Below are positions 1-64,000 of a DNA stretch of 64,000 bases, piece by piece (position 1 is the stretch's first letter; the number at the start of each line of letters is the position of its first letter). Position numbers and translations under genes: made by a program. Origin of the DNA: Phialocephala subalpina (taxonomy: Eukaryota > Ascomycota > Leotiomycetes > Helotiales > Mollisiaceae); assembly GCA_900073065.1 (NCBI GenBank), contig FJOG01000002.1, positions 148,700 to 212,699 of the forward strand. Direction: 5' to 3'. The notes under the pieces are model-generated. The model was not told the origin of the DNA. It saw only the letters and a list, made by a program, of their open reading frames with translations, and ran no database searches.

Positions 1-240
1 CATCCCTCCTTAAATACTTCCCGAGGTCCATCTACCGCCGATACTAGCCACTTCACCTCTGCGGATTCTTCGCTCTTCGCTCAATCCGGCACACGTACCG
101 CAGTACCAGCTTCCGCCCGCCAGCCAATCTTGTCAGTTAACAATAGGGAGATGATGGATGGTGATGAGTCTAACAGTTCGCAGACCCGATCGCTGGAAGA
201 AATTGCAAGAGTTGCACGCGGAAATGGAGATCGAGAATGA
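1..240 (+). CDS. possible 3' end of a gene entering from the left edge
   Basis: Frame 1 is open from the first base to a TGA at 238-240, about 79 codons with no start inside the likely coding part. The product is rich in Ser, Thr and Ala and ends in a charged tail (..RSLEEIARVARGNGDRE), typical of a low-complexity C-terminus of a fungal regulatory protein. No domain is visible, so no function is offered. A second open stretch at 696-917, preceded by a plausible acceptor, could instead be the last exon of the same gene if splicing removes the 240 stop. Confidence is modest because a 240-base open frame at a window edge can arise by chance. Confidence 0.35.
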   Translation, partial: HPSLNTSRGPSTADTSHFTSADSSLFAQSGTRTAVPASARQPILSVNNREMMDGDESNSSQTRSLEEIARVARGNGDRE

Positions 241-1121
241 GCACGAATAATTTGACGAATATCACGAAGGTCTGAATAACGACAATGAAAGTACCTGCCT
301 GGCAAACGGACCTGCTGGGAGATCATCAGTTGACGGAATTCACAAATGTCTCATGGGAGGATGTTGACGGAAATAACTGCTTGGCAGACGGACTTGCTGG
401 GAGATCATTAGTTCTTGAGGCCCCTTCACGATTTACATGTATGATATGTATGACTACTACTTCAGCGTTGCTTTCTTCGCATTCGTGAGTCCTCACAAAA
501 GATGAGAATCATGAGATGCGTACCACTGTAATGCACTTCTCAACTAGCTGGTTCAGATAGTTGTTTGCGTTTCTTTCAGATACCTACTTGCGCTGCCTTT
601 AAGATAATGAAACCGTTGATCTTTGATTCGTGCCTTGCTGCTTGGTGATGTCGTGAAATTTGTGCAGTGAAGTAACCTAGTGCGCCTGCTCCCAGAATGC
701 TGGTCTCAATGTCCCAGCCCTTCCGGAACATTATGAACTGACTTTGGTTGAGCAGTGTCTTCGCAGCGGGGTCATGACTCCGAACTCAATGCAGGATTCT
801 AGGTCCCAGCCCTACCTTGCGAATATCCCGGCCAGCTTGGGACATTGGAAAAGCTACTCCGTTGCTCAATCGAGTGTCAGCCCTCGGTTCTCGGTAAGTA
901 TAGATGGGTTTTCATAGTGCTGGTGGATGTGATTTGGTACAGAACAGCCTGTTCACGGATATAAAAATTGCTTAGATTAAAGTTACATCAACCATCGCGA
1001 ACCTTTTTCTGAACATCAAGTAGCTTGAATCCTTCGTGCTCTTATGCATTATATTTGAGTGTTTGTTTTCCCTCATGGTTCGGATCAAGATGAATGTCTT
1101 CTCGTTTAATTGCTTGAGAAG
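241..1121. other. intergenic stretch with one coding-like open segment
   Basis: Apart from the direct repeat near 279-420, the only structured item is an open frame at 696-917 on the plus strand. It follows a CAG acceptor-like site at 693-695 and ends with TAG at 915-917. The translated segment (beginning NAGLNVPALPEHYELTL) has balanced composition and could be a terminal exon, but no family is recognised. The remaining bases upstream of 1122 are presumably promoter and leader of the secreted protein gene. Confidence 0.4.
279..420. repeat. diverged direct repeat, 82-bp offset
   Basis: Two copies of a roughly 50-base segment share TGGCARACGGACYTGCTGGG and the following GAGATCATYAGTT. The offset between them is 82 bases (for example GCTGGGAGATC at 314 and 396). 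Copies differ at several positions, so the duplication is not recent. It lies in untranslated or intergenic DNA. Confidence 0.6.
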
Positions 1122-2084
1122 ATGGCGTTGAGAGTTTTCAGGATCATCTTCCTCCTCCTCGGAGCAGCAGACTTTTCCTCCCAATCCCCACTCAATCTCC
1201 TCTCCACCACAGCTCTCTCACCTCCGCTCACCATCACAAAACCAACTTTACAACAACCGATAACCACCTTCCCCACCTCAACGACCGTCCCATCATTCGC
1301 CACCGAAACCTCCCTTGCTGGTCGAGCAATCTACTATAAAACCTCCCCCTCCTCCTGCAACATCGAAGGTTCTGCGTCGCTCTCCCTCCTCTCAAGAATA
1401 TTCCCCACAGTCCAAAACACCACGACCGATATATTGGGATGTCAAAGCCAGTGCCGCTTCACCACAGCATGCCAATCTTACTCTTTCAACACCTCTTCTT
1501 CATCTGGTAACTGTGTCATGTATATGGCAGATACAAGTGGGGTGGTGAAAGGAAAGGGGACAGGTGTGTTCTTCTCGATGAAATTCCCAGGCGATGGGTC
1601 TGATTTCTGCTACGACGATGTACCAATCACTGACCTCTCCGTTACATCGTGGCTTTATCCTTATCCCGCCCGCAACGCGCTCTCCACACCTGTGGCTTTG
1701 CAGGAACGGGCGGCGGAGACGACGAGTCCGATATTGTATATCAAAAATGCGAGTGATTGCAATATCCAAGGTTCCCTTGGCTCCGCCGCCAAAGCTATTG
1801 ATTTTGCGGCTGTTCCGACAATGCAGAATAGTATTATCGATTGTCAAGCTCTTTGCCAGAGAACCACGACTTGTTATTCCTATTCCTGGGAAGAGAAAGT
1901 AGGAGGTGGGTTTGAATGTACATTATACAGTACGTGGATCGGACGAACGCCAGGAGCAGTGGTGGAGGGAGAGACAGGAGTTTGGTTTAGTGATGAGCAT
2001 GTGGGCGATGGGACTGTTTGGTGTTATTCGAACACGCCGTTTATGGGAAGTGGGTTGCCGGGGGGTCCGATTATTATTACTTGA
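1122..2084 (+). CDS. secreted protein with two apple/PAN-like cysteine modules
   Basis: Single-exon gene of 320 residues. The ATG at 1122 gives a hydrophobic signal peptide (MALRVFRIIFLLLGAA); four more codons upstream in the frame contain no ATG. After a Ser/Thr/Pro-rich linker come two homologous modules at about residues 70-170 and 205-310. Each starts with CNI(E/Q)GS and continues with C-x3-C, C-(Q/Y)-SYS, a C-x-(M/L)-Y pair, a GxxTGV(F/W)FS segment and a final CY(D/S). Six cysteines in the same order per module fit a PAN/apple-like disulfide fold, which in fungi usually binds protein or carbohydrate outside the cell. No catalytic domain or GPI signal is obvious. The duplication of the module is directly visible; the apple-like assignment is an inference from cysteine spacing. 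Confidence 0.7.
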   Translation: MALRVFRIIFLLLGAADFSSQSPLNLLSTTALSPPLTITKPTLQQPITTFPTSTTVPSFATETSLAGRAIYYKTSPSSCNIEGSASLSLLSRIFPTVQNTTTDILGCQSQCRFTTACQSYSFNTSSSSGNCVMYMADTSGVVKGKGTGVFFSMKFPGDGSDFCYDDVPITDLSVTSWLYPYPARNALSTPVALQERAAETTSPILYIKNASDCNIQGSLGSAAKAIDFAAVPTMQNSIIDCQALCQRTTTCYSYSWEEKVGGGFECTLYSTWIGRTPGAVVEGETGVWFSDEHVGDGTVWCYSNTPFMGSGLPGGPIIIT

Positions 2085-2223
2085 TCGTAAACTGAGATGA
2101 AGCTTCTTCCAATCAAGTTTTGGTTGAGATGTTCCATAGGAGGTCGTACTCAAATAATCAAATCCCGTATGGCGGTGGTCTTTCGAATCTTGTGTTCTTG
2201 AGCTTACTTTTTGCTTGCCTTCC

Positions 2224-2487
2224 TTAATCATCCCTCCCCGATGCCGATGCCCCTCTCCCCAATCCAGTAGACTCCTCAACCCTCCTCCTCAAATCACCTC
2301 TCCTCGTCCTCGGCCTAACAAGACATCCTTTACACATTCCCTCTGTTGGAAGATCACCAACCATATCCAGAACGAAGAAAGAGGATAGGTTGTGTGTTGT
2401 GCGAGCTTGGTCGCAGTATTCCATTCTGTAGTAGTTGAGGTCGATGCAAGGGCATTTTCCCCAGGTTTGGGGAATTTTGTTGCACAT
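2224..2487 (-). CDS. small cysteine-rich hypothetical protein
   Basis: An 87-codon open frame on the minus strand begins MCNKIPQTWGKCPCIDLNYY and has seven cysteines in the first 60 residues (C-x9-C-x-C, C, C-x2-C) followed by a basic tail with RRR. Small fungal proteins with a W-G-x-C-x-C start and later C-x2-C pair are common and unassigned. The overlapping alternative frames on the same strand are less cysteine-patterned. No signal peptide. It lies between two convincing genes and could equally be chance. Confidence 0.3.
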   Translation of the reverse strand: MCNKIPQTWGKCPCIDLNYYRMEYCDQARTTHNLSSFFVLDMVGDLPTEGMCKGCLVRPRTRRGDLRRRVEESTGLGRGASASGRDD

Positions 2488-2946
2488 GTTGCTGGAATCA
2501 AGTTGCTTGCGAGATGTGGGTAAGATCAGCAGTCTAGAAATGCGGAGGAGATGAGAAGATGAGGTTCAACAATGAGGTAATAATCGCGGCCGAGTAACAA
2601 AGAAGAGGTTCTGAGAAAGTCCGAGTCTGGTTGGGATAAAGAACCATACTTTCATTATACAGACTCAAATAATGCTCTGAACTGACTCAACTGTGTTTCA
2701 AAAGGTTTGGATTAGCTTTCTAGCTTCTGTGTTGCGTACTTCGAGTCTCTCGAGGAGGTTGCTGCCTCGCTTCGCTTAATTTACCCCGCCCCCTTTTCCA
2801 TCACCTCAACGGGAAAATGCACTCTATGACTTTAACTCCAAAAGCAATGAATGTGGTGAAGCACGGGATCGAAAGAATCTCTAATCTCTCATCAACCTTT
2901 GTTAATTGTTATACTCTACTTCTATTTCCTAATCCAAATTCAAATT
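2488..2946. other. intergenic, nothing recognised
   Basis: No open frame with protein-like composition. It contains the 3' flank of the dehydrogenase gene transcribed from the right. A TTTTGTTGCACATG string at 2476-2489, just left of this stretch, resembles the core of the tandem repeat at 25.3 kb. Confidence 0.4.
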
Positions 2947-3864
2947 CTAAGCACCAAGTCCCTTTCCTCCATTAAATGGCAGAACAGGCAACCAAGAAGT
3001 CTGCAACACCTTCTTCTCCAAAATCTCCTCTTTGTGCCGCTCCAACTCCTCCACATCCCAATTGACACCCACCATACTACCCTTCAAGAAATCCGCTCTC
3101 GGCTGCGCCAAATATAAAGCCAGCATCCCCACAAGAGAAACATGGTCCTTAGCGAAGGGTACCCAGAAATCGGTAACCATGTCAGTCAGAGCAATACCTG
3201 GCATCGTGGTGAACACTCTGAGAGAAGGGTACTCGAGCTGGAGATGCTCATTCAATCTTTGTTCGGCGAGCTTGGCGATGTTGTAAGATGATCCACCACC
3301 GTTGGTGAGGCCTGCACGGCCTGAAGAAACGGTCAAGATCGTTCCTGTAGGCTCCTTGGGGTTGGGCTGCGATTGGATCCATTGCTGCGTCATGTTGTAA
3401 CCACCCTTCAAATTGATCTCAAAAGTCTTCCACCAAACATCAGCAGGCGTCTCGCCAATCAGTCTATCATCCTCCAAATACCCCGCATTGTTGAGAAGGA
3501 AATCCGCATGTCGTCCGAACGTCTTCTGAATCTGGGAGAACAGGGCAGCGACTTCGGAGTTGGAAGTGATATCAGCCTTCACGGCAAGGACTTTTGTCTT
3601 AGGATACGAGGATTTGAGCTCGCTGGCGACTTTCTCGAGAGCTGGGAGGCCGCGGGCGGTGATGATGACTCCTTCTGCGCCGGCTTGGGCCCAGGTTTTT
3701 GCTGCTGCTGCACCGATTCCTGCACTGCCGCCCGTGATCAGGATGATCTTTCCTGCTTGGGAGTTGGCGGGGTTGGTTGGGAGGATGGCTTCGTAGGGGT
3801 CGCGGCGAGGGGTCTTTGTTGCCATGAATGGCGTGGTGAATTGGTTTGGGTCGACGGAAGACAT
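2947..3864 (-). CDS. short-chain dehydrogenase/reductase (classical SDR)
   Basis: Single exon, 305 residues. The Rossmann cofactor motif TGGSAGIG is at residues 44-51, NNAG at 125-128, the catalytic Ser in TVSSGR near 180, and the YxxxK pair at Tyr194 and Lys198 (SYNIAK), so the active site is complete. This is the layout of classical NAD(P)(H)-dependent SDRs, which oxidise or reduce alcohols and carbonyls; the substrate cannot be told. The first 35 residues are an extra leader without clear targeting properties. The start at 3864 is the only ATG that leaves the whole fold intact with a short leader. It stands alone, with no biosynthetic partner genes next to it. Confidence 0.9.
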   Translation of the reverse strand: MSSVDPNQFTTPFMATKTPRRDPYEAILPTNPANSQAGKIILITGGSAGIGAAAAKTWAQAGAEGVIITARGLPALEKVASELKSSYPKTKVLAVKADITSNSEVAALFSQIQKTFGRHADFLLNNAGYLEDDRLIGETPADVWWKTFEINLKGGYNMTQQWIQSQPNPKEPTGTILTVSSGRAGLTNGGGSSYNIAKLAEQRLNEHLQLEYPSLRVFTTMPGIALTDMVTDFWVPFAKDHVSLVGMLALYLAQPRADFLKGSMVGVNWDVEELERHKEEILEKKVLQTSWLPVLPFNGGKGLGA

Positions 3865-5460
3865 TGTTGGTATGGTTGATGAACCGATGCTGCTGGAGAG
3901 GAAAATGTGTCGAAGGTTGAACTCAAGATTAAATTCAAAAGGTTAAGAGAAGATATAATCGATTGAAGGTTGTGAGAAGTTGTGAAGTTGATGAGATGAT
4001 TGAATGATGAGAATAGATGAAAGGAAGAGCCATGGCTTAATATATAGATTGCTAGCGTTCTTCACACTCGTGAAATCCTCGCAGGACAAGCATCAAGAGT
4101 ACGCAAACAGTCAATTTTTGGAAGCACTGCCATCGGCCATTGCCTTCCCTACCCCGTATCGCGCTTCTCGAAGGACACAGAAATGAAGCCAGGCAACGCG
4201 TTGCGTCTGTGGCAGGATGACAAACTGAAATCGAAGCCACCATTGGTCGATACCATGCCCGTGAATCAGTATATTGTGCCGACTTCGACTAAGTAAGGAA
4301 ACAAGCTCATGAAGATCGGACGCAGTTGTAAATCGGAAAGGGTCAAAGTGCCCGGCAAGCGTCATAAATCATGCCGACCCCGGACTGTGCCTTGATTTCT
4401 AAGCAGATCGTGTTGGTCAGCAGCTGCAGACTTCGACTTTTCTATGCAATAGCGATTGAGACTGCCTCTTTTGAGCCTAGGTCACATTTTCTGCTTCGAG
4501 AAAGTGGGATAAAGGTCAGCATGCATCAACTCCGATCAGACGTCGTGTCTCGAGGTTGAGGTGGGTCTAAGTCACGTGGATATAAACTTATTTGTAGATA
4601 CGTACCTGTAGGATGCTCAGCTTCTTTTGTGTGTGCTAATGTGAGCTTGAGAGAAGTAGAATATTCATTCTATACTCAGAAGCTGACACGAGCTAGATAA
4701 TGAATAGGCAAAAGCTTCATTCGGGAGGTTTTTCCTGGACTCAGGGAGAGGACAAGACGTCTGGCTTGCGGGATGGCACGATGAGTTCTTACGCCCACTG
4801 GATTCGAAATGATCTATGACAATGGGCTATTCTCTCATCATGGTAAGCCCAAGAGGTTGACGTTTTGGGGGGCTCGTGGTGATCGAGGTTTCGCGATATT
4901 GATCGAGCGAGCATGAGCGTGACTGAGATGTGGCAGTACGGGGTGAGGAAATCTACGGCAGCCTCAGCAGCCAGTTATGCAATGTACATCTCGTCAACGC
5001 GACGCGCTCTTCACTCCTTCCCTCCATCTTCACCAACTGGAATTTCAAAAGCAAAATTCAACCGCATACCCGAGAAATATTCCCAGGACCGCCCGCTGCC
5101 TCGTCTATGGATGCAAACCGTTCAAAGAATCCTCTTTTTGCAGCTATGCTACAAGACCTTTGCTTTCCCTAGACTGCTCATGCGTAACTTTGGCTTTCTT
5201 CTTTCTATTCATCTTATTTTCTTCCTGCAAGCATTTCCAAATTATCCTAATCCCAAAGGATGGCCAATCGGTATGGCAGATTCAACGGTGTTCATCGAGA
5301 CCTTTGACAGCGTGTCGTGGCTGAGTGGCAGCCCTATCACGAGCATTACAAAACTTCCCAGCCAATTCTCACATTCGAGTCATCTAACAACTGTTAATGT
5401 TTTCAATATTCGCCCCTTCTTTTCGACTCCTCATAGGTATCGTGTGAGCCTGCTGTTCCG
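3865..5460. other. intergenic, probable divergent promoters
   Basis: About 1.6 kb between a minus-strand and a plus-strand gene. Open frames here (for instance 4913-5503 plus) have low-complexity composition and no recognisable domain. A GTCACGTGG E-box-like site sits near 4571. Nothing else stands out. Confidence 0.5.
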
Positions 5461-8264
5461 ATGTCTTTTGGCTGGTCAGCTGGCGATATCGTCGCAGCAT
5501 TGAAATTGCTGTATCAGATTAGCAGCGCAGTCAGAGATTCAGGCGGAGCCTCGTCCGATTTCCAAGATATACTTTCATTCCTCCAAACCCTCTCACAGAC
5601 ACTACAACATCTCAATGCACTGCAAGCTACTTATTTGGACCCCGCTTTTGCCGACCATCTGCGACAACAATGCAACCATATTCGGGTTCCCTTGACGAAC
5701 TTCCTCGACGATGTTGGACGAAAATTTGGCCCCGCACTTGGTACGAATAGTCGAAGGAAGAGGGTATTCGCTGTTCCGCGGATGATACAATGGACAGTTT
5801 CCGACTCGAAGAAGACCAAGAGACTACAAGACCGGATAGCTGTTCCTATGTCCGCGGTGGGCCTCATTCTAGGTCAACAGATTATGTGAGTGTACAATGG
5901 ATATATGAAGCTTATGTGCTGATCGTTGATTGCTGATCTTCTAAGTCATACCACTTTGGCAATGCCTGAGAATATCCAAGATCGAATATCCCACCTCATG
6001 GATACTGCGGTCGACACGAGGATAATACCTGCTACGACGCACATCAATAACAACATCGCGGCTCTTTCGGTGGGACAGTCATCATCTGCAGACACGATCA
6101 CACGAAACTTGCACGAGATTGGTAGAACTACTGCGGAAGCGATACATACAAACGCTCTTGAAGGGCGCGAGGCTACTGCGAGGATGGAAGGTCATCTAAA
6201 ACGAATCCTCATATCGCAAGAAGCATCTGCCGAGACGAGCTTGGGGGCGAACACTGGTTTTCATGCAAAGCTTGAAGATGTATCAATCACTCAAGCGACG
6301 TCCACCGATCTCGTTGTTCGATGTACAAAACAAGCAGGCGAAGCTACTGCAGATGCCATTCGGCGGCACGCTCTCGAGACTCGGGCCCAGTCTTCAAGTC
6401 TTCATAGGAAGCTTGTTGAGGTCGGTACCTCAATGGACGCCATACAGGATGCTCTGCAGACCCTTTCCGCTTCGAGGCTCGGTTTAGATTCGGATTTGCC
6501 CAAGACCGAGGTCGAGCGAGCTATTCAGGACATCTTTGGCAGTATTTGCTTATTGCTATCAAGTCTCCAAAATTTGATTCGCGAGCTTGTGTAGGCGGCC
6601 TTTCCTCTGCACACTGTTTTTACTGATAATAGCAGGATGCTACTTGCGCCGTACCTCCTCGCTTTCTGTCGGATCAAAGTCCAGGGCTTCCTACAATATG
6701 GTGACCATTTCATGTTTGAGGATGCCATTGGACGAATCAAAAGTCTCCCCTGTGCTCAATTCCAGTTTTGGCATGTAAGTCCTTCTCCATCGATCATATT
6801 TCGGTGCTCGTTGTTGATCTGAACTTAGGTATTTTACGACTTCCTTCTCGATAGCTTCAAAGATTCCCCAGGGTTGTCACTGGTCCTCGACGAAAGGTTC
6901 AGGGTCATAAATAGATATAATAACTACCCTATTACCCGAGAAGCTTGGCGAGCTGTCATCCAGCCAAATTCCAAAATCGCCATGGCGATGCTATTGAATG
7001 GCAAGATTAATAAGCAGGGGAGATGCGTGAACCTTTCATGCTCAGGTCGTGTTTCTTTTACTACCACTAAAACCACATGCGTATGGTAAGTTTGATCCTT
7101 CTTCCATGCTTATCGTTGCTAATTGAGTTGTGCAGCCCAGTTTGCGGGAAGCATCTTTCCGTCCTTAAAGAAGCGGTTCTTCCGAGCGGACACGAGCATC
7201 AAATCCCTAACTCCTCAACAATCGAAAGATCCCTGCTGGATCGATCCAAGACCATGGACGAGACCAGCCACTCAACTTCAGATGACGATTCAGCATCGAT
7301 GGCCACCGAGAAGCCGGACCAGCAAGAAGAGAAAAGCAACCAAGAACCATCGAATACCTCAGACGAAGAGATTGCCGCATTCAAGCGAGTCATACTGCAG
7401 GAAGCAAATGATGATGTTCTGGAACCCTTTTATGTTCCGTGGTTTGTAGATATACGCAACTCGGAAGAAGTAGAGAAGTTCTACATTGCTCGCTTCAATG
7501 ACATGCAACACGGGTCTTCTAGAATGATGGCAAGAGCATTCGTCGAATTGTTGGAGCCTCAAAAACAGAGACATTATCCTTACGCCAAGGGAAATGACAA
7601 AGCCCCGCCATGGTGGCCGAAGACCACTGGAGAGAAACGTGTTCAGCATGAAGAACCTGATCAGCTTTTGAAACCAGGTCAGTTTCCACATATTGGACCG
7701 ATATCATTTACTCCTACTGACTGTCTCTTTCAGAGCGCGTAAGGCTTTTAGTTCACATCTTGAGGATGGTTCTCGAGCCATTCGAAAAACAGCATCCTAG
7801 TGTTCAACAGTCGGGCTTAAATGTCGAGGCATTGGAGGCGGTTACGATGGATGCATTATCAGGTTGGTTCATTGATGAGGATCGTCCTGAAATTGATGGA
7901 GAAAGCCTGGTTTTGGAGGAGATTTTCGGAATTGCAAGGGCAGAAGAGGCTAACAAGAATGGCGAGATTGGTAAGCTGTCTTCTGGAATCCACATACTAT
8001 TAGTCTGTTTACATAATGACAGATTGTATTACCCTCCTCCCAACCAGTACTGTCGTGCCCAGTCCGCCGAATGAACTTATAGAGTCCGACGATGAGGACG
8101 CAGAAGGCATGGCCGCAGCCTATTCTGATGGAGAAGTGGGGAAGCGGGACGCACCGCCGCAGTTCCTGGGGCCCATGTCATCATCCAAGCGATTAATGGA
8201 CAAGCATGCACTGAAAGCCGCATTCGAGCAAGGGGAAACGCTTCGCCGACTTCGGTACAGTTAA
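5461..8264 (+). CDS. STAND-type N-terminal region + ULD_2-like + YDR124W/DUF2841-like domain protein
   Basis: Seven exons (5461-5885, 5946-6590, 6636-6774, 6829-7085, 7136-7677, 7734-7970, 8023-8264) sum to 2487 nt, 828 residues. All introns are 45-60 bp and phases agree. The start MSFGWSAGDIVAALKLLYQI is typical of fungal proteins with a helical STAND-type N-terminus. Residues about 357-485 (FEDAIGRIKSLP.. through ITREAWRAVIQPNSKIAMAM) match the ubiquitin-like ULD_2 pattern seen in such proteins. A CVCPVCG cluster follows near residue 489. After an acidic linker, residues about 595-700 (HYPYAKGNDKAPPWWP, EEPDQLLKPERVRLLVHILR across an intron) match the YDR124W/DUF2841 family. The joining of the two is unusual to me; function is unknown, plausibly a nuclear or signalling scaffold. 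The intron at 6591 has a weak donor (GTAGGC). Confidence 0.75.
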
Positions 8265-8350
8265 AAACTATCTTTCAGAGGAAGGGTTATCGGTGGAATT
8301 TCTAGAAACTTATAGTAGAGAGATTTTCATATCTATCTCAGTATAATCAG

Positions 8351-8833
8351 ATGGAGCTAGAAAGAAATTGGACAGCCACAAAGCATTGGCTTGTACGTCT
8401 AAAGGATACAGCAACACATTTAAGGAATCGCGACCTCTCGCAAAGACATTTCAAATTAGTCCTTGAGAACTGCGTATCCAAGAATTGTCAGGTATGCGGC
8501 CGCGAAGTTGATCGGAAAGCTAAGACAAGAACAAGGCGCATGCGAGGAAGCGTCGAAGCATGGAAAGATGATAGGATGCCATGGATAGTCCTTTCGAATC
8601 CGCAAACGTTATATCGTCAGTTGTGGAAGAAAAGACTCCTGCGTCATTACACCAAAGATGATTTGGAAAAGGGGCATGAGCTCATGAGCAGATTAGCCAA
8701 ATCAGTTCACTTTTATTCATGGAAGGTTGATGTGCGAAAAGATTGTAGAAAGATATCTGCTGCAAAGCACGTTGGGGTCGTGGCAGTTGCCAATAGGGAG
8801 GGATCATCAAAATGTTCGAAGTTCATTTGGTGA
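8351..8833 (+). CDS. hypothetical basic protein, 160 residues
   Basis: Open frame of 160 codons, 86 bases after the stop of the preceding gene and on the same strand. The product is basic and carries a C-x4-C-x2-C cluster (CVSKNCQVC) but no recognised domain. It could be a separate small gene, a 3' extension of the preceding gene through unseen splicing, or chance. I found no in-frame splice that joins it to the upstream gene. Confidence 0.22.
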   Translation: MELERNWTATKHWLVRLKDTATHLRNRDLSQRHFKLVLENCVSKNCQVCGREVDRKAKTRTRRMRGSVEAWKDDRMPWIVLSNPQTLYRQLWKKRLLRHYTKDDLEKGHELMSRLAKSVHFYSWKVDVRKDCRKISAAKHVGVVAVANREGSSKCSKFIW

Positions 8834-8947
8834 TGAATTTGACATGAAGAAAGTGACAATTGAAATTGAACGAAACATCTTTGAACAAGCCCAATGGCCA
8901 ATCTGATCGTCAAGGACTCTCCTTCAAGAACCCTTCCAACTCGAAGC

Positions 8948-10333
8948 TCAAGTTTTCCCCGCCCTAGCCTTGATAGTGTTCATCAATTTCTCATACGCAG
9001 CAGTATCTTCATCCAACGACTCAATCATCCGATTCTTACCCACACCCTGCCAACCCTGAGGCTCAAACCTCCCATTCTCCATCTCCTGTATCATCTCATC
9101 CAGCTCCACCCAAGGTGATGGTCCCGTCCCCTTATCAAATCCTTTATATCTCTCCAAAGCTCCTTCTACACCCATCGCGTTCCATTTCCCGTAATCGAAG
9201 TTCCGTCCCTCATCCCAATTTCCGTTTCCGAATTTGAATACCTTTAGGTTTGGCAATTGTTGTTCAATTTTTGAGAAGTATTCGGACCAGCTTCGAGGAT
9301 ATTCCCAGAAATGCGCGTTGTCGTAACTGCCTCCAATCGGCTCCAGTGGGTAGTTCTCATTATCGAGAGGCCCATAGCCGTATATGTAGTTAGTGATAAC
9401 AGCGTCGTCAAGGACCAGCTCCTCGAGAGTGTCGTGAGAGAGGATCCAGTCTAGCTGCCAGTCGTGGGTGAAGGCATAATTGCCTAGTTCTAGCTTTTTC
9501 AGTTTTGGGAAATGCAAGGACCGGAAGTCGCACAGAGGCATATACCCCCAGTATAAATCCGCGTGAAGGGTGAGACTTGTCAAATTATTTTGCGTAGGCT
9601 TGAGCCATAGGTCGGGGAACTCGTGGAAGAAGGTATACATCTGAGGAATGTCCCAACTACTTTCCGGACTCGAGGTCTCATATTCGGTGACGATTTTCAA
9701 TCTGAGCTCAGTGAGGCGTTCCAGGACGGGTTTGAAACTGGGAGAGGTGATGAGGCGGCGGTCGTTGTAGTTTTGGAGATGCTTCAGGGATAGTGATCGG
9801 AGCTTGGGTGTCTCGTTCAAGGCAGAGAATAGTGTTCGTAGGACATCGTATCTGAACTCGGCAGATTCTTCAGCCTTCATTTTCCACCAGTCGTCGGGAT
9901 CATCGTCCAACATGCAGACGCAGGCGAACTCGACAGCTACATCTCGGAGGTTGGGAAACTTGCTGATGGACCGGATGACTTCTTCGAATCCTTCGGTGAG
10001 GATCGATTCTTCCTCGTCGTTGTTGTAGTCTTGCTTGTCCTTGTTGGGGTCGTTTGACGTCGTGATCTTGATGCTGGTGACTTCCGAGGAGAGTTGAGAA
10101 GATGAGAGGATAGAATTGAAGTTCTTGTAGAAGTCTTCGGACTTTGTATTCTCGTCTGAGTCGTCTCCAACATCTCCAAGGGAATCCGGCTCCGGAGTCA
10201 CGTGGATATGAGAGAAAATTTGACGAGTCGCTGGCGCGTAGAAAGCTTTGCACGATTGGCGAAGATTCATGAGCTCTGGAAGCTCACAGAAATGGACGAT
10301 GTTCGTCACTAATTCTGTTGATAGAGACTCCAT
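8948..10333 (-). CDS. F-box protein with leucine-rich C-terminal region
   Basis: Single exon. I place the start at the ATG at 10333 (MESLSTELVTNIVHFCELPE), giving 461 residues; the frame is open 41 codons further upstream but those precede the F-box and look untranslated. Residues 1-45 are an F-box (L-P/S-E-L-x2-I.. CKAFYAPATRQIF). The rest has spaced leucine motifs (LRSLSLKHLQ, LTSLTLHADLY, LKKLELGNY, LEELVLDDA) like the irregular LRRs of fungal F-box proteins. By family knowledge it would be a substrate receptor of an SCF ubiquitin ligase through Skp1. A 10-residue acidic stretch follows the F-box. Target unknown. Confidence 0.8.
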   Translation of the reverse strand: MESLSTELVTNIVHFCELPELMNLRQSCKAFYAPATRQIFSHIHVTPEPDSLGDVGDDSDENTKSEDFYKNFNSILSSSQLSSEVTSIKITTSNDPNKDKQDYNNDEEESILTEGFEEVIRSISKFPNLRDVAVEFACVCMLDDDPDDWWKMKAEESAEFRYDVLRTLFSALNETPKLRSLSLKHLQNYNDRRLITSPSFKPVLERLTELRLKIVTEYETSSPESSWDIPQMYTFFHEFPDLWLKPTQNNLTSLTLHADLYWGYMPLCDFRSLHFPKLKKLELGNYAFTHDWQLDWILSHDTLEELVLDDAVITNYIYGYGPLDNENYPLEPIGGSYDNAHFWEYPRSWSEYFSKIEQQLPNLKVFKFGNGNWDEGRNFDYGKWNAMGVEGALERYKGFDKGTGPSPWVELDEMIQEMENGRFEPQGWQGVGKNRMIESLDEDTAAYEKLMNTIKARAGKT

Positions 10334-11413
10334 GGTATCGTTGCCCCTGAGTTGATGGTCTAGGCCAAGGCTTCTGGAAAGTTGAGGAGATGCGAAGTAT
10401 GCGTGGAGATTGACAATCGGAGCAACACGAAACCGGATTCGATTGATGGGAATCATAAATGATGAAGCGTGTGCGTCTTTCTGACTTCAGAGTCTTGCAC
10501 AAATGGTGCATGAAGAATTGATGCGACGTCGTTGAAATATCACGTGCTGCTACGCCACAGCCGTGCTGCCGTCTGGTGGCTTGGCAAAACATCTTCAAGC
10601 CACCGGATTTCGACGCCCGCTCTTCCAACATTGATCTCGAGCTCGACCTTCGAATGCTGCACAATTCCTCAACTTTGAGGTCCAACCCTTTTCTTGAGAA
10701 GAGATGCAAATCTTCAATCTATACCTGAGGCGAGCCTCGGAACAACATGAGCCCAACACCCTGAATGAGTTTTCTATCACTGCATATGGTCCCTCCAACA
10801 TGCAGCCCGTTATGTCTCGGCCCCTCCCCACTGTGCGTTGTCTCGACAACTGTTCTCGAATGATAGGATAGGCGCCCGGAAGATGAATGAATTGGCATAT
10901 CATTCTTCAGTCTGAAGCACGATATATGCGTTGTACTGCAGTCATGTGGTGCCCAATCCCACCTCTCGCGAGTCGCGGCGACAAAACCTCTCAGGACTGG
11001 TTCACAGACTCATTTGTCAATTCGACCCAAACCGCATTCACGAATGGCTGCTGAACGAGGTTCTACCTTGTGGTTGACAGCGGTGGGGGTGTTCGGCAGC
11101 ATGAACCACTGGGGATGTGAAAAGTTCCTAATGGGGCAGTTCTTGACGCCCTTGTGGGACATTTTGCAGGACAGGCAGCGGAAAAACAATCGGCCCGCAC
11201 AGCTACCCTGGACGACCAACCCCCACAGGCAAGCAAACGCCTCTCACCGACTCCTCCGCGAGATGAGGTGACTCCAAAAGTGAGACTGACAATTAGACAT
11301 TTGCACATCATTCACAACGCACATCTTTTTATGTGCATGAGTCTAAACATGGGTTAGTATGTATCGTAGGAATTTCTCAAGCTTTTCCTCTTGTTCTCAT
11401 TAATCCCGCGCGG
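10334..11413. other. intergenic between divergent genes
   Basis: About 1.1 kb. It contains TCACGTG-type sites near 10539 but no frame with convincing coding character on either strand. It presumably holds promoters of the F-box gene and of the repeat protein gene. Confidence 0.5.
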
Positions 11414-14400
11414 ATGTCTTCTCTTGTTACCATATTGTACCTTTTCGTTGTACCATTACTCACTGGCATCGTTCTGATGTCTACACCCAAGATCATCCAC
11501 CGTCTGAGAGACGTTCTCTCAAGCAGACATGACAAACGCGCGAAAGGCATTGCTGCCCCGGGAAGTTCCCCATCAGAAGAGGAGGTAGAGCAGACACAGG
11601 ATCGGGACGAGCTACAGAAATCGATAGCAGATGCAGTATCTGCTGCCCTCAATACCGACGAGTTCACGAAAGCAGTTGCCGGACGTCTGGCTATCCAGCT
11701 AGAGCCATCCTTCAAAGCGGCGTTTGACATATCGACCATCGAATCCGCTCTTCGAGCCACGAACGAAGAACTCACTCAACGAATTAACCAGAGCAATAGC
11801 CAGACATCCTCGAAGCTCTCCGACCTATCAGACCTTGTCGATACGAATAATACGCAGACGACTGGGAAAATCACTTCTATTGAAGATGCGGTCGCCAAGA
11901 TTACGGACTCGTTGGTGGAGCTTGGAAATAATATCAAGGCAGTGCAGGAGCAGGTTGCGGCCCCGGATACCAGTCTGTTGGCAGCACATGGAGAGAAGCT
12001 GGACACTATATCATCTGGCTTGCAGATATTACACGAGCGACCACTCCCAGTACCTGTCGACTTCACGTCTCAAGACGCCAAGCTTGCTGCTCTGTCTGCA
12101 GAACTTGGCTCTTTGAAGACCGATATCGAAGCTGGAACTACCGCTGGCTTTGCAGGTTTGAGTGTCCAGGTCGGAGCTGTCCTCACTGCCATCGAGAGTC
12201 ACCAGGCTATTCTTTCAGAAATCAAGGCTTCTGATTCAAGCGCCGAAATCCTCACTCAAGTCAAAGCAGCAAATGAATCACACACATCTCATGCCGCCGC
12301 TCTTGAGGATATCAAGAGCAAGGACATCAGCTCAGAGATCTTGGCAAATGTCAAGACTCTTTACGAATCTCATGCCAACCAGGCTGCTGTATTGGAAGAT
12401 ATCAAGGCGAGCAACATCTCACCAGAGATCCTCGCTGAGGTCAAGGCTTTGAACGAATCTCATGCATCACACACCGCTGCTCTTGCTGAGATCAAGGGTG
12501 CCAACTTGCACCCTGAGATCTTGGAAACAGTCAAGGCCTCAAACGCAACCCTCGCAGCACACTCAACATCACTCGATGGCCTCAAGGAGATCGTTTCCGC
12601 ACCTGCTCCCGTGCCAGAAAAGACCGACCTTACTGGATTGGAGACCTCTGTACGCGATATCCATTCTACGTTAGAAAGTCACACTGGCCACTTGACCGAG
12701 ATCAAGACTGCTACTACTACACCAGCTCCAGTTCCAGAGAAGGTAGACTTATCCTCAATAGAGGCGACTATCCAAACTCTCGCCGCTACAATCGCCGAAG
12801 TCAAGGCTGCTGTCGAGGCAAATGCACCAATCGCTACAGACCTCAGTGGTCTTGAGAGTTCGGTCGAGAAGGTCCACAGCACACTTGAAGGGCACAGTGG
12901 CACTCTTGGTGAGATCAAGACCCTCGCTGCCGTTGTTCCACCAGCCAGCGAGAAGACTGATTTGTCTGGCCTTGAGGCTTCAGTGGAGAAGTTGACAGCT
13001 GTGGTAGCTGAGATCAAGACCACCGTCGAGACTCCAGCACCAGTTGTCGAGGCAAAGGAAGTTGATCTCTCGCCTTTGGTATCAACACTTGGTGCCCACA
13101 CTGCTCATCTGGAAGCAATCAAGTCAGCAGTTTCAGCACCAGTCCCTGAAGCTAAGGAAGTTGACTTATCGCCCCTGGTCTCGAAGCTTGATGCCCATAC
13201 CGCGCACTTAGAAGGCATCAAATCAGCAGTCTCAGTACCAGCCCCTGTTCCGGAGAAGACTGACATCTCAGGTCTTGAGGCTTCCGTGGCTCTTCTTGCA
13301 GCATCTGTTGCCGAGATCAAGACATCGATCGACAGGGAGGATCCAGCTCCCAAGGAGGTTGATCTATCGCCTTTAGTGTCAACTCTCGACTCCCACACTA
13401 CTCACCTAACCGAGCTTAAGGGACTTGTCAGTGCTCCTCCTGCTGTACCAGCCAGCGAGCCTGTGGACCTTGCACCAATTGTGTCGCACTTGGAAGATAT
13501 CAAGTCCAGTCTTGATATCAAGTCCACTCTTGTTAGCTCAGCTCTAGCTCTAGCTACCGACCTCACACCTATTGTCTCTACTCTCGAGGGACACTCTGCA
13601 CACTTGTCGGCAATCAAGGACATTGTTTCCACACCTGCTGCGGCTCCAGCACCTGTAGACTTAACGCCTATCACATCTACCTTGGAAGCTCACACAGAGC
13701 ATCTCACAAAGCTGAAGGAGATCGTTTCGACACCTGCACCAGTCACAGCTGCAGAACCCATCGACTTTACTCCAATCACCTCTCACCTCGAGGCCCATAC
13801 AGGGCACCTTGAAGCCATCAAGGGTCTTGTCTCTACTCCTGCTGCGGTACCTCAACCAACAGACTTGGCTCCGATTGCGTCTCAGCTCGATGCCATCAAG
13901 GAGATTGTTTCGAAGCCTGTCCCAGCCGCTGAACCTGTTGACTTCGCACCAGTCGTATCACACCTCGAAGCTCATGGTCAGCAGCTTGCTGCTATCAAGG
14001 AAACCTTCTCTACACCTGTTGCTGCATCAGAACCAGTTGACTTGGCACCGATTGTTGCTCATCTGACCGACATCAAGGATACCCTCGCTGCCCCAACCCC
14101 AGCTCCTACTCCAGTCGACCTTGCACCCTTGGTATCAACTCTCGATGCTCACACTGCACACCTCGCCGACATCAAGAGCACTCTTGCTGTTCCAGCACCT
14201 GTCTCCGAGACAGTTGACCTATCTCCATTGATTTCAACCCTCGAGGCTCACAGTGCCAAGTTGGATGGCTTAAAGGACATCGTCTCTGCTCCTGCGGCAG
14301 CTCCAGAGCCCGTTGATTTGACACCATTGACCTCGACTCTCGAGGCTCACACTGCTCACTTGACCGACATCAAGAGCACTCTTGCAGTCCCAGCTCCTGT

Positions 14401-15748
14401 CGTTGAGCCTGTAGACTTCACACCTCTCTCTACCCAACTTTCAGAGATCAAGGAGATCGTGTCGAAGCCAGCAGTAGCATCAGAGCCAATTGACTTCACC
14501 CCCATCACCTCCACACTTGAAGCTCACAGCACCCATTTCTCTGACATCAAGGCCTCTTTGGCTACACCAGCACCGGTCGCCGAGCCCGTTGACCTGTCTG
14601 CCATAACCTCTACTCTTGCATCCCACTCTGAGTACTTGAGCGCCATCAAGGACATCGTCGCAACCCCAGCCGCCGCTGCTGAGCCTGTCGACTTGGCTCC
14701 CATCACCGCGGACTTGACTGAAATCAAGGGTTTGGTTGCCACACCAGCTCCTGTTGCCGAGAAGACCGACATTTCTGGCCTGGAGGCATGTCTTGCCGCT
14801 ATTGGAGCCACTCAAACCATCCACGGTGAGCATCTCACTGCGATCAAGGAGAAGGTCTTAGCTCCTGTTCCTGTCGCCGAGCCCACCGACCTGTCTGGTC
14901 TTGAGGGGTCAATCAAGGAGGTCTCGACTTCGCTCAATGCCCACAAGGTCACACTTGACGAGCATTCCGGTCACTTGACTGCCATTAAAGACATCGTTGC
15001 CACTCCAGCAGCTGTTCCAGCCCCAGTCGATCTCTCAGGTCTTGAAGGCCACCTCACAGACGTCAAGAGCACTCTCGAATCCCACAAGGCATCCCTTGAT
15101 GAGCATTCCGGCCATCTCACCAGCATCAAGGAAGTTGTGTCCACGCCTGCTCCAGTGACTGATCTCTCCGGCATCGAGAAGCACGTCCTCGAGGTCAAGA
15201 CTCTCGTCGAGGGTCTACCCACCCCAATCGCTCCCACCGCCGTAAAGGATGAAGAGATCCTAACCGAACTCGCCAACGTTAAGACTTTGATCTCAGCTCT
15301 CCCAGCACCAGCTGAAGTAAAGGATGTCAAAGACGAAGAGATCCTTTCCGAGTTAAGCGGAATCAAGACCCTCGTCGAAGCCATCCCCGCCAAAGTCGAC
15401 ATCAAAGACGAGGAACTGCTCTCCGCTATCAAGACCCTCAAATCTTCCGTCGAATCTCTCCCTGCCCCGGCCACTCCAATTGCCGTCAAAGACGAAGAGA
15501 TCCTCTCTGAACTGAGCTCCGTCAAGACTTTGGTTTCTGCTTTGCCAAAAGAGATCCCCGCTGCACCGGTATACAAGGACGCCGAGATCCTGAGCGCCGT
15601 TCATGCTGTCAAGATAATAGTTGAGCATTCCATTGCGAAGATGAATGGTAATGTTGAGGAGGTCGGGGAGAATGATAAGGGTGTTGAGGTTAAGAATGGG
15701 AGTAATGGTGTGAAGATCGCTGAGGCTGAGGTTGAGCCTGAGTCGTAG
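11414..15748 (+). CDS. membrane-anchored coiled-coil repeat protein
   Basis: Single-exon gene; the ATG at 11414 gives 1444 residues and starts directly with a hydrophobic anchor (MSSLVTILYLFVVPLLTG). The frame is open 27 codons upstream to another ATG at 11333, which would bury the anchor, so I prefer 11414. After a basic then acidic segment come coiled-coil heptads (to about residue 420), then about 25 degenerate repeats of the type VDLxPLVSTLEAHTxHLxxIKxxx followed by a Pro/Ala linker. The C-terminus has four KDEEIL(S/T)EL..VKTL units and an acidic tail. No catalytic motif is visible. The layout suggests a long rod anchored in a membrane, perhaps a tether or spacer; this is inference. I do not recognise the family. 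Confidence 0.8.
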   Translation: MSSLVTILYLFVVPLLTGIVLMSTPKIIHRLRDVLSSRHDKRAKGIAAPGSSPSEEEVEQTQDRDELQKSIADAVSAALNTDEFTKAVAGRLAIQLEPSFKAAFDISTIESALRATNEELTQRINQSNSQTSSKLSDLSDLVDTNNTQTTGKITSIEDAVAKITDSLVELGNNIKAVQEQVAAPDTSLLAAHGEKLDTISSGLQILHERPLPVPVDFTSQDAKLAALSAELGSLKTDIEAGTTAGFAGLSVQVGAVLTAIESHQAILSEIKASDSSAEILTQVKAANESHTSHAAALEDIKSKDISSEILANVKTLYESHANQAAVLEDIKASNISPEILAEVKALNESHASHTAALAEIKGANLHPEILETVKASNATLAAHSTSLDGLKEIVSAPAPVPEKTDLTGLETSVRDIHSTLESHTGHLTEIKTATTTPAPVPEKVDLSSIEATIQTLAATIAEVKAAVEANAPIATDLSGLESSVEKVHSTLEGHSGTLGEIKTLAAVVPPASEKTDLSGLEASVEKLTAVVAEIKTTVETPAPVVEAKEVDLSPLVSTLGAHTAHLEAIKSAVSAPVPEAKEVDLSPLVSKLDAHTAHLEGIKSAVSVPAPVPEKTDISGLEASVALLAASVAEIKTSIDREDPAPKEVDLSPLVSTLDSHTTHLTELKGLVSAPPAVPASEPVDLAPIVSHLEDIKSSLDIKSTLVSSALALATDLTPIVSTLEGHSAHLSAIKDIVSTPAAAPAPVDLTPITSTLEAHTEHLTKLKEIVSTPAPVTAAEPIDFTPITSHLEAHTGHLEAIKGLVSTPAAVPQPTDLAPIASQLDAIKEIVSKPVPAAEPVDFAPVVSHLEAHGQQLAAIKETFSTPVAASEPVDLAPIVAHLTDIKDTLAAPTPAPTPVDLAPLVSTLDAHTAHLADIKSTLAVPAPVSETVDLSPLISTLEAHSAKLDGLKDIVSAPAAAPEPVDLTPLTSTLEAHTAHLTDIKSTLAVPAPVVEPVDFTPLSTQLSEIKEIVSKPAVASEPIDFTPITSTLEAHSTHFSDIKASLATPAPVAEPVDLSAITSTLASHSEYLSAIKDIVATPAAAAEPVDLAPITADLTEIKGLVATPAPVAEKTDISGLEACLAAIGATQTIHGEHLTAIKEKVLAPVPVAEPTDLSGLEGSIKEVSTSLNAHKVTLDEHSGHLTAIKDIVATPAAVPAPVDLSGLEGHLTDVKSTLESHKASLDEHSGHLTSIKEVVSTPAPVTDLSGIEKHVLEVKTLVEGLPTPIAPTAVKDEEILTELANVKTLISALPAPAEVKDVKDEEILSELSGIKTLVEAIPAKVDIKDEELLSAIKTLKSSVESLPAPATPIAVKDEEILSELSSVKTLVSALPKEIPAAPVYKDAEILSAVHAVKIIVEHSIAKMNGNVEEVGENDKGVEVKNGSNGVKIAEAEVEPES
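12600..15180 (+). repeat. in-gene tandem repeat array, units of 26/33/40/47 codons
   Basis: Within the repeat protein, successive units begin with VDL, TDL, IDF or similar and end in a Pro/Ala-rich linker. Counted unit lengths are mostly 33 codons, but several are exactly 26, one is 40 and one 47, that is 33 minus or plus multiples of seven. The 26-residue units lack the STLEAHT heptad. Nucleotide copies are diverged, so this is an old array rather than a minisatellite. Confidence 0.75.
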
Positions 15749-17736
15749 GCAGTCAGCTTCAAGGCCAAAAACATTGGAGGAAGGACAAGTTCAAAAGTCG
15801 AAAGTGGTTCAACACACTTATGAAGGGGATGATTCAGCTTGCAGTAATGGGAGGAAAGAAAAGATGAAGGATGGAAGGGCAAATTGATGATCGCATATCT
15901 TGTATTTTCCAGCGCGCTTTTATACCCTTTTGTTGCATTTCGGATTTATGCTTTCCCTCGGTGCCTTCGGGCTATGATTTGACGGCTGAGCTTTTCTAGA
16001 TGAAAATCTATTTGTCTGCTGTAATGTTAGCGAGCCTGTTATCCTAGCTTGCGTTAGATTTTCACCTTAATGCTTGGTATTTTAGTACAAAAGAATGAAA
16101 ATCGTTGCTTTCTCTTCATTGAAGAAATCGAAGGAGTTCCGAATGTGGAAACAGGTGATGAGCGTCGTGGCAGAACCGCCCAGCATGGACTGTTGAGTCA
16201 CGGACAGCTGTCCTATATTTTATGCAGTATGCTCCCCATGCAGTTCGGAATAATTGGCGAGACGCTGCCAATGGAACCATACTCAGACGTTGTGTTCAAG
16301 TCGTGCTGCATGTACCCACCAGATGGGGCTCGAGCAGTGGAGACACGGCGCGGTAGGAGAATGTGACTTCGCATGGTGTGGAGGTGATGTCAACCACTTG
16401 GATATCCCCGTATTGTTGATATGGGAGGGAACTATTGGAAGGAAACGAAACACGAAATAGGTTGCTCTGGATGTGGCAGACAGTTGTGACTCCACGGTCA
16501 TCGAGGCAATTGGACCACATGAAGCGGTGAGAATAATGCAGCGAAGAAACTTCTAGCATCAAAGCAGAACACATGGCACCTCGAGAATAGCTGCTTTGGA
16601 GCGGACTCGATTTCAGAAACTCATTTTGCAGTGTGCGGAGCGGTCACAGCGAGCACAGAACCAGACCCCATTCGTCGGATACCTCAATCTCTGCATGCCT
16701 TGGATGACTTCTCCCTTCACGAGTCTCAGCTCTCATCGGACGTATTCCGTATTTCGACGACTTGACGAGGCGGAGAATGGGGATGGTAAGCCTCTCTCGG
16801 TTGGAGAGCGGCCATGGATCGAGCCCGCAACATCTATCCTTCCTGACATACGAGAGGGAACGAACTTGAAGATCAATGTTACGAAAGTCCGACACTCTTG
16901 AGGGTAATTACAACAAATGTTACGTATAGCCTTGACGGAATCAGCTCAGACTACTCAATCGAGTGAGCCAAGTCATCCGAAACCAAACCCGAACTCAGAA
17001 ATCGACTCCCTGACCTGCTGCGGATCTAGAAACATGAGCATGAGCAGTGCCAAGAACTTTCTCGAGCTTCGTCTTTCAGGCATCCTAATAGAATCAATAC
17101 GCAGGCTACCTTGTCCGAAGTCAGAAAGATGGACGATCATTGGCTAGAGTGATACACGACAGAGGTTCAAAGACAGAATAGACAACTGGAGGATACGGTG
17201 TTATAGACATTAACAAATTGCTTGAAGTTGGAAACGAACTTACAAGAGGAGTCAGAGCGACGGAGAAAAGGCAGCGGATGCTGAATGGCGGAAAAAACAT
17301 ATGCCGCCTTCGACGGAAGAGCAACGGAAAAGAGAAACACGCGACAGGAGCGCGTCGGAAGAGAGGCGGAAGCGACTGCCGCCTTCGATGTGCAACAAAC
17401 ATTTGACAAGCAACCAACCTCCGTCATGTCCGAGACGTCTCAGGCATTTCTCCGCATTGGTTCAGGCAACTCGCCTCCTTGGATGCGACAGCTGCGGGGT
17501 GCCACTCGGCGGCAGCGGCGAGAAACAAGCATCCCCGCGGATGGAGCTGTTGATTCTGGAGCATACAGGCACCCGCAGAGACGTCTAGGAGCATTAAACT
17601 GAAGAGTGCTGTTGACTCTGTATTGCGTTTTCCCCTAGTATTATACAAAGTGTAGCTAGCAAATGTACACCAACACTGAGCAGAACCCAATTTATGAACT
17701 CCTTACTCCAAATCCAAAGACTCTATGTTCCCAGCT
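15749..17736. other. intergenic, nothing recognised
   Basis: About 2 kb downstream of two convergent genes. Open frames here are short and low in coding character. A TCGATGTGCAACAAA string near 17388 is the reverse complement of the core of the 25.3-kb tandem repeat. No RNA gene or mobile element is recognised. Confidence 0.45.
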
Positions 17737-19240
17737 CTATGATACAATCTCCATGTCCTCTGCAGGGCTGAAGATGTCGAGGTGATCTGAGTCGTTATGG
17801 ATGCCTTTCCCATCATGAAAGTCGTCTCGATGTAGTTCCTATTGCCGTCCGTTAATTTTATTTACTTGGGAATGTGGAGAGAGCCCCACCAGGTTGTGAT
17901 GATAGCAGTCCTGAGAGCAGAAGTAAGAAGTAAACTCTTCCTCACCGCAGTCCTGGCACAATCCTCCACCACCTGTCTCACCAGGCGGTCCAGGCTGCGG
18001 ATAGTAGTAACACCTAGCTCCCATACAGCATTGATGATCATGGCGATCGTGCTCGTCCTGTATCTCGTCAGCAAAACTTCTGTGAAGCAAATAAAAAGAC
18101 CTACAAAATCATCCTCAGCATGCTCGACGGAACAGTAAAATGCTCTGCCCTTCTGGCTTCCCTTGCGTTCCAACCATTCACACACGGCACACTCAATTAT
18201 CTCGTCCGTCGCAAGATTAATCTCATTTGCACAACCATCAAGACTGCATTGAGCGACTCCAGGAGTCGGTTCTCTGTCCCGCTTCTTCTGATCCTTCTTT
18301 GCTTGGGCCTTCGTGTGTGCACTTTGTGCCATCTCCAGCTCGTTGATGTCTCTCTGTAATCGCGCAAGCTTGACTGATTGCAAGTCCTTGGCCTCCTGCT
18401 CCATAGCTTCCAATACCTTATTAAAAGGCTCCTGCTGCTCGAAGATGCGTGCGTACTTGGCTTTGAAATTCTTCACCAGTGAAGAATCGTTAGGTGAAGT
18501 GCTGCAATAATATTTGATGTAGAGCTGAGCTCTCTCCTCGGCTGTCCTAGTCTTCTGGAGTTCGGCAGTAAAAGTTGCGGCATCGGGATTTGGGGCAGTT
18601 TGTTGGAGATGAGTAAGACATATGTTGAGAGAGTCGTTGGTAGGTCGTCCATCATGGAAGATTTCCATTAAAGCGTCAGGGGATATCTCGTCGCTGGTTG
18701 CACAGATGTCTCGCACGACTTCTCGCATATGTAGTCGGAACCAAGAATGAAGATCGTCCAGTGAGGTCTGTGGATCGTTGTATCTCTTGTCTAGTTCTTC
18801 CTTGTACTTTCTAGCCCAATAACCATGCTCCTTGTCCGGATCTGCGTCGAGATAATAGGTGTAGTACGCTCGACGAATGTCCGCTTTCCTCTTTATACAT
18901 CGTTCGCAATCATCTCCTCCTGAGTGGGGCTGGTCAGAAGTAGAGTATGATTGCTCTACAGCTTTAAGAGATGTGTCTAGGGTCTCTTTTGCTGCTCGAA
19001 TACGATCGCCTTGGCCGAGCATTTCCTCCATCGAGAGAGGTCTGCGGCGGGCAGCACCCGGGAGAGGGTTGTGCGGCCGGATCTGTACTTCGACGTCCCT
19101 GAGAAATGTTAGAAAGGTTCATTATGGTTATAGGCTATGTTCTCAAGAAGGGACTGGTCTTGGACCGCCCTCAGGACGTGCCTTCCCTTCAGAGAGAGTC
19201 TTGCCATCACGTGTGGCGTCACGTGTATGAGGACTTACAT
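17737..19240 (-). CDS. zinc-binding protein with two MYND-like cysteine/histidine clusters
   Basis: Four exons on the minus strand: 19239-19240, 18105-19098, 17890-18057, 17737-17838, together 1266 nt, 421 residues. The start codon is split: AT lies before a GTAAGT donor and the G after the acceptor; the in-frame stop just upstream leaves no other ATG, while the codons before the internal Met at 19031 are clearly protein-like (MDVEVQIRPHNPLPGAAR). The middle is a charged helical region. Residues about 285-345 and 346-405 each carry C..C, C-x2-C, (Y/F)CS and H/C ligands (CSLDGC, CAVC, FYCSVEH; CCMGARC, CQDC, YFCSQDCYHHN), like tandem MYND-type zinc clusters. The last exon is supported by a TTAAC branch point and gives an acidic tail. 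Function is probably protein interaction. Confidence 0.65.
19207..19225. promoter_or_regulatory. paired TCACGTG E-box-like sites
   Basis: TCACGTG occurs at 19207-19213 and 19219-19225, 12 bases apart, inside the first intron of the zinc-binding protein gene and about 290 bases from the divergent SF3B5 start. Such sites are bound by Cbf1-type bHLH factors in fungi. Use by either gene is inference. Confidence 0.45.
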
Positions 19241-19511
19241 CTTGAATATGCTGGCAGGGAAGTGGGCAGTAGAGGGTAGGTTTTTCGTTATGGGACGGAA
19301 AAGAATTCAGATCCTAGCGTGGCGAAGGTTGTTGGAGGAATTCAAGAAGTTTGGATTGAAGCTCGATTGAGCAAATCGCAAGGGCATATTATTTCGAATT
19401 TAGCGCTAGTGCGGCGAAAGGATCCTCCGTTCCGGCGCAATAACCTTAACACTTCAAGTCTCGAGCTCGAGCAAGTCTCTTTTTGCAACTCTAAGCATCT
19501 GCAACAGCAAC

Positions 19512-19870
19512 ATGGTACATCTAGCCCCCCTCCTTGTTTCTCGAGAATCAATTTAACGATTTCCAGGCGGACAAACTTCGCGCACAACAGCAGCTCGAGG
19601 CTCTGCAAGCCCGCTACGTTGGAACAGGGCACGCCGACACGACCAAATTCGAATGGACAAGCAATATCCAGCGAGACAGCTACGCAAGCTACGTTGGACA
19701 TCCGCCATTGTTGAGCTACATGTCTATTGGTATGGGAGAGTGCAGAGAGAAGGTTAGGGCGCAGATGATTGAGGTGAGTTTGCTAGATTCTGCGGAGGGC
19801 TGGGACTGTGCTAACTTGGTTGCAGAAAATGATACAGCCTGTTGGCAAGCCGCCGGAGGTTCAGGATTGA
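19512..19870 (+). CDS. SF3B5: splicing factor 3B subunit 5 (SF3b10)
   Basis: Three exons: 19512-19514 (only the ATG), 19567-19773 and 19826-19870, 255 nt, 84 residues. The protein starts MADKLRAQQQLEALQARYVG and contains GTGHADTTKFEW, RDSYASYVGHPPLLSY and EKMIQPVGKPPE, a near-exact match to the SF3b10 pattern and to the family's usual length. It is the small subunit of the SF3b complex of the U2 snRNP that contacts the branch-point helix, and acts in the nucleus. The first intron starts immediately after the ATG. The gene is divergent from the zinc-binding protein gene, whose start codon is also interrupted by an intron. Confidence 0.95.
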
Positions 19871-20227
19871 GGGAGCATATGGTGCCGAAGCAGCTCTGGT
19901 TCCTTTGAGGGTTGTGGGGAGGTAGTAATGAGTAGGAGGCTTGCTGTTAGGAGTTCCTGCAGAGTTTACGTTATGGCTTTCACAGTCATCTGGGCCAGAA
20001 GATGGTACACCAAGTCGGATAACGGAGAGAATACTTGGCAGGACGAGGGCGCATGATAGAAAGTCTATTGAGCACAGACAGCCATATCAGCCGGTACATA
20101 AAGTCACAATAAAGACAGAACCTTCCTGCAGTGTCGATCGATTCGAGAACGCATATTGCAGTATGTTCTTACAATGACAGTCTATCACGTAATCTACGAT
20201 GTTGTACCTATCATCTTCACGGCCACC
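19871..20227. other. short convergent intergenic stretch
   Basis: 3' flanks of SF3B5 (plus) and NSE3 (minus). Nothing else recognised. Confidence 0.5.
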
Positions 20228-21805
20228 TCACTTCAACGTCTCCGTCCAGAAGTCCTTCTGGCAGTACTTNNNNNNNNNNNNNNNNNNNNNNNNNNNNNNN
20301 NNNNNNNNNNNNNNNNNNNNNNNNNNNNNNNNNNNNNNNNNNNNNNNNNNNNNNNNNNNNNNNNNNNNNNNNNNNNNNNNNNNNNNNNNNNNNNNNNNNN
20401 NNNNNNNNNNNNNNNNNNNNNNNNNNNNNNNNNNNNNNNNNNNNNNNNNNNNNNNNNNNNNNNNNNNNNNNNNNNNNNNNNNNNNNNNNNNNNNNNNNNN
20501 NNNNNNNNNNNNNNNNNNNNNNNNNNNNNNNNNNNNNNNNNNNNNNNNNNNNNNNNNNNNNNNNNNNNNNNNNNNNNNNNNNNNNNNNNNNNNNNNNNNN
20601 NNNNNNNNNNNNNNNNNNNNNNNNNNNNNNNNNNNNNNNNNNNNNNNNNNNNNNNNNNNNNNNNNNNNNNNNNNNNNNNNNNNNNNNNGGGCCAGGATCA
20701 CCATTATCAGGCTCCTCCTCAGCTTGCTCCTCCTCCTCCTCCTCCTCCTCCTCTTCATGCCCATTCGCCCTGTTATTTGTGTTGAGTTCCAAGCCGAGTG
20801 CTTTCTGCACTTTCTGATCGATATCCTTTTTCACCTCTGGGTCTTCGCCTCCGTAGACCTCGAGAACAAGGCCGCGAATGCCTTTGGCTGCGAGCTCAAC
20901 CTTCCCTCTAGGGCCTACTATCCAGTCCACTGTCTCATCGTCGGCATTTCTCTCCGAGACCAATTGTATGTAGCCCTGAGCTCGCATCTTCTTCAACAAG
21001 TCCTCGGTCTTTCCAACCGGCGTATTGATTTCCAGGTTCAATTTTTCGAGATGATGTTTAAGCCTTGCGTCTTGAATTGTGCCACCTGCGCTCAGTGCGA
21101 TTATCGAGACAATGATAGAACATACTCCGATGTACGCTGCTTCATTTTCCACGTTCCCGATAATAGATGGTGGCATGATCGCGGGTATGCGGTATTTCGT
21201 TGGTAGAATCGTTGTGAGGATGTACGAGGATGTTGTTTTTGAGCCTCCTTTTGTCTTCTGTGCGGCTGCTGAGGGTTAGCATAGTAATACGGTGGCGTAA
21301 TACCAACATACCTCTTTTATCTTTCATAGTAGTCTTCTCCTTCGCGGGCAATTCCACCATCTCCATGCCGAACTTGTTTCGTAGCTGTTCCTGGGCACCT
21401 TCGAAGACTCGTTTGAAAGAACCCCGTTGCTTTCCAATGACTGCATGATCAGCACTGATGTTGGGATGACATTCGAGATGCCACACCTTTTTCTGTTATA
21501 CCGGTCCTCCTAATCGGCATCCGCTGGTATTCGCATGCAAGCGCGTACCGCACCATCTTCTTAACAACTTGATCTTGCCCATCTGGTCTGGCGTCGACAT
21601 CCATCTCATCCTCTCCCCCCTCGTCTTCTTCCTCTTCCTCCTCCTCATCGGATGACTGTGGGGCGCGTCTGTGATTCCGTTGGGTCTGCGGCCTTTCCTC
21701 CTCGGACGACTCCTCTTGTGCCTGAGCCTGCGATAGGTATGTTAGAAGTGCCTTGTATTAGTAGAGGGAACCTACGGTGCGACGTCTTCTTGCGACCGAA
21801 GGCAT
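20228..21805 (-). CDS. NSE3: SMC5/6 complex subunit Nse3 (MAGE-domain), interrupted by assembly gap
   Basis: Minus-strand gene with exons 21776-21805, 21487-21727, 21312-21440 and from 21268 downwards; introns are 43-48 bp and phases agree. The N-terminus is an acidic disordered tail. The MAGE homology domain runs from about residue 65 (KKMVRYALACEYQRMPIRR) through GKQRGSFKRVFEGAQEQL and ALSAGGTIQDARL to the second winged-helix part ending in DWIVGPRGKVEL. An E-rich tract adjoins the gap. After the gap the end QKDFWTETLK* is in a different nominal frame, so either the gap length is wrong or an intron is hidden. Nse3 binds Nse1 and Nse4 and DNA within SMC5/6 in chromosome repair. It is divergent from SLS1 with about 240 bp between. 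Confidence 0.88.
20270..20688. other. assembly gap (419 N)
   Basis: Run of N inside the NSE3 coding region. The right flank is a CTC/CTT-rich tract coding poly-Glu on the minus strand, which may have broken the assembly. Confidence 0.99.
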
Positions 21806-22045
21806 TGTGAGTAGTTGTGATGCGGTTCTAATCTATTCAATGTAAGAAATTCTTCACAGATTCGCGGCGTTGTGATTGTCAGTGAGAAGAGGGGGACAAT
21901 TCGTGGAAGACGCGATCTCACGCGTTGGTGGACAAGGATGTTGCGGGAGACCAGGGTTCGGCGCTGTATTCGCCGACAGCTCCAAAAAATTCAAGACTCT
22001 CTTCGATATGAGAATGAGCAGCAGAAACATCAAGCAGTCGCATAC

Positions 22046-24546
22046 ATGATTACTCGGAAGCCTTGGGGTCAGCATATATGTCTGCGGTGCCAGCGAAACC
22101 TAGCAAAGCGCTCTTCGCACCTACAATCTCCAGCTCTGTCCCAGACATTCCCAGAACGACGGCGGTACTCACAGCAAGTTGTTCGCAAAGTCTACGATGA
22201 CAAGGAAAGCAATGGCAATGTAGCAGACGTTGATAGGGTAGATGGTAAGAAGTACGAGCCGGCAAGTCTGCAGCCTCAGGGGCGACTGCGTGGGCATCGA
22301 GGTCAATTCAAGCGTGAAGATTTGGAGGAACTGAGAGGTGCAACTACACTTGGAGACAAAGCGAAAGTTATTGTGCTTCGAGACTCCATACTCAGCAAAT
22401 ACACCCTCCAAGAATTCAAAGCGAAGAAAATAAAGCCGAAACATATCAATATCCTTGGACAACTAGCAGAAGAAAGGGGCTTGGTAGGAGAAGATGAAGT
22501 GACGGACAATATCAATGCTTTCCGGCCAAAAGAAGGAGAATACCCTCAAGATCTTCATGGAATCACAGACCTTGTCAACGAAATTGTAGAGAGTTTTACT
22601 ACTCCACAATTAGAGAACTACATCAAGAACTTCGAGGGCAGGCGGCAGCAGGAGAAGTCAGACAATGTATGGAAGGCCAACGACCCGAATGCTCCTATTA
22701 CTCGGATCACACCATGGCAGCCAACGGTGTCAGACATTGAGGATCACTTCGACAATGATCCCCTTCGAGGTTATGTCCTACAATCACATAATCCCAAGCA
22801 AAGGCTAGTTCTTCGGTTGATGCGAGAGTGCTGGATGTTTGAACTTCCTGAGCTTTCCGATGGTATTGGGCAATTTGAAGTTCGAGTCCGGAGTGATGAT
22901 CTCGACCTTCTGCTCTGTAAGTAGACCTGGCTGCATGAATGTATGTATGCTAACAGACTGTAGTTGGACACAATTCGATTCTGAATACGATACATACTAC
23001 CTACCTGCCCAACGCAGAAGAAAGACTCGAAGTATTCCGGTCACGAAATACCATCCGTGTTACAACCACACATGCCAAGAAGTACGCCATTGTCGATGCC
23101 ATTCAGCAAGCAGTAGACAGCATTAAGAGAGGGACTTTTAATTTGAATGGGTTAATACCTCGCGGCGCCGACAGTAAGAAGCTCGAAGAGTTCATGGAAA
23201 CACATTTCGACGACGCAGCATTGGCGAGGTTGTCTGAAATCACTAACACAAAGATTGTCAGAACGGATCCAAGGCATCTGTCAGTATCGTGCACCGAACA
23301 TAATCCAGATGCATCAAGCTCTCGACTTGACGCAGTCCGTCGACTACTCTTGACTTCCGACAACTTCTCGAGCAGATTGGAGCACGAGCTTGCTATCAAG
23401 CAGAAGAAGTCAACGGAGGGTGCTTTGGTAGACTATGCCTTGACCGGAGGTCTATCATGGAGACAGCAAATGCGAGACTGGAAGAGGTTCGCCGCTCCAA
23501 TATCAAAAGAAGATCCCTACATTGCAAAGGCCCCAGTCGAGCAAGAGAAGTCTATCGAACCCGATTTATCCTCACTCCCCAGCACCCAAACCTCAACCAA
23601 CGAACACCCTCCCAAAATCTGGGAACCACTTATCGACGCCGAAAAAAGCGAAAGCACCCTCCACTGGAGCACCCGCCTCTTCACCGAAACCTCCGCCCTA
23701 ATGGGAACAGTCCTCCATTCCACAACCCCCTACCACACCCCCCTAACACCAAAATCCACACCCCTCAACACTCTCGGCCTCCTCCACACCTTCAACACAA
23801 AAGTCCCTAACCTCTCCCGCGTCCTCTCTAAAGCCGACGCAAAAAAGAACAGTCGCCCAACCAAGCGCCTCGTCCTACGCTTCGCCCCCGACCCTTTCTT
23901 CCCTATCCTTAAATCCATTCGAAAAGTAAAATACCCCAGCTCCAAGAAAGAGGTTCCCATCGGTGTCGAAGCTCTATCCGCCTTTCCCAGTATAGAAATG
24001 ATATTCGACATCGATCCTCGAACTAAGGAACCCAAGTTGTATACCGTGAACGCCGTTATCCAAGAAAAGAAAACAGATGTCATGGTGCCTGAAAACGCGG
24101 TCGATGTGCGTTTCCAACAAAAGATCACTAGCCGCCTATCTCGGAAATTCCTCAAGCCGATAAAATCTTTCCTCTTCCGTAGTCAGCTATCCCTCGCTGC
24201 AAAAGGGAAATTAGATACACCACCTTCCATCATTTTACCTATATCGAAACACCTCTGTCGAGATGAAGGCTTCAAGATACTTGGACTCAAAGGTGAGGTG
24301 GGGGATGAGCAAGAAATTCGGTATTTGTTCACCGGTCTAGAGATCCATTCCACTTTGGTGTTTAATTGGAAATCTTTCCGTGTACTATACACTTCTATCG
24401 AAGCCGGTAAAGCCATAGGTCGACGTTCAGAACTCAAGATTCGACCGATCAAAAATGGGCAGGTGGCTACAGAAGCAGATTTCGTGAAGGCGGCCTATAG
24501 ATTGGCGGATATGCTTGGTGATGGGACGGGGGAATTTGCTGATTGA
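22046..24546 (+). CDS. SLS1: mitochondrial inner-membrane-bound regulator Sls1
   Basis: Two exons, 22046-22916 and 22964-24546 (47-bp intron with GCTAAC branch point), 817 residues. I choose the ATG at 22046 because it yields a basic mitochondrial presequence (MITRKPWGQHICLRCQRNLA, then RRYS); the open frame extends upstream to other possible starts. The core (WQPTVSDIEDHF, GHNSILNTIHTTYLPNAEER, KKYAIVDAIQQAVDSI, DPRHLSVSC) follows the fungal Sls1 pattern with KH-like segments. Sls1 couples mitochondrial transcription, mRNA delivery and translation at the inner membrane. A 250-bp perfect tandem duplication at the 3' end replaces the last 13 residues with a stop after GEFAD; the frame through the second copy would end DDRLREMVYDSRRT. 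Confidence 0.88.
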
Positions 24547-24793
24547 GGTGGGGGATGAGCAAGAAATTCGGTATTTGTTCACCGGTCTAGAGATCCATTC
24601 CACTTTGGTGTTTAATTGGAAATCTTTCCGTGTACTATACACTTCTATCGAAGCCGGTAAAGCCATAGGTCGACGTTCAGAACTCAAGATTCGACCGATC
24701 AAAAATGGGCAGGTGGCTACAGAAGCAGATTTCGTGAAGGCGGCCTATAGATTGGCGGATATGCTTGGTGATGGGACGGGGGAATTTGCTGAT
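24294..24793 (+). repeat. perfect 250-bp tandem duplication in the 3' end of SLS1
   Basis: Bases 24294-24543 and 24544-24793 are identical as far as I can compare by eye. The period, 250, is not a multiple of three, so the junction creates GAT-TGA and stops the reading frame at 24546. The unduplicated form reads on to a TGA at 24832-24834. It may be a real recent duplication or an assembly overlap that was not merged. Confidence 0.9.
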
Positions 24794-26671
24794 GACAGGT
24801 TGAGGGAGATGGTATACGATTCGAGGAGGACTTGAAGGACGAGATGATGCAGAGACAGCATGCGGAACGGATGGACAAGGAGTGAGAGTCGTAGGTCGCA
24901 CGACAATACCTTGTAGAAACATATTTCTTTGTATCATAGGGGCATGGGCGGTGCATAGCATCTTGGTGTAAGGACCACTGGAATAGAATGCACAGTGCAT
25001 GTACTTATTCAAACCAAAGAATTGATCTTCCCTCGTGCTGTTGTTCGGTCTGGCATTGTGAAATTAGTACTTGGTGAAGATCTTGAGAACTCTTTCTTCA
25101 GACATCGAAATCCTACACGTCCTCCATACATTTCTGGTGCACTCTCACCCTAAGGCTAGCTCTTGACTGCCGCCGTTGCGAGACATCGTCTTTCTATGTA
25201 GCTCCTATACAAACAGATGCATGCGCAGGATGGACAGGGATGAGCTCAAGGAAAGTAGGAAAGCTTTGTTGCACGTCGCAGAATTTCCTGTTTTCCCAAA
25301 CCACTCGCCCCTCCTCTGATCTGTCACCGAGATAGCTCTTTTGTTGCACATCGCAGGAAATTGGGAATTTTCCTGTTTCGAATCCTTTGCAAAGTCTCGT
25401 CGTTGGTCAGGACTTTGTTGCACATCGCAGTTTTCCCACTTCCCGAATCGTCTGCCAGATCTCCTGATTTTCGGAAAGTGGGCTCTATGCAGAGATGGGA
25501 AAAGAAAACTTGCTCGCTAGATATCGTAGAGATTCTAGATCATGAAGTTTCTATAACTGATGTACTGCTTGTCAATCACCAAGGAATTTGCGGACGTGAA
25601 AGCAGATCTCGGGGGGGCATGCTCCTTGGGCTGACGAAGACGGGCCTCGGGCCTGTCTTTGACTCTGGCCTGCCCGCGTTCCTTCAAGCTCTCGAACATC
25701 GTTAGAGAGCTTTCGTTGTTCTACACAAGAAGGGAGATCGGGAGAGGAGAGTGTCGCGGCTTGGTTTGGGCAGCCAGGTGCTTGAGATGTTGGGGATGGA
25801 CTTTCAGCGTCCTTGTGCTTCTGCATTTGAAGATTTTGCTTAATATCTTGGTGCCTGTAACTGTTGAAATAGAGAGAGTCCTCTTGAGATCGAGCAAAAG
25901 AGGGAGCAGAAAGCAAGCATGGGAAGAAAGCAACAGAATCGGCAGCCCCCATTTCTTAGCACCAGCATCCCCCTCGATCCAAGAATGTAACCACGAAGCA
26001 ATTGAAAGCTCGCAGGATCTTTGATCAACGATGGATGCACTACAACAACATCGAGAGAACTTCAAGACCGAAAAAACTGTGGAAACATGCTGCATTCTTG
26101 ACATCGATGGATGATTGAAGCCGTGTTTGCTTTTGCAGATTCTACAGCGAGATCTGGAGTGCGGAGGAACATTTCAGTGGTCTTGGAGGATGATTGAAGA
26201 TCATTGACGGACTAGGGATGCATTTAGAGCAAGGAAGCAAAGGGGAAGGTAGCGAGACTTGACATTTGGTGGGAGCGAAAAGGAAGCAGTATGGAAGGGA
26301 AGGAGCGAAGGTTGGGACAGTATGAAGCGAGAAGAGCACCTCACTACCTCACCACCACCAAGACCATAACGAAGACACCACCACCAACAGGAACGAAACA
26401 CTACATCTCAGCGGTGACGACATCACAAGACAGCTGGAAGGGAACTTCGCATCTCGGCTAGCACAACATCAACATCATCGACGACGGTCACGATCAAGGC
26501 AGCAATATTCAGGAAACCATTGCCATTCTTCGCAAACGGGCAAAGCTATCTATCAAGTGTGCGAAGTATTTCCTTCCACACCATCCGCTAGCACAACGCT
26601 CCCCATCCCCACTCCAATCCTTGATTATTTTGCCATGCCAGGACCAGAACTCGAATCGCGAAAGGGGAAAT
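24794..26671. other. intergenic between convergent SLS1 and TEF1
   Basis: Holds the 3' flanks of both genes and the 75-bp-period repeat at 25265-25480. Open frames at 25572-26104 on either strand have no recognisable domain and poor coding character. Confidence 0.45.
25265..25480 (+). repeat. three tandem degenerate copies, 74-75 bp period
   Basis: The core TTTGTTGCAC(A/G)TCGCAG starts at 25265, 25339 and 25414. Each is followed by a pyrimidine-rich segment containing TTTCCTGTTT or TTTCCCACTT. Copies share the core strongly and the rest weakly. Confidence 0.7.
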
Positions 26672-28589
26672 TTACTTCTTGGCACCAGCCTTGACAGCGG
26701 CCTTGGTGACCTTGCCAGCCTTGTCGGACTTCTCAACGGACTTGATAACTCCAACTGCCACGGTCTAAGGGGATACAGGTTAGCATAGATCGATGAACAG
26801 CAGGATTGATGATTAGGGAGGGGTTGGGGGAGTGGAGAAGTGGAGAACGGAGGAGGGGAGAGTACTAACTTGTCTCATATCGCGAACGGCGAAACGTCCA
26901 AGGGGAGGGTAGTCAGTGAAGGCCTCAACGCACATAGGCTTGGATGGAATCATCTTGACGATGGCAGCATCACCAGACTTGATGAACTTGGGGGCTGCTT
27001 CAATGGACTTTCCGGTACGACGATCAATCTTCTCCAAGAGCTCACCGAACTTGCAAGCAATGTGAGCAGTGTGGCAATCCAAGACTGGTGCGTAACCGGC
27101 ACCGACTTGACCAGGGTGGTTGAGAACGATGACTTGAGCGTTGAAGGACTCAGCGGCCTTAGGAGGATCGTTCTTAGAGTCACCAGCAACGTTACCACGA
27201 CGGATTTCCTTGACGGAGACGTTCTTGACGTTGAAGCCAACGTTGTCTCCTGGGAGACCCTCAACAAGTTGCTCGTGGTGCATCTCGACGGACTTGACTT
27301 CAGTGGTGACACCAGCGGGGGCGAAGGTGACGACCATACCGGCCTTGATGATACCGGTCTCGACACGACCGACGGGAACCGTGCCAATACCACCGATCTT
27401 GTAGACATCTTGAAGAGGAAGACGGAGGGGCTTGTCAGTTGGGCGGGAAGGAGGGTCGATGGCATCGATAGCCTCGAGAAGGGTCTTTCCGGAGGACTTG
27501 CCAGCCTTGGTCTCCTTCTCCCAACCCTTGTACCATGGGCAGTTGGGGGAGTTGTCGATCATGTTGTCACCGTTGAATCCGGAGATGGGGACGAAGGCGA
27601 CGGTCTTTGGGTTGTATCCAACCTTCTTGATGAAGTTGGAGGTCTCCTTGATGATTTCCTGGTAACGAGCCTCGGACCACTTGGTGGTGTCCATCTTGTT
27701 GATGGCGACGATGAGTTGCTTGACACCAAGGGTGTAGGCGAGGAGGGCGTGCTCACGAGTCTGGCCATCCTTGGAGATACCAGCCTCGAACTCACCAGTA
27801 CCGGCAGCAATGATGAGAATAGCGCAATCGGCCTGGGAAGTACCAGTGATCATGTTCTTGATGAAATCACGGTGACCGGGAGCATCTGCGAGGTGTTAGC
27901 AGGGAAGATGATGCGACGCATCTGCGAAGACATACCAATGACGGTGACATAGTACTTTGGGGTCTCGAACTTCCAGAGAGCGATATCGATGGTGATACCA
28001 CGCTCACGCTCGGCCTTTAGCTTGTCAAGAACCCATGCGTACTTGAAAGAACCCTTGCCCAACTCGGCGGCTTCCTATCGAAAGGGTCAGCAATGTTATC
28101 GAAGACATTGTGTGTTATGCAAAAGTATGGGTGTTGTGAAAGGGTATGTGCGTTGGGCATCAATCATGATGTTGTCGTGACGATGGCACGGGCGCAAAAA
28201 TTTGTTGTGCGAGGCGAAGGATTTTACCCCACCGAGGGGCAAAAATTGCGATAAGGAAAAATGTGCGCGACAAGGCAACGAGATGATTCTTACCTTCTCG
28301 AACTTCTCGATGGTACGTTTGTCAATTCCACCGCACTTGTAGATCAAGTGACCTGTTATGATTGTGAGCTCGATGTGCGGACGTGTTGTCGAGGGTTGGA
28401 GGAGGCTTACCAGTGGTGGTAGACTTGCCGGAATCGACGTGGCCGATAACGACCACGTTGATGTGCATCTTTTCCTTACTGCAGAGCGATGGCAGGTTAG
28501 CAAAGAGTCCATTAAGATCGATCTTGGCATCGTATCGATGTCGCAGATCGAGTGAGGATGGAAAAAGTTGGATGGAATGCTTACCCCAT
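26672..28589 (-). CDS. TEF1: translation elongation factor 1-alpha
   Basis: Six coding exons on the minus strand: 28585-28589, 28411-28478, 28294-28352, 27936-28074, 26870-27885, 26672-26764, totalling 1380 nt, 459 residues, the family's normal length. The first coding exon is only five bases (ATGGG). GTPase motifs are present: GHVDSGKST (14-22), [12 protein letters not shown]. The protein ends [10 protein letters not shown]. It delivers aminoacyl-tRNA to the ribosome as the GTP-bound form. Codon use is strongly biased to C/G-ending codons, as expected of a highly expressed gene. A further intron in the leader (28659-28714) is likely. This is one of the surest calls in the window and is the standard phylogenetic marker for placing the organism. 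Confidence 0.98.
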
Positions 28590-28658
28590 CTTGGCGGTAT
28601 TGGAAGTCGACGGTTTTGTGTGTGGTTATTTGTTTTCTTGTGGGAAAGAGGTTTGAAT

Positions 28659-28714
28659 CTGTTGAAGGACGTGTCAGTGATGATACTGTGATGAATCGAG
28701 ATGGTGGAACTCAC
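28659..28714 (-). other. probable 5'-UTR intron of TEF1
   Basis: A GTGAGT donor at 28714, CACTGAC branch-point-like sequence and CAACAG acceptor ending at 28659 lie about 70 bases upstream of the TEF1 ATG. Leader introns are common in fungal TEF1 genes. Not proven without transcripts. Confidence 0.6.
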
Positions 28715-31439
28715 TGCACAGAGTGATTGCTTGAATCAAGGTATGCGCAGACACTTTTTGGAAGAGGTTGAAGGATGGAGGGGTATATGTAGGCGGACGA
28801 CGAAGGCTCGCAAAAATTCCAAACGCTAACGGCTTAGCGTTCTCGCTAACTCAACCAATCACACGATATGAGTCTGTTCGGCGTGTAGGGCTAATCCACA
28901 ACCAACCCTCGATGATGTAGCCTAATTGTACCAAATAATTCACCAACGCCCAAAGCAGACCACTTTTTGAAAGTTTTTCAGCGAGTTACATTCACGTTTG
29001 GGAGCTTTCCCTGGGCACTGTATATTTTTTTGAGCGGAGCATGTGTCCCGTGCGGCAAGTGGCGCCGTGCCAATCATCAAAACTAAGAGCGCCGAATTGT
29101 GGGCTTTCTGTGAACCCTGCACTTCACCTGCATCATTGTCGATGCGAACTGCTTCTTCTTTTGATCTGTGAAATGTCTCACCGCATTTCAAGAGATTCTA
29201 GCTCACTTTTTAATTCCCTAGCCCAGTGTTTCTTTTGATGGTGGAGGCTATTCCCAGGCCAAAACATTGGTCGAGATATGAAACACAACCCAAACTCGAA
29301 ACCGCGAGCCTGTGCCGCAGCGCTTCTCTACACATCTGCTCGTCATCCAATGATTCGAAGACGAGGTTCGATTCTCTAGTGATAATGTTGCATCTCAGTC
29401 TACTGTGTCTCCTTGCCGGCCGGCCGCAAGAATTCGAAGAGTTACAGAGCCTCATCTAACTCACAACGCCTCAACCGACGAAAGAGATGGCAACCAGGAT
29501 AATTGATATTCATTTCCCATATCCGATCTATTTTGGTACCTTCTGTTATTGATAGCCTTCCTATAGTCGTGCCGCGAGATCCATTCCTTCACTTCGCCGC
29601 TTGACTCATTCGGCATCCTTCCATCTACAACTCTCGCATTCCTCGCCTTCGCTTTTTTACTTTATGCCGATATGACTCGGCTTTAGACTTCAATGCCAAG
29701 AATATGCTTTCCTATTTCCTGAATGTTCCAATTGTTGTGGGATATTGTGGTTAGCTCTTTGTGCGTGCTGGTTCAAGGAGGCGGTCACGCCCACGTGACT
29801 GCAACATTCTCTTCGCACTGCAACATTCAATTCTTGCGAAACCGAGTAACAGTACCTGAGAAAACGATCCACTTCGTCTTCTTGAGCGTTCTTTGCCTCA
29901 TGAGCTTCAGATTCACCCATCTGTGTGTTTCCGAGGAGAGATCGCCACCATACTTCATGCACAGTCTTTAGGAAGGAACCGACGTGCTGCGCTTCCTTGA
30001 TGAGAATGCAACCTCTATACCAATATTCCCATTGCTCTCTTTGCTACGTTTTTTCGTTTTCTAGACGCCATTTTAGCAGTAATACTGTCAGCGGCTTCGC
30101 AGTGACTTTGTGGAGATCTCATTAGCCGACAAGGTTCCAGAAGGAACAACAAGTAGGTTATCAGCAGCTCCAATTTCCTTCCTGCACCAACTTTATAGCA
30201 GTGAATTTGTATTGGGTTGTACCTACTGGAGTTTTGAAGAGGCTTCTTTCATATCTGGCAGACTATAAAAGCACGGCGGGCTTCAATTGTGAGCTACAGT
30301 TCTCTCAGCTTTTCCTGGAAGAGGAATGGAGATGGAAGCTAGCTCGAATGATACCAGGTTAGTCATGTCGATCAAGTCGCCCGCAAGGTTGAAGAAACAG
30401 CAGCTAGCAGAATTCATTTCTTTCGGATTGCGGACTTCATGCTCCCCTCTCGTTTGTTGAAGCTGGAGATGTCAGCAGCCTCAAATCTCGACAACGAACG
30501 TGGGTGCTGAGATTGATGAAACTATTCTTTCCGAAAACGAGACGTTTTATTTCCTGGCGGTCTTCCTGTCTTCCTGTCTCAAGCTCAGGGGCGACCTTCT
30601 TGACAGCAAGAGTCTTTCTTCGGGCGAAAAGCTGTCGGCGTTGTCCCACCTGCCGGAGACCAGAAACCCACAGATCAAGTAGTGCTTCAACTGACCCCAC
30701 AGCGACCTCCCTTCAAGCAACACATGCACACCTGATTTGCTTCTTCGCTCTAGTCTTATGTCGATAAATCTTTGCAAGTGTGCAAGAGTTAGTAGTCCTT
30801 GGTAGGCAGTCAGAAGCTGGGACTCGCAGCCTCTTTAAGTCCTCGATACCTCGACTTCTGAAGCAAGAGCGCTAAAAAACCGAGCACCCGCGTTGCCTTC
30901 CTATCTAACATCTTCCAAAGGTATAAAAGTTTTGCAAGTTACCTCCTGTCATGACCACTCCACACTCGCAAAGCATCAAGCTTCGACCTTAGTCTGCTCC
31001 GTGACACGTGTGAGAGTGATGTGCCTGCCCGATCTTATATTTGGATCATGGTAAAGTCGACGCGAGTGCCTAGCAACTTAAAATGTGCTTCGATTGTGTT
31101 TAATTCTGTCTGCACTTGATTCATTGCTGTCAAAACTCTCGGCCCTGTTGTTACCTGCCCCCGGTGATATGCGAAAATTGCCGTTTCCCATCGCTAGGAC
31201 AGAGGTGAAGGTCGTGACTCGTGAGTAGCTACAAATCCGGAGGTACAGGCCCTTGAAGATGAACGGCCATTGCGCAACTAAAGATCTCATTGGTGTCTTC
31301 TCGTGTATTTCGAAAACATTAATTTGTTGTTGATAAAGGCAGAACGTCGACAAAGTCGAGGATTATATACGCCTCTACGAGGAGTCGAGGACAGCTTGGT
31401 GAAGTTCGTTCCTACGTCTGGTTCAAGTTAGGCCGATTC
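28715..31439. other. long gene-poor stretch upstream of TEF1
   Basis: The first few hundred bases are the TEF1 promoter. A good TATAAAA box at 30264-30270 is followed by ATGs near 30326 and 30332 and by a protein-like open segment ending at 30682 (..TILSENETFYFLAVF), so a small spliced gene may exist around 30326-30682, but I could not build a consistent model. The rest shows nothing. No tRNA or transposon is recognised. Confidence 0.4.
30264..30270 (+). promoter_or_regulatory. TATA box candidate
   Basis: TATAAAA in a GC-richer context, about 60 bases before an ATG cluster near 30326-30334. It would serve the doubtful small gene described for this stretch. Confidence 0.35.
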
Positions 31440-32033
31440 NNNNNNNNNNNNNNNNNNNNNNNNNNNNNNNNNNNNNNNNNNNNNNNNNNNNNNNNNNNNN
31501 NNNNNNNNNNNNNNNNNNNNNNNNNNNNNNNNNNNNNNNNNNNNNNNNNNNNNNNNNNNNNNNNNNNNNNNNNNNNNNNNNNNNNNNNNNNNNNNNNNNN
31601 NNNNNNNNNNNNNNNNNNNNNNNNNNNNNNNNNNNNNNNNNNNNNNNNNNNNNNNNNNNNNNNNNNNNNNNNNNNNNNNNNNNNNNNNNNNNNNNNNNNN
31701 NNNNNNNNNNNNNNNNNNNNNNNNNNNNNNNNNNNNNNNNNNNNNNNNNNNNNNNNNNNNNNNNNNNNNNNNNNNNNNNNNNNNNNNNNNNNNNNNNNNN
31801 NNNNNNNNNNNNNNNNNNNNNNNNNNNNNNNNNNNNNNNNNNNNNNNNNNNNNNNNNNNNNNNNNNNNNNNNNNNNNNNNNNNNNNNNNNNNNNNNNNNN
31901 NNNNNNNNNNNNNNNNNNNNNNNNNNNNNNNNNNNNNNNNNNNNNNNNNNNNNNNNNNNNNNNNNNNNNNNNNNNNNNNNNNNNNNNNNNNNNNNNNNNN
32001 NNNNNNNNNNNNNNNNNNNNNNNNNNNNNNNNN
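31440..32033. other. assembly gap (594 N)
   Basis: Run of N in intergenic DNA. The flanks give no hint of its content. Confidence 0.99.
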
Positions 32034-32420
32034 GATTCAGTGTCAGTTGCTGGTCACGTGTAGTGGGTCAAACTCTCGTTCCATATGGAGTATAATTCAG
32101 GGGTAATCTCGCAGACTCTTATATCCTCACTCTCCTCCCTAGCTAGCTCTCCAGACTTAAGAATACGATCTTTTACCCATAATATGATGCCTAGACCCCG
32201 TAGCATCTGATACACTGCGACATCTCCTGGGCTTTCTCTTCCGCTTTCTATCTTCCGGGAGCCTATTTACTCAATCACATCTAGCACTTTGAACGACACT
32301 GTCGACACAAGCCTGATCACTCTTGGGTTAAAGCTGCGTGAAGCTCGCTCAACTCACTCGTGAGACAGCCTACTTCGCTTCTCTATGTGAACCTGAAGAT
32401 GCCCTCTTGACTTTCCACAC

Positions 32421-32428
32421 TATAAATA
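32421..32428 (+). promoter_or_regulatory. TATA box candidate
   Basis: TATAAATA at 32421-32428, 114 bases upstream of the ATG of the open frame at 32542. Confidence 0.4.
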
Positions 32429-32541
32429 GAGGTCTGTTTCTGTTCGCAGCCATTAAGTCCCACCCGTTTCATCATCGCGGTACAATATCCTCCCGATAAC
32501 TTTCTTGGCGCAGGTGTTATGACCTAAAAGGTTAAAAGTCA

Positions 32542-32910
32542 ATGAGGAATGATCCGAGTGTCGAAGTCGTGATGTCAACTCTGATAGTTAGCAAACAGAG
32601 TACCGAGGTATTGACCCCTTATTCGTGCACTTATCTACAGCCTGCGGAAATAAGAGTGTTGATAGCAGACCTGCTGAGATCAGATGAAGTACCATCTCAG
32701 ATCTTCAGCCTGAAGGGATATTTCGGATCCAACTACACTCGTTTTCTTGACAACAATTGCTCTGTTTTAGAGAGCCTTCCTGTCTTACTGAAAGCTGGGT
32801 ATAGGCAACAGGCAGAGCCAGATGTATATCTAAAGAATTTCTGCGTTGGTCGAGGTATGAAGGTACGATCGGTTGTTGGAAGTGGCTTGACGAGCTTGAA
32901 AATACTATGA
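32542..32910 (+). CDS. hypothetical protein, 122 residues
   Basis: Open frame from ATG at 32542 to TGA at 32908-32910, preceded by a TATA box. Composition is protein-like (Leu, Val, Ser rich, with ICLR-free, few low-complexity runs), but no domain, signal peptide or membrane segment is visible. It may be a small orphan gene of this fast-evolving half or a fragment. Confidence 0.28.
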   Translation: MRNDPSVEVVMSTLIVSKQSTEVLTPYSCTYLQPAEIRVLIADLLRSDEVPSQIFSLKGYFGSNYTRFLDNNCSVLESLPVLLKAGYRQQAEPDVYLKNFCVGRGMKVRSVVGSGLTSLKIL

Positions 32911-33604
32911 GATAGTATTTATAGTTATATGATAGAGTAGAGATGGATGATTCATTTGCTCTTCTGTACTGAGCTACTTGTTAAATAATCTACTCATCAA
33001 TAGCTCGGTTCATTAGTCAAATTCAAGCGTTTGGTACAGTAAATGGATTAATAATTTAGCCAAATTTACTTTATGATTCAAATTCTTCTGTCCCCCCCTC
33101 TCCTTGAATAAACCAAGGTGGAGAATTTTGCCTCAGGGGATCTAGCTAGAGGAATAGAAAGCGTTGCTTTTGGTGAAGTTCCAGGGACCGATAGCGTTCT
33201 TAAACCTTCTACTGACTCCCCGGACTGAATACACAGACCGCCTTTTGCCCTTTGCGAGGCTGACCAGGCTTGTAACCACTAACATCAGTTGCCTTCTTAC
33301 CCCAGCCACATGGCACTTTGGATCGCGAAAAAGCCTCGGGCGCCCCAAACCTGCGAACCACCAATGAAAGGATGCCAACTCTACTTGCAGCTTTGTCAGG
33401 CAGCCACAATCAGGCCGTAAGGTTACGGCTGCCAGCTTTATCCCGATGTTGTGTTATTCCCTTACATAAGACAATTGTCGACGCCGACAATCCAGGAGCG
33501 AGGTTCTTACGCCAAAAGCCTTCCTCTCATATCAAACAGTCTTTCTTACTGCTGAAACTCGCTATTGCGTCATCTGAATTGCGGGCGGCTCAGAGTGTGG
33601 CACC

Positions 33605-36600
33605 ATGCCGAACGTCTTCAGCCGCATCTTCGGAAAGAAGAGGAATAAGAAGACCGAGGACGAGGACGGGGGTGAGGGCGATGCTAGAGAGGCTCTTGAG
33701 ACGTCAGCTAGCGATGGCATTGGGCCGCTGAGTGTCCGTGACGACTGCGAAGGGGACGCTAGCGGAATTGATCTTATCTTTGTCCACGGGCTCCGCGGCT
33801 CTCGGTTAAAGACTTGGTCGAGTGGGGACGTCTTCTGGCCCCGAGACTTTCTCAAAGATGATGTGAAGAATGCTAGAGTCATCACTTGGGGCTACGATGC
33901 CAGCGTGGCCAATGCCTTCGCTTATGCTAGCAAGGAGAGTATCTTCGGCCATGCAGATACCCTGCTTAATGACCTGGCGAGGCTGCGGAAACGAATTGTA
34001 TGCCTTCTTCTATCCATGTTGGAAAGTATAGAGCTAACGGATGTCTACAGACTAGACCTATTGTTTTTATCTGTCACAGCCTTGGAGGCCTGGTTGTGAA
34101 AGCCGCTTTGATCGAGTCAGCCGCTTATAACAGTCACAAAAGACACCCTACTCTTGGCGAAATATACGCTAGCACCATTGGCGTGATATTTCTCGGGACG
34201 CCGCACCGTGGAAGCAGCAAGGAGAATCTAGGAGAAGTGGTAGCAAATGTTGCCAAGCTTTCCTTTCGTCAACCAAACAAACAGCTCCTCGCGACGTTGA
34301 AAACAGATTCTCATATCCTCGAGAACCAGCGAGACCAATTCACGACAATTTCAAGCAACTTGAGCATTGTATGTATTAGGGAGGAGCTCCCAACAGGGGC
34401 AGGTTTAGTATGGCTGCTAAATGATTTGGTTGAAAGTTTGTGCTAAGAATCGATTATAGATTGTGAAAGAAGCCTCCGCCTCCTACGATGGCTTCAATGT
34501 CCGCCGCGATGCCATTAATGCGAATCACATGAATATGGTAAAGTTCCCATCGAAGGGGAATGAAGGATATAAAAGGACTCTCGGCCACGTCGATGACATT
34601 CGCAATGTCCAACGACCAGAAATCCAACAAGGTATGTCACACAATAGGCTTTCCTTGATCTACTGTAAATGACAGAATCCAAGTCCCGGAGCCTGCACCT
34701 TCCCAAGGCAACACGACCGTCTAGGTTACGAGAGTAGGCTTGTGGTTCTGTGCAGCCGTGGCTGCCTGGCAATGCATTGTTGTCATGAAAAGATCATGTA
34801 TTAGAAGATTTCTGAGAATGGGGTTCCAGAATGGGAAATTATTGTCGTGGGCCACTGTCAATTCTCGTGCTTCTTTATATCCACCCAAATGCAGACTAAC
34901 TATTGTGTAAGAGAATGAAAAAATCGAGTCTCGAAATAATGGTAAGTTCGTAAATTCAATCTAGGTCATTTGAACTGTCTCTGAGAGTTTACAGATATAC
35001 TAAAAGCCCTGGAGTTTTCAAAAATACACGATCGAGAGCTAAACATCGATAACGCGTATGCCGATACCTGCTCCTGGATACTGGACCACCAATCTACGAA
35101 CAACAAGGCATCAGCCAAGCCATCCCAGTTCTTATCTTGGCTCAAAAACAACGAAACTTTTTTCTGGATTAGTGGCAAAGCCGGTTGTGGCAAGTCAACT
35201 CTCATGAAGTATGTGTACCAGAACCGCAAAACCAGAGAGGACCTCTCTCAGTGGGCAGATGGAAAGGATTTGGTGCTAACAGGATACTTCTTCTTCGATC
35301 GCGGGGACAAAGATCAGAGTTCGAGAGAAGGAATGCTCAGAAGTATTCTGCATCAGGTACTAAGCACTCGGCGAGACCTAATACCTAAGGTCTTCAGCCA
35401 GTTCTTTGGGAACACGCTGCCACTACAGCAATTCATGGCCTGGACCAACCTAAGCGGTGCATTAATATCGATGTTGGATCATCTTCGAGATTCTAAGATA
35501 TGTCTTTTCTTGGACGGCCTAGACGAATACCGCATGATCGATAGAATCGATGAATACACCGAGGAAGAAATGGACCTGATTTATGATGGCACCAACGAAG
35601 ATGATGCCTGGGGTCAAAGCATTTGGATCACGGATGGGCACAGGGAGATTGCGCGATTTCTTCGCCAATTCAAGAACTGCGACAATATAAAGGTTTGCAT
35701 TTCCAGCAGGGAGTTAGTCGTGTTCGAACAGGAATTCCGGACTTTCCCCAGACTCCAGGTGCACGAACATACCGCGGAGTCCATCGCGCATTATTGTGAT
35801 AATCGTCTGACAGACGAGGCTCCAGGCCTCATCCATCGCTCGGATTTCGTGTCTTTGATCACCGAGAAGGCGCGTGGGGTATTCCTCTGGGTCCGCCTCG
35901 TCGTCGACATGCTGGTTAATGGATATAACGATGGTAATTTCAAAGAGGAGCTGTTGAAGATCCTCGATAATCTTCCTCCCAGGCTTGGTGGAAAAGATGG
36001 TCTTTATATGCGCATGATGCGAAACATCAAGCGGGAGTATCTGCCTGAATCGAAAAGACTATTTCAACTTGTTATGCGATGGGGTGAACATGAGGCTCTG
36101 GGTTCTCTTGATATTATAACTCTATTCTTGGCGGAACCTGGGCACCTTGAAGCAGACAGCGAGCAGGAGTTGAGGGCTCGAAACGACAAAGTTCTCCTTA
36201 AAAGTTGGGGCGAATGGCGGCCTCGATGGACGGATCTGGAACGTCGTCTCAAAAGTCGATGCGGTGGACTTCTCGAAGGGATAGAGAACGTGCAGTTCAT
36301 GCACCAAACCGCTAAGGAGTTCATGTCCAGAAACTACTTGTGGGATAAAATATTCCACAACACTGCTGGCTTTGGCGGATCGGACTTGAACCTGGCCATG
36401 TTGAGTGGATTGGTTCGACGCCTGAAATGCTGCGGAGAAGCCGCTTTCAAATCAAACGGCCTACAAAGTCAACGAGAACAAGATCCCGCGGTTTTGAGCT
36501 ACCCTTTCAAAAATCTTGAAATTCCTACCCGCGGCTTCGAGCTACTGGAATGTGCGCTATGTCACGCCAATTCACTGGAATCGTGCGACCGTTTCGATCA

Positions 36601-37342
36601 GTACGTAGCGCTCCTCGATGAATTAGATGGCGCAGGCGATCAACTAACCAGGGACTGGAAAGATGGGCTGGCAGAGTCTTTTAGACGATCCTCCGTCGCA
36701 AATGCAAGCTGGGTTGAATTCTTTATTGCGCTAGACCTTGGTGGATCTTCAAAATGGCCAAACCTTGCTAGCTTGAAGCCCAAGAGCTTCTTAGAACTCG
36801 CGATTACACGAAACCTCTTTCCTTACGTAGAAGTGAAGATTAGATGCAAGGATATTCCTCGACCTCAGCTACAGTCTTTACTTCTACGAGCGACACGGCG
36901 CGTATTGTTGGAGTGGAAGGATCAGGGCTATTTGTATGCGGCATATAACAGTCCAGAAATTTCCGAGATGCTATTTCAAAAAGGTGCTGACCCAAACTGC
37001 CGAGACGCGGATTCGAATACAGTCATGCCGTTGGAGGAAGGTTTGACTGCATGGACCGGTCTACTCCAGGATAGACTCCACGTAGGTAGTTTCGGTGACG
37101 CATGGGTGGAGCGCTGGATCCTTACAGTGAAAGTTTTCCTCAAGTATGGAGCCGATCCGACTGTACGTTGGTATAGTCCGCATGGCATGGAGAATGGACG
37201 AGCAATGGAAATTAACACGCCGGATACCATCATTCAGGCGGTCTCGGCTCGCCAACCGCAATGCCAGAAGGGCTTCGCCGACATCATGGAGCTATTGAGT
37301 GAGGCAAAGGCCAACCTAGGGCCCATCAGAGGAGGAGGATAG
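33605..37342 (+). CDS. NLR-like protein: SesB-type alpha/beta hydrolase, NACHT, ankyrin-like end
   Basis: Four exons (33605-33997, 34051-34407, 34460-34631, 34995-37342), 3270 nt, 1089 residues. Residues about 55-300 are a serine-hydrolase domain (DLIFVHGLRGS, nucleophile Ser141 in CHSLGG, FLGTPHRGS, NANHMNMVKF with the likely catalytic His), the SesB type found at the N-terminus of fungal NLRs. A NACHT-type NTPase follows: Walker A GKAGCGKST at 368-376, Walker B LFLDGLDEY near 478, CISSREL, and the MHQTAKEF motif near 743. The C-terminus has two ankyrin-like pieces (LFQKGADPNC, LKYGADPTV). By family knowledge these proteins act in non-self recognition and regulated cell death, with the hydrolase as effector. 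The third intron, 363 bp, is far longer than all others in the window. Both enzymatic motifs are intact. Confidence 0.85.
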
Positions 37343-37719
37343 CAGAACACAAAATCTCGTTGATTTGGAAGAGCCTTGACTGTCACATTTGGTGAAACAT
37401 TCAATCCATTTACCAATGCTAAACTATTGGTCAAATAGTCCAATTTTTGGTGAAAATGCCTATTCTATTGGCCAATGGCCCATTTGGCGAGTAGCTCGGT
37501 GCACTTCGAATCTCTCGGCATCCATCTCAACTTTCGGCTCTCCAGCCGTATCCGTCTCGTTTTGTCTCCTCTCGGGATCTGACTCCCGTCACGTCTCTGT
37601 CTTATGCTCCTTCTCTTCTTCTCTCTACCTACCCGTGACCTTCTGGCTCGTCGCGGCAATCGCAACCGTATCTTCATGTACATGTGTCATTCTGAGGTCA
37701 AGATCGAGTGGGGCGGGCC

Positions 37720-38750
37720 CATTCACTTGCAAGACAAGTTTTTCTCGAGCTCTAGGATCCACTCATCACTTTCAATGTTATAAGCAGGAGCCAGCATCCG
37801 CCTGGATCTTTACAGACACGACGCAAGAGTCTTGCGAATGGAGGCTGCTTGAGATGTAGGGATAGGGCTTTGGGATTTAGCAGCGAGAGGAAGATTGTGT
37901 GGAATCTAGGCACACAAGCTGTGGTGTCATCAAATGAGAGATTGCATGGTTTGCTGAGATCGGAAGAAGAGGTCTCTCAATTCTTCAGCTCGGAGTTGTT
38001 TGACAGCATGAGCTTTCTTGAAAACAGTCCTTGCCGTTCAGACCGCCTGCTCGACTCGAGGTGCTTCAGAACAATCTTTCACTCTCACTCGCTAAATACT
38101 TGAGCTGCCCACAGCGGTGGCAATGGTCACGCGTACTATCCGTCCTAGTGGCTAGACGCTTGAATTGTCCCTCTTACATTTCATGGTTGTTGCTCATCTT
38201 TAGGTGGCTATGGGGGCGGTCTTCATACTTCCATCTGGGCCTCAAGCGTCTGGAATTCAATAGATTGCAAGTCTTGGTGTTTTGATATGCACTCTCCTTC
38301 CGAGGCCCCCTCCTTCCAAAGAGCTATTCACCTCGCCATAACTACTACCATGCGATCTAATTGTAACCAAATCATGCGGTATATCCGAGTGATGAGGCAC
38401 TGAGAGCTGCTTTCACTTGCAGAATGGAGCTTTCTTACTATAAATACGAGCCAGTATCAACCTCAACCACCATGAACGTGAAAGCCGATATCGCAGAGGC
38501 CGAGTTGTCGAATCGTCGATATCAAGCAAGAGGAGATCTGCAAGGCCTATTGGTGTGCAAGCTACGCGCGACGTCGACACTTGGGCAAAGACAGTTAGAC
38601 TGCTGCTATTCTTTCGTCCAATTGTCTTCAGACTAGGGAGCTACTGAAAGTTGACAGCGAGCAGGATAAAATAAGATGAAGGATCTTCTCTCAACTCTTC
38701 AGAATCATCGCAAGGCACAATTTGACAGCCTGGGCTTCCCTGACGACAAT
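37720..38750 (+). repeat. diverged direct duplication, about 670 bp apart
   Basis: Blocks at about 37728-38020 and 38412-38730 share, in the same order, TTCACTTGCA, TATAA(G/A)..GAGCCAG(C/T)ATC, CTCTCAA(T/C)TCTTCAG and TTTGACAGC(A/C)TG. The matches are islands in diverged DNA. Neither copy has an intact reading frame. The element is unidentified. Confidence 0.4.
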
Positions 38751-40063
38751 CGCTCTTAGTTAGGTGACTTCTGAGTCTTGAGGACATGAACACTGGAATC
38801 CTGGATCTCTTATACCTATGGCCTAATATAGGCTCAGTACCCCATACACAAGCTCCGCGCGTGTCTTATGCTGTGGCTGCAGAAGTGCTGCTCTCGAAAA
38901 GCGCATTCAATGATTGGCGTCGTTGGTAACCTTCCGGTGGTTTCGTGACAGCTTTTATACTCCTCTTTAGAAGAGTGGAAGTTGATTGATGAGTCATTTG
39001 CTGTGTTTGTAACTCGTGTGTACTGTATATGCTTGTTATTCACCCCTCTGTCGTAGAACGCTTTACTTGCTGCGGTTCTGCATCCTCGGTCTGCATCCTC
39101 TCCAGATCAAGCGCAACCTTCTCAGTCTTTCGTTCCTGCTTCTTCCCATCACTCACTGGCTCACAAATTCTTACCGCATCTTTATTCCCATTCAATTCTA
39201 TAGAGAAGATACTTCTATGCCCCTGTTTGTGTATCTGGGGCTTCGGATGCGAGGCTGCTTCGAGCATGTGGCGAAGGACATCGCCGAACAGCAGGGACAT
39301 GGCGGCAGACATCTGTCTGATTCCTTCTGTATTAGGTGGAGTGGAGCAGACTTTATTACGCTTCTGGGTGTTGATTGCAACGAATACTGATCTTCTCGCC
39401 TCTCCTTGAGGTCCGTCGGGCTTCAATGTCACAACCTTGATGAACACAGAGATGTTCTGAACATCGATCACTCTCATAATTTGGTGTATCCGCCGGAGCA
39501 ATCAGAGCTCAACGACATACATATCAAACATTCCCTTCTGTCAGGTTTACTCGCGGTCTTGAATTGACCTTCCATGTCCCACATTTTGAGGGACATTGAA
39601 TTCAGGCTGCGCACCAAATTCTGTCGGAGAGGTCGGGCGAACATTGGAATACCAACACCTGGAAGGACACCTGTTTTTTAAGGTTTTGCACGCAGCATCG
39701 ATCGCTTCAAGTCTCAGCATTCGTGGCCGAAGCCAATTCTCGATCTCGACTCCTTCCCATAATGTCCCAGAGACGAAGGGATATCGGCTTCCGTCTGCCA
39801 CTAAACTTCTGTCAGGGAAGCAGGATGGACATTAGATGCCTGCACCTGTAGTCATCACCGATTCCAAGTTTCAATTCCCACCATGGTGTGCTTCCAGGCC
39901 TTGAAAATCAGATTCGAACCCAATACCACATACCGTCTCATTACTTTCCGTTCTCGAAGGCTGGAACAACAGCAGGTTGTTAAACCTGAATCTTAACCTG
40001 CACGAAATCTGTTTCTGTTCGGAAAGGTTAGCAGGGCTGCTTTACCGGCAATACTGGGCGAGC

Positions 40064-40135
40064 TAAGGTGAGTAAGGGTGAGGCAAAGGTGAGAAGCAGG
40101 TGAGCAGTGGTGAGCAACAGTGGACAGCGGCAGAG
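40064..40135 (+). repeat. GTGAG-rich degenerate minisatellite
   Basis: About six GTGAG or GTGGA units spaced 8-12 bases (AAGGTGAGTAAGGGTGAGGC and onward). A weaker similar tract is at 42483-42540. Confidence 0.55.
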
Positions 40136-41138
40136 TCAGCATGAGCATGCATCGAGAGTTCATTTTAGCACCTATTGTAGGGGACTCGCCTTGGCTCTCT
40201 TGAGGCCCGATTACACTTTTCTTGTCCTGTCTCTATGCGCAGATCCCATTTTGGCTCGTTTCACTTCAAATCTAAGTTTACAGACTCTTGAACGGCACTC
40301 GGAAGCGCGCGGATCGAGTGGCAATATACATGGGCATATCAGACCAAACTATGGTTAATTCACCCCCTTGGATTCTGCCTGTAAGTTTATACTTTCTACA
40401 AAAGGGGTACTGTCGCAGATTTGTCGCGCTGCCTTTTATCCGCTGCGCTGCCTCGATGGGGAAGAACAAGGTTGCCGATTTTGACATCACCATAAAGTTT
40501 AAACTTCAACCGCGATTACTTGACCTTTTTTTATTGAAAACCCTTCAGAGGCTTCCTAATTGATAACCCATATGCTGCGCATAAATCAGTCCGCTTTTTA
40601 CGGGTTTCTGCCTGTCCAAAGAATAGATAATCACGTTCGAGAATTGTGAGTTTGGTGTTGGTGCACAAGCCAAAATCCGCCACTTTTTTCTTCCAGTAGA
40701 GGCTGCCACCAGCTTGTGCGTCCTTCGGACGGAACACCAAAATCATCTGGAATTGCGTAACGGGGATTCTATTCCCGAGTAGTCTGATGGGTGCAGTAGC
40801 TTTGAGCACTGACTCCCGCGATTTTTAGCACTGACACGGAGTTGAGACCGAATTAAGGTTTGCATAAGCGTGATGAACTAGTTTCAACCGAAGTCAAAAG
40901 CACCATCACGTTCAATAGCTTGGGCTACATAGTACTGTAGGCTAGCGATCGTGAGTATACAAAGAGCGCATTCTTCTGCTATTTTATCATTCTTCAGCAG
41001 GTTCTGACTTTACATTCTTTCTCAATTTCATTAGATTTCAAGACTAAGGGCTTCTGAAGGTCATTCTACTCGGAACACAGCCAATCACTCTCATTTTGCA
41101 TACCAAACCATCCAGTACTTCTTCTACCTACGACAATT

Positions 41139-41784
41139 ATGCAGTTCTCTACGATTCTCCCTATCGCTTTCTGTCTGGTGGCCTCCACTTTGGCCAACCC
41201 TATGGCGCTGCCCGCAAATCACCACGGCGGAGCTGGAGCTGGAGCAGCAGCTAAAGTAGTATCTGCGCAGGTGAAGGCCAACGTCTCTGCCCAAATCGAC
41301 AAATGGTTGAGCGACATCGAAAGTGTCAACACCTTCGTTGACACCGTTGGCAGCGTCACCAATCCGGCAATAATCAGCTCCATGGCTGCCACGGCCTTCG
41401 TAGCTGCCCAGAATGAGGGCGCCTCAAATACCATTCTACAGCAAGATGTCACGCTCGACGCGTGCGGCCAGGCTGCAGCTCAAGCACTCATAGGACAATT
41501 CAACATAATTGGCCCAGCCATCAACGATACCATCTTCAACCCGGGTAACGTCAAGAAAAACCTGGACGCGATTAACGGTGCGAGGTATTGCTGTCTCCCT
41601 GGTTGTATATCGGAGATTTATTCATGCTAACTGCTTTACCTCTAGATGTCCTCCCCCTCAAGGCGCAGGCGCCATTTCCCAAGAAGGCGATGTCCAGGCA
41701 GCAGCTGCCTCAGCTGTTGGTATTGCCGTCTCTCCTCCTCAAACGCCAACCGCCTGTACTGCCGCTACCGCGGCGACAAACTGA
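41139..41784 (+). CDS. small secreted protein, possible effector or surface-active protein
   Basis: Two exons, 41139-41584 and 41646-41784 (61-bp intron with GCTAAC branch point), 585 nt, 194 residues. A clear signal peptide (MQFSTILPIAFCLVASTLA) is followed by a Gly/Ala/His-rich linker and an amphipathic helical region (KANVSAQIDKWLSDIES). Cysteines are few: one near 109, one at the exon junction (GARCPPPQG) and one near the end (TACTAAT). The C-terminal part is Ala-rich. Translation into the intron gives a premature stop, so splicing is required. No enzyme motif is present. It resembles unassigned secreted fungal proteins; an apoplastic or cell-wall role is inference. Confidence 0.75.
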
Positions 41785-43792
41785 GGGCAATGGGCTATAT
41801 ATTGTCTATGATAGCTTGAGGGGAAGGAGGAGTATGGGTGGTCGTCCTGGAATCCAGGCCCTCGTAGCACCCACTAATATAAGGGCGGGTTTCCCTCAAG
41901 ATAATGCAATCATCATCATCATCATCAAATCCATTCTCTCAAGTAGCCTTCGCTTTCTCCTCTAGTGATTTTTTTTAGCCCATCTTACGTGTATTTTTTG
42001 TACCCGCAAATAAGAGATCGTAGGGCTGTGATAATAAAGGAGAACTAGAGAGAGAGGCTCTACCTTGATAGCGCAGAAGTAGGCAACTGCACATCACGCT
42101 GATCTGCAGGTAGATAAATAAATAATAGAAAATTTATTGGTAAAGATAGAGAGAATTTTTAAGAATATAGAGCTTAAAAAGATAAGCGGCGAGAAGGAGA
42201 CGAAGAGAGTTCAATAGATAAAGGATTACAACAGCTGACTAAAATATGCATTGAAAGACTAAATTCCAGTATTAGTTACATCGTAATATTAAGAATTAAC
42301 TACAAAGGAGGTGGGGTGTCGAGCTATTCTGATAACAGAGAGTCCATTCTGATCACCGGGGACCCGTTCTGGCTTCTTTGTGATCCTGCTCGCCAGAAGT
42401 TGACATTCTCAACAGTACTACCAGAATAGGGCCAATCTCAAGGCACACAGGATGATGACTAAGGGTTTCAAGCTGCTGGGGGGTGGTGAGCAGAGGTAAG
42501 GTGGTGGAGGCTGCGCGTGAAGAGCGAGTGAGGCGAGGGTGATCAAAACGGCGAGCGGTCACGTGCATTAACCTTATCACTTGGCGAGTACGTAGAAATA
42601 AGTTAGGATTCAGGTTAAGCAATAGAAGATGCCAGGACCGCAATTCATACCACTATCCTCAATTTCACGTCCCCGATTTTCGACTTCGAATGGAGAGACC
42701 GTGCGACTTGTTCCTTTTGCGCAGGAAATAAAGGGGTTCGCTAAGCGAGGATGGGGAGGTGGTGTGGGGTATTTTCTGTCGGAATGAAAATTTGGGAAAG
42801 AGTACATGCTAATTCTTCTTAAGAAACACCTGGATATTTCTTTCTGTAATCAAAAAACAAGGTCTGGAGTTAAGTCAAAGTCGAAGGGTATCGCAAAATG
42901 CAGGCGCTGCTGGGAAACGCAATCCATTGGCAGCCAAAAGAATAGTCGATCTGGAAACGGGAACGAGAATGCACAAGGTGGACATTAGGAAGTGGAAGCC
43001 GCGAAAAAAGTAACGAGATCTTGAATACTAGCAAGTGGAAAATGGAACTGGACCCAGGATCTGGGATTCCGGACTCCGACTCCGAGAAGGCTTCTCGGAG
43101 AAGCGAGAAAGATCCTGTGGAGGTCACCTTCGAGTCTCAAGTGCTCATGTAACGTGGGGTCACTTCTCACCAGTGGTATAGGAGGCACTTCGATCTCATG
43201 AAAGTTTATACGGAGCTTATATTAAAGCACTGGCAAAGGAGGTACCTTCACGTTCTTCTTTGCAAAGCCTTGTTGCATCCATTTGGGAGTTCAGCCAAGC
43301 ATTGAAGGGTGGATAGATGGAGACCATTCTGAGCCAGGTAATCGGAAGAAAGTTAGATGTAGGAAATAGAAAATCGAGACCGTAATCTGGGAACTGGGAG
43401 AATGAGGTCTAAGAGACAAGATTAGGAAAAAGCGAAGTAGGAGAGCAGAATTGGAAACCTGAAATGAAAAAGTAAAATTTATTATAAACTTTACCTTCAA
43501 ACTTTGAAGTAATCTCAAGTTACTAAATATGTAATATTTGCCAGGTATAGGATTGAATGTCCCTACCTTTTAATACGTAGACAACGCTCAAATGGACTGT
43601 CCGTGGGGTATCAGTGAACGCCTTGTTCAGTGCCATAGGCAAACGCCTTTCCTTCGACGTTCGCCATTTTAGTTGCAGAGGTCACAAGTCTTGGAAAGCT
43701 ACTCTTGCTTTCGCCGTCAAACGAGTCATACCCCACACCCTACTGCTGGCATGAAGATTGCAATCTCATTAACGTAAATGAAACATAACATC
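41785..43792. other. gene-poor stretch, partly A/T-rich
   Basis: Contains an (ATC)n microsatellite near 41911-41928, an A/T-rich part at about 42100-42300 and a perfect 10-bp inverted repeat at 43080-43100. No frame of convincing coding character; short frames at 43291-43518 are low complexity. Confidence 0.45.
43080..43100. repeat. perfect 10-bp inverted repeat with 1-bp centre
   Basis: CTCCGAGAAG at 43080-43089, a single G, then its exact reverse complement CTTCTCGGAG at 43091-43100. It could form a hairpin in single-stranded DNA or be a dimeric protein site. No gene is close enough to assign a role. Confidence 0.7.
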
Positions 43793-46414
43793 CTACACCA
43801 AACAAATTTCATCCATCTGTGAATTGGAAGAAACGCCCTCCCGCTCCAAAAGCCCATGCACGTAAGTGTGTCCTATAACACGATACCTCGTCTCACCAAC
43901 TCTTCTTAAAACAAAAGGCATTCTCTCGCCCGCAAACATCCAGATCTGGTCTCCCTGTTGAATGGACTGTGGCCCTAGGCTAAGACGCCAATCATTCGTA
44001 ACGAACAGCCTTCTAGAATGGAGTCTCAACCCTAATGCTGCCTGAAACTTCCGAATTCGCTCCATCACGCTCCGTTTCATACCATCAGCTGGTGGTCTTT
44101 CCAGCACACCCAATGTCGATTCCACCCTTTCGGGGCTCGGAAATGCGCCATTTGGGTTCATCATCCACAGATCCATTATTTTCTGCTTCGTCAACTGAAA
44201 TAGGTCTTCACGACCTTGTTTGCCGAAATATCCCTTAGCATAATCTATCCCAGCTTTGAGAAGTAAACCAGATTCATGGGAAGCCAATCCACCAGCCCCG
44301 CGAAGTATTTCGTCTCGGGGCATAGAGGTAGTGGATGTTACGTCTTCTAGTGCTGCTAGCTCTGAGGAAACACAATCGGATACAGCCGTTTTGTAGCCAG
44401 AGAAGAAATCTGCCGAGCCGCGGATTAGCGATATGGATTGGATCATCCAGTCGCCAAATTCGAACATGGGAAGGGACGGTGCAGGGCTGTTGTTGGATAG
44501 TGGCGTTGAAAGGATTGTGAGTATGGTGTGTATGAACATTTCATCGATTGAGAGACGAGGTGTTGTGGAAGTAGAGATTGACTTGAGAAGGTTGAAGACG
44601 CCGATCCAATTATGCGAATCTCGAATGTCGTTAAACGAGGAAGATTTTCCCTCAATCGTGTTCAATTTGATTCCGCGAACGTGGAGGACATTGCCGGAAG
44701 GATCAAAGGAGAAACTGCGTCCAGTGCTGTGCATCTGTCCTGCTTTTGAGTCTTCCTGCGTATGGTGATCTAAATAGTCCAGAGGTTCTGGCAGGAGACG
44801 CGATGTAGGATCTGGTACCCATGACGGCAGATTCTTGTTGACACGATGAACTGGATCTTCAACTAAGACTAACAGCTGTAAGCTCTTAGTAACATCCAAG
44901 TATAACTTGGAGAACTCTAACGTCACCGCCTCATGAGATTTGTTGTAGTCGACTCTAGGCAGCTCTGCTGCATTGGTCGGTAGGCGCTCCCTGACAAGGC
45001 CCAGCAACGCATAGAATTTGTCTCGAGGATCAGTTGCGCCGAAATTCCTTCCGATCATCAATAGGTCCTGCCAAGGAGTACGATGATCCTTCGTGCGAGC
45101 TTTGACTTCAACCAGAGCGGATAGTTCTGATGAGAATTCGATAGATTTCCCTAACTTCTCCGAGTCAAATCGTTCCTCTTTGAAAATACTAGCAGAAGAG
45201 CGATCGGGATGATCGGCAAGGAAGATCCAAGGCTTTGTTGCAGCCAGGAACTTAGAAAGACGAACCATCTCCAACCAAGAGATATCCTCGGAGCCACAGA
45301 ATAAGATGAAGTTGTTCGTGAGGACCACTTCTTGTACTATCCAAGCTCGGTTGAAATATGGACGAGAGACCAAAGAGCTCAGATGTTGCCAATGTGAAAT
45401 AGAAATTTCCAAAACTGCCGGGTGGATGCCGTGAACCCTTTTGAGATACTGGTCATCTGGTATTGCTGCGAGTTTCCTGACCATCGGAATTGCATCCCTG
45501 GTGTATGCGTCTCCGACCCCAAGCCACCCTATCACTCTTTCAGCGGACTTATACAATCGTCCCATCATCTGTATCTGAGTGCTTCGCTCGTCGTTGTTTT
45601 TTTGGTTGACGCAGATCTGGTCGATCCAAATGTCGCTCATCGGTTGTGTACGCTGACGAATGCGAAGCTCTTTGAGAGCTTGGAAAAGGTTGCTGGTGAC
45701 ATAAAGAAGTTGGTCATTACAGATGACTGGAAAATCTCTTTCCCCTAAGCTAGAAATGTACGTTTGACGCAGTTGGGGGCGATAATCAGCCCAAACATAG
45801 GAGAGAGCGTTGAAAGTAGGGTTGTCCTTGAGATCGACAACACGAAGAGTGAGTTTGACGAACTCCGGGTCGTTGATGCTGGTGTCAAGACGTAGAACCC
45901 TGATAGAAGTCTGCGAAGGCAAGTCTTGGTAGTAGAATGGAGAGATTTCTGCAAGAATTGCTCGGGCTGTCGAAGTGGTTCGGTTTCTCAGGTGATTCAT
46001 CGCCGCTAAAACCATCCTCCTGGCAGTTTTGGAAACATAGGATTTCTCTGCCTCGAGGCCCGGCAGGGGCGCCATACCCCAAACACCCAGCATCCCCTCT
46101 AACAATCCGTTTGGAATCTTCCTGGCCATTTCGATCTTGCTATCGAGTTGCGCTGGAGTGAGCTGAGATGTAGTAGGAGCATCTTGTGGTACAACTTCTC
46201 TACTCGATCCTCCCCGGCCATACATAGGTGTACTGTCTTTCCACGCTTCCAAGTTTTGATTCTCGGGATCTTCTTCAGGAGGATCTTCCAATATCCCCTT
46301 TGCTACCTTTGACTCTCGGGAGGGTGCTGGACCTTGAAATCTTGTGTCGCAGAACTCCATCTCCAGAGCAACTTTAAGCGCCTCCAAAGAAGGGCTTTCA
46401 GGATCAGAAGCCAT
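43793..46414 (-). CDS. heterokaryon incompatibility (HET) domain protein
   Basis: Single exon, 873 residues, starting MASDPESPSLEALKVALE. A long N-terminal region of about 165 residues precedes the HET domain at about 204-350 (FNALSYVW, LRIRQRTQPMSDIWIDQICVNQKNNDERSTQIQMM split here: IWIDQICVNQ, then YKSAERVIGWLG). The end carries the conserved tail of long HET proteins (RRLFVT, LGPQSIQQGDQ, VLRR, YRVIGHTYVHGLLEGE-like). HET domains trigger cell death on contact with a genetically different strain and are thought to work as signalling or NAD-acting TIR-like modules. The partner or recognised ligand is unknown. The frame has no stops, so the gene looks intact. Confidence 0.9.
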   Translation of the reverse strand: MASDPESPSLEALKVALEMEFCDTRFQGPAPSRESKVAKGILEDPPEEDPENQNLEAWKDSTPMYGRGGSSREVVPQDAPTTSQLTPAQLDSKIEMARKIPNGLLEGMLGVWGMAPLPGLEAEKSYVSKTARRMVLAAMNHLRNRTTSTARAILAEISPFYYQDLPSQTSIRVLRLDTSINDPEFVKLTLRVVDLKDNPTFNALSYVWADYRPQLRQTYISSLGERDFPVICNDQLLYVTSNLFQALKELRIRQRTQPMSDIWIDQICVNQKNNDERSTQIQMMGRLYKSAERVIGWLGVGDAYTRDAIPMVRKLAAIPDDQYLKRVHGIHPAVLEISISHWQHLSSLVSRPYFNRAWIVQEVVLTNNFILFCGSEDISWLEMVRLSKFLAATKPWIFLADHPDRSSASIFKEERFDSEKLGKSIEFSSELSALVEVKARTKDHRTPWQDLLMIGRNFGATDPRDKFYALLGLVRERLPTNAAELPRVDYNKSHEAVTLEFSKLYLDVTKSLQLLVLVEDPVHRVNKNLPSWVPDPTSRLLPEPLDYLDHHTQEDSKAGQMHSTGRSFSFDPSGNVLHVRGIKLNTIEGKSSSFNDIRDSHNWIGVFNLLKSISTSTTPRLSIDEMFIHTILTILSTPLSNNSPAPSLPMFEFGDWMIQSISLIRGSADFFSGYKTAVSDCVSSELAALEDVTSTTSMPRDEILRGAGGLASHESGLLLKAGIDYAKGYFGKQGREDLFQLTKQKIMDLWMMNPNGAFPSPERVESTLGVLERPPADGMKRSVMERIRKFQAALGLRLHSRRLFVTNDWRLSLGPQSIQQGDQIWMFAGERMPFVLRRVGETRYRVIGHTYVHGLLEREGVSSNSQMDEICLV

Positions 46415-47151
46415 TTGAAGTGTGGGCTCAATAATGTTAAAGAATGTGTTACGTCTGAGTCGGGATGGTTATTTTCCAGTCGTGGTAAGCAGCGAAAAAC
46501 TTCTAGACCGGAGATATCTCTTGTCGGGTGGCCTATATGTGAGATTATTACTCTAGTCAGCTCACATTTAGAAGGATCTAGTCCGGGGGGGAACGGAGGG
46601 TCGGACGGTGCTTCTACCAATAGGGTCATCGGAGTTGAGTAAGCGCCATCTCTCCACAGATTTTAACTTGAGGTGGGGCAGGAAACATTGGTTTGTTCGT
46701 CAAGTTGTGGATTGCTAATATTCGAGATGATATTAAATGGTACTTTACCGAGGTTTAAATTTATTATGGTAAAAGCTTTATTAGATAATTCTATTCGTTC
46801 GCATATTCATTAACTCGTCGGTTCAATTTGATTCTCTTCCAACTCAACCTTATATCGCACATTGTGAAGCCAACCCATCGGATCCTTCTTGTTTGAATCA
46901 GGGCTATTGAATGGCTGCGAGCAACCTCAAATAATAGAAAACAGGCAGACAATTCACATCTTGGGATCGCCTCCCAAAGGCAGCCAGATGAGCCAAAGTC
47001 CCGAAGCCATCTCCACCATCTTGCTGCCAATCCAACAACTCCGGTCTAATACGATTGGGCTGCCATTATTTTTGACTAGGAACGTGCATATGCGAATACT
47101 CTGATACCGCCGCTCCAAATTTTAAATCCTCATATCTTAATGGAGAATTGT
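46415..47151. other. promoter side of the HET gene and unassigned DNA
   Basis: No convincing gene. A/T-rich patch at about 46690-46800. Confidence 0.45.
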
Positions 47152-47694
47152 TCAACAGACAGCGGGCAAGCACGGTAGCGTTCTCAAAGGCAAAACATGC
47201 CCCTGCTCAGAGAAAATCGAAATCAAATGCTCGGTCATGATTTCTTTGCAGATTGCTTTCTTACCTTGATCACTACTCAGGAGCATAGCTCTAGAAGCAT
47301 CGCCAATCAAAACAGAATTCTCGTTACCAAATTCATCCACCTCCCACGCCTTATGCCAAAGTGGAGCCCGAACAACCCTATCCGAATGTCTGCTTCCCAG
47401 AAACGGGATGCTAAACTCTCTCATGTTTTCGCAGAATCTCGACTGTAGACTAGAAGGAGTACCCTCCGCAAATAACATTAGCTCCATAAAACGATGGATT
47501 GACTTCAGGCTGTTCCAGATTCTGCTCAGGTGGATGTTGCTGAGGCAGCGAGATCGTCCAAAACAGTTTGCCATTTGGCAGAGCCGAAGTCGACGCGACT
47601 CCTTCATCCAAGAGAGCCTATGCACTCTTCCGGGCACGCTCATGCCGCTCTCATTAGAATCATCGAGAAGCAACGCGACGTATGAGTCTGCCAT
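47152..47694 (-). CDS. hypothetical protein, 180 residues
   Basis: Open frame starting at ATG 47694 (MADSYVALLLDDSNESGM) and ending at 47152. Composition is protein-like, with several Cys and Trp, but no domain is recognised. An overlapping minus-strand frame upstream (to 48064) may hold an earlier exon. It could be an orphan gene or a decayed one. Confidence 0.3.
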   Translation of the reverse strand: MADSYVALLLDDSNESGMSVPGRVHRLSWMKESRRLRLCQMANCFGRSRCLSNIHLSRIWNSLKSIHRFMELMLFAEGTPSSLQSRFCENMREFSIPFLGSRHSDRVVRAPLWHKAWEVDEFGNENSVLIGDASRAMLLSSDQGKKAICKEIMTEHLISIFSEQGHVLPLRTLPCLPAVC

Positions 47695-47980
47695 GCTCAA
47701 GGATTCGAGAGATTGGAAATTCCAAGCTGAGAACGTTTAGCGGCGCGAAATTCGAGATTCGAGAAAGAGGATCAAAAAGGAAGTTGGGAAGGGGAATCAA
47801 GAAGTGTAGCCAGTGCTTTGATGAAAGGATGAGATTTGCCGCTATGCTTCCTTGATGCTCGGGTCTTGACTTGAAAAGTACCAATGTCTGGCTTGGGCCA
47901 AGTATATACTTATGGAAATCAAAAGTCTTGAATAGGCTTGGAACATTCATGTAACTGCTATGAAGCTGCTTAGCTGGCAG

Positions 47981-48193
47981 CACATCTTGCAACTGTTGGG
48001 CCTCGGTACAAATGACGGCATCACTTGATGCTTTTGTCTCGCCTTCAAAGCTCAAAAGCGCCAATGTCCCACATGTGCTAAGTACTTATCACTACCAAAA
48101 GCTCCGAACAGGTCTCAGACAATCAGGACTGCTGTTATGTTTTTGACTGCGCATCTTTCAATTGCTGAGCCTCGACCGCACAAATGACAGCAT
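47981..48193 (-). repeat. duplicated coding-like segment (DAVIC..EAQQL)
   Basis: Two copies about 171 bp apart on the minus strand, 47981-48022 and 48152-48193. They translate to DAVICTEAQQLQDV and DAVICAVEAQQLKDA in corresponding frames. The second sits in a 46-codon open segment ending at 48135 that reads like a protein C-terminus. They look like the duplicated end of a lost gene; the family is not recognised. Confidence 0.5.
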
Positions 48194-48296
48194 CAGCAGG
48201 CAGACCCTGCCTTCTCAGGGCAGTATCGCTCTCACTCGTATCTATATGCCTAACACCTGTGGATGCACATGCACAGGTCCATTATAATATATTCGA

Positions 48297-49409
48297 CTAA
48301 TCAACATCTGGCACAGGTAAATGGTTCAGAAGCTTCACCTTCCGTCCCAAAGCCTTCAATGCCTTCAGAGCATTCTCGTCCCTCAACCGTTCCGTCTCCT
48401 TTTCGTCAACAAGCACGAAGTCGTGCTTCAAGAACTTAGTTCCTTCCTTCACCCCGTATTTCTTGGATGTTTCGGCATCGACGGTCGTGAAGTCGACAAT
48501 GAGGGATTGCTTGACGCCGAAAACTGCATCAGAGGTTTCGTATGGGTCGTTGCGGATGTAGAGAGCTCTGCGAGGGGTTAAGTCAGTAATCCAGCTCCTA
48601 GAGATAGCGGACCGAAGTAGAAGAAGGACCCACGTAATCAAATGATCCCATCCCTTCTTCTCAAACATAAAATGCATATGCGCCGGCCTCCAAGGATGTC
48701 TCTTCAACAACTTCAAAAGCTGTCCCACCGGCCCATCATGCGGGATAGGATACGGCACCGGCACGATAGCATTGAACCAAAACACCCCATCTTTATCACT
48801 CCTCATCACACATCTGCCATCCGGCCCATCCCTCTCCGCATGCTGCACATCATAATGTCCCGTGCTGTCCGTCTCCCAGATATCGACCTTCACGCCTTCA
48901 ATCGGATTTCCCTTGACGTCTTTGATGGTGCAGACTACGAGGCAGGGTTCTCCTTCGGGATCGTGGGACATGGAGTCCCCGTGCTTCATGTCTTCTGCTT
49001 CGTGGGTGTGGAAAGGGCCGAGGACTGAGCCTTCTGTGCTTGCGGGAGGCTTGGGGTGATCGATTGCATCGACGAGGAGGGAGAGGCCGAGGACATCGGA
49101 GAGGAGAATAAATTCCTTGCAAATTCGTTAGCAGGTTCTCTATGGCTTTCGCAGAATCAGAGAACGTACATGTCGCACGTCACTGCTGATCTGTCCAACC
49201 TTGACTAGGAAGTTCAGAGCTGCCATCCACTCGTCGGTGCTTAATCTCGTTTCGCGGGCGAAGTCGTGGAGATGTGTGACTAGTCGTTCCATCACGTAGG
49301 TGACGCGCTGGTCGGAGGACTGGGAGTTGATGAGGACGGTGTTTTCGGTGATGTTGTCTATGGTTAGGTCCTTCATTGGAGGAACGGTGATGGTGCCCGG
49401 GTCTGCCAT
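48297..49409 (-). CDS. intradiol ring-cleavage dioxygenase (catechol or hydroxyquinol 1,2-dioxygenase)
   Basis: Three exons (49170-49409, 48634-49115, 48568 boundary then 48297-48567), 993 nt, 330 residues. An N-terminal dimerisation region typical of catechol dioxygenases (residues about 25-115) precedes the beta-sandwich. All four non-haem Fe(III) ligands are seen: Tyr168 (STGHYDVQH), Tyr202 (PVPYPIPHDGP), His226 and His228 (HPWRPAHMHFMF), close to the bacterial enzyme numbering. SVLGPFHTHEAE and LYIRNDPYETSDAVFGVK are family hallmarks. It opens catechol or hydroxyquinol between the hydroxyls to a muconate or maleylacetate product in aromatic degradation; which substrate cannot be decided here. 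No other pathway gene is next to it. Confidence 0.92.
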
Positions 49410-50384
49410 GGTGGAGATTGGATTGGGTTGAACCGAAGGAGATGGCAGAAAGGAGAGAAAAGGTAAAGGAGAGAGGAAGAGAAGAAGTGAAGTGGGAGAA
49501 GGTAGAAAGAAGTGAAGCTATGTGGGGGGGGGGCTTGAAGACGGACAATAGCTCTCTTATGTCACTGTAGCTTGCTACCAAAGGCGTCTTTAGTCAATTG
49601 GAATAGTTCAGTAAGCTGATATGTTGTATAATATCCTCGAGGCCGCGTGTTCGTGTTGCGGTTACCGGCAAAGAATGTTTGTAATGGGTTGGAAATCTTT
49701 GGATGTCATGTCGGTTCCTGGTCCGGCATCAAATTGCGGGGAAGGTTTGACGACCCCGCTAAGAGGAAAAGAGTAGACCCGGGTCACGTGAAGGAATTCA
49801 ACTCCCAGGATCTTTATTCGATTCAGGAAGAGTTGGCGGTTGAGATGATGTTTAAAATTCTGGACGCAGTAGTGTTGTTCGCCAACACTCTGTCTTCGCA
49901 AATCCTCCACACTCTCATCGCTCTGCCTCAACATCACAACCAGTCCACAATCTCCTCGGAAATACTCCCAACTCATCAGTTATGCCTCCATGAGAGTTCA
50001 AAGAATCGAACCTCATTGCGAAATCATCTGGGGCGATGAAACCGGCTGCGACATCGGCGTTGAATCCGACCGTCGCGATTTACGCCAGATTGATTCTGAC
50101 GACGATGCCAACTGCATTGGCATGACTAAAGGGGACTTTAGGAGAGGCCTTGGACCGCCATTGACAAGCACTGGAATGTGCGACTCGAGGAAACAATAAC
50201 ACGAGGAATAGCTGAGAAGGCTCAAAGCGGACAGTCCATGGGGAGTCACGTGAAGGGGATCCTTAATGGACCAATCAAAGAGCCGTATTTGGCACCCTAT
50301 CGAATTTTGGGAAAATCGATTATTCCAATTTCAATACCACTTTTCACGTGACCCCGAAAAACTTCATATTAGTCCTTATAATAG
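49410..50384. other. intergenic
   Basis: Promoter side of the dioxygenase gene, with CT-rich DNA on the minus strand near 49430-49520. Three GTCACGTGA sites lie at about 49784, 50243 and 50344. No convincing gene. Confidence 0.45.
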
Positions 50385-50700
50385 ACGGCCAATTATATTT
50401 AATAGTTTATATTAATATTTTTTGATTTTAAAGTATTTTATTTCTTTTAAATTAATTTTAAATAATAAAGTATTTTTTATTATATTATTTTCAATTAAAA
50501 AAATAATTAAAATAATATAATAATATAATTATTTAAAAATTATCGAATCAAAGGAAAAAAAATTCGATTTTAATTACTTATTTAGAATTTAAAATAAAAA
50601 AGATAAAAAAAAGAAAACTAATTATATTATATATAATTATAATAAGTATTTTAGGTTCTTAGATTTAAAATAAGATTTCCGCGCTAAATTATTCAATTAT
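50385..50700. other. extremely A/T-rich block, possible RIP-mutated or decayed repeat
   Basis: About 300 bases made almost entirely of A and T (TTTAAATTAATTTTAAATAA and similar), with sharp borders to normal DNA. It lies directly beyond the end of the HET-ankyrin gene. In ascomycetes such blocks usually come from repeat-induced point mutation of duplicated DNA. A CpA/TpA index was not calculated. Confidence 0.7.
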
Positions 50701-50708
50701 TACCAATG

Positions 50709-52994
50709 TTATAATATATCCTTTGACTCGATATTGGCGCTATTATTAAGTAGCAATTGGGTGATCGCCTCGTGCTTATTCCTAGTAGCCAATGATAGCG
50801 GCGTCCAACCGTATCGATCCTTCGACTCGATATTAGCGCCGTTATTAAGTAATAGCTGGACGACCGCCTTATACCCGTTCTTAGTAGCCCACGATAACGG
50901 CGTCTGATCGGATTGATCTTTCGACTCGATATTAGCGCCGTTATTAAGCAATAGCTGGACGATCGCCTTATACCCGTTCTCAGCAGCCCGCGATAACGGC
51001 GTTTGACCGTACCGATCCTTCGACTCGATATTAGCGTTATTATTAAGTAGCAGCTGGACGACCGCCTCATGCCCGTTCTTAGCAGCCCATAATAGCGGCG
51101 TCCGACTATCTTGATCCTTTGACTCGATGTTAGCGCTGTTATTTAGTAGTAGCTGGACGACCGCCTCATGCCCGTTCTCAGCAGCCCACGATAACGGCGT
51201 TTGATTGTATTGAACCTTTGGCTCGACATCAGCGCCGTTATTAAGCAGCAGTTGGACGACCGCCTCATGCCCATTCTTAGCAGCCCACCATAGCGGCGTC
51301 CAACCGGCCAAATCCTTCGACTCGACGTTAGCGCCTGACTTGAGCAGCATCTTGATGACGGCTTCGTGCCCGCTTGTGGCGGCATACGATAGTGGCGTCA
51401 GGCCAGAGATATCCCCTATATCGGGTTTAATATCACTTCTAGCCAGTAACAACCATACCACATCTTCGTGGCCCCCGTCTGCTGCGTATGACAGCGGCGT
51501 CCGCTTATCTTTGTCTTTCGAGTCGGCTATAACGTTGCGTTGGTCCAGCAATAACCATACTACCTTCTCGTTTCCTGCTCCCGCTGCGTGCGATAGTAGT
51601 GTTCGTTCATTGTTATCTTTCAAGTCAGCCGGGATGATCCTCCGGGCTAGCAGTGATCGGACCTCTTCTACGCGTCTACCTCCTACCGCATGGGAGAGCA
51701 GCGTCCGTGGATCTTCATCTGCCAAGTTATCTCCCCCTTTCAGTGGCGTGGGTAATAGTGATGTTGGTTCCGTGACATCCGCAAAATTCGTTAGCCTCCC
51801 ATTAAATAATTCCCAATTCGAATCTGGAAGGGCTATCTCTGGAGCAAATCCATGTTCTTTCGTCTTTACGGAATTGAGACTGTATTCCTGGTGGTCTTTC
51901 GGTGTTCTTGCAATTGCTAGAAGCCGTTGTCGAACGCATATCTGTCTTATAGGATATTGGTGCCGTCGAAAACGTCTCAAGCTGACCAATTTAAATTTTC
52001 CACACCAAACCCTCTCAAACCGCTCCATTGTGAGGGAGACGTCCCTTAGGAAAATCCCAAGCAACAGATCCTCTTTCCCAAGCCTCGTGCAAGGAAGGAT
52101 AGCGAGCCCTAGCTCTCGAGGGCAAATCCCAATAAAAGATAGTTCCAAATGGATCCCTTTGTTGCTCACAGTCCAAGGGCTGTTAGAAGTGATAGGAAGA
52201 CTATGTCTGAGGATTATATCGGCGGATTCTTTGAATGCATCTGGAGAGGTTGCTAGAAGTCCGCCGTTGTTCTGATCCTCAGACCTCCAAGCAAAAATGC
52301 TATGGTCATCCGAGACCTTGATGATCTCCTCTTGGAGTCGGATAAAAGCCGTCTTCCCTTCGCCATAAAGTAGTGGCATATTAATACCAAATATGCCCAT
52401 TAAGCAATAGGCCCGATCTTCAAGCCTCGAGGTTTCTCTGTTTGCGGCCCATGACATTCTTTGTGCGATGCTAGCCTTTTCAGGGTCGTCATCTCCTGAG
52501 AGGATGGCGATAGGTATACCGGTACGGTCGGAAACACTTTGTCGAAGGCGTGTCTTTGACCCCAATTCCTTCCATTCCTCATCCAAAAATATCACCTTAA
52601 ACGGAGCGATTAGCTCTTGAAGGGTCCATCCTCTGGTAAACCACCTGCTATTCGAGAATTCGGATTTCGAAGGCACATCGGCAAGATACGCGTAGCATAC
52701 ATCGGCTTCTTGGTACCAACGGTACATAGAGTTGATTGCTTCGGACAGCTCTGCGCTGCTTGTCTTGTCAATGCAACACGTATCAATCCAAATATACTTG
52801 AATCCGTCTGCTGCAGCAATAAAGCAGGCCTTTTGGACTTTTTTGTAACCATTTAAGTCCATCGATTCATTCGTCTTGATATCCTGTAGTGTAACCTCCT
52901 CTTTCCCCCACGTGTGTGATAGAATTGCGTAGTGCGGTACCTCGTTGCCTCCAAACTCCTCAAGCTCGAACTTTTCCGTATGAAGAAGACGCAT
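50709..52994 (-). CDS. HET-domain protein with ten ankyrin repeats
   Basis: Single exon. I start at ATG 52994 (MRLLHTEKFELEEFGGNEVP), the usual start of this HET subfamily, giving 761 residues; the frame is open 17 codons upstream. The HET part has AILSHTWGKEEV, FKYIWIDTCCIDK, SEAINSMYRWYQEA, GWTLQELIAP and the RAYCLMGIFGINMPLLYGEG segment. From about residue 430 to the end are ten 33-residue ankyrin repeats (TPLSWAAENGHEAVVQLLL type). The last six are very similar to each other, as expected when the recognition surface evolves by repeat exchange. The protein ends two residues after repeat ten, at the edge of an A/T-rich block, so the original array may have been longer. Likely role: non-self recognition and incompatibility. 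Confidence 0.92.
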   Translation of the reverse strand: MRLLHTEKFELEEFGGNEVPHYAILSHTWGKEEVTLQDIKTNESMDLNGYKKVQKACFIAAADGFKYIWIDTCCIDKTSSAELSEAINSMYRWYQEADVCYAYLADVPSKSEFSNSRWFTRGWTLQELIAPFKVIFLDEEWKELGSKTRLRQSVSDRTGIPIAILSGDDDPEKASIAQRMSWAANRETSRLEDRAYCLMGIFGINMPLLYGEGKTAFIRLQEEIIKVSDDHSIFAWRSEDQNNGGLLATSPDAFKESADIILRHSLPITSNSPWTVSNKGIHLELSFIGICPRELGLAILPCTRLGKEDLLLGIFLRDVSLTMERFERVWCGKFKLVSLRRFRRHQYPIRQICVRQRLLAIARTPKDHQEYSLNSVKTKEHGFAPEIALPDSNWELFNGRLTNFADVTEPTSLLPTPLKGGDNLADEDPRTLLSHAVGGRRVEEVRSLLARRIIPADLKDNNERTLLSHAAGAGNEKVVWLLLDQRNVIADSKDKDKRTPLSYAADGGHEDVVWLLLARSDIKPDIGDISGLTPLSYAATSGHEAVIKMLLKSGANVESKDLAGWTPLWWAAKNGHEAVVQLLLNNGADVEPKVQYNQTPLSWAAENGHEAVVQLLLNNSANIESKDQDSRTPLLWAAKNGHEAVVQLLLNNNANIESKDRYGQTPLSRAAENGYKAIVQLLLNNGANIESKDQSDQTPLSWATKNGYKAVVQLLLNNGANIESKDRYGWTPLSLATRNKHEAITQLLLNNSANIESKDIL
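50712..51420 (-). repeat. 99-bp tandem repeats encoding ankyrin units
   Basis: Seven or so consecutive 99-bp units in the 3' part of the HET-ankyrin gene share long identical stretches (for example GCCGTTATTAAG.. at 50830, 50937, 51235). Units toward the gene end carry more T/A at otherwise C/G positions. Confidence 0.8.
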
Positions 52995-53754
52995 AGTTAC
53001 AACCCGAAAGGCGAAAAGGCGGCGTCGGAATGTTCGTGTCGTCACAAAAGAGCTTTATCAGGTGAAGTAGACCACTAGAGCAATCTTGGAGTCGCTTCGA
53101 CTGAAAATTGACGATTGTGTAGTCTAAAGATGTCAGTCAGGGAAAAAATTTGAGGTTGAAATGGCAGAGCCTCGCGATGCGCTGGCAAACCAATGCACAC
53201 AGCCAGCCGCCAATCACAAAACGCCACAATCTAGGCAACATGAAAAGAACATTCTGGCCCCTCATGTTTTTTGTTGAGAAAAGCTTGTGCGGTAACGTAC
53301 ACCGTATTCCGTACTCATCGCGCAAATCTAGCCGACAGTATAGTCCTTAGGATTTGACACACTCACTGGCGGAGTACTAATAGAGGCAAGTCGGAAATGA
53401 GAGCTTCAGAAGCCGAGATGGGACTGGCGTGTTCAAATGGGTTCGGCTCGTTGCAGGAGCTTCCTGCAGCGCGAGCCTTGGTGCCTAGGCCCTCAGGCAC
53501 CCAATACTGCACCCCAAGCAGTCTTGAATGGAGGGCCAAAAAAAAAACAAGCTTCTTCGATAAGAAGTAGCATGCCCCGTTTTCCCATTGAATCAACCTT
53601 AATTCCTTCATGAGTTCAAAAAATCGAAAACGCCGACGCTACACAGCTTTTTATCTGCATTTCACAAGACCGCGTTGAAGATATAACCTTTGCACTATTT
53701 CCGACCATGTTTTTCAGACGCCATGCTGCGTGTCCGAATTACCCTAGGTCATAG
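52995..53754. other. intergenic
   Basis: Promoter side of the HET-ankyrin gene, then unassigned DNA with a ten-A run near 53538. The truncated membrane protein begins at the right end. Confidence 0.45.
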
Positions 53755-54153
53755 TCTAACAAGCGAATAGCGCCAGCAGCTACCTCACTGACACCGACTA
53801 TAACTCCCACTTCCACTCCACAGCCACAAAGTCAAGCATGGATAGCAGGTGCCGTTGTTGGTCCGTTGGCAGCTTTAGCAGGCGCTTCCTTGGCCTTCTT
53901 CTTCATTCACAGGCATAGACGTCACAGGTCTGTTCCTGCAGAAGAACCTGGCGAAGAAACATACAAGGACAAGGCGCAGCTCCACTCAGACAGTCTACCG
54001 GCAAAGCATGAACTTTCTGGTGATGGTAACTATCCAGAGTTGGGTGCCAATACCAAGCACATCGCGGAGCTTCCGGGAGTTGAGATCGACCCCATGGAGC
54101 TCCCTGCATCATCAACTGAGCAAGGAGACGGCGAGAATAGGAATGAGCCATAA
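53755..54153 (+). pseudogene. C-terminal half of a single-pass membrane protein, 5' part missing
   Basis: The frame is open from after a TAG at 53752 to a TAA at 54151. It encodes a Ser/Thr/Pro stalk (APAATSLTPTITPTSTP), a transmembrane helix (IAGAVVGPLAALAGASLAFFF), a basic stop-transfer patch (HRHRRHR) and an acidic cytoplasmic tail with an ELPGVE and MELPA pair. This is the usual C-terminus of fungal type I membrane proteins such as WSC-like or Mid2-like sensors. No extracellular domain or signal peptide exists upstream, and no acceptor leads to one, so the gene is truncated. It could be the last exon of a gene I could not assemble. Confidence 0.5.
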
Positions 54154-54239
54154 AGTGAAGGGACTTGGCGTTTACACTCTCCAAGCCATTCGTGGACAAT
54201 GAGAGAAGAAACGTTAGGCTGAGATACGACAATCTGAAA

Positions 54240-55633
54240 TACTACATTCAATCTAGCGGCACAAGCTCAGCCACGGTCCATAAGAAGAACAGACAAGGCT
54301 GCGCTCTCAGCGCGACAACAGCTCGACAAGGAACCCTTTTATACGAAGCTCCATGTAGATTTCAAGAGCCTTGAAGATACTCTATCTGTTTGGGACACCG
54401 AAATTGAGATACCTGATTCTGTAGAGTGCACCTTGGTACGGGCATTAGACGGGTTGGAGAGCCGTTTCGTTAAGGTTCATGTAAGAGATCTCACCTCGAT
54501 GCGATGAATGAGATCGCGCCTGTTCACTTTATAATGCCTTTCCAGCCTTGACATCATTTAGGATGAATAATGTTATCTGCGACCCGTCGCTGTTAGGGCC
54601 AAATATTCGACGTTGCGGAATTTACGACATCAAATCGATACCGCTCGAAACGGGAATTCAAGCTTAGACGTTGAAAGACTTCGAGAGATGATCCACCTGG
54701 TAGATAGACGGAAGAAATATCGCATACATATGGTCAATCGCTTGGCTAAGTGCAACCGCGAGCTTGGGGAGCTTGCACGCAAGGCTGCAGTGAGACAGCC
54801 GAAGCACACAGCACGAGCTAAGCCGCCACGAAATCCTGTTCATACGGTATTGTCAGATCTACCCTCACCTCAAATCAGGGATCATGCAACTTTGCTCTAT
54901 CACATTCTGGCTCAAAACTGGAACTGTAACGGTCACAGCCCTCACACGGCAACAAAGCTGCGTTCAGCCACACACCGTAGTGACAAAAATGAAGCACGAT
55001 TTGAAATGGTCTTTCGCAGTGCGTCTGATGTATCGTGCAAGTGGCAGGAGAGCGAAGTTCGTATTATTCCAAGAAATAAGTATAGTATCTTGTGCTGTTC
55101 GATGCTCCTGCTGACTGGGGCCTCTGTAATTCAGGCGCAAACAATTGGCTATTGCTTCTAGACCTGCTAACGCTAAAGGTGTTACCTTTGACCTCCCCGT
55201 CAGAGGGCCTCTTCGTCCTCCAGCAAAACCAGCGGACCGGTGGCGTGTTGAGGGGATTTGCAAACTAATTGACACAGTTGCAACACGGCCTTCTTGTCGG
55301 TTGAAGCTTCTCGTTGAGGACGATGAACTGTGGTATTTAAGCCCAGTCTCTACCACTAAATATATTCAGAAGAAGGATCCAGTGTCACTAGGAGAATTTT
55401 TAAAACTTGAGTCACCGTTTCCATTTAATCGAGCCAAGAAGAGAGACAAGTTAATCCTTCAGGTAATACTGGCAAATGGGCTTCTCCACTTCTACCAAGG
55501 CCCTTGGTTGTTGAGGGATTGGGACAAGACACATATCTGCCTTTATCAGTCAAGAAACCAACCAGTCCCGGATCTGACAAGGCCGTACCTCTCTACACAG
55601 TGCATGCCTTTGGAACAAAGTGTTCTTTTTTAA
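54240..55633 (+). pseudogene. decayed DUF7580-family gene
   Basis: Three coding segments follow the DUF7580 pattern: about 54275-54480 (LDKEPFYTKLHVDFKSLED..; GT donor at 54481), 54613-55080 (a helical region, then LYHILAQNWNCNGHSPH and SCKWQESEVRI) and 55145-55580 (DPVSLGEFLKLESPFPF, KKRDKLILQVILANGLLHFY, GPWLLRDWDKTHICL, RPYLSTQ). The N-terminal start and the last 100-150 residues usual for the family are absent, and the frame changes near 55100-55145 without a clear intron. I therefore read it as a relic, truncated at its 3' side against the SUMO promoter. Intact members belong to the fungal HET/prion-type immune-like repertoire with a kinase-like fold. Confidence 0.6.
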
Positions 55634-55712
55634 TTACAGATTGAACTTTCGATCAAAACTTTGCACATTTTCGACGGTCAGAAGTCCGCAACTCCTTCCC
55701 TTTTCAACCACG

Positions 55713-56124
55713 ATGTCTGCATCCGACGAAAACGGCAGGCCAAGTACCCCTAAAGAGCCTGAAGGTCAATTGGGCAGCGAACATCTGAATATCAAAGTAA
55801 CCGACAACAACAATGAAGTCTTCTTCAAGATCAAGCGCACTACGATCCTCAAGAAGTTGATGGACGCCTTCTGCGAGAGACATAGTAAGGCTCTCAACTC
55901 AGTCCGCTTCTTGTTTGATGGCAGTCGTGTACAGCCTACTGATAGCCCCAACACGGTTAGTAGAGCCCTATTATGATACTTCAAGTCAGAAGCTCTTAGT
56001 CTAACGCAATCCCCCTTCGACACTACTCGGGTGACGGTATAGCTGACACTAACCTCAACAGCTCGACATGCAGGACGGAGACACTCTTGAGGTCCACCAG
56101 GAGCAGATCGGCGGAGCCAACTGA
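55713..56124 (+). CDS. SMT3: ubiquitin-like modifier SUMO
   Basis: Two exons, 55713-55955 and 56062-56124 (106-bp intron), 101 residues, the usual SUMO length. A flexible acidic N-terminus (MSASDENGRPSTPKEPEGQ) precedes the beta-grasp fold (HLNIKVTDNNNEVFFKIKRT, RFLFDGSRVQPTDSPNT, DMQDGDTLEVHQEQIGG). The diglycine that is exposed by the SUMO protease is followed by just Ala-Asn. The protein is conjugated to lysines of nuclear targets by Aos1-Uba2 and Ubc9. It lies in an otherwise accessory half of the window, directly after a decayed gene. Confidence 0.97.
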
Positions 56125-56709
56125 AGTAAGGCAGTAACGACGAAATACGCAGACGTCGTGAGAATAGCTATGGGGCAGCCTAAGAGCAGTCAATCATGCC
56201 TTTACACCCTATTAAAAACGACCCCAGAAATCAAAAGGTCAAAATCCCTGGCTAGAAATAAGCATGCTTCCTTCACCACAAATCTCCGACTCCGATCCCC
56301 AATCCGTACATTAGTACTATAGCTCCGAAATGTTAGGGTTAGAGGATCAGTAGCCCGGTGCGCAATAGTTTAGCAGAAATTGCGAACAATACTTAGGTTC
56401 TTAGTGCGATAGCAGATAAAGGTCGAACTACTTCTCAAAGTAGTTTCATAATAACTCTTTCCTCGTCGGAACATAATCAACGGCCATGACCCCGGACTGA
56501 ACTGCCTTTGTAAGTTGCAGCTCCCTCAGGCCAGTTCGTCCATCTTTCCCCAGTCGTGGTCTCTTGGTTTGTGTTCCGTCAGGTTGGTCTGCTAGCATCC
56601 TCTTCTTCAATTTGTTCGTGGGCTTACTGTCGGCGATCAGGCGTGATTGCGTATCGGTTGATTGATCGCCAGACTCAGGCGTCCGGGAGAACCCTTTGCA
56701 ATTCCTTAG
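56125..56709. other. intergenic, nothing recognised
   Basis: 3' flank of SUMO and unassigned DNA without protein-like frames. Confidence 0.45.
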
Positions 56710-57042
56710 GTCAGCTGGACTGGTGAGGAAGACGAGTATGAGTCCTGGAGAGTTCTGGTCTTGGCTATTCGCAAAATTATGCCTTTTGAGCCGCTCATTC
56801 GTGCGGCTTCTTCAGAGGAGCAGTTCGCACTTCACCAATCGCTTGACTACACAAGAAGGGGCTTCTTGGAAGATGGATGGTCTCTCGGTACAATAATTGA
56901 TAGCTCTGGACCTGCCAATCCGGGTCTTTCAAGTATTGCAAGTCGACCTCGTTCTAAGTCAAATGATGCGGGTGATGCCGAGACGGGTGGAGACGGAGCG
57001 ACGTTGGATCGAGCTGGAAAGGAATTTGGCGTAGCAATATAG
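56710..57042 (+). pseudogene. coding-like terminal fragment, family unknown
   Basis: An open frame of 110 codons begins right after a CCTTAG acceptor-like site and ends with TAG at 57040-57042. The first half has balanced, globular composition (EEDEYESWRVLVLAIRKIMP, SLDYTRRGFLEDGW); the second half is a low-complexity Asp/Gly/Ser tail. No upstream exon with an ATG is found, so it is a fragment or the last exon of a gene I could not assemble. Confidence 0.35.
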
Positions 57043-58516
57043 GCGGTGGCTGGCGAGGCCATAGTGGAAGGACTTGCTGAAGGCCTCGAATTTTGAGGGC
57101 GCGGTGAAATTGAGCTCAGAGTTGGGGGAAAGTTCGGATCCAAAACAATGACTCCCAAGTGACCTAGGGGTCAGTGATGCTCATTACTGTTTGGCAGTCT
57201 TAGGTGGAGGTTAAGGCGCGACCAAGGTAGGGCCGTGCTACTTAAATCTGCAGAAGCATAAACATGGAGTTTTCTTTGGTCTGATGTTTGCCAGATGGAT
57301 CAGACTTACCACAGAAGGGAGCGAAAGTTTGATTACTCGAGTGGACCAGCAGAGGAAAGTCAGGATGGCCATTATCTGAACTAAAAATGGGGTCCGCCGG
57401 TTTTGGCTGGATAGTGGAGCAGGCCCCGGTAGCCAAGCGTAGCTCCCAGCCCGTATGGAAGGGGAAAAAATTGGTGCCACCTCAAATCGGAAGGGATCTG
57501 TGTTGGAAGGGGACGATGGATGATGTCACTCGGCACTTGGACCAGAGATTTAGCCAATGAGCCTTCAGGTTTGTTAATTTCCTGATGCGTTATGACATAT
57601 CGAAGAATCCGAAATTCGCTGCTGTATCTCCCTCAGAAGCTTCACAGTAACTTAGTTTAGATTTATTCGATAGCCAAATTCTCCGCGTCATGCCAGGCAT
57701 TCCCAAGTATGCCTTGTGAATAGAACCAAATTTTAAAGTGTGCAGAGCATAGTCCACCCTAGTGGTGGGTTGAAAATAAAGTCGTTTACTTTTGTAGTGG
57801 GGGAGAGGCGGTGGGGCGGTTTCTCTGGGTGGACACCAACAACCCCTGTCAGCCACTATCTTATCGAAAATATCAGCACGAAAGGTCGCATCTCCACCAT
57901 CGCAACGACTAGCACAACTCGTCGCCATCCTCCCAATCTTTCCAATGTCATCTTACTATCAGTATCAACTCTATTAGCTGGTGCACCAAACATATCGATA
58001 GCTACTGTACATCAACAAAGGACCCTCAATCAACAACTTGGAGCAATGCCATCAGCACGCCGTTAGATACTTCTTTCAATTGGAAATGTCACGATCTTGT
58101 ACAGCACTCTTCCGACACAAGTCACGACGAAAGCTACCGCAGTCGTCGGCCCTCATCACTGCCACTCTCGAATTCTTCCGTTACTGGCGCCTCGGTTGCC
58201 ATGGCTCGGACAGGCTCGAGACTGCTGCCAGGTGACGCTTCTGTCATCAACCTATTCAGCAGCAAGTGCGGACGAACCTGACTTGGATACAATGCGAGCT
58301 TCAACTCCGACCTCTTCGCTCTCCATTCGAGGGTCTGGAAACCACAACGGACTGAATGCTGCAGTGATCGGGAGAAACTTACTATCTCTTGGGCCAGGGG
58401 GATGGAGGAGGTTATGTAAAAAAAAAATTTAATTTTTTTAATTTTTGCGACTGTACAAATACGGGGAGTGTGCATGTAATTAAAAATACGAATACGCCTC
58501 AAGACTTCCCTCAGGC
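57043..58516. other. intergenic, unassigned
   Basis: Frames are short and low in coding character. An A-run followed by T-rich DNA sits at 58420-58445. The right end is the target site of the solo LTR. Confidence 0.45.
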
Positions 58517-58730
58517 TGTGACGGTACGTAGAGTGGTCGACAAGCGGTTATCCCGTGAAGGAAAGGAGGTCTTAGAAACTCTGAATTGCCTATGTACGAG
58601 GATTCTAAGCTAAGGAAGAAAGGAAAGAAGTCAAGAAGTAAAGGAAGAGAGCTCTCCTTATATACAGGATCCTAGCACGTGTGGCGCAGGGGCAAGTAAA
58701 GGGTCACATGTTGGTGGGGGAACCGTCACA
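58517..58730. mobile_element. solo LTR of an LTR retrotransposon
   Basis: A 214-bp unit begins TGTGACGGT and ends ACCGTCACA, giving TG..CA termini that are nine-base inverted repeats. It is flanked on both sides by the same five bases, CAGGC (58512-58516 and 58731-58735), as expected for a target-site duplication. A TATATA motif at about 58656 could be the promoter. No internal retrotransposon genes adjoin, so this is a solo LTR left by recombination. Copia or gypsy origin cannot be decided. Confidence 0.85.
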
Positions 58731-59098
58731 CAGGCATAACTTCCTAGCCTGCTGCACAAAAGGGGCGAGCCAATCTCAGGGGAATGCCCAGCAGGTTGTT
58801 GTCAGATAGGAGGCAAAATCAGGGATCAAAACAGTATGTAAATTGGTCTGGTACTAGCTATCTGTAGAATCAAGGGAAACAGCAGGATCAGAGCTTCCTT
58901 AGAGGGGTTGCATGGGCCATTCGGGTGCCATACCTAATTAGGCATGCACTTCCGAACGCATTTCCTGGCGCACGCTCAAAACAACCCTATATTACCCCTG
59001 TTGCAGTACACTTTCTAGTCTGATTCAACAGCCACACCCATGATTGAAACAAGCAGTCCAAGAATTGATAATCCCCTAAAGCACTTCAAAATATATGG
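58731..59098. other. intergenic, nothing recognised
   Basis: 3' flank of the rhodopsin-domain gene transcribed from the right. Confidence 0.5.
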
Positions 59099-60472
59099 TC
59101 ACGGATCAACCGTCCTCCCAGCTTGCCTACTCGGCTCACTCGGCTCTACCTCCATCCGTGTCTGAATACCCTTCAACGGGATCTCATCGCCACTCGCCTG
59201 ACTCTCCGCATCCCCCTTTCCCCTACTATCGCCATAATATACACCAATTGCTAACTTAGCGCCATGGTCTGGCCGCAAGTCTTCATCTCTAAGCACACTC
59301 TCATCCAAGCGCTCAAATCGTGAACGTTTGCGCCTATCTCTAGCGCCGCTGCCGCCGATAGTGATTATTTCGTTGACGTTTCTAGAGAATGAGGTGGATG
59401 GTGGTTTGTCTTTGCGCCAGGGCATGAAATTTATAGAGCGCAGGAGAGGTGCGAGGGTTGGTAGGCAGGCGGAGATTATGCCGGCGGAGCATTCGACGAT
59501 GACCCATGTGCCGGAGTCTGCAAGTGTCCCTTTGAAAATCAAGTAAGATATCGAGGGAATTGGGTTAGAAGAGGGCCTATACATACAGGTAAGGTCCGAG
59601 GGTTCGAATTCGAAGAGCGTTTTAAAGCGGTAGATACTTGTAAAGACGACACTGGACAAATATTAGGGATTTACTTATTATCGCCCTTAGGAGTGATAAT
59701 ATACTTACAAGCTTCCTAAAAGAAACACAATGCTCAACTGACATCTTTGGATGATCGCCGTATGCAAGTGCCACACACTCGGCATAGGTAAACTCAAGAT
59801 AGCTATATCAGTCAAAATGTTCGGGACGGCATTGCCAATAAATTCTCCTTTGAGATTAACGCAATGGCCTGGAATAGTTGGGTTCCACGCTTTGGCGATT
59901 GGTGTACATTGGAAAATACTGATGACGATAATAGAGATACACCAGCCGATCGATAAAGCGCCGAGGATCCAGCAGCCGATTCGTATACTGCGGACGGGGA
60001 AGATGCGGCAATACATAAGGAGTAAGGATACCTTTGTAATAGCAACGGTCGTCACGTAGATGCACCCGAAGGCTATAAGACACTTGCCAATGGCGATGTG
60101 TTGATTGATATCGACCGAGGCGGCGTGTACTCCAAGTCCGTAATAAATCACTATAGAGTCTTTAGTAATTGAAATCTTACGTTCAAATAGAGATAGCTGA
60201 TCCTTACTCAAGAGGCCAATAGACAAAAGGGCAAGTAAAAAAACCTGCGTTCTTGACTTAGCTACTTGTCTTCCTTTAAACTATGAATGAAAACTCACGT
60301 ATGCAAGTATAATGAAGTAATCATCGATACCAATGTAAGCGCGCTTTTTCCACCTGGAAAGAAACCGAAGTCCAACAAAAAAGCCAGCGAGGACGACGAG
60401 GGCTATGTTAGTCGATCTCAAATTGGACTGTTTGTTCTGGGACAAATCTTGACCAGACGTGTTAGGATCCAT
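59099..60472 (-). CDS. rhodopsin-domain integral membrane protein (PTH11-type)
   Basis: Five exons on the minus strand (60299-60472, 60208-60244, 59709-60150, 59587-59651, 59099-59517), 1137 nt, 378 residues. I start at ATG 60472 (MDPNTSGQDLSQNKQ); an ATG 16 codons upstream is possible. Seven hydrophobic segments are visible, with GIDDYFIILAY, YYGLGVH, ISIFQCTPIAKAWNP, HCVNLK, PNILTDIAILSLPMP and ACLPTLAPLLR, the signature set of the fungal rhodopsin-type (PTH11-like) family. There is no CFEM domain at the N-terminus. The cytoplasmic tail is long, charged and Ser-rich. A plasma-membrane sensing role is known for a few relatives only. Without splicing at 60151-60207 an odd hydrophilic insert would break the second helix. 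Confidence 0.85.
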
Positions 60473-61824
60473 AGTCGAATGTTGGATAGGAGTGAGGGAA
60501 TACAGTCCGAAGATAATCACGAGCTTGAAGGTGAAGAACTGAATGAGTGGATTCGTAGGTTTTCATATTAAAGAAATCGTACAGTGGCGCCTGCTTGCCC
60601 CGAGGTTTCAATACGAGGGCCCCCCGTGGGGAAATTTGGTCAGAAATCTGGGGAACTCCCGCTGAAACCTTCCCGCTGGAACCTTCTAAGCGGCCCTACT
60701 TCCCCGCGGTGCCTTCGACAAATAGGACGATTGAGAAGTAAGACCTGACTTTGCCACCTTGACCGGTGTTGGCGAATCGTTGCCGCTTTTGGGGCTGGCG
60801 TTGGTGGTGGTCGAAGCGTAATTCTCGATCCTCAAGGAGATGCGGTGTCTTGTCCTGTTCCAAGATCAGCCAGGGGCTTGGCCGTGCGTGCCCGGTAGTT
60901 CCAATGCAAGGGCGAGGCCCCGACGCTTGGGAAATTTGGTGCAGAATTTGGTTCGGTATCCCAGGATTTTGCAAGCCTTGCACAGTATATCTAGGAAGGA
61001 CTGAGGACTCCGACGTCGCAAAGGGGTACACCATGTTGTTGTTGTTGTTGATACACGTGGTATCATCCATCCCTAGGTGCGCTAAGCTGAACCCGAACCT
61101 GAACCAGAAGGGCTGGTATTGTGCGCTAGCTTCTCTTCATATCGTCGGTAGTCCCGGGGCGTATTGCCTTTTCCGCGGGATCGATGATGGCCCGAATCGG
61201 TGGTCGTGGTTGCATAGAATCCCATAATCTGTCTTGGCACTAGCTTTAAGGCTTCGTAATGGCCGCTTAATTCCATTTTCTCAGTACTTCTTCAAGCCAC
61301 AGCCAATCGGCATGATTTTTTGACGCGGAATTGTGTATGCCTTAGATGATGCCTCAGAAAGCGACATGCTCAGAAGAAGACACCTTTTCATCGTGCACGC
61401 CACGGCACATACCGATACGCACGTTAAATCGGTAACATCCCCATTGTCTTTAAGCAGAAAATTTGCCGACAAGCCACACCAAATGCAGGACAGTGTTGCC
61501 TTCCGGCCCATGCTACCGGGCACGGGAAAAGGATTCCGAGGACGAACAACGGTCTCAGGAAAGCGCCATGAACGTGATGTTGATGGAGTACTTTTGACTC
61601 AGCCAATTAGGTTGTGAATAGAGGCTTCGCCAATATTGGTGGCTTTTATACTTTTCAACAGACAACGAGTCCCAGACGCCACTACGCGAGTCATTACAAA
61701 ATTCTGGGGAAGCAAATTAGCCGAGCTCACCACAGATTGCGCGTTTACTGTATCTGAACTCTTGTTTTTGGATTTTAAATTCCCCACTCTAACTCAGCTA
61801 CGGTGATTACCACGATCCAACAAC
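60473..61824. other. gene-poor stretch with GC-rich short repeats
   Basis: A 14-bp direct repeat CCCGCTG(A/G)AACCTT occupies 60658-60685. A looser similarity (GTTYCAATRC..GGGAAATTTGGT) links about 60605-60650 and 60898-60950. A 94-codon plus-strand frame at 61333-61617 has some coding character but no recognised domain. Confidence 0.4.
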
Positions 61825-61944
61825 TCATCCAAATGTCTTTCGCAGCTGGGTGGTCTCCGAGATATTGAGCAGTGGATTGGCCGGAAAATGCCAATGGTCG
61901 ATCCGATTGGAAAGCTGCGCCATCTCGTCGAAAGAAGCGTTCAC
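61825..61944 (-). pseudogene. coding-like C-terminal fragment, family unknown
   Basis: Forty codons on the minus strand ending in TGA at 61825-61827. The translation (VNASFDEMAQLSNRIDHW, HFPANPLLNISETTQL) reads like a conserved protein end, but the frame is closed by a TGA a few codons upstream. Not assigned. Confidence 0.3.
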
Positions 61945-62280
61945 GGGCGCCCAAACCTCTCAATCACCCACAGGAACACCAAAAAATTTAAGTCTTTTAA
62001 AAGTGCTCGGAAAATTCCTGAAACTGCACAAGTTACTAGATTTTGGTCGTCAATTGCGAATATCGGCTTATTCTTCTCATTTTGTGAGGTTGTTGTGATG
62101 AAATTGGACTTTGAGCGGTTGAGGGTGTGGGCGTTCGGCCTGTGAACGCTAAGGACCTGGGATCGGTGCATATTTCGCTGACAACACTGGATGGTTGACA
62201 GCCGTGTCGAAGGTATCAAAGGCGTTGCAGATCGCTGGTCGAGTTTCCCTAATCCCGAGATGGGCAGGTGAAGGAAGAGG

Positions 62281-62460
62281 TTAGAGACATCATTGAGTTA
62301 TGATTCCAAGGGAGAGTATGTCAAAGCTTGGGTCCCGGAGGTGAGGCGTGCAGATGATTTGAGAGATGTCTTTCAGGCGTAGACAGCGGAGCAGGGGGTT
62401 GAAGACCGGGAGAAACTGGGAGGTGGAGAGTCCGTTGAACAGAATCGAGTTTACGGTTGG
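62281..62460 (+). pseudogene. relic of a DASH-type cryptochrome C-terminus
   Basis: The plus strand encodes SYDSKGEYVKAWVPEV, then DVFQA followed by TAG where the family has Trp, then EDREKLG, and after a frame change RIEFTVG. These blocks occur in this order at the end of fungal cryptochrome-DASH proteins (DYDxxGEYVxxWVPEL, VFQAW, EDREKxG, KRIEFTVG). The photolyase and FAD domains are absent upstream. The stop is a TGG to TAG change. The fragment is thus a decayed remnant, about 60 codons, of a blue-light/UV photoreceptor gene. Confidence 0.65.
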
Positions 62461-62531
62461 TAATTTGGGGGGGGGGTCGATCGTATCTTTGGTTCTATGT
62501 TCTATCGAAGCGATATGAATTAAGGTTCGTC

Positions 62532-63638
62532 ATGACAACAAAATCTAGGCGTAAGTACTCTCTTGAATAAGGGAATTCCTGAAGAGCTGTAGTCTAAAAG
62601 CCACAGTTGAGCATTACCGACAAGGTTATCCTCGGCTTGCGGCCTTCCTCAACCTTGATCCAAATTTCACCATCTTCAGGCGTTTTGATACCCTACATCT
62701 GCGAGTCTTACTGGAGCAACAAGATCGATTATGCGAGCTGCAACAACAGCTTGAAGACTGTGACGACGTAGAGACAGTTCAACTGAATCTAAGCAGCCGA
62801 CGTCAAGATGACAATAGGACACGACGAAATGTCCTACAGCAAGTTGCAGCAGAGCTGAAAGATTATGGTATGGATACTTGACATATTCAATGTAACTTAA
62901 ATGCTGATGCGTTTTAGATAAAGGCGTGCTTAGGTTCCACCGCATGATTGCTCTACCACGAGCGCGCAAAAGGCATCGCCGCAGCGTTCACAATTGGGTG
63001 AACGGAAACAAGCCAGTCGTGAGGTCGGAAAGTGCATCTCTCATTGCGGCTCCCAGTGCTAAGGACCATATTGCCTTGCACGCGGAAGACTCCGATAGAG
63101 CTGGTTTTGAGCTGTTTTTGATCGCGTGGTGCAGTCATATCCACGCTTGGCGAGTTATGTTGGTACTCCCTGATGCTTGATCTAAATGTCTAGTGATACT
63201 AATGGAATAATGTCTAGGTTTCACATGGCATGGTAAGTGAAGATGCATTTCCTTTTCGTTTTATTGCGGCTAACTCACGACTTAGGCTAAAACGAGCGAC
63301 CGCAATGTATTTATACTACGACGAAATTTGTATGGAAGAGTGATAAAATGCCTGGTGGCTTTGTCTATTCCCATTGGAATTATATTCCCCGTGCTTCTTC
63401 TATACTGGTTCGAGAAAAGTGGAAGTCGCTCTGCTATTTCCGCTATATTCGTCCTGATGGCGTCCTTCGCGATTTGCTTCATGACGAAGGTCGCCAAATA
63501 CAATCTTCTCCTGGCGGTAGTAGGGTAAGTATCAATTCTCGGTATAACAAGGGTACAGTAGAACAAGAGCTGGCTAATCATGTGCCCAGATATACTGCCG
63601 TGCTTTCCGCATTTCTTTCAAATCCAGGACCTATCTAG
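62532..63638 (+). CDS. DUF6594-family membrane protein
   Basis: Six exons (62532-62550, 62607-62867, 62918-63162, 63218-63232, 63286-63524, 63590-63638), 828 nt, 275 residues. The protein starts MTTKSRLEHYRQGYPRLAAF and continues FRRFDTLHLRVLLEQQDRLCELQ, then LRFHRMIALPRARKR and NWVNGNKPVVRSES, the N-terminal pattern of DUF6594. Two or three hydrophobic helices follow near the end (IKCLVALSIPIGIIFPVLLL, AISAIFVLMASFAICFM, LLAVVGYTAVLSAFL). The fourth exon is only 15 nt (VSHGM) and is needed to keep frame between good donor and acceptor sites. The region between the Asn-Lys-Pro motif and the helices is shorter than usual. Function is unknown. Confidence 0.75.
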
Positions 63639-63710
63639 CATTGTTGTGGGTTCAAGAATTTTTTGCGACCAACCATTCTTTCGGAAAATGTCTTTGGGCC
63701 CATATATAGC

Positions 63711-63980
63711 TTAAATTGACATCTTCAGTGGCTGCCGCACTTTTTGGCGAATGCTTCTTTGGGTTTGCCATGGCTCTTCCGTCTTCCACTCGCGTTCCTC
63801 TAGACAAAATGCAACTGCTTCGCTATACTTCGATCCAGCTGAATGCGCTAGCTTGGTCCGAACTATGTCCAGCAAAGTATCCCGTAGTCTCTCGGGTTTC
63901 TTGACATTTTCGAAGCCTTTTCGGCTGCCATCCATACTGGGAAGGAGCCTCCAGCAACCGATCTCTAGCAGTAATATTCC
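63711..63980 (-). CDS. partial: C-terminal end of a kinase-like HET/prion-type protein
   Basis: A 90-codon terminal exon on the minus strand, with a CCCAG acceptor at 63981-63985 and stop at 63711. It begins GILLLEIGCWRLLP and continues with a helical region (KYSEAVAFCLEE) and a C-terminal VRQPL. This matches the end of the kinase-like domain in fungal proteins with HeLo or prion-inhibition N-termini (SLGIVLLEIGLW.., RYxxAVxxCL). The rest lies outside the window. Confidence 0.55.
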   Translation of the reverse strand, partial: GILLLEIGCWRLLPSMDGSRKGFENVKKPERLRDTLLDIVRTKLAHSAGSKYSEAVAFCLEEREWKTEEPWQTQRSIRQKVRQPLKMSI

Positions 63981-64000
63981 CTGGGTCTATTAATGCGCTG

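Follow-up and report, generated by a model that had tools for sequence, protein, structure and literature searches.

A fungal coiled-coil protein with heptad-stepped helices and core histidines as a candidate membrane-anchored segmented stalk

The neck of DC-SIGNR (CLEC4M) forms a stalk that is tetrameric and consists of short helical bundles joined at prolines (PMC2971551). Among fungi, the Leashin (LAH) proteins are tethers with a membrane segment in their C-terminal part, and the passages of the sources drawn on here give predicted lengths of 5,936-10,821 aa and report that the Neurospora protein turned out to be two genes (PMC2690989, PMC5345055). We analysed a window (the whole stretch of DNA, 64,000 nucleotides) containing a complete fungal ORF of 1444 aa, delimited by an ATG and a stop codon (Table 1). 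The passages of the DC-SIGNR source used here describe a stalk like the predicted one, i.e., membrane-anchored, made of short heptad helices with a proline break in the repeat, and projecting its distal part from the membrane; unlike it, the neck has 23-residue repeats and belongs to an extracellular receptor with a lectin domain, and core His are not mentioned in these passages (PMC2971551).

Table 1. Features of the ORF and of its predicted product.
Feature	Residues	Position	Strand	Basis
Complete ORF, intron unnecessary		11414..15748	+	Between-unit synonymous differences exceed non-synonymous ones
N-terminal hydrophobic segment, with a basic stretch (residues 25-44) after it	4-22	11423..11479	+	
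Family N-terminal helical domain	64-181	11603..11956	+	Alignment; AF2 helices
About four 30-residue units, ESHxxHxAxLEDIK..ILxxVKxxN	270-390	12221..12583	+	Read from sequence
Segmented array, 26 helix-plus-linker units	405-1268	12626..15217	+	
40-residue unit		12626..12745	+	
40-residue unit		12839..12958	+	
18-nt tandem duplication (DIKSSL DIKSTL), in the sole unit breaking the heptad rule (residue 685)		13496..13532	+	
26-residue unit, helix without the Leu-a/His-d heptad		13862..13939	+	
26-residue unit		14039..14116	+	
26-residue unit		14414..14491	+	
26-residue unit		14690..14767	+	
40-residue unit		14768..14887	+	
47-residue unit, two His d layers		14888..15028	+	
44-residue unit: five-heptad helix like that of the 47-residue unit, linker 3 shorter		15029..15160	+	
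C-terminal second repeat type, KDEEILSELSxVKTLVxALPxP	1277-1406	15242..15631	+	Read from sequence

The preliminary description of this locus held that the units measure mostly 33 residues, with variants of 26, 40 and 47, and that lengths scattering away from these four values, or a lack of helical propensity, would refute its reading. Unit starts were identified with a pattern that includes the start DFAPV, which gives 26 starts (25 if it is excluded). Measured from start anchor to start anchor, the 25 intervals are of 33 (eleven), 26 (four), 40 (three), 35 (three), 31 (two), 47 (one) and 44 (one) residues. Hence, 19 equal 33 or differ from it by a multiple of 7, and six have other lengths; the 31s, the 35s and the 44 had been overlooked, and a single 40 had been reported in place of three. 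Given the lengths of 31, 35 and 44 among whole units, exact heptad change holds for the helices only. The span between the helix start and the conserved [IL]K is 10, 17, 24 or 31 residues (3 mod 7) in 25 of the 26 units, the helix end being defined as the last [ILVF]K ahead of the first proline. If the first [ILVF]K is used instead, the exceptional unit at residue 685 fits (offset 10) and the 47-residue unit fails (offset 7). Linkers have 13 residues in 19 of 25 cases; the other six differ by 1-3 residues, never by a multiple of seven. Deviations from the modal length are thus multiples of 7 in 10 out of 11 helices and 0 out of 6 linkers (one-sided Fisher p = 0.0006, a value that treats units as independent, which is not fully true; the three distinct non-modal heptad lengths alone give 1/343). 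Scatter away from the four lengths was therefore absent from the helices and present in part for whole units.

Within the helices, the a positions carry Leu or another large hydrophobic residue and the d positions Ile, Leu or Val, as judged from the core identities of each unit. By the GCN4 rule, a Leu-a/Ile-d pattern leads to tetramers, and this pattern points to tetramers here. The claim that a register is kept through the length changes stands inside the helices (25 of 26 units) but not continuously along the rod, because it is broken in every unit by a linker, which carries proline everywhere except in the unit at residue 685. We attribute to this resetting of the register the peak at 3.34, instead of 3.5, that the window protein shows in an unphased Fourier scan; six relatives peak at 3.50-3.52. 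When the window protein and 32 of its relatives (P0001-P0032) were considered together, 189 of 447 proline-free anchor pairs were spaced by 0 mod 7, 129 of them by exactly 21 residues, and the spacing across linkers was non-heptad (27 of 268 pairs with an intervening proline). Among relatives, 22 of 36 units were in the same phase when one orthologous block, which accounts for 13 rows, was set aside, and 22 of 49 when it was kept (chance is 1 in 7). The 14 out-of-phase units include variants of the dropped block, and one (P0017, residue 643) is out of phase only because VK follows IK. All eight units of P0002 were in phase (eight of nine if its row from the block is counted), and just two of three in the nearest relative, P0001.

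Helical propensity was found in the AF2 model of the array, a single chain of low confidence (mean pLDDT 53): each of the 11 modelled units has one main helix, of 21, 22, 21, 14, 22, 21, 15, 28, 35, 36 and 16 residues. At this low confidence, the rod appears segmented, with helices of about 14, 21, 28 or 35 residues between breaks, rather than being one continuous coiled coil. Since 33 is the commonest unit length, the array could also be a degenerate ankyrin-like solenoid of 33-residue repeats instead of a coiled coil, and the 17 sequence matches in PDB are mostly to designed ankyrin-type chains (the top one being 5le2, at E 3.6e-7). Yet, Pfam ankyrin models gave no match to the protein at E up to 1, whereas a true ankyrin protein of the same window, our positive control, matched PF00023 at 5.3e-70. 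The single main helix per unit in the low-confidence model also argues against an ankyrin identity, and steps of seven would be meaningless for ankyrin. We rejected this identity, whose probability is close to nil. The PDB matches also include the neck of DC-SIGNR (3jqh, E 0.0016, residues 1226-1389), in a match that falls mostly on the C-terminal repeat type, plus the last stretch of the array, rather than on the 26 units.

The preliminary description called the rod tunable. Understood as recent growth or shrinkage, this was not borne out by the comparison of units. In the 15 standard units, the helix parts have a pS of 0.74 against a pN of 0.36, i.e., synonymous sites are near saturation, so the array is old and its length variation is no recent polymorphism. 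The best DNA match of each unit to another unit is 74-84% (gaps were freely placed, and these alignments were not used in the heptad count). TRF reported one 99-nt pair (76% match), one 18-nt pair and nothing else. On the unit matches and the scarcity of TRF repeats, we rejected a recent expansion of the array.

Sequence searches retrieved 63 relatives, so the protein, previously deemed unassignable to a family, has one. The displayed organism names, of which six were checked, are Leotiomycetes (e.g., P0024 of Amylocarpus, P0004 of Cadophora and P0017 of Sclerotinia nivalis). On sequence evidence, the window protein is a divergent member of an uncharacterised coiled-coil family of this class; no publication on the family was among the matches listed (8 of 896) from the open-licence PMC literature. 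It shares with the family the N-terminal domain, the LxxIK anchor, preceded at a distance of seven residues by a His at d, and the heptad spacing. P0017 carries DLSPITSMLEAHTATLEEIK, similar to units of the window protein, and the units at residues 270-390 resemble the SNESHASHTAALxEIK repeats of relatives. In contrast, the window protein lacks both the GGAAGAG-type segment (39 of 63 relatives) and the lysine-rich C-terminal tail (40 of 63). By pattern, 31 relatives have both and 15, some of them partial sequences, have neither; as neither feature is universal, we count the protein as a divergent member despite their absence. One pattern of start motifs gave 26 in the window protein and 0-12 in relatives. 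The query with residues 1-300, which includes some coil, returned nine rows (E 1.2e-11 to 2.5e-30), and that with residues 1-115 of P0024 returned 52. P0001, the nearest relative (37% identity over the best local alignment, covering 35% of the query), is absent among the matches listed for both, hence the family listing misses members and the branch of the window protein is divergent.

Family alignment of the N-terminal domain shows near-invariant positions (F84, L92, A93, P98, K101 and A103-D105), and AF2 predicts its helices with pLDDT of about 67-82 (averages per ten residues). A Foldseek search with the N-terminal model yielded 134 matches at an E-value limit of 10, and in no case did E fall below 0.001. 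The Pfam matches of the window protein include no enzyme domain, in agreement with the previously reported absence of an enzyme motif. Its match to ABC_tran_CTD (35.3 for a cut-off of 32) was taken as a composition match because no single stretch passes alone, the best being 49 residues of coil. The DUF4279 match of P0004 (33.7 for a cut-off of 25) was discounted likewise (no stretch passes alone; the best is 29 residues of coil). Matches to Baculo_PEP_C, Sos7, NPV_P10 and Apolipoprotein were all below cut-off.

The previously proposed N-terminal membrane anchor was recovered as a hydrophobic segment with a mean hydropathy of 2.56, which aligns with the hydrophobic N-terminus of P0001 between MSS and MST. 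We slightly favour a stalk of oligomeric, segmented coiled coil that is anchored in the membrane, faces the cytosol and acts as a spacer or tether. The in-frame Met22 (MSTPKIIHR..) lies where most relatives have their N-termini (MAPNSRPPLTSRIR..), so the anchor could be skipped: the product may be a soluble cytosolic scaffold starting at Met22, with the segment untranslated or restricted to an alternative form. An SRPPL-type start is found close to the N-terminus, at the equivalent position, in 54 of 63 relatives, and in 61 of 63 the first 60 residues contain no hydrophobic segment, although some lack their N-terminus; P0001 has the segment, and P0002 has it more weakly. Nevertheless, P0001, at 37% identity, repeats the MSS-hydrophobic-MST layout, and untranslated sequence is not expected to remain open and hydrophobic. 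We regard the soluble scaffold as possible, if rather unlikely. It is improbable that the segment is instead the signal peptide of a secreted or cell-wall stalk with S/T/P-rich linkers O-glycosylated at the cell surface. Such a stalk would accord with the composition (S, T and P make up 27% of the protein) and with the KR pair at residues 41-42, which could be a Kex2 site. However, the segment has no basic n-region before it and a strongly basic stretch after it, and the rarity of the segment among relatives, together with the lysine-rich tails of 40 of them, suggests an intracellular family. The protein also resembles Leashin, a tether likewise acidic (207 D+E vs 100 K+R in the window protein), with repeats that contain proline and with a membrane segment (PMC2690989, PMC5345055). 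Judged by the available descriptions of Lah proteins, it differs in size, in repeat sequence and in the position of the membrane segment, which is N-terminal here; we therefore rejected Leashin, and a Woronin body tether of this type is very improbable.

In the favoured membrane-anchored stalk, each unit consists of a predicted helix of two, three, four or five heptads followed by a linker, mostly of 13 residues and otherwise shifted by 1-3. Helices of several chains would pair in parallel, giving a string of short bundles with proline hinges. The basic flank would retain the rod in the cytosol, with the N-terminal domain close to the membrane and the C-terminus kept away from it. Heptad-sized changes may be tolerated because gain or loss of whole heptads preserves the a/d face, whereas other lengths would spoil packing. 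On the best reading, this mode of action is analogous to that of the DC-SIGNR neck, since the protein has the proline-separated short heptad helices, as predicted, that characterise the necks of DC-SIGN and DC-SIGNR. As no C-type lectin domain was matched by Pfam, the protein would work like these necks without being a member of their family.

Core positions of coiled coils are normally hydrophobic. Yet, His occupies the position seven residues before the LxxIK anchor in 22 of 44 anchors of the window protein and 604 of 1273 in relatives, and in all 63 relatives it is more than five times as frequent there as on average at ten non-core positions. In the window protein, the number of His at d is zero in two-heptad helices (5 of 5; the short units indeed lack the STLEAHT-type heptad, as first described), one in those of three (12 of 15) and four heptads (3 of 3), and two in those of five (2 of 2). 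The step from three to four heptads thus adds no His layer, whereas the other two steps add or remove one. Trimeric autotransporters, which have Asn at core d positions, resemble the family in carrying a polar residue at the d layer through many heptads. They differ in being bacterial and extracellular and in using Asn and chloride rather than His. One study reportedly concerns chloride in trimeric coiled coils (PMC12933892). If the repeated His layers are buried, the rod might be a tether gated by pH or metal and softening at these layers, a reading we consider doubtful. Since layers are gained and lost with length in two of the three steps, length changes would then shift, step by step, the way in which the rod's stability depends on pH or on bound Zn/Cu. 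The literature matches listed include designed metal-binding coiled coils and no natural coiled coil with a His core.

Segmented coiled-coil stalks were already known; what one gene offers here is a test of register conservation, helices against linkers. The novelty, as read from the sequences, is the enrichment of core-d His across a fungal family, which is unusual in that almost half of its 1273 anchors have a core His, and in combining this with a rod whose helices, unlike its linkers, vary by whole heptads. If the His-layer reading is true, this would be a natural coiled-coil family built on repeated buried His layers, and a potential natural source of His-core bundles.

Table. Parts of the rod protein and other features of the window
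Feature	Position	Strand	Description
Rod gene	11414-15748	+	1444-aa product
Hydrophobic N-terminus	residues 4-22		rod protein
Helical N-terminal part			rod protein
About four 30-residue units	residues 270-390		rod protein
26 segmented units	residues 405-1268		rod protein
Second repeat type			rod protein, C-terminal
Acidic end			rod protein, C-terminus
F-box-like ORF	8948-10456	-	502 aa; weak match, 17.1 bits, below the Pfam cut-off of 20.5
SLS1 gene	21872-24546	+	two ORFs (SLS1_N, SLS1_C)
EF1A-like protein	26813-27853	-	GTP_EFTU match from profile position 86
NPHP3_N + DUF7791 protein	35204-37342	+	712 aa
Second HET-domain protein	43793-46414	-	873 aa; Pfam E 2.5e-25
HET-ankyrin protein	50709-53045	-	HET domain, then ankyrin repeats
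Tandem array in HET-ankyrin gene	50718-51335		99-nt period, 6.2 copies, 80% match; alternatively 297-nt period, 2.1 copies

The rod protein is rich in A, L, S, T, E, V and P. In its segmented array, each unit was taken to begin at D[LFI][TSA][PGSA][LIV], and its helix to end at the last [ILVF]K that precedes the next proline. The offset between these two points was 17 in 15 of the 26 units, 10 in five, 24 in three, 31 in two and 16 in one, i.e., 25 of the 26 equal 3 modulo 7. Of the 25 linkers, measured from K to the next unit start, 19 were 13 residues long. Of the 11 helices that deviate from the modal length, 10 do so by a multiple of seven; of the six deviating linkers, none does. The linkers lie in the same gene yet outside the heptad rule and thus provide an internal control. 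The exact heptad steps of the preliminary description hold for the helices; whole units follow the rule in 19 of 25 cases, so that description's list of unit lengths (26, 33, 40 or 47 residues) was incomplete. The exceptional unit, at residue 685, contains a tandem 18-nt duplication.

We read the helix core by taking the I of [IL]K as position d. Position a was nearly always occupied by a large hydrophobic residue; leaving aside the exceptional unit at residue 685, the one departure is a Gln (unit at residue 1119). Read back from K, the d residues follow the pattern I/V-I/L in all five short helices; I/L-H-L/I/V fits 12 of the 15 helices of standard length, I-H-I/V-L the three longer ones and I-H-H-V-L the longest pair. 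What the short helices lack is the Leu-a/His-d heptad. Across 63 relatives, His occurred at -7 from the anchor (the conserved LxxIK-type site near the helix end) in 604 of 1273 anchors, and 339 of the 1273 had it at -10, which is an a position. The per-protein mean was 0.46 at -7 vs 0.017 over ten non-core positions, and all 63 relatives had a more than fivefold excess at -7, which reflects conservation rather than 63 independent events because the proteins are kin. The second His of the rod protein was at -4, a flanking position (17 of 44 anchors), with only 3 of 44 at -10.

From the AF2 models we used secondary structure alone. Residues 1-460 (22 sequences) were predicted helical nearly throughout (mean pLDDT 65, pTM 0.27). 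Residues 902-1273, modelled alone, gave one main helix in each of 11 units, with lengths of 21, 22, 21, 14, 22, 21, 15, 28, 35, 36 and 16 residues (mean pLDDT 53, pTM 0.24), separated by breaks of 11-12 residues, the final one of 7. A Foldseek search with the N-terminal model was uninformative.

The relatives came from searches giving 29, 9 and 52 rows (the last including its own query, P0024), i.e., 63 distinct proteins. These searches reached proteins sharing exact words and of similar length, with the best 7992 candidates scored for the 29-row and 9-row sets, and so do not prove the family absent outside Leotiomycetes. Those relatives that were listed with an organism name come from this class, as was checked for six of them. 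An SRPPL-type start near the N-terminus was found in 54 of 63 (e.g., MAPNSRPPLTSRIRASFEGKR); a hydrophobic segment replaces it in the rod protein (hydropathy 2.56) and its nearest relative, P0001 (1.57). Another relative, P0002, has a weaker segment (1.49), located in a 5' extension that could itself be an artefact of prediction. The phase rule held in 8 of 8 units of P0002, with offsets of 17 to 45 (8 of 9 including a dropped row), in 2 of 3 units of P0001, and over all relatives in 22 of 36 units, or 22 of 49 when the 13 rows from a single orthologous block (DLA[AS]L[KR]) are kept. By pattern, 39 of 63 relatives carry a AIGALALGGAAGAGAGALA-type segment C-terminal to the repeats and 40 of 63 a lysine-rich tail (P0004, P0024 and P0030 exemplify both). 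Another relative, P0031, has around residues 590-700 a proline-free run of consecutive 21-residue (three-heptad) units, perhaps the repeat in continuous-coil form.

Its gene content (HET-domain, NPHP3_N, SLS1 and EF1A-like proteins) marks the window as fungal. It looks rich in incompatibility-type genes, with two HET genes and the NPHP3_N/DUF7791 gene, whose product we take to be NACHT-like. The tandem array of the HET-ankyrin gene is more uniform than that of the rod gene. An intron probably splits SLS1, and another probably accounts for the missing first part of the EF1A-like ORF, whose match begins inside the profile.

Comparison of the 15 standard units over their helices gave pS 0.74 and pN 0.36, values suggesting an old, constrained array that recent exchange has not homogenised. 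According to the positive-inside rule, basic residues flanking a membrane segment stay in the cytosol; those C-terminal to the hydrophobic segment would keep the rod on that side. Short heptad helices would require partners to pack, and the proline linkers argue against a single continuous coil. In the simplest arrangement, several chains would run in parallel and pack into a series of short bundles, a putative oligomer that may be likened to the DC-SIGNR neck (PMC2971551). Gain or loss of seven residues would leave the packing face of such helices intact.
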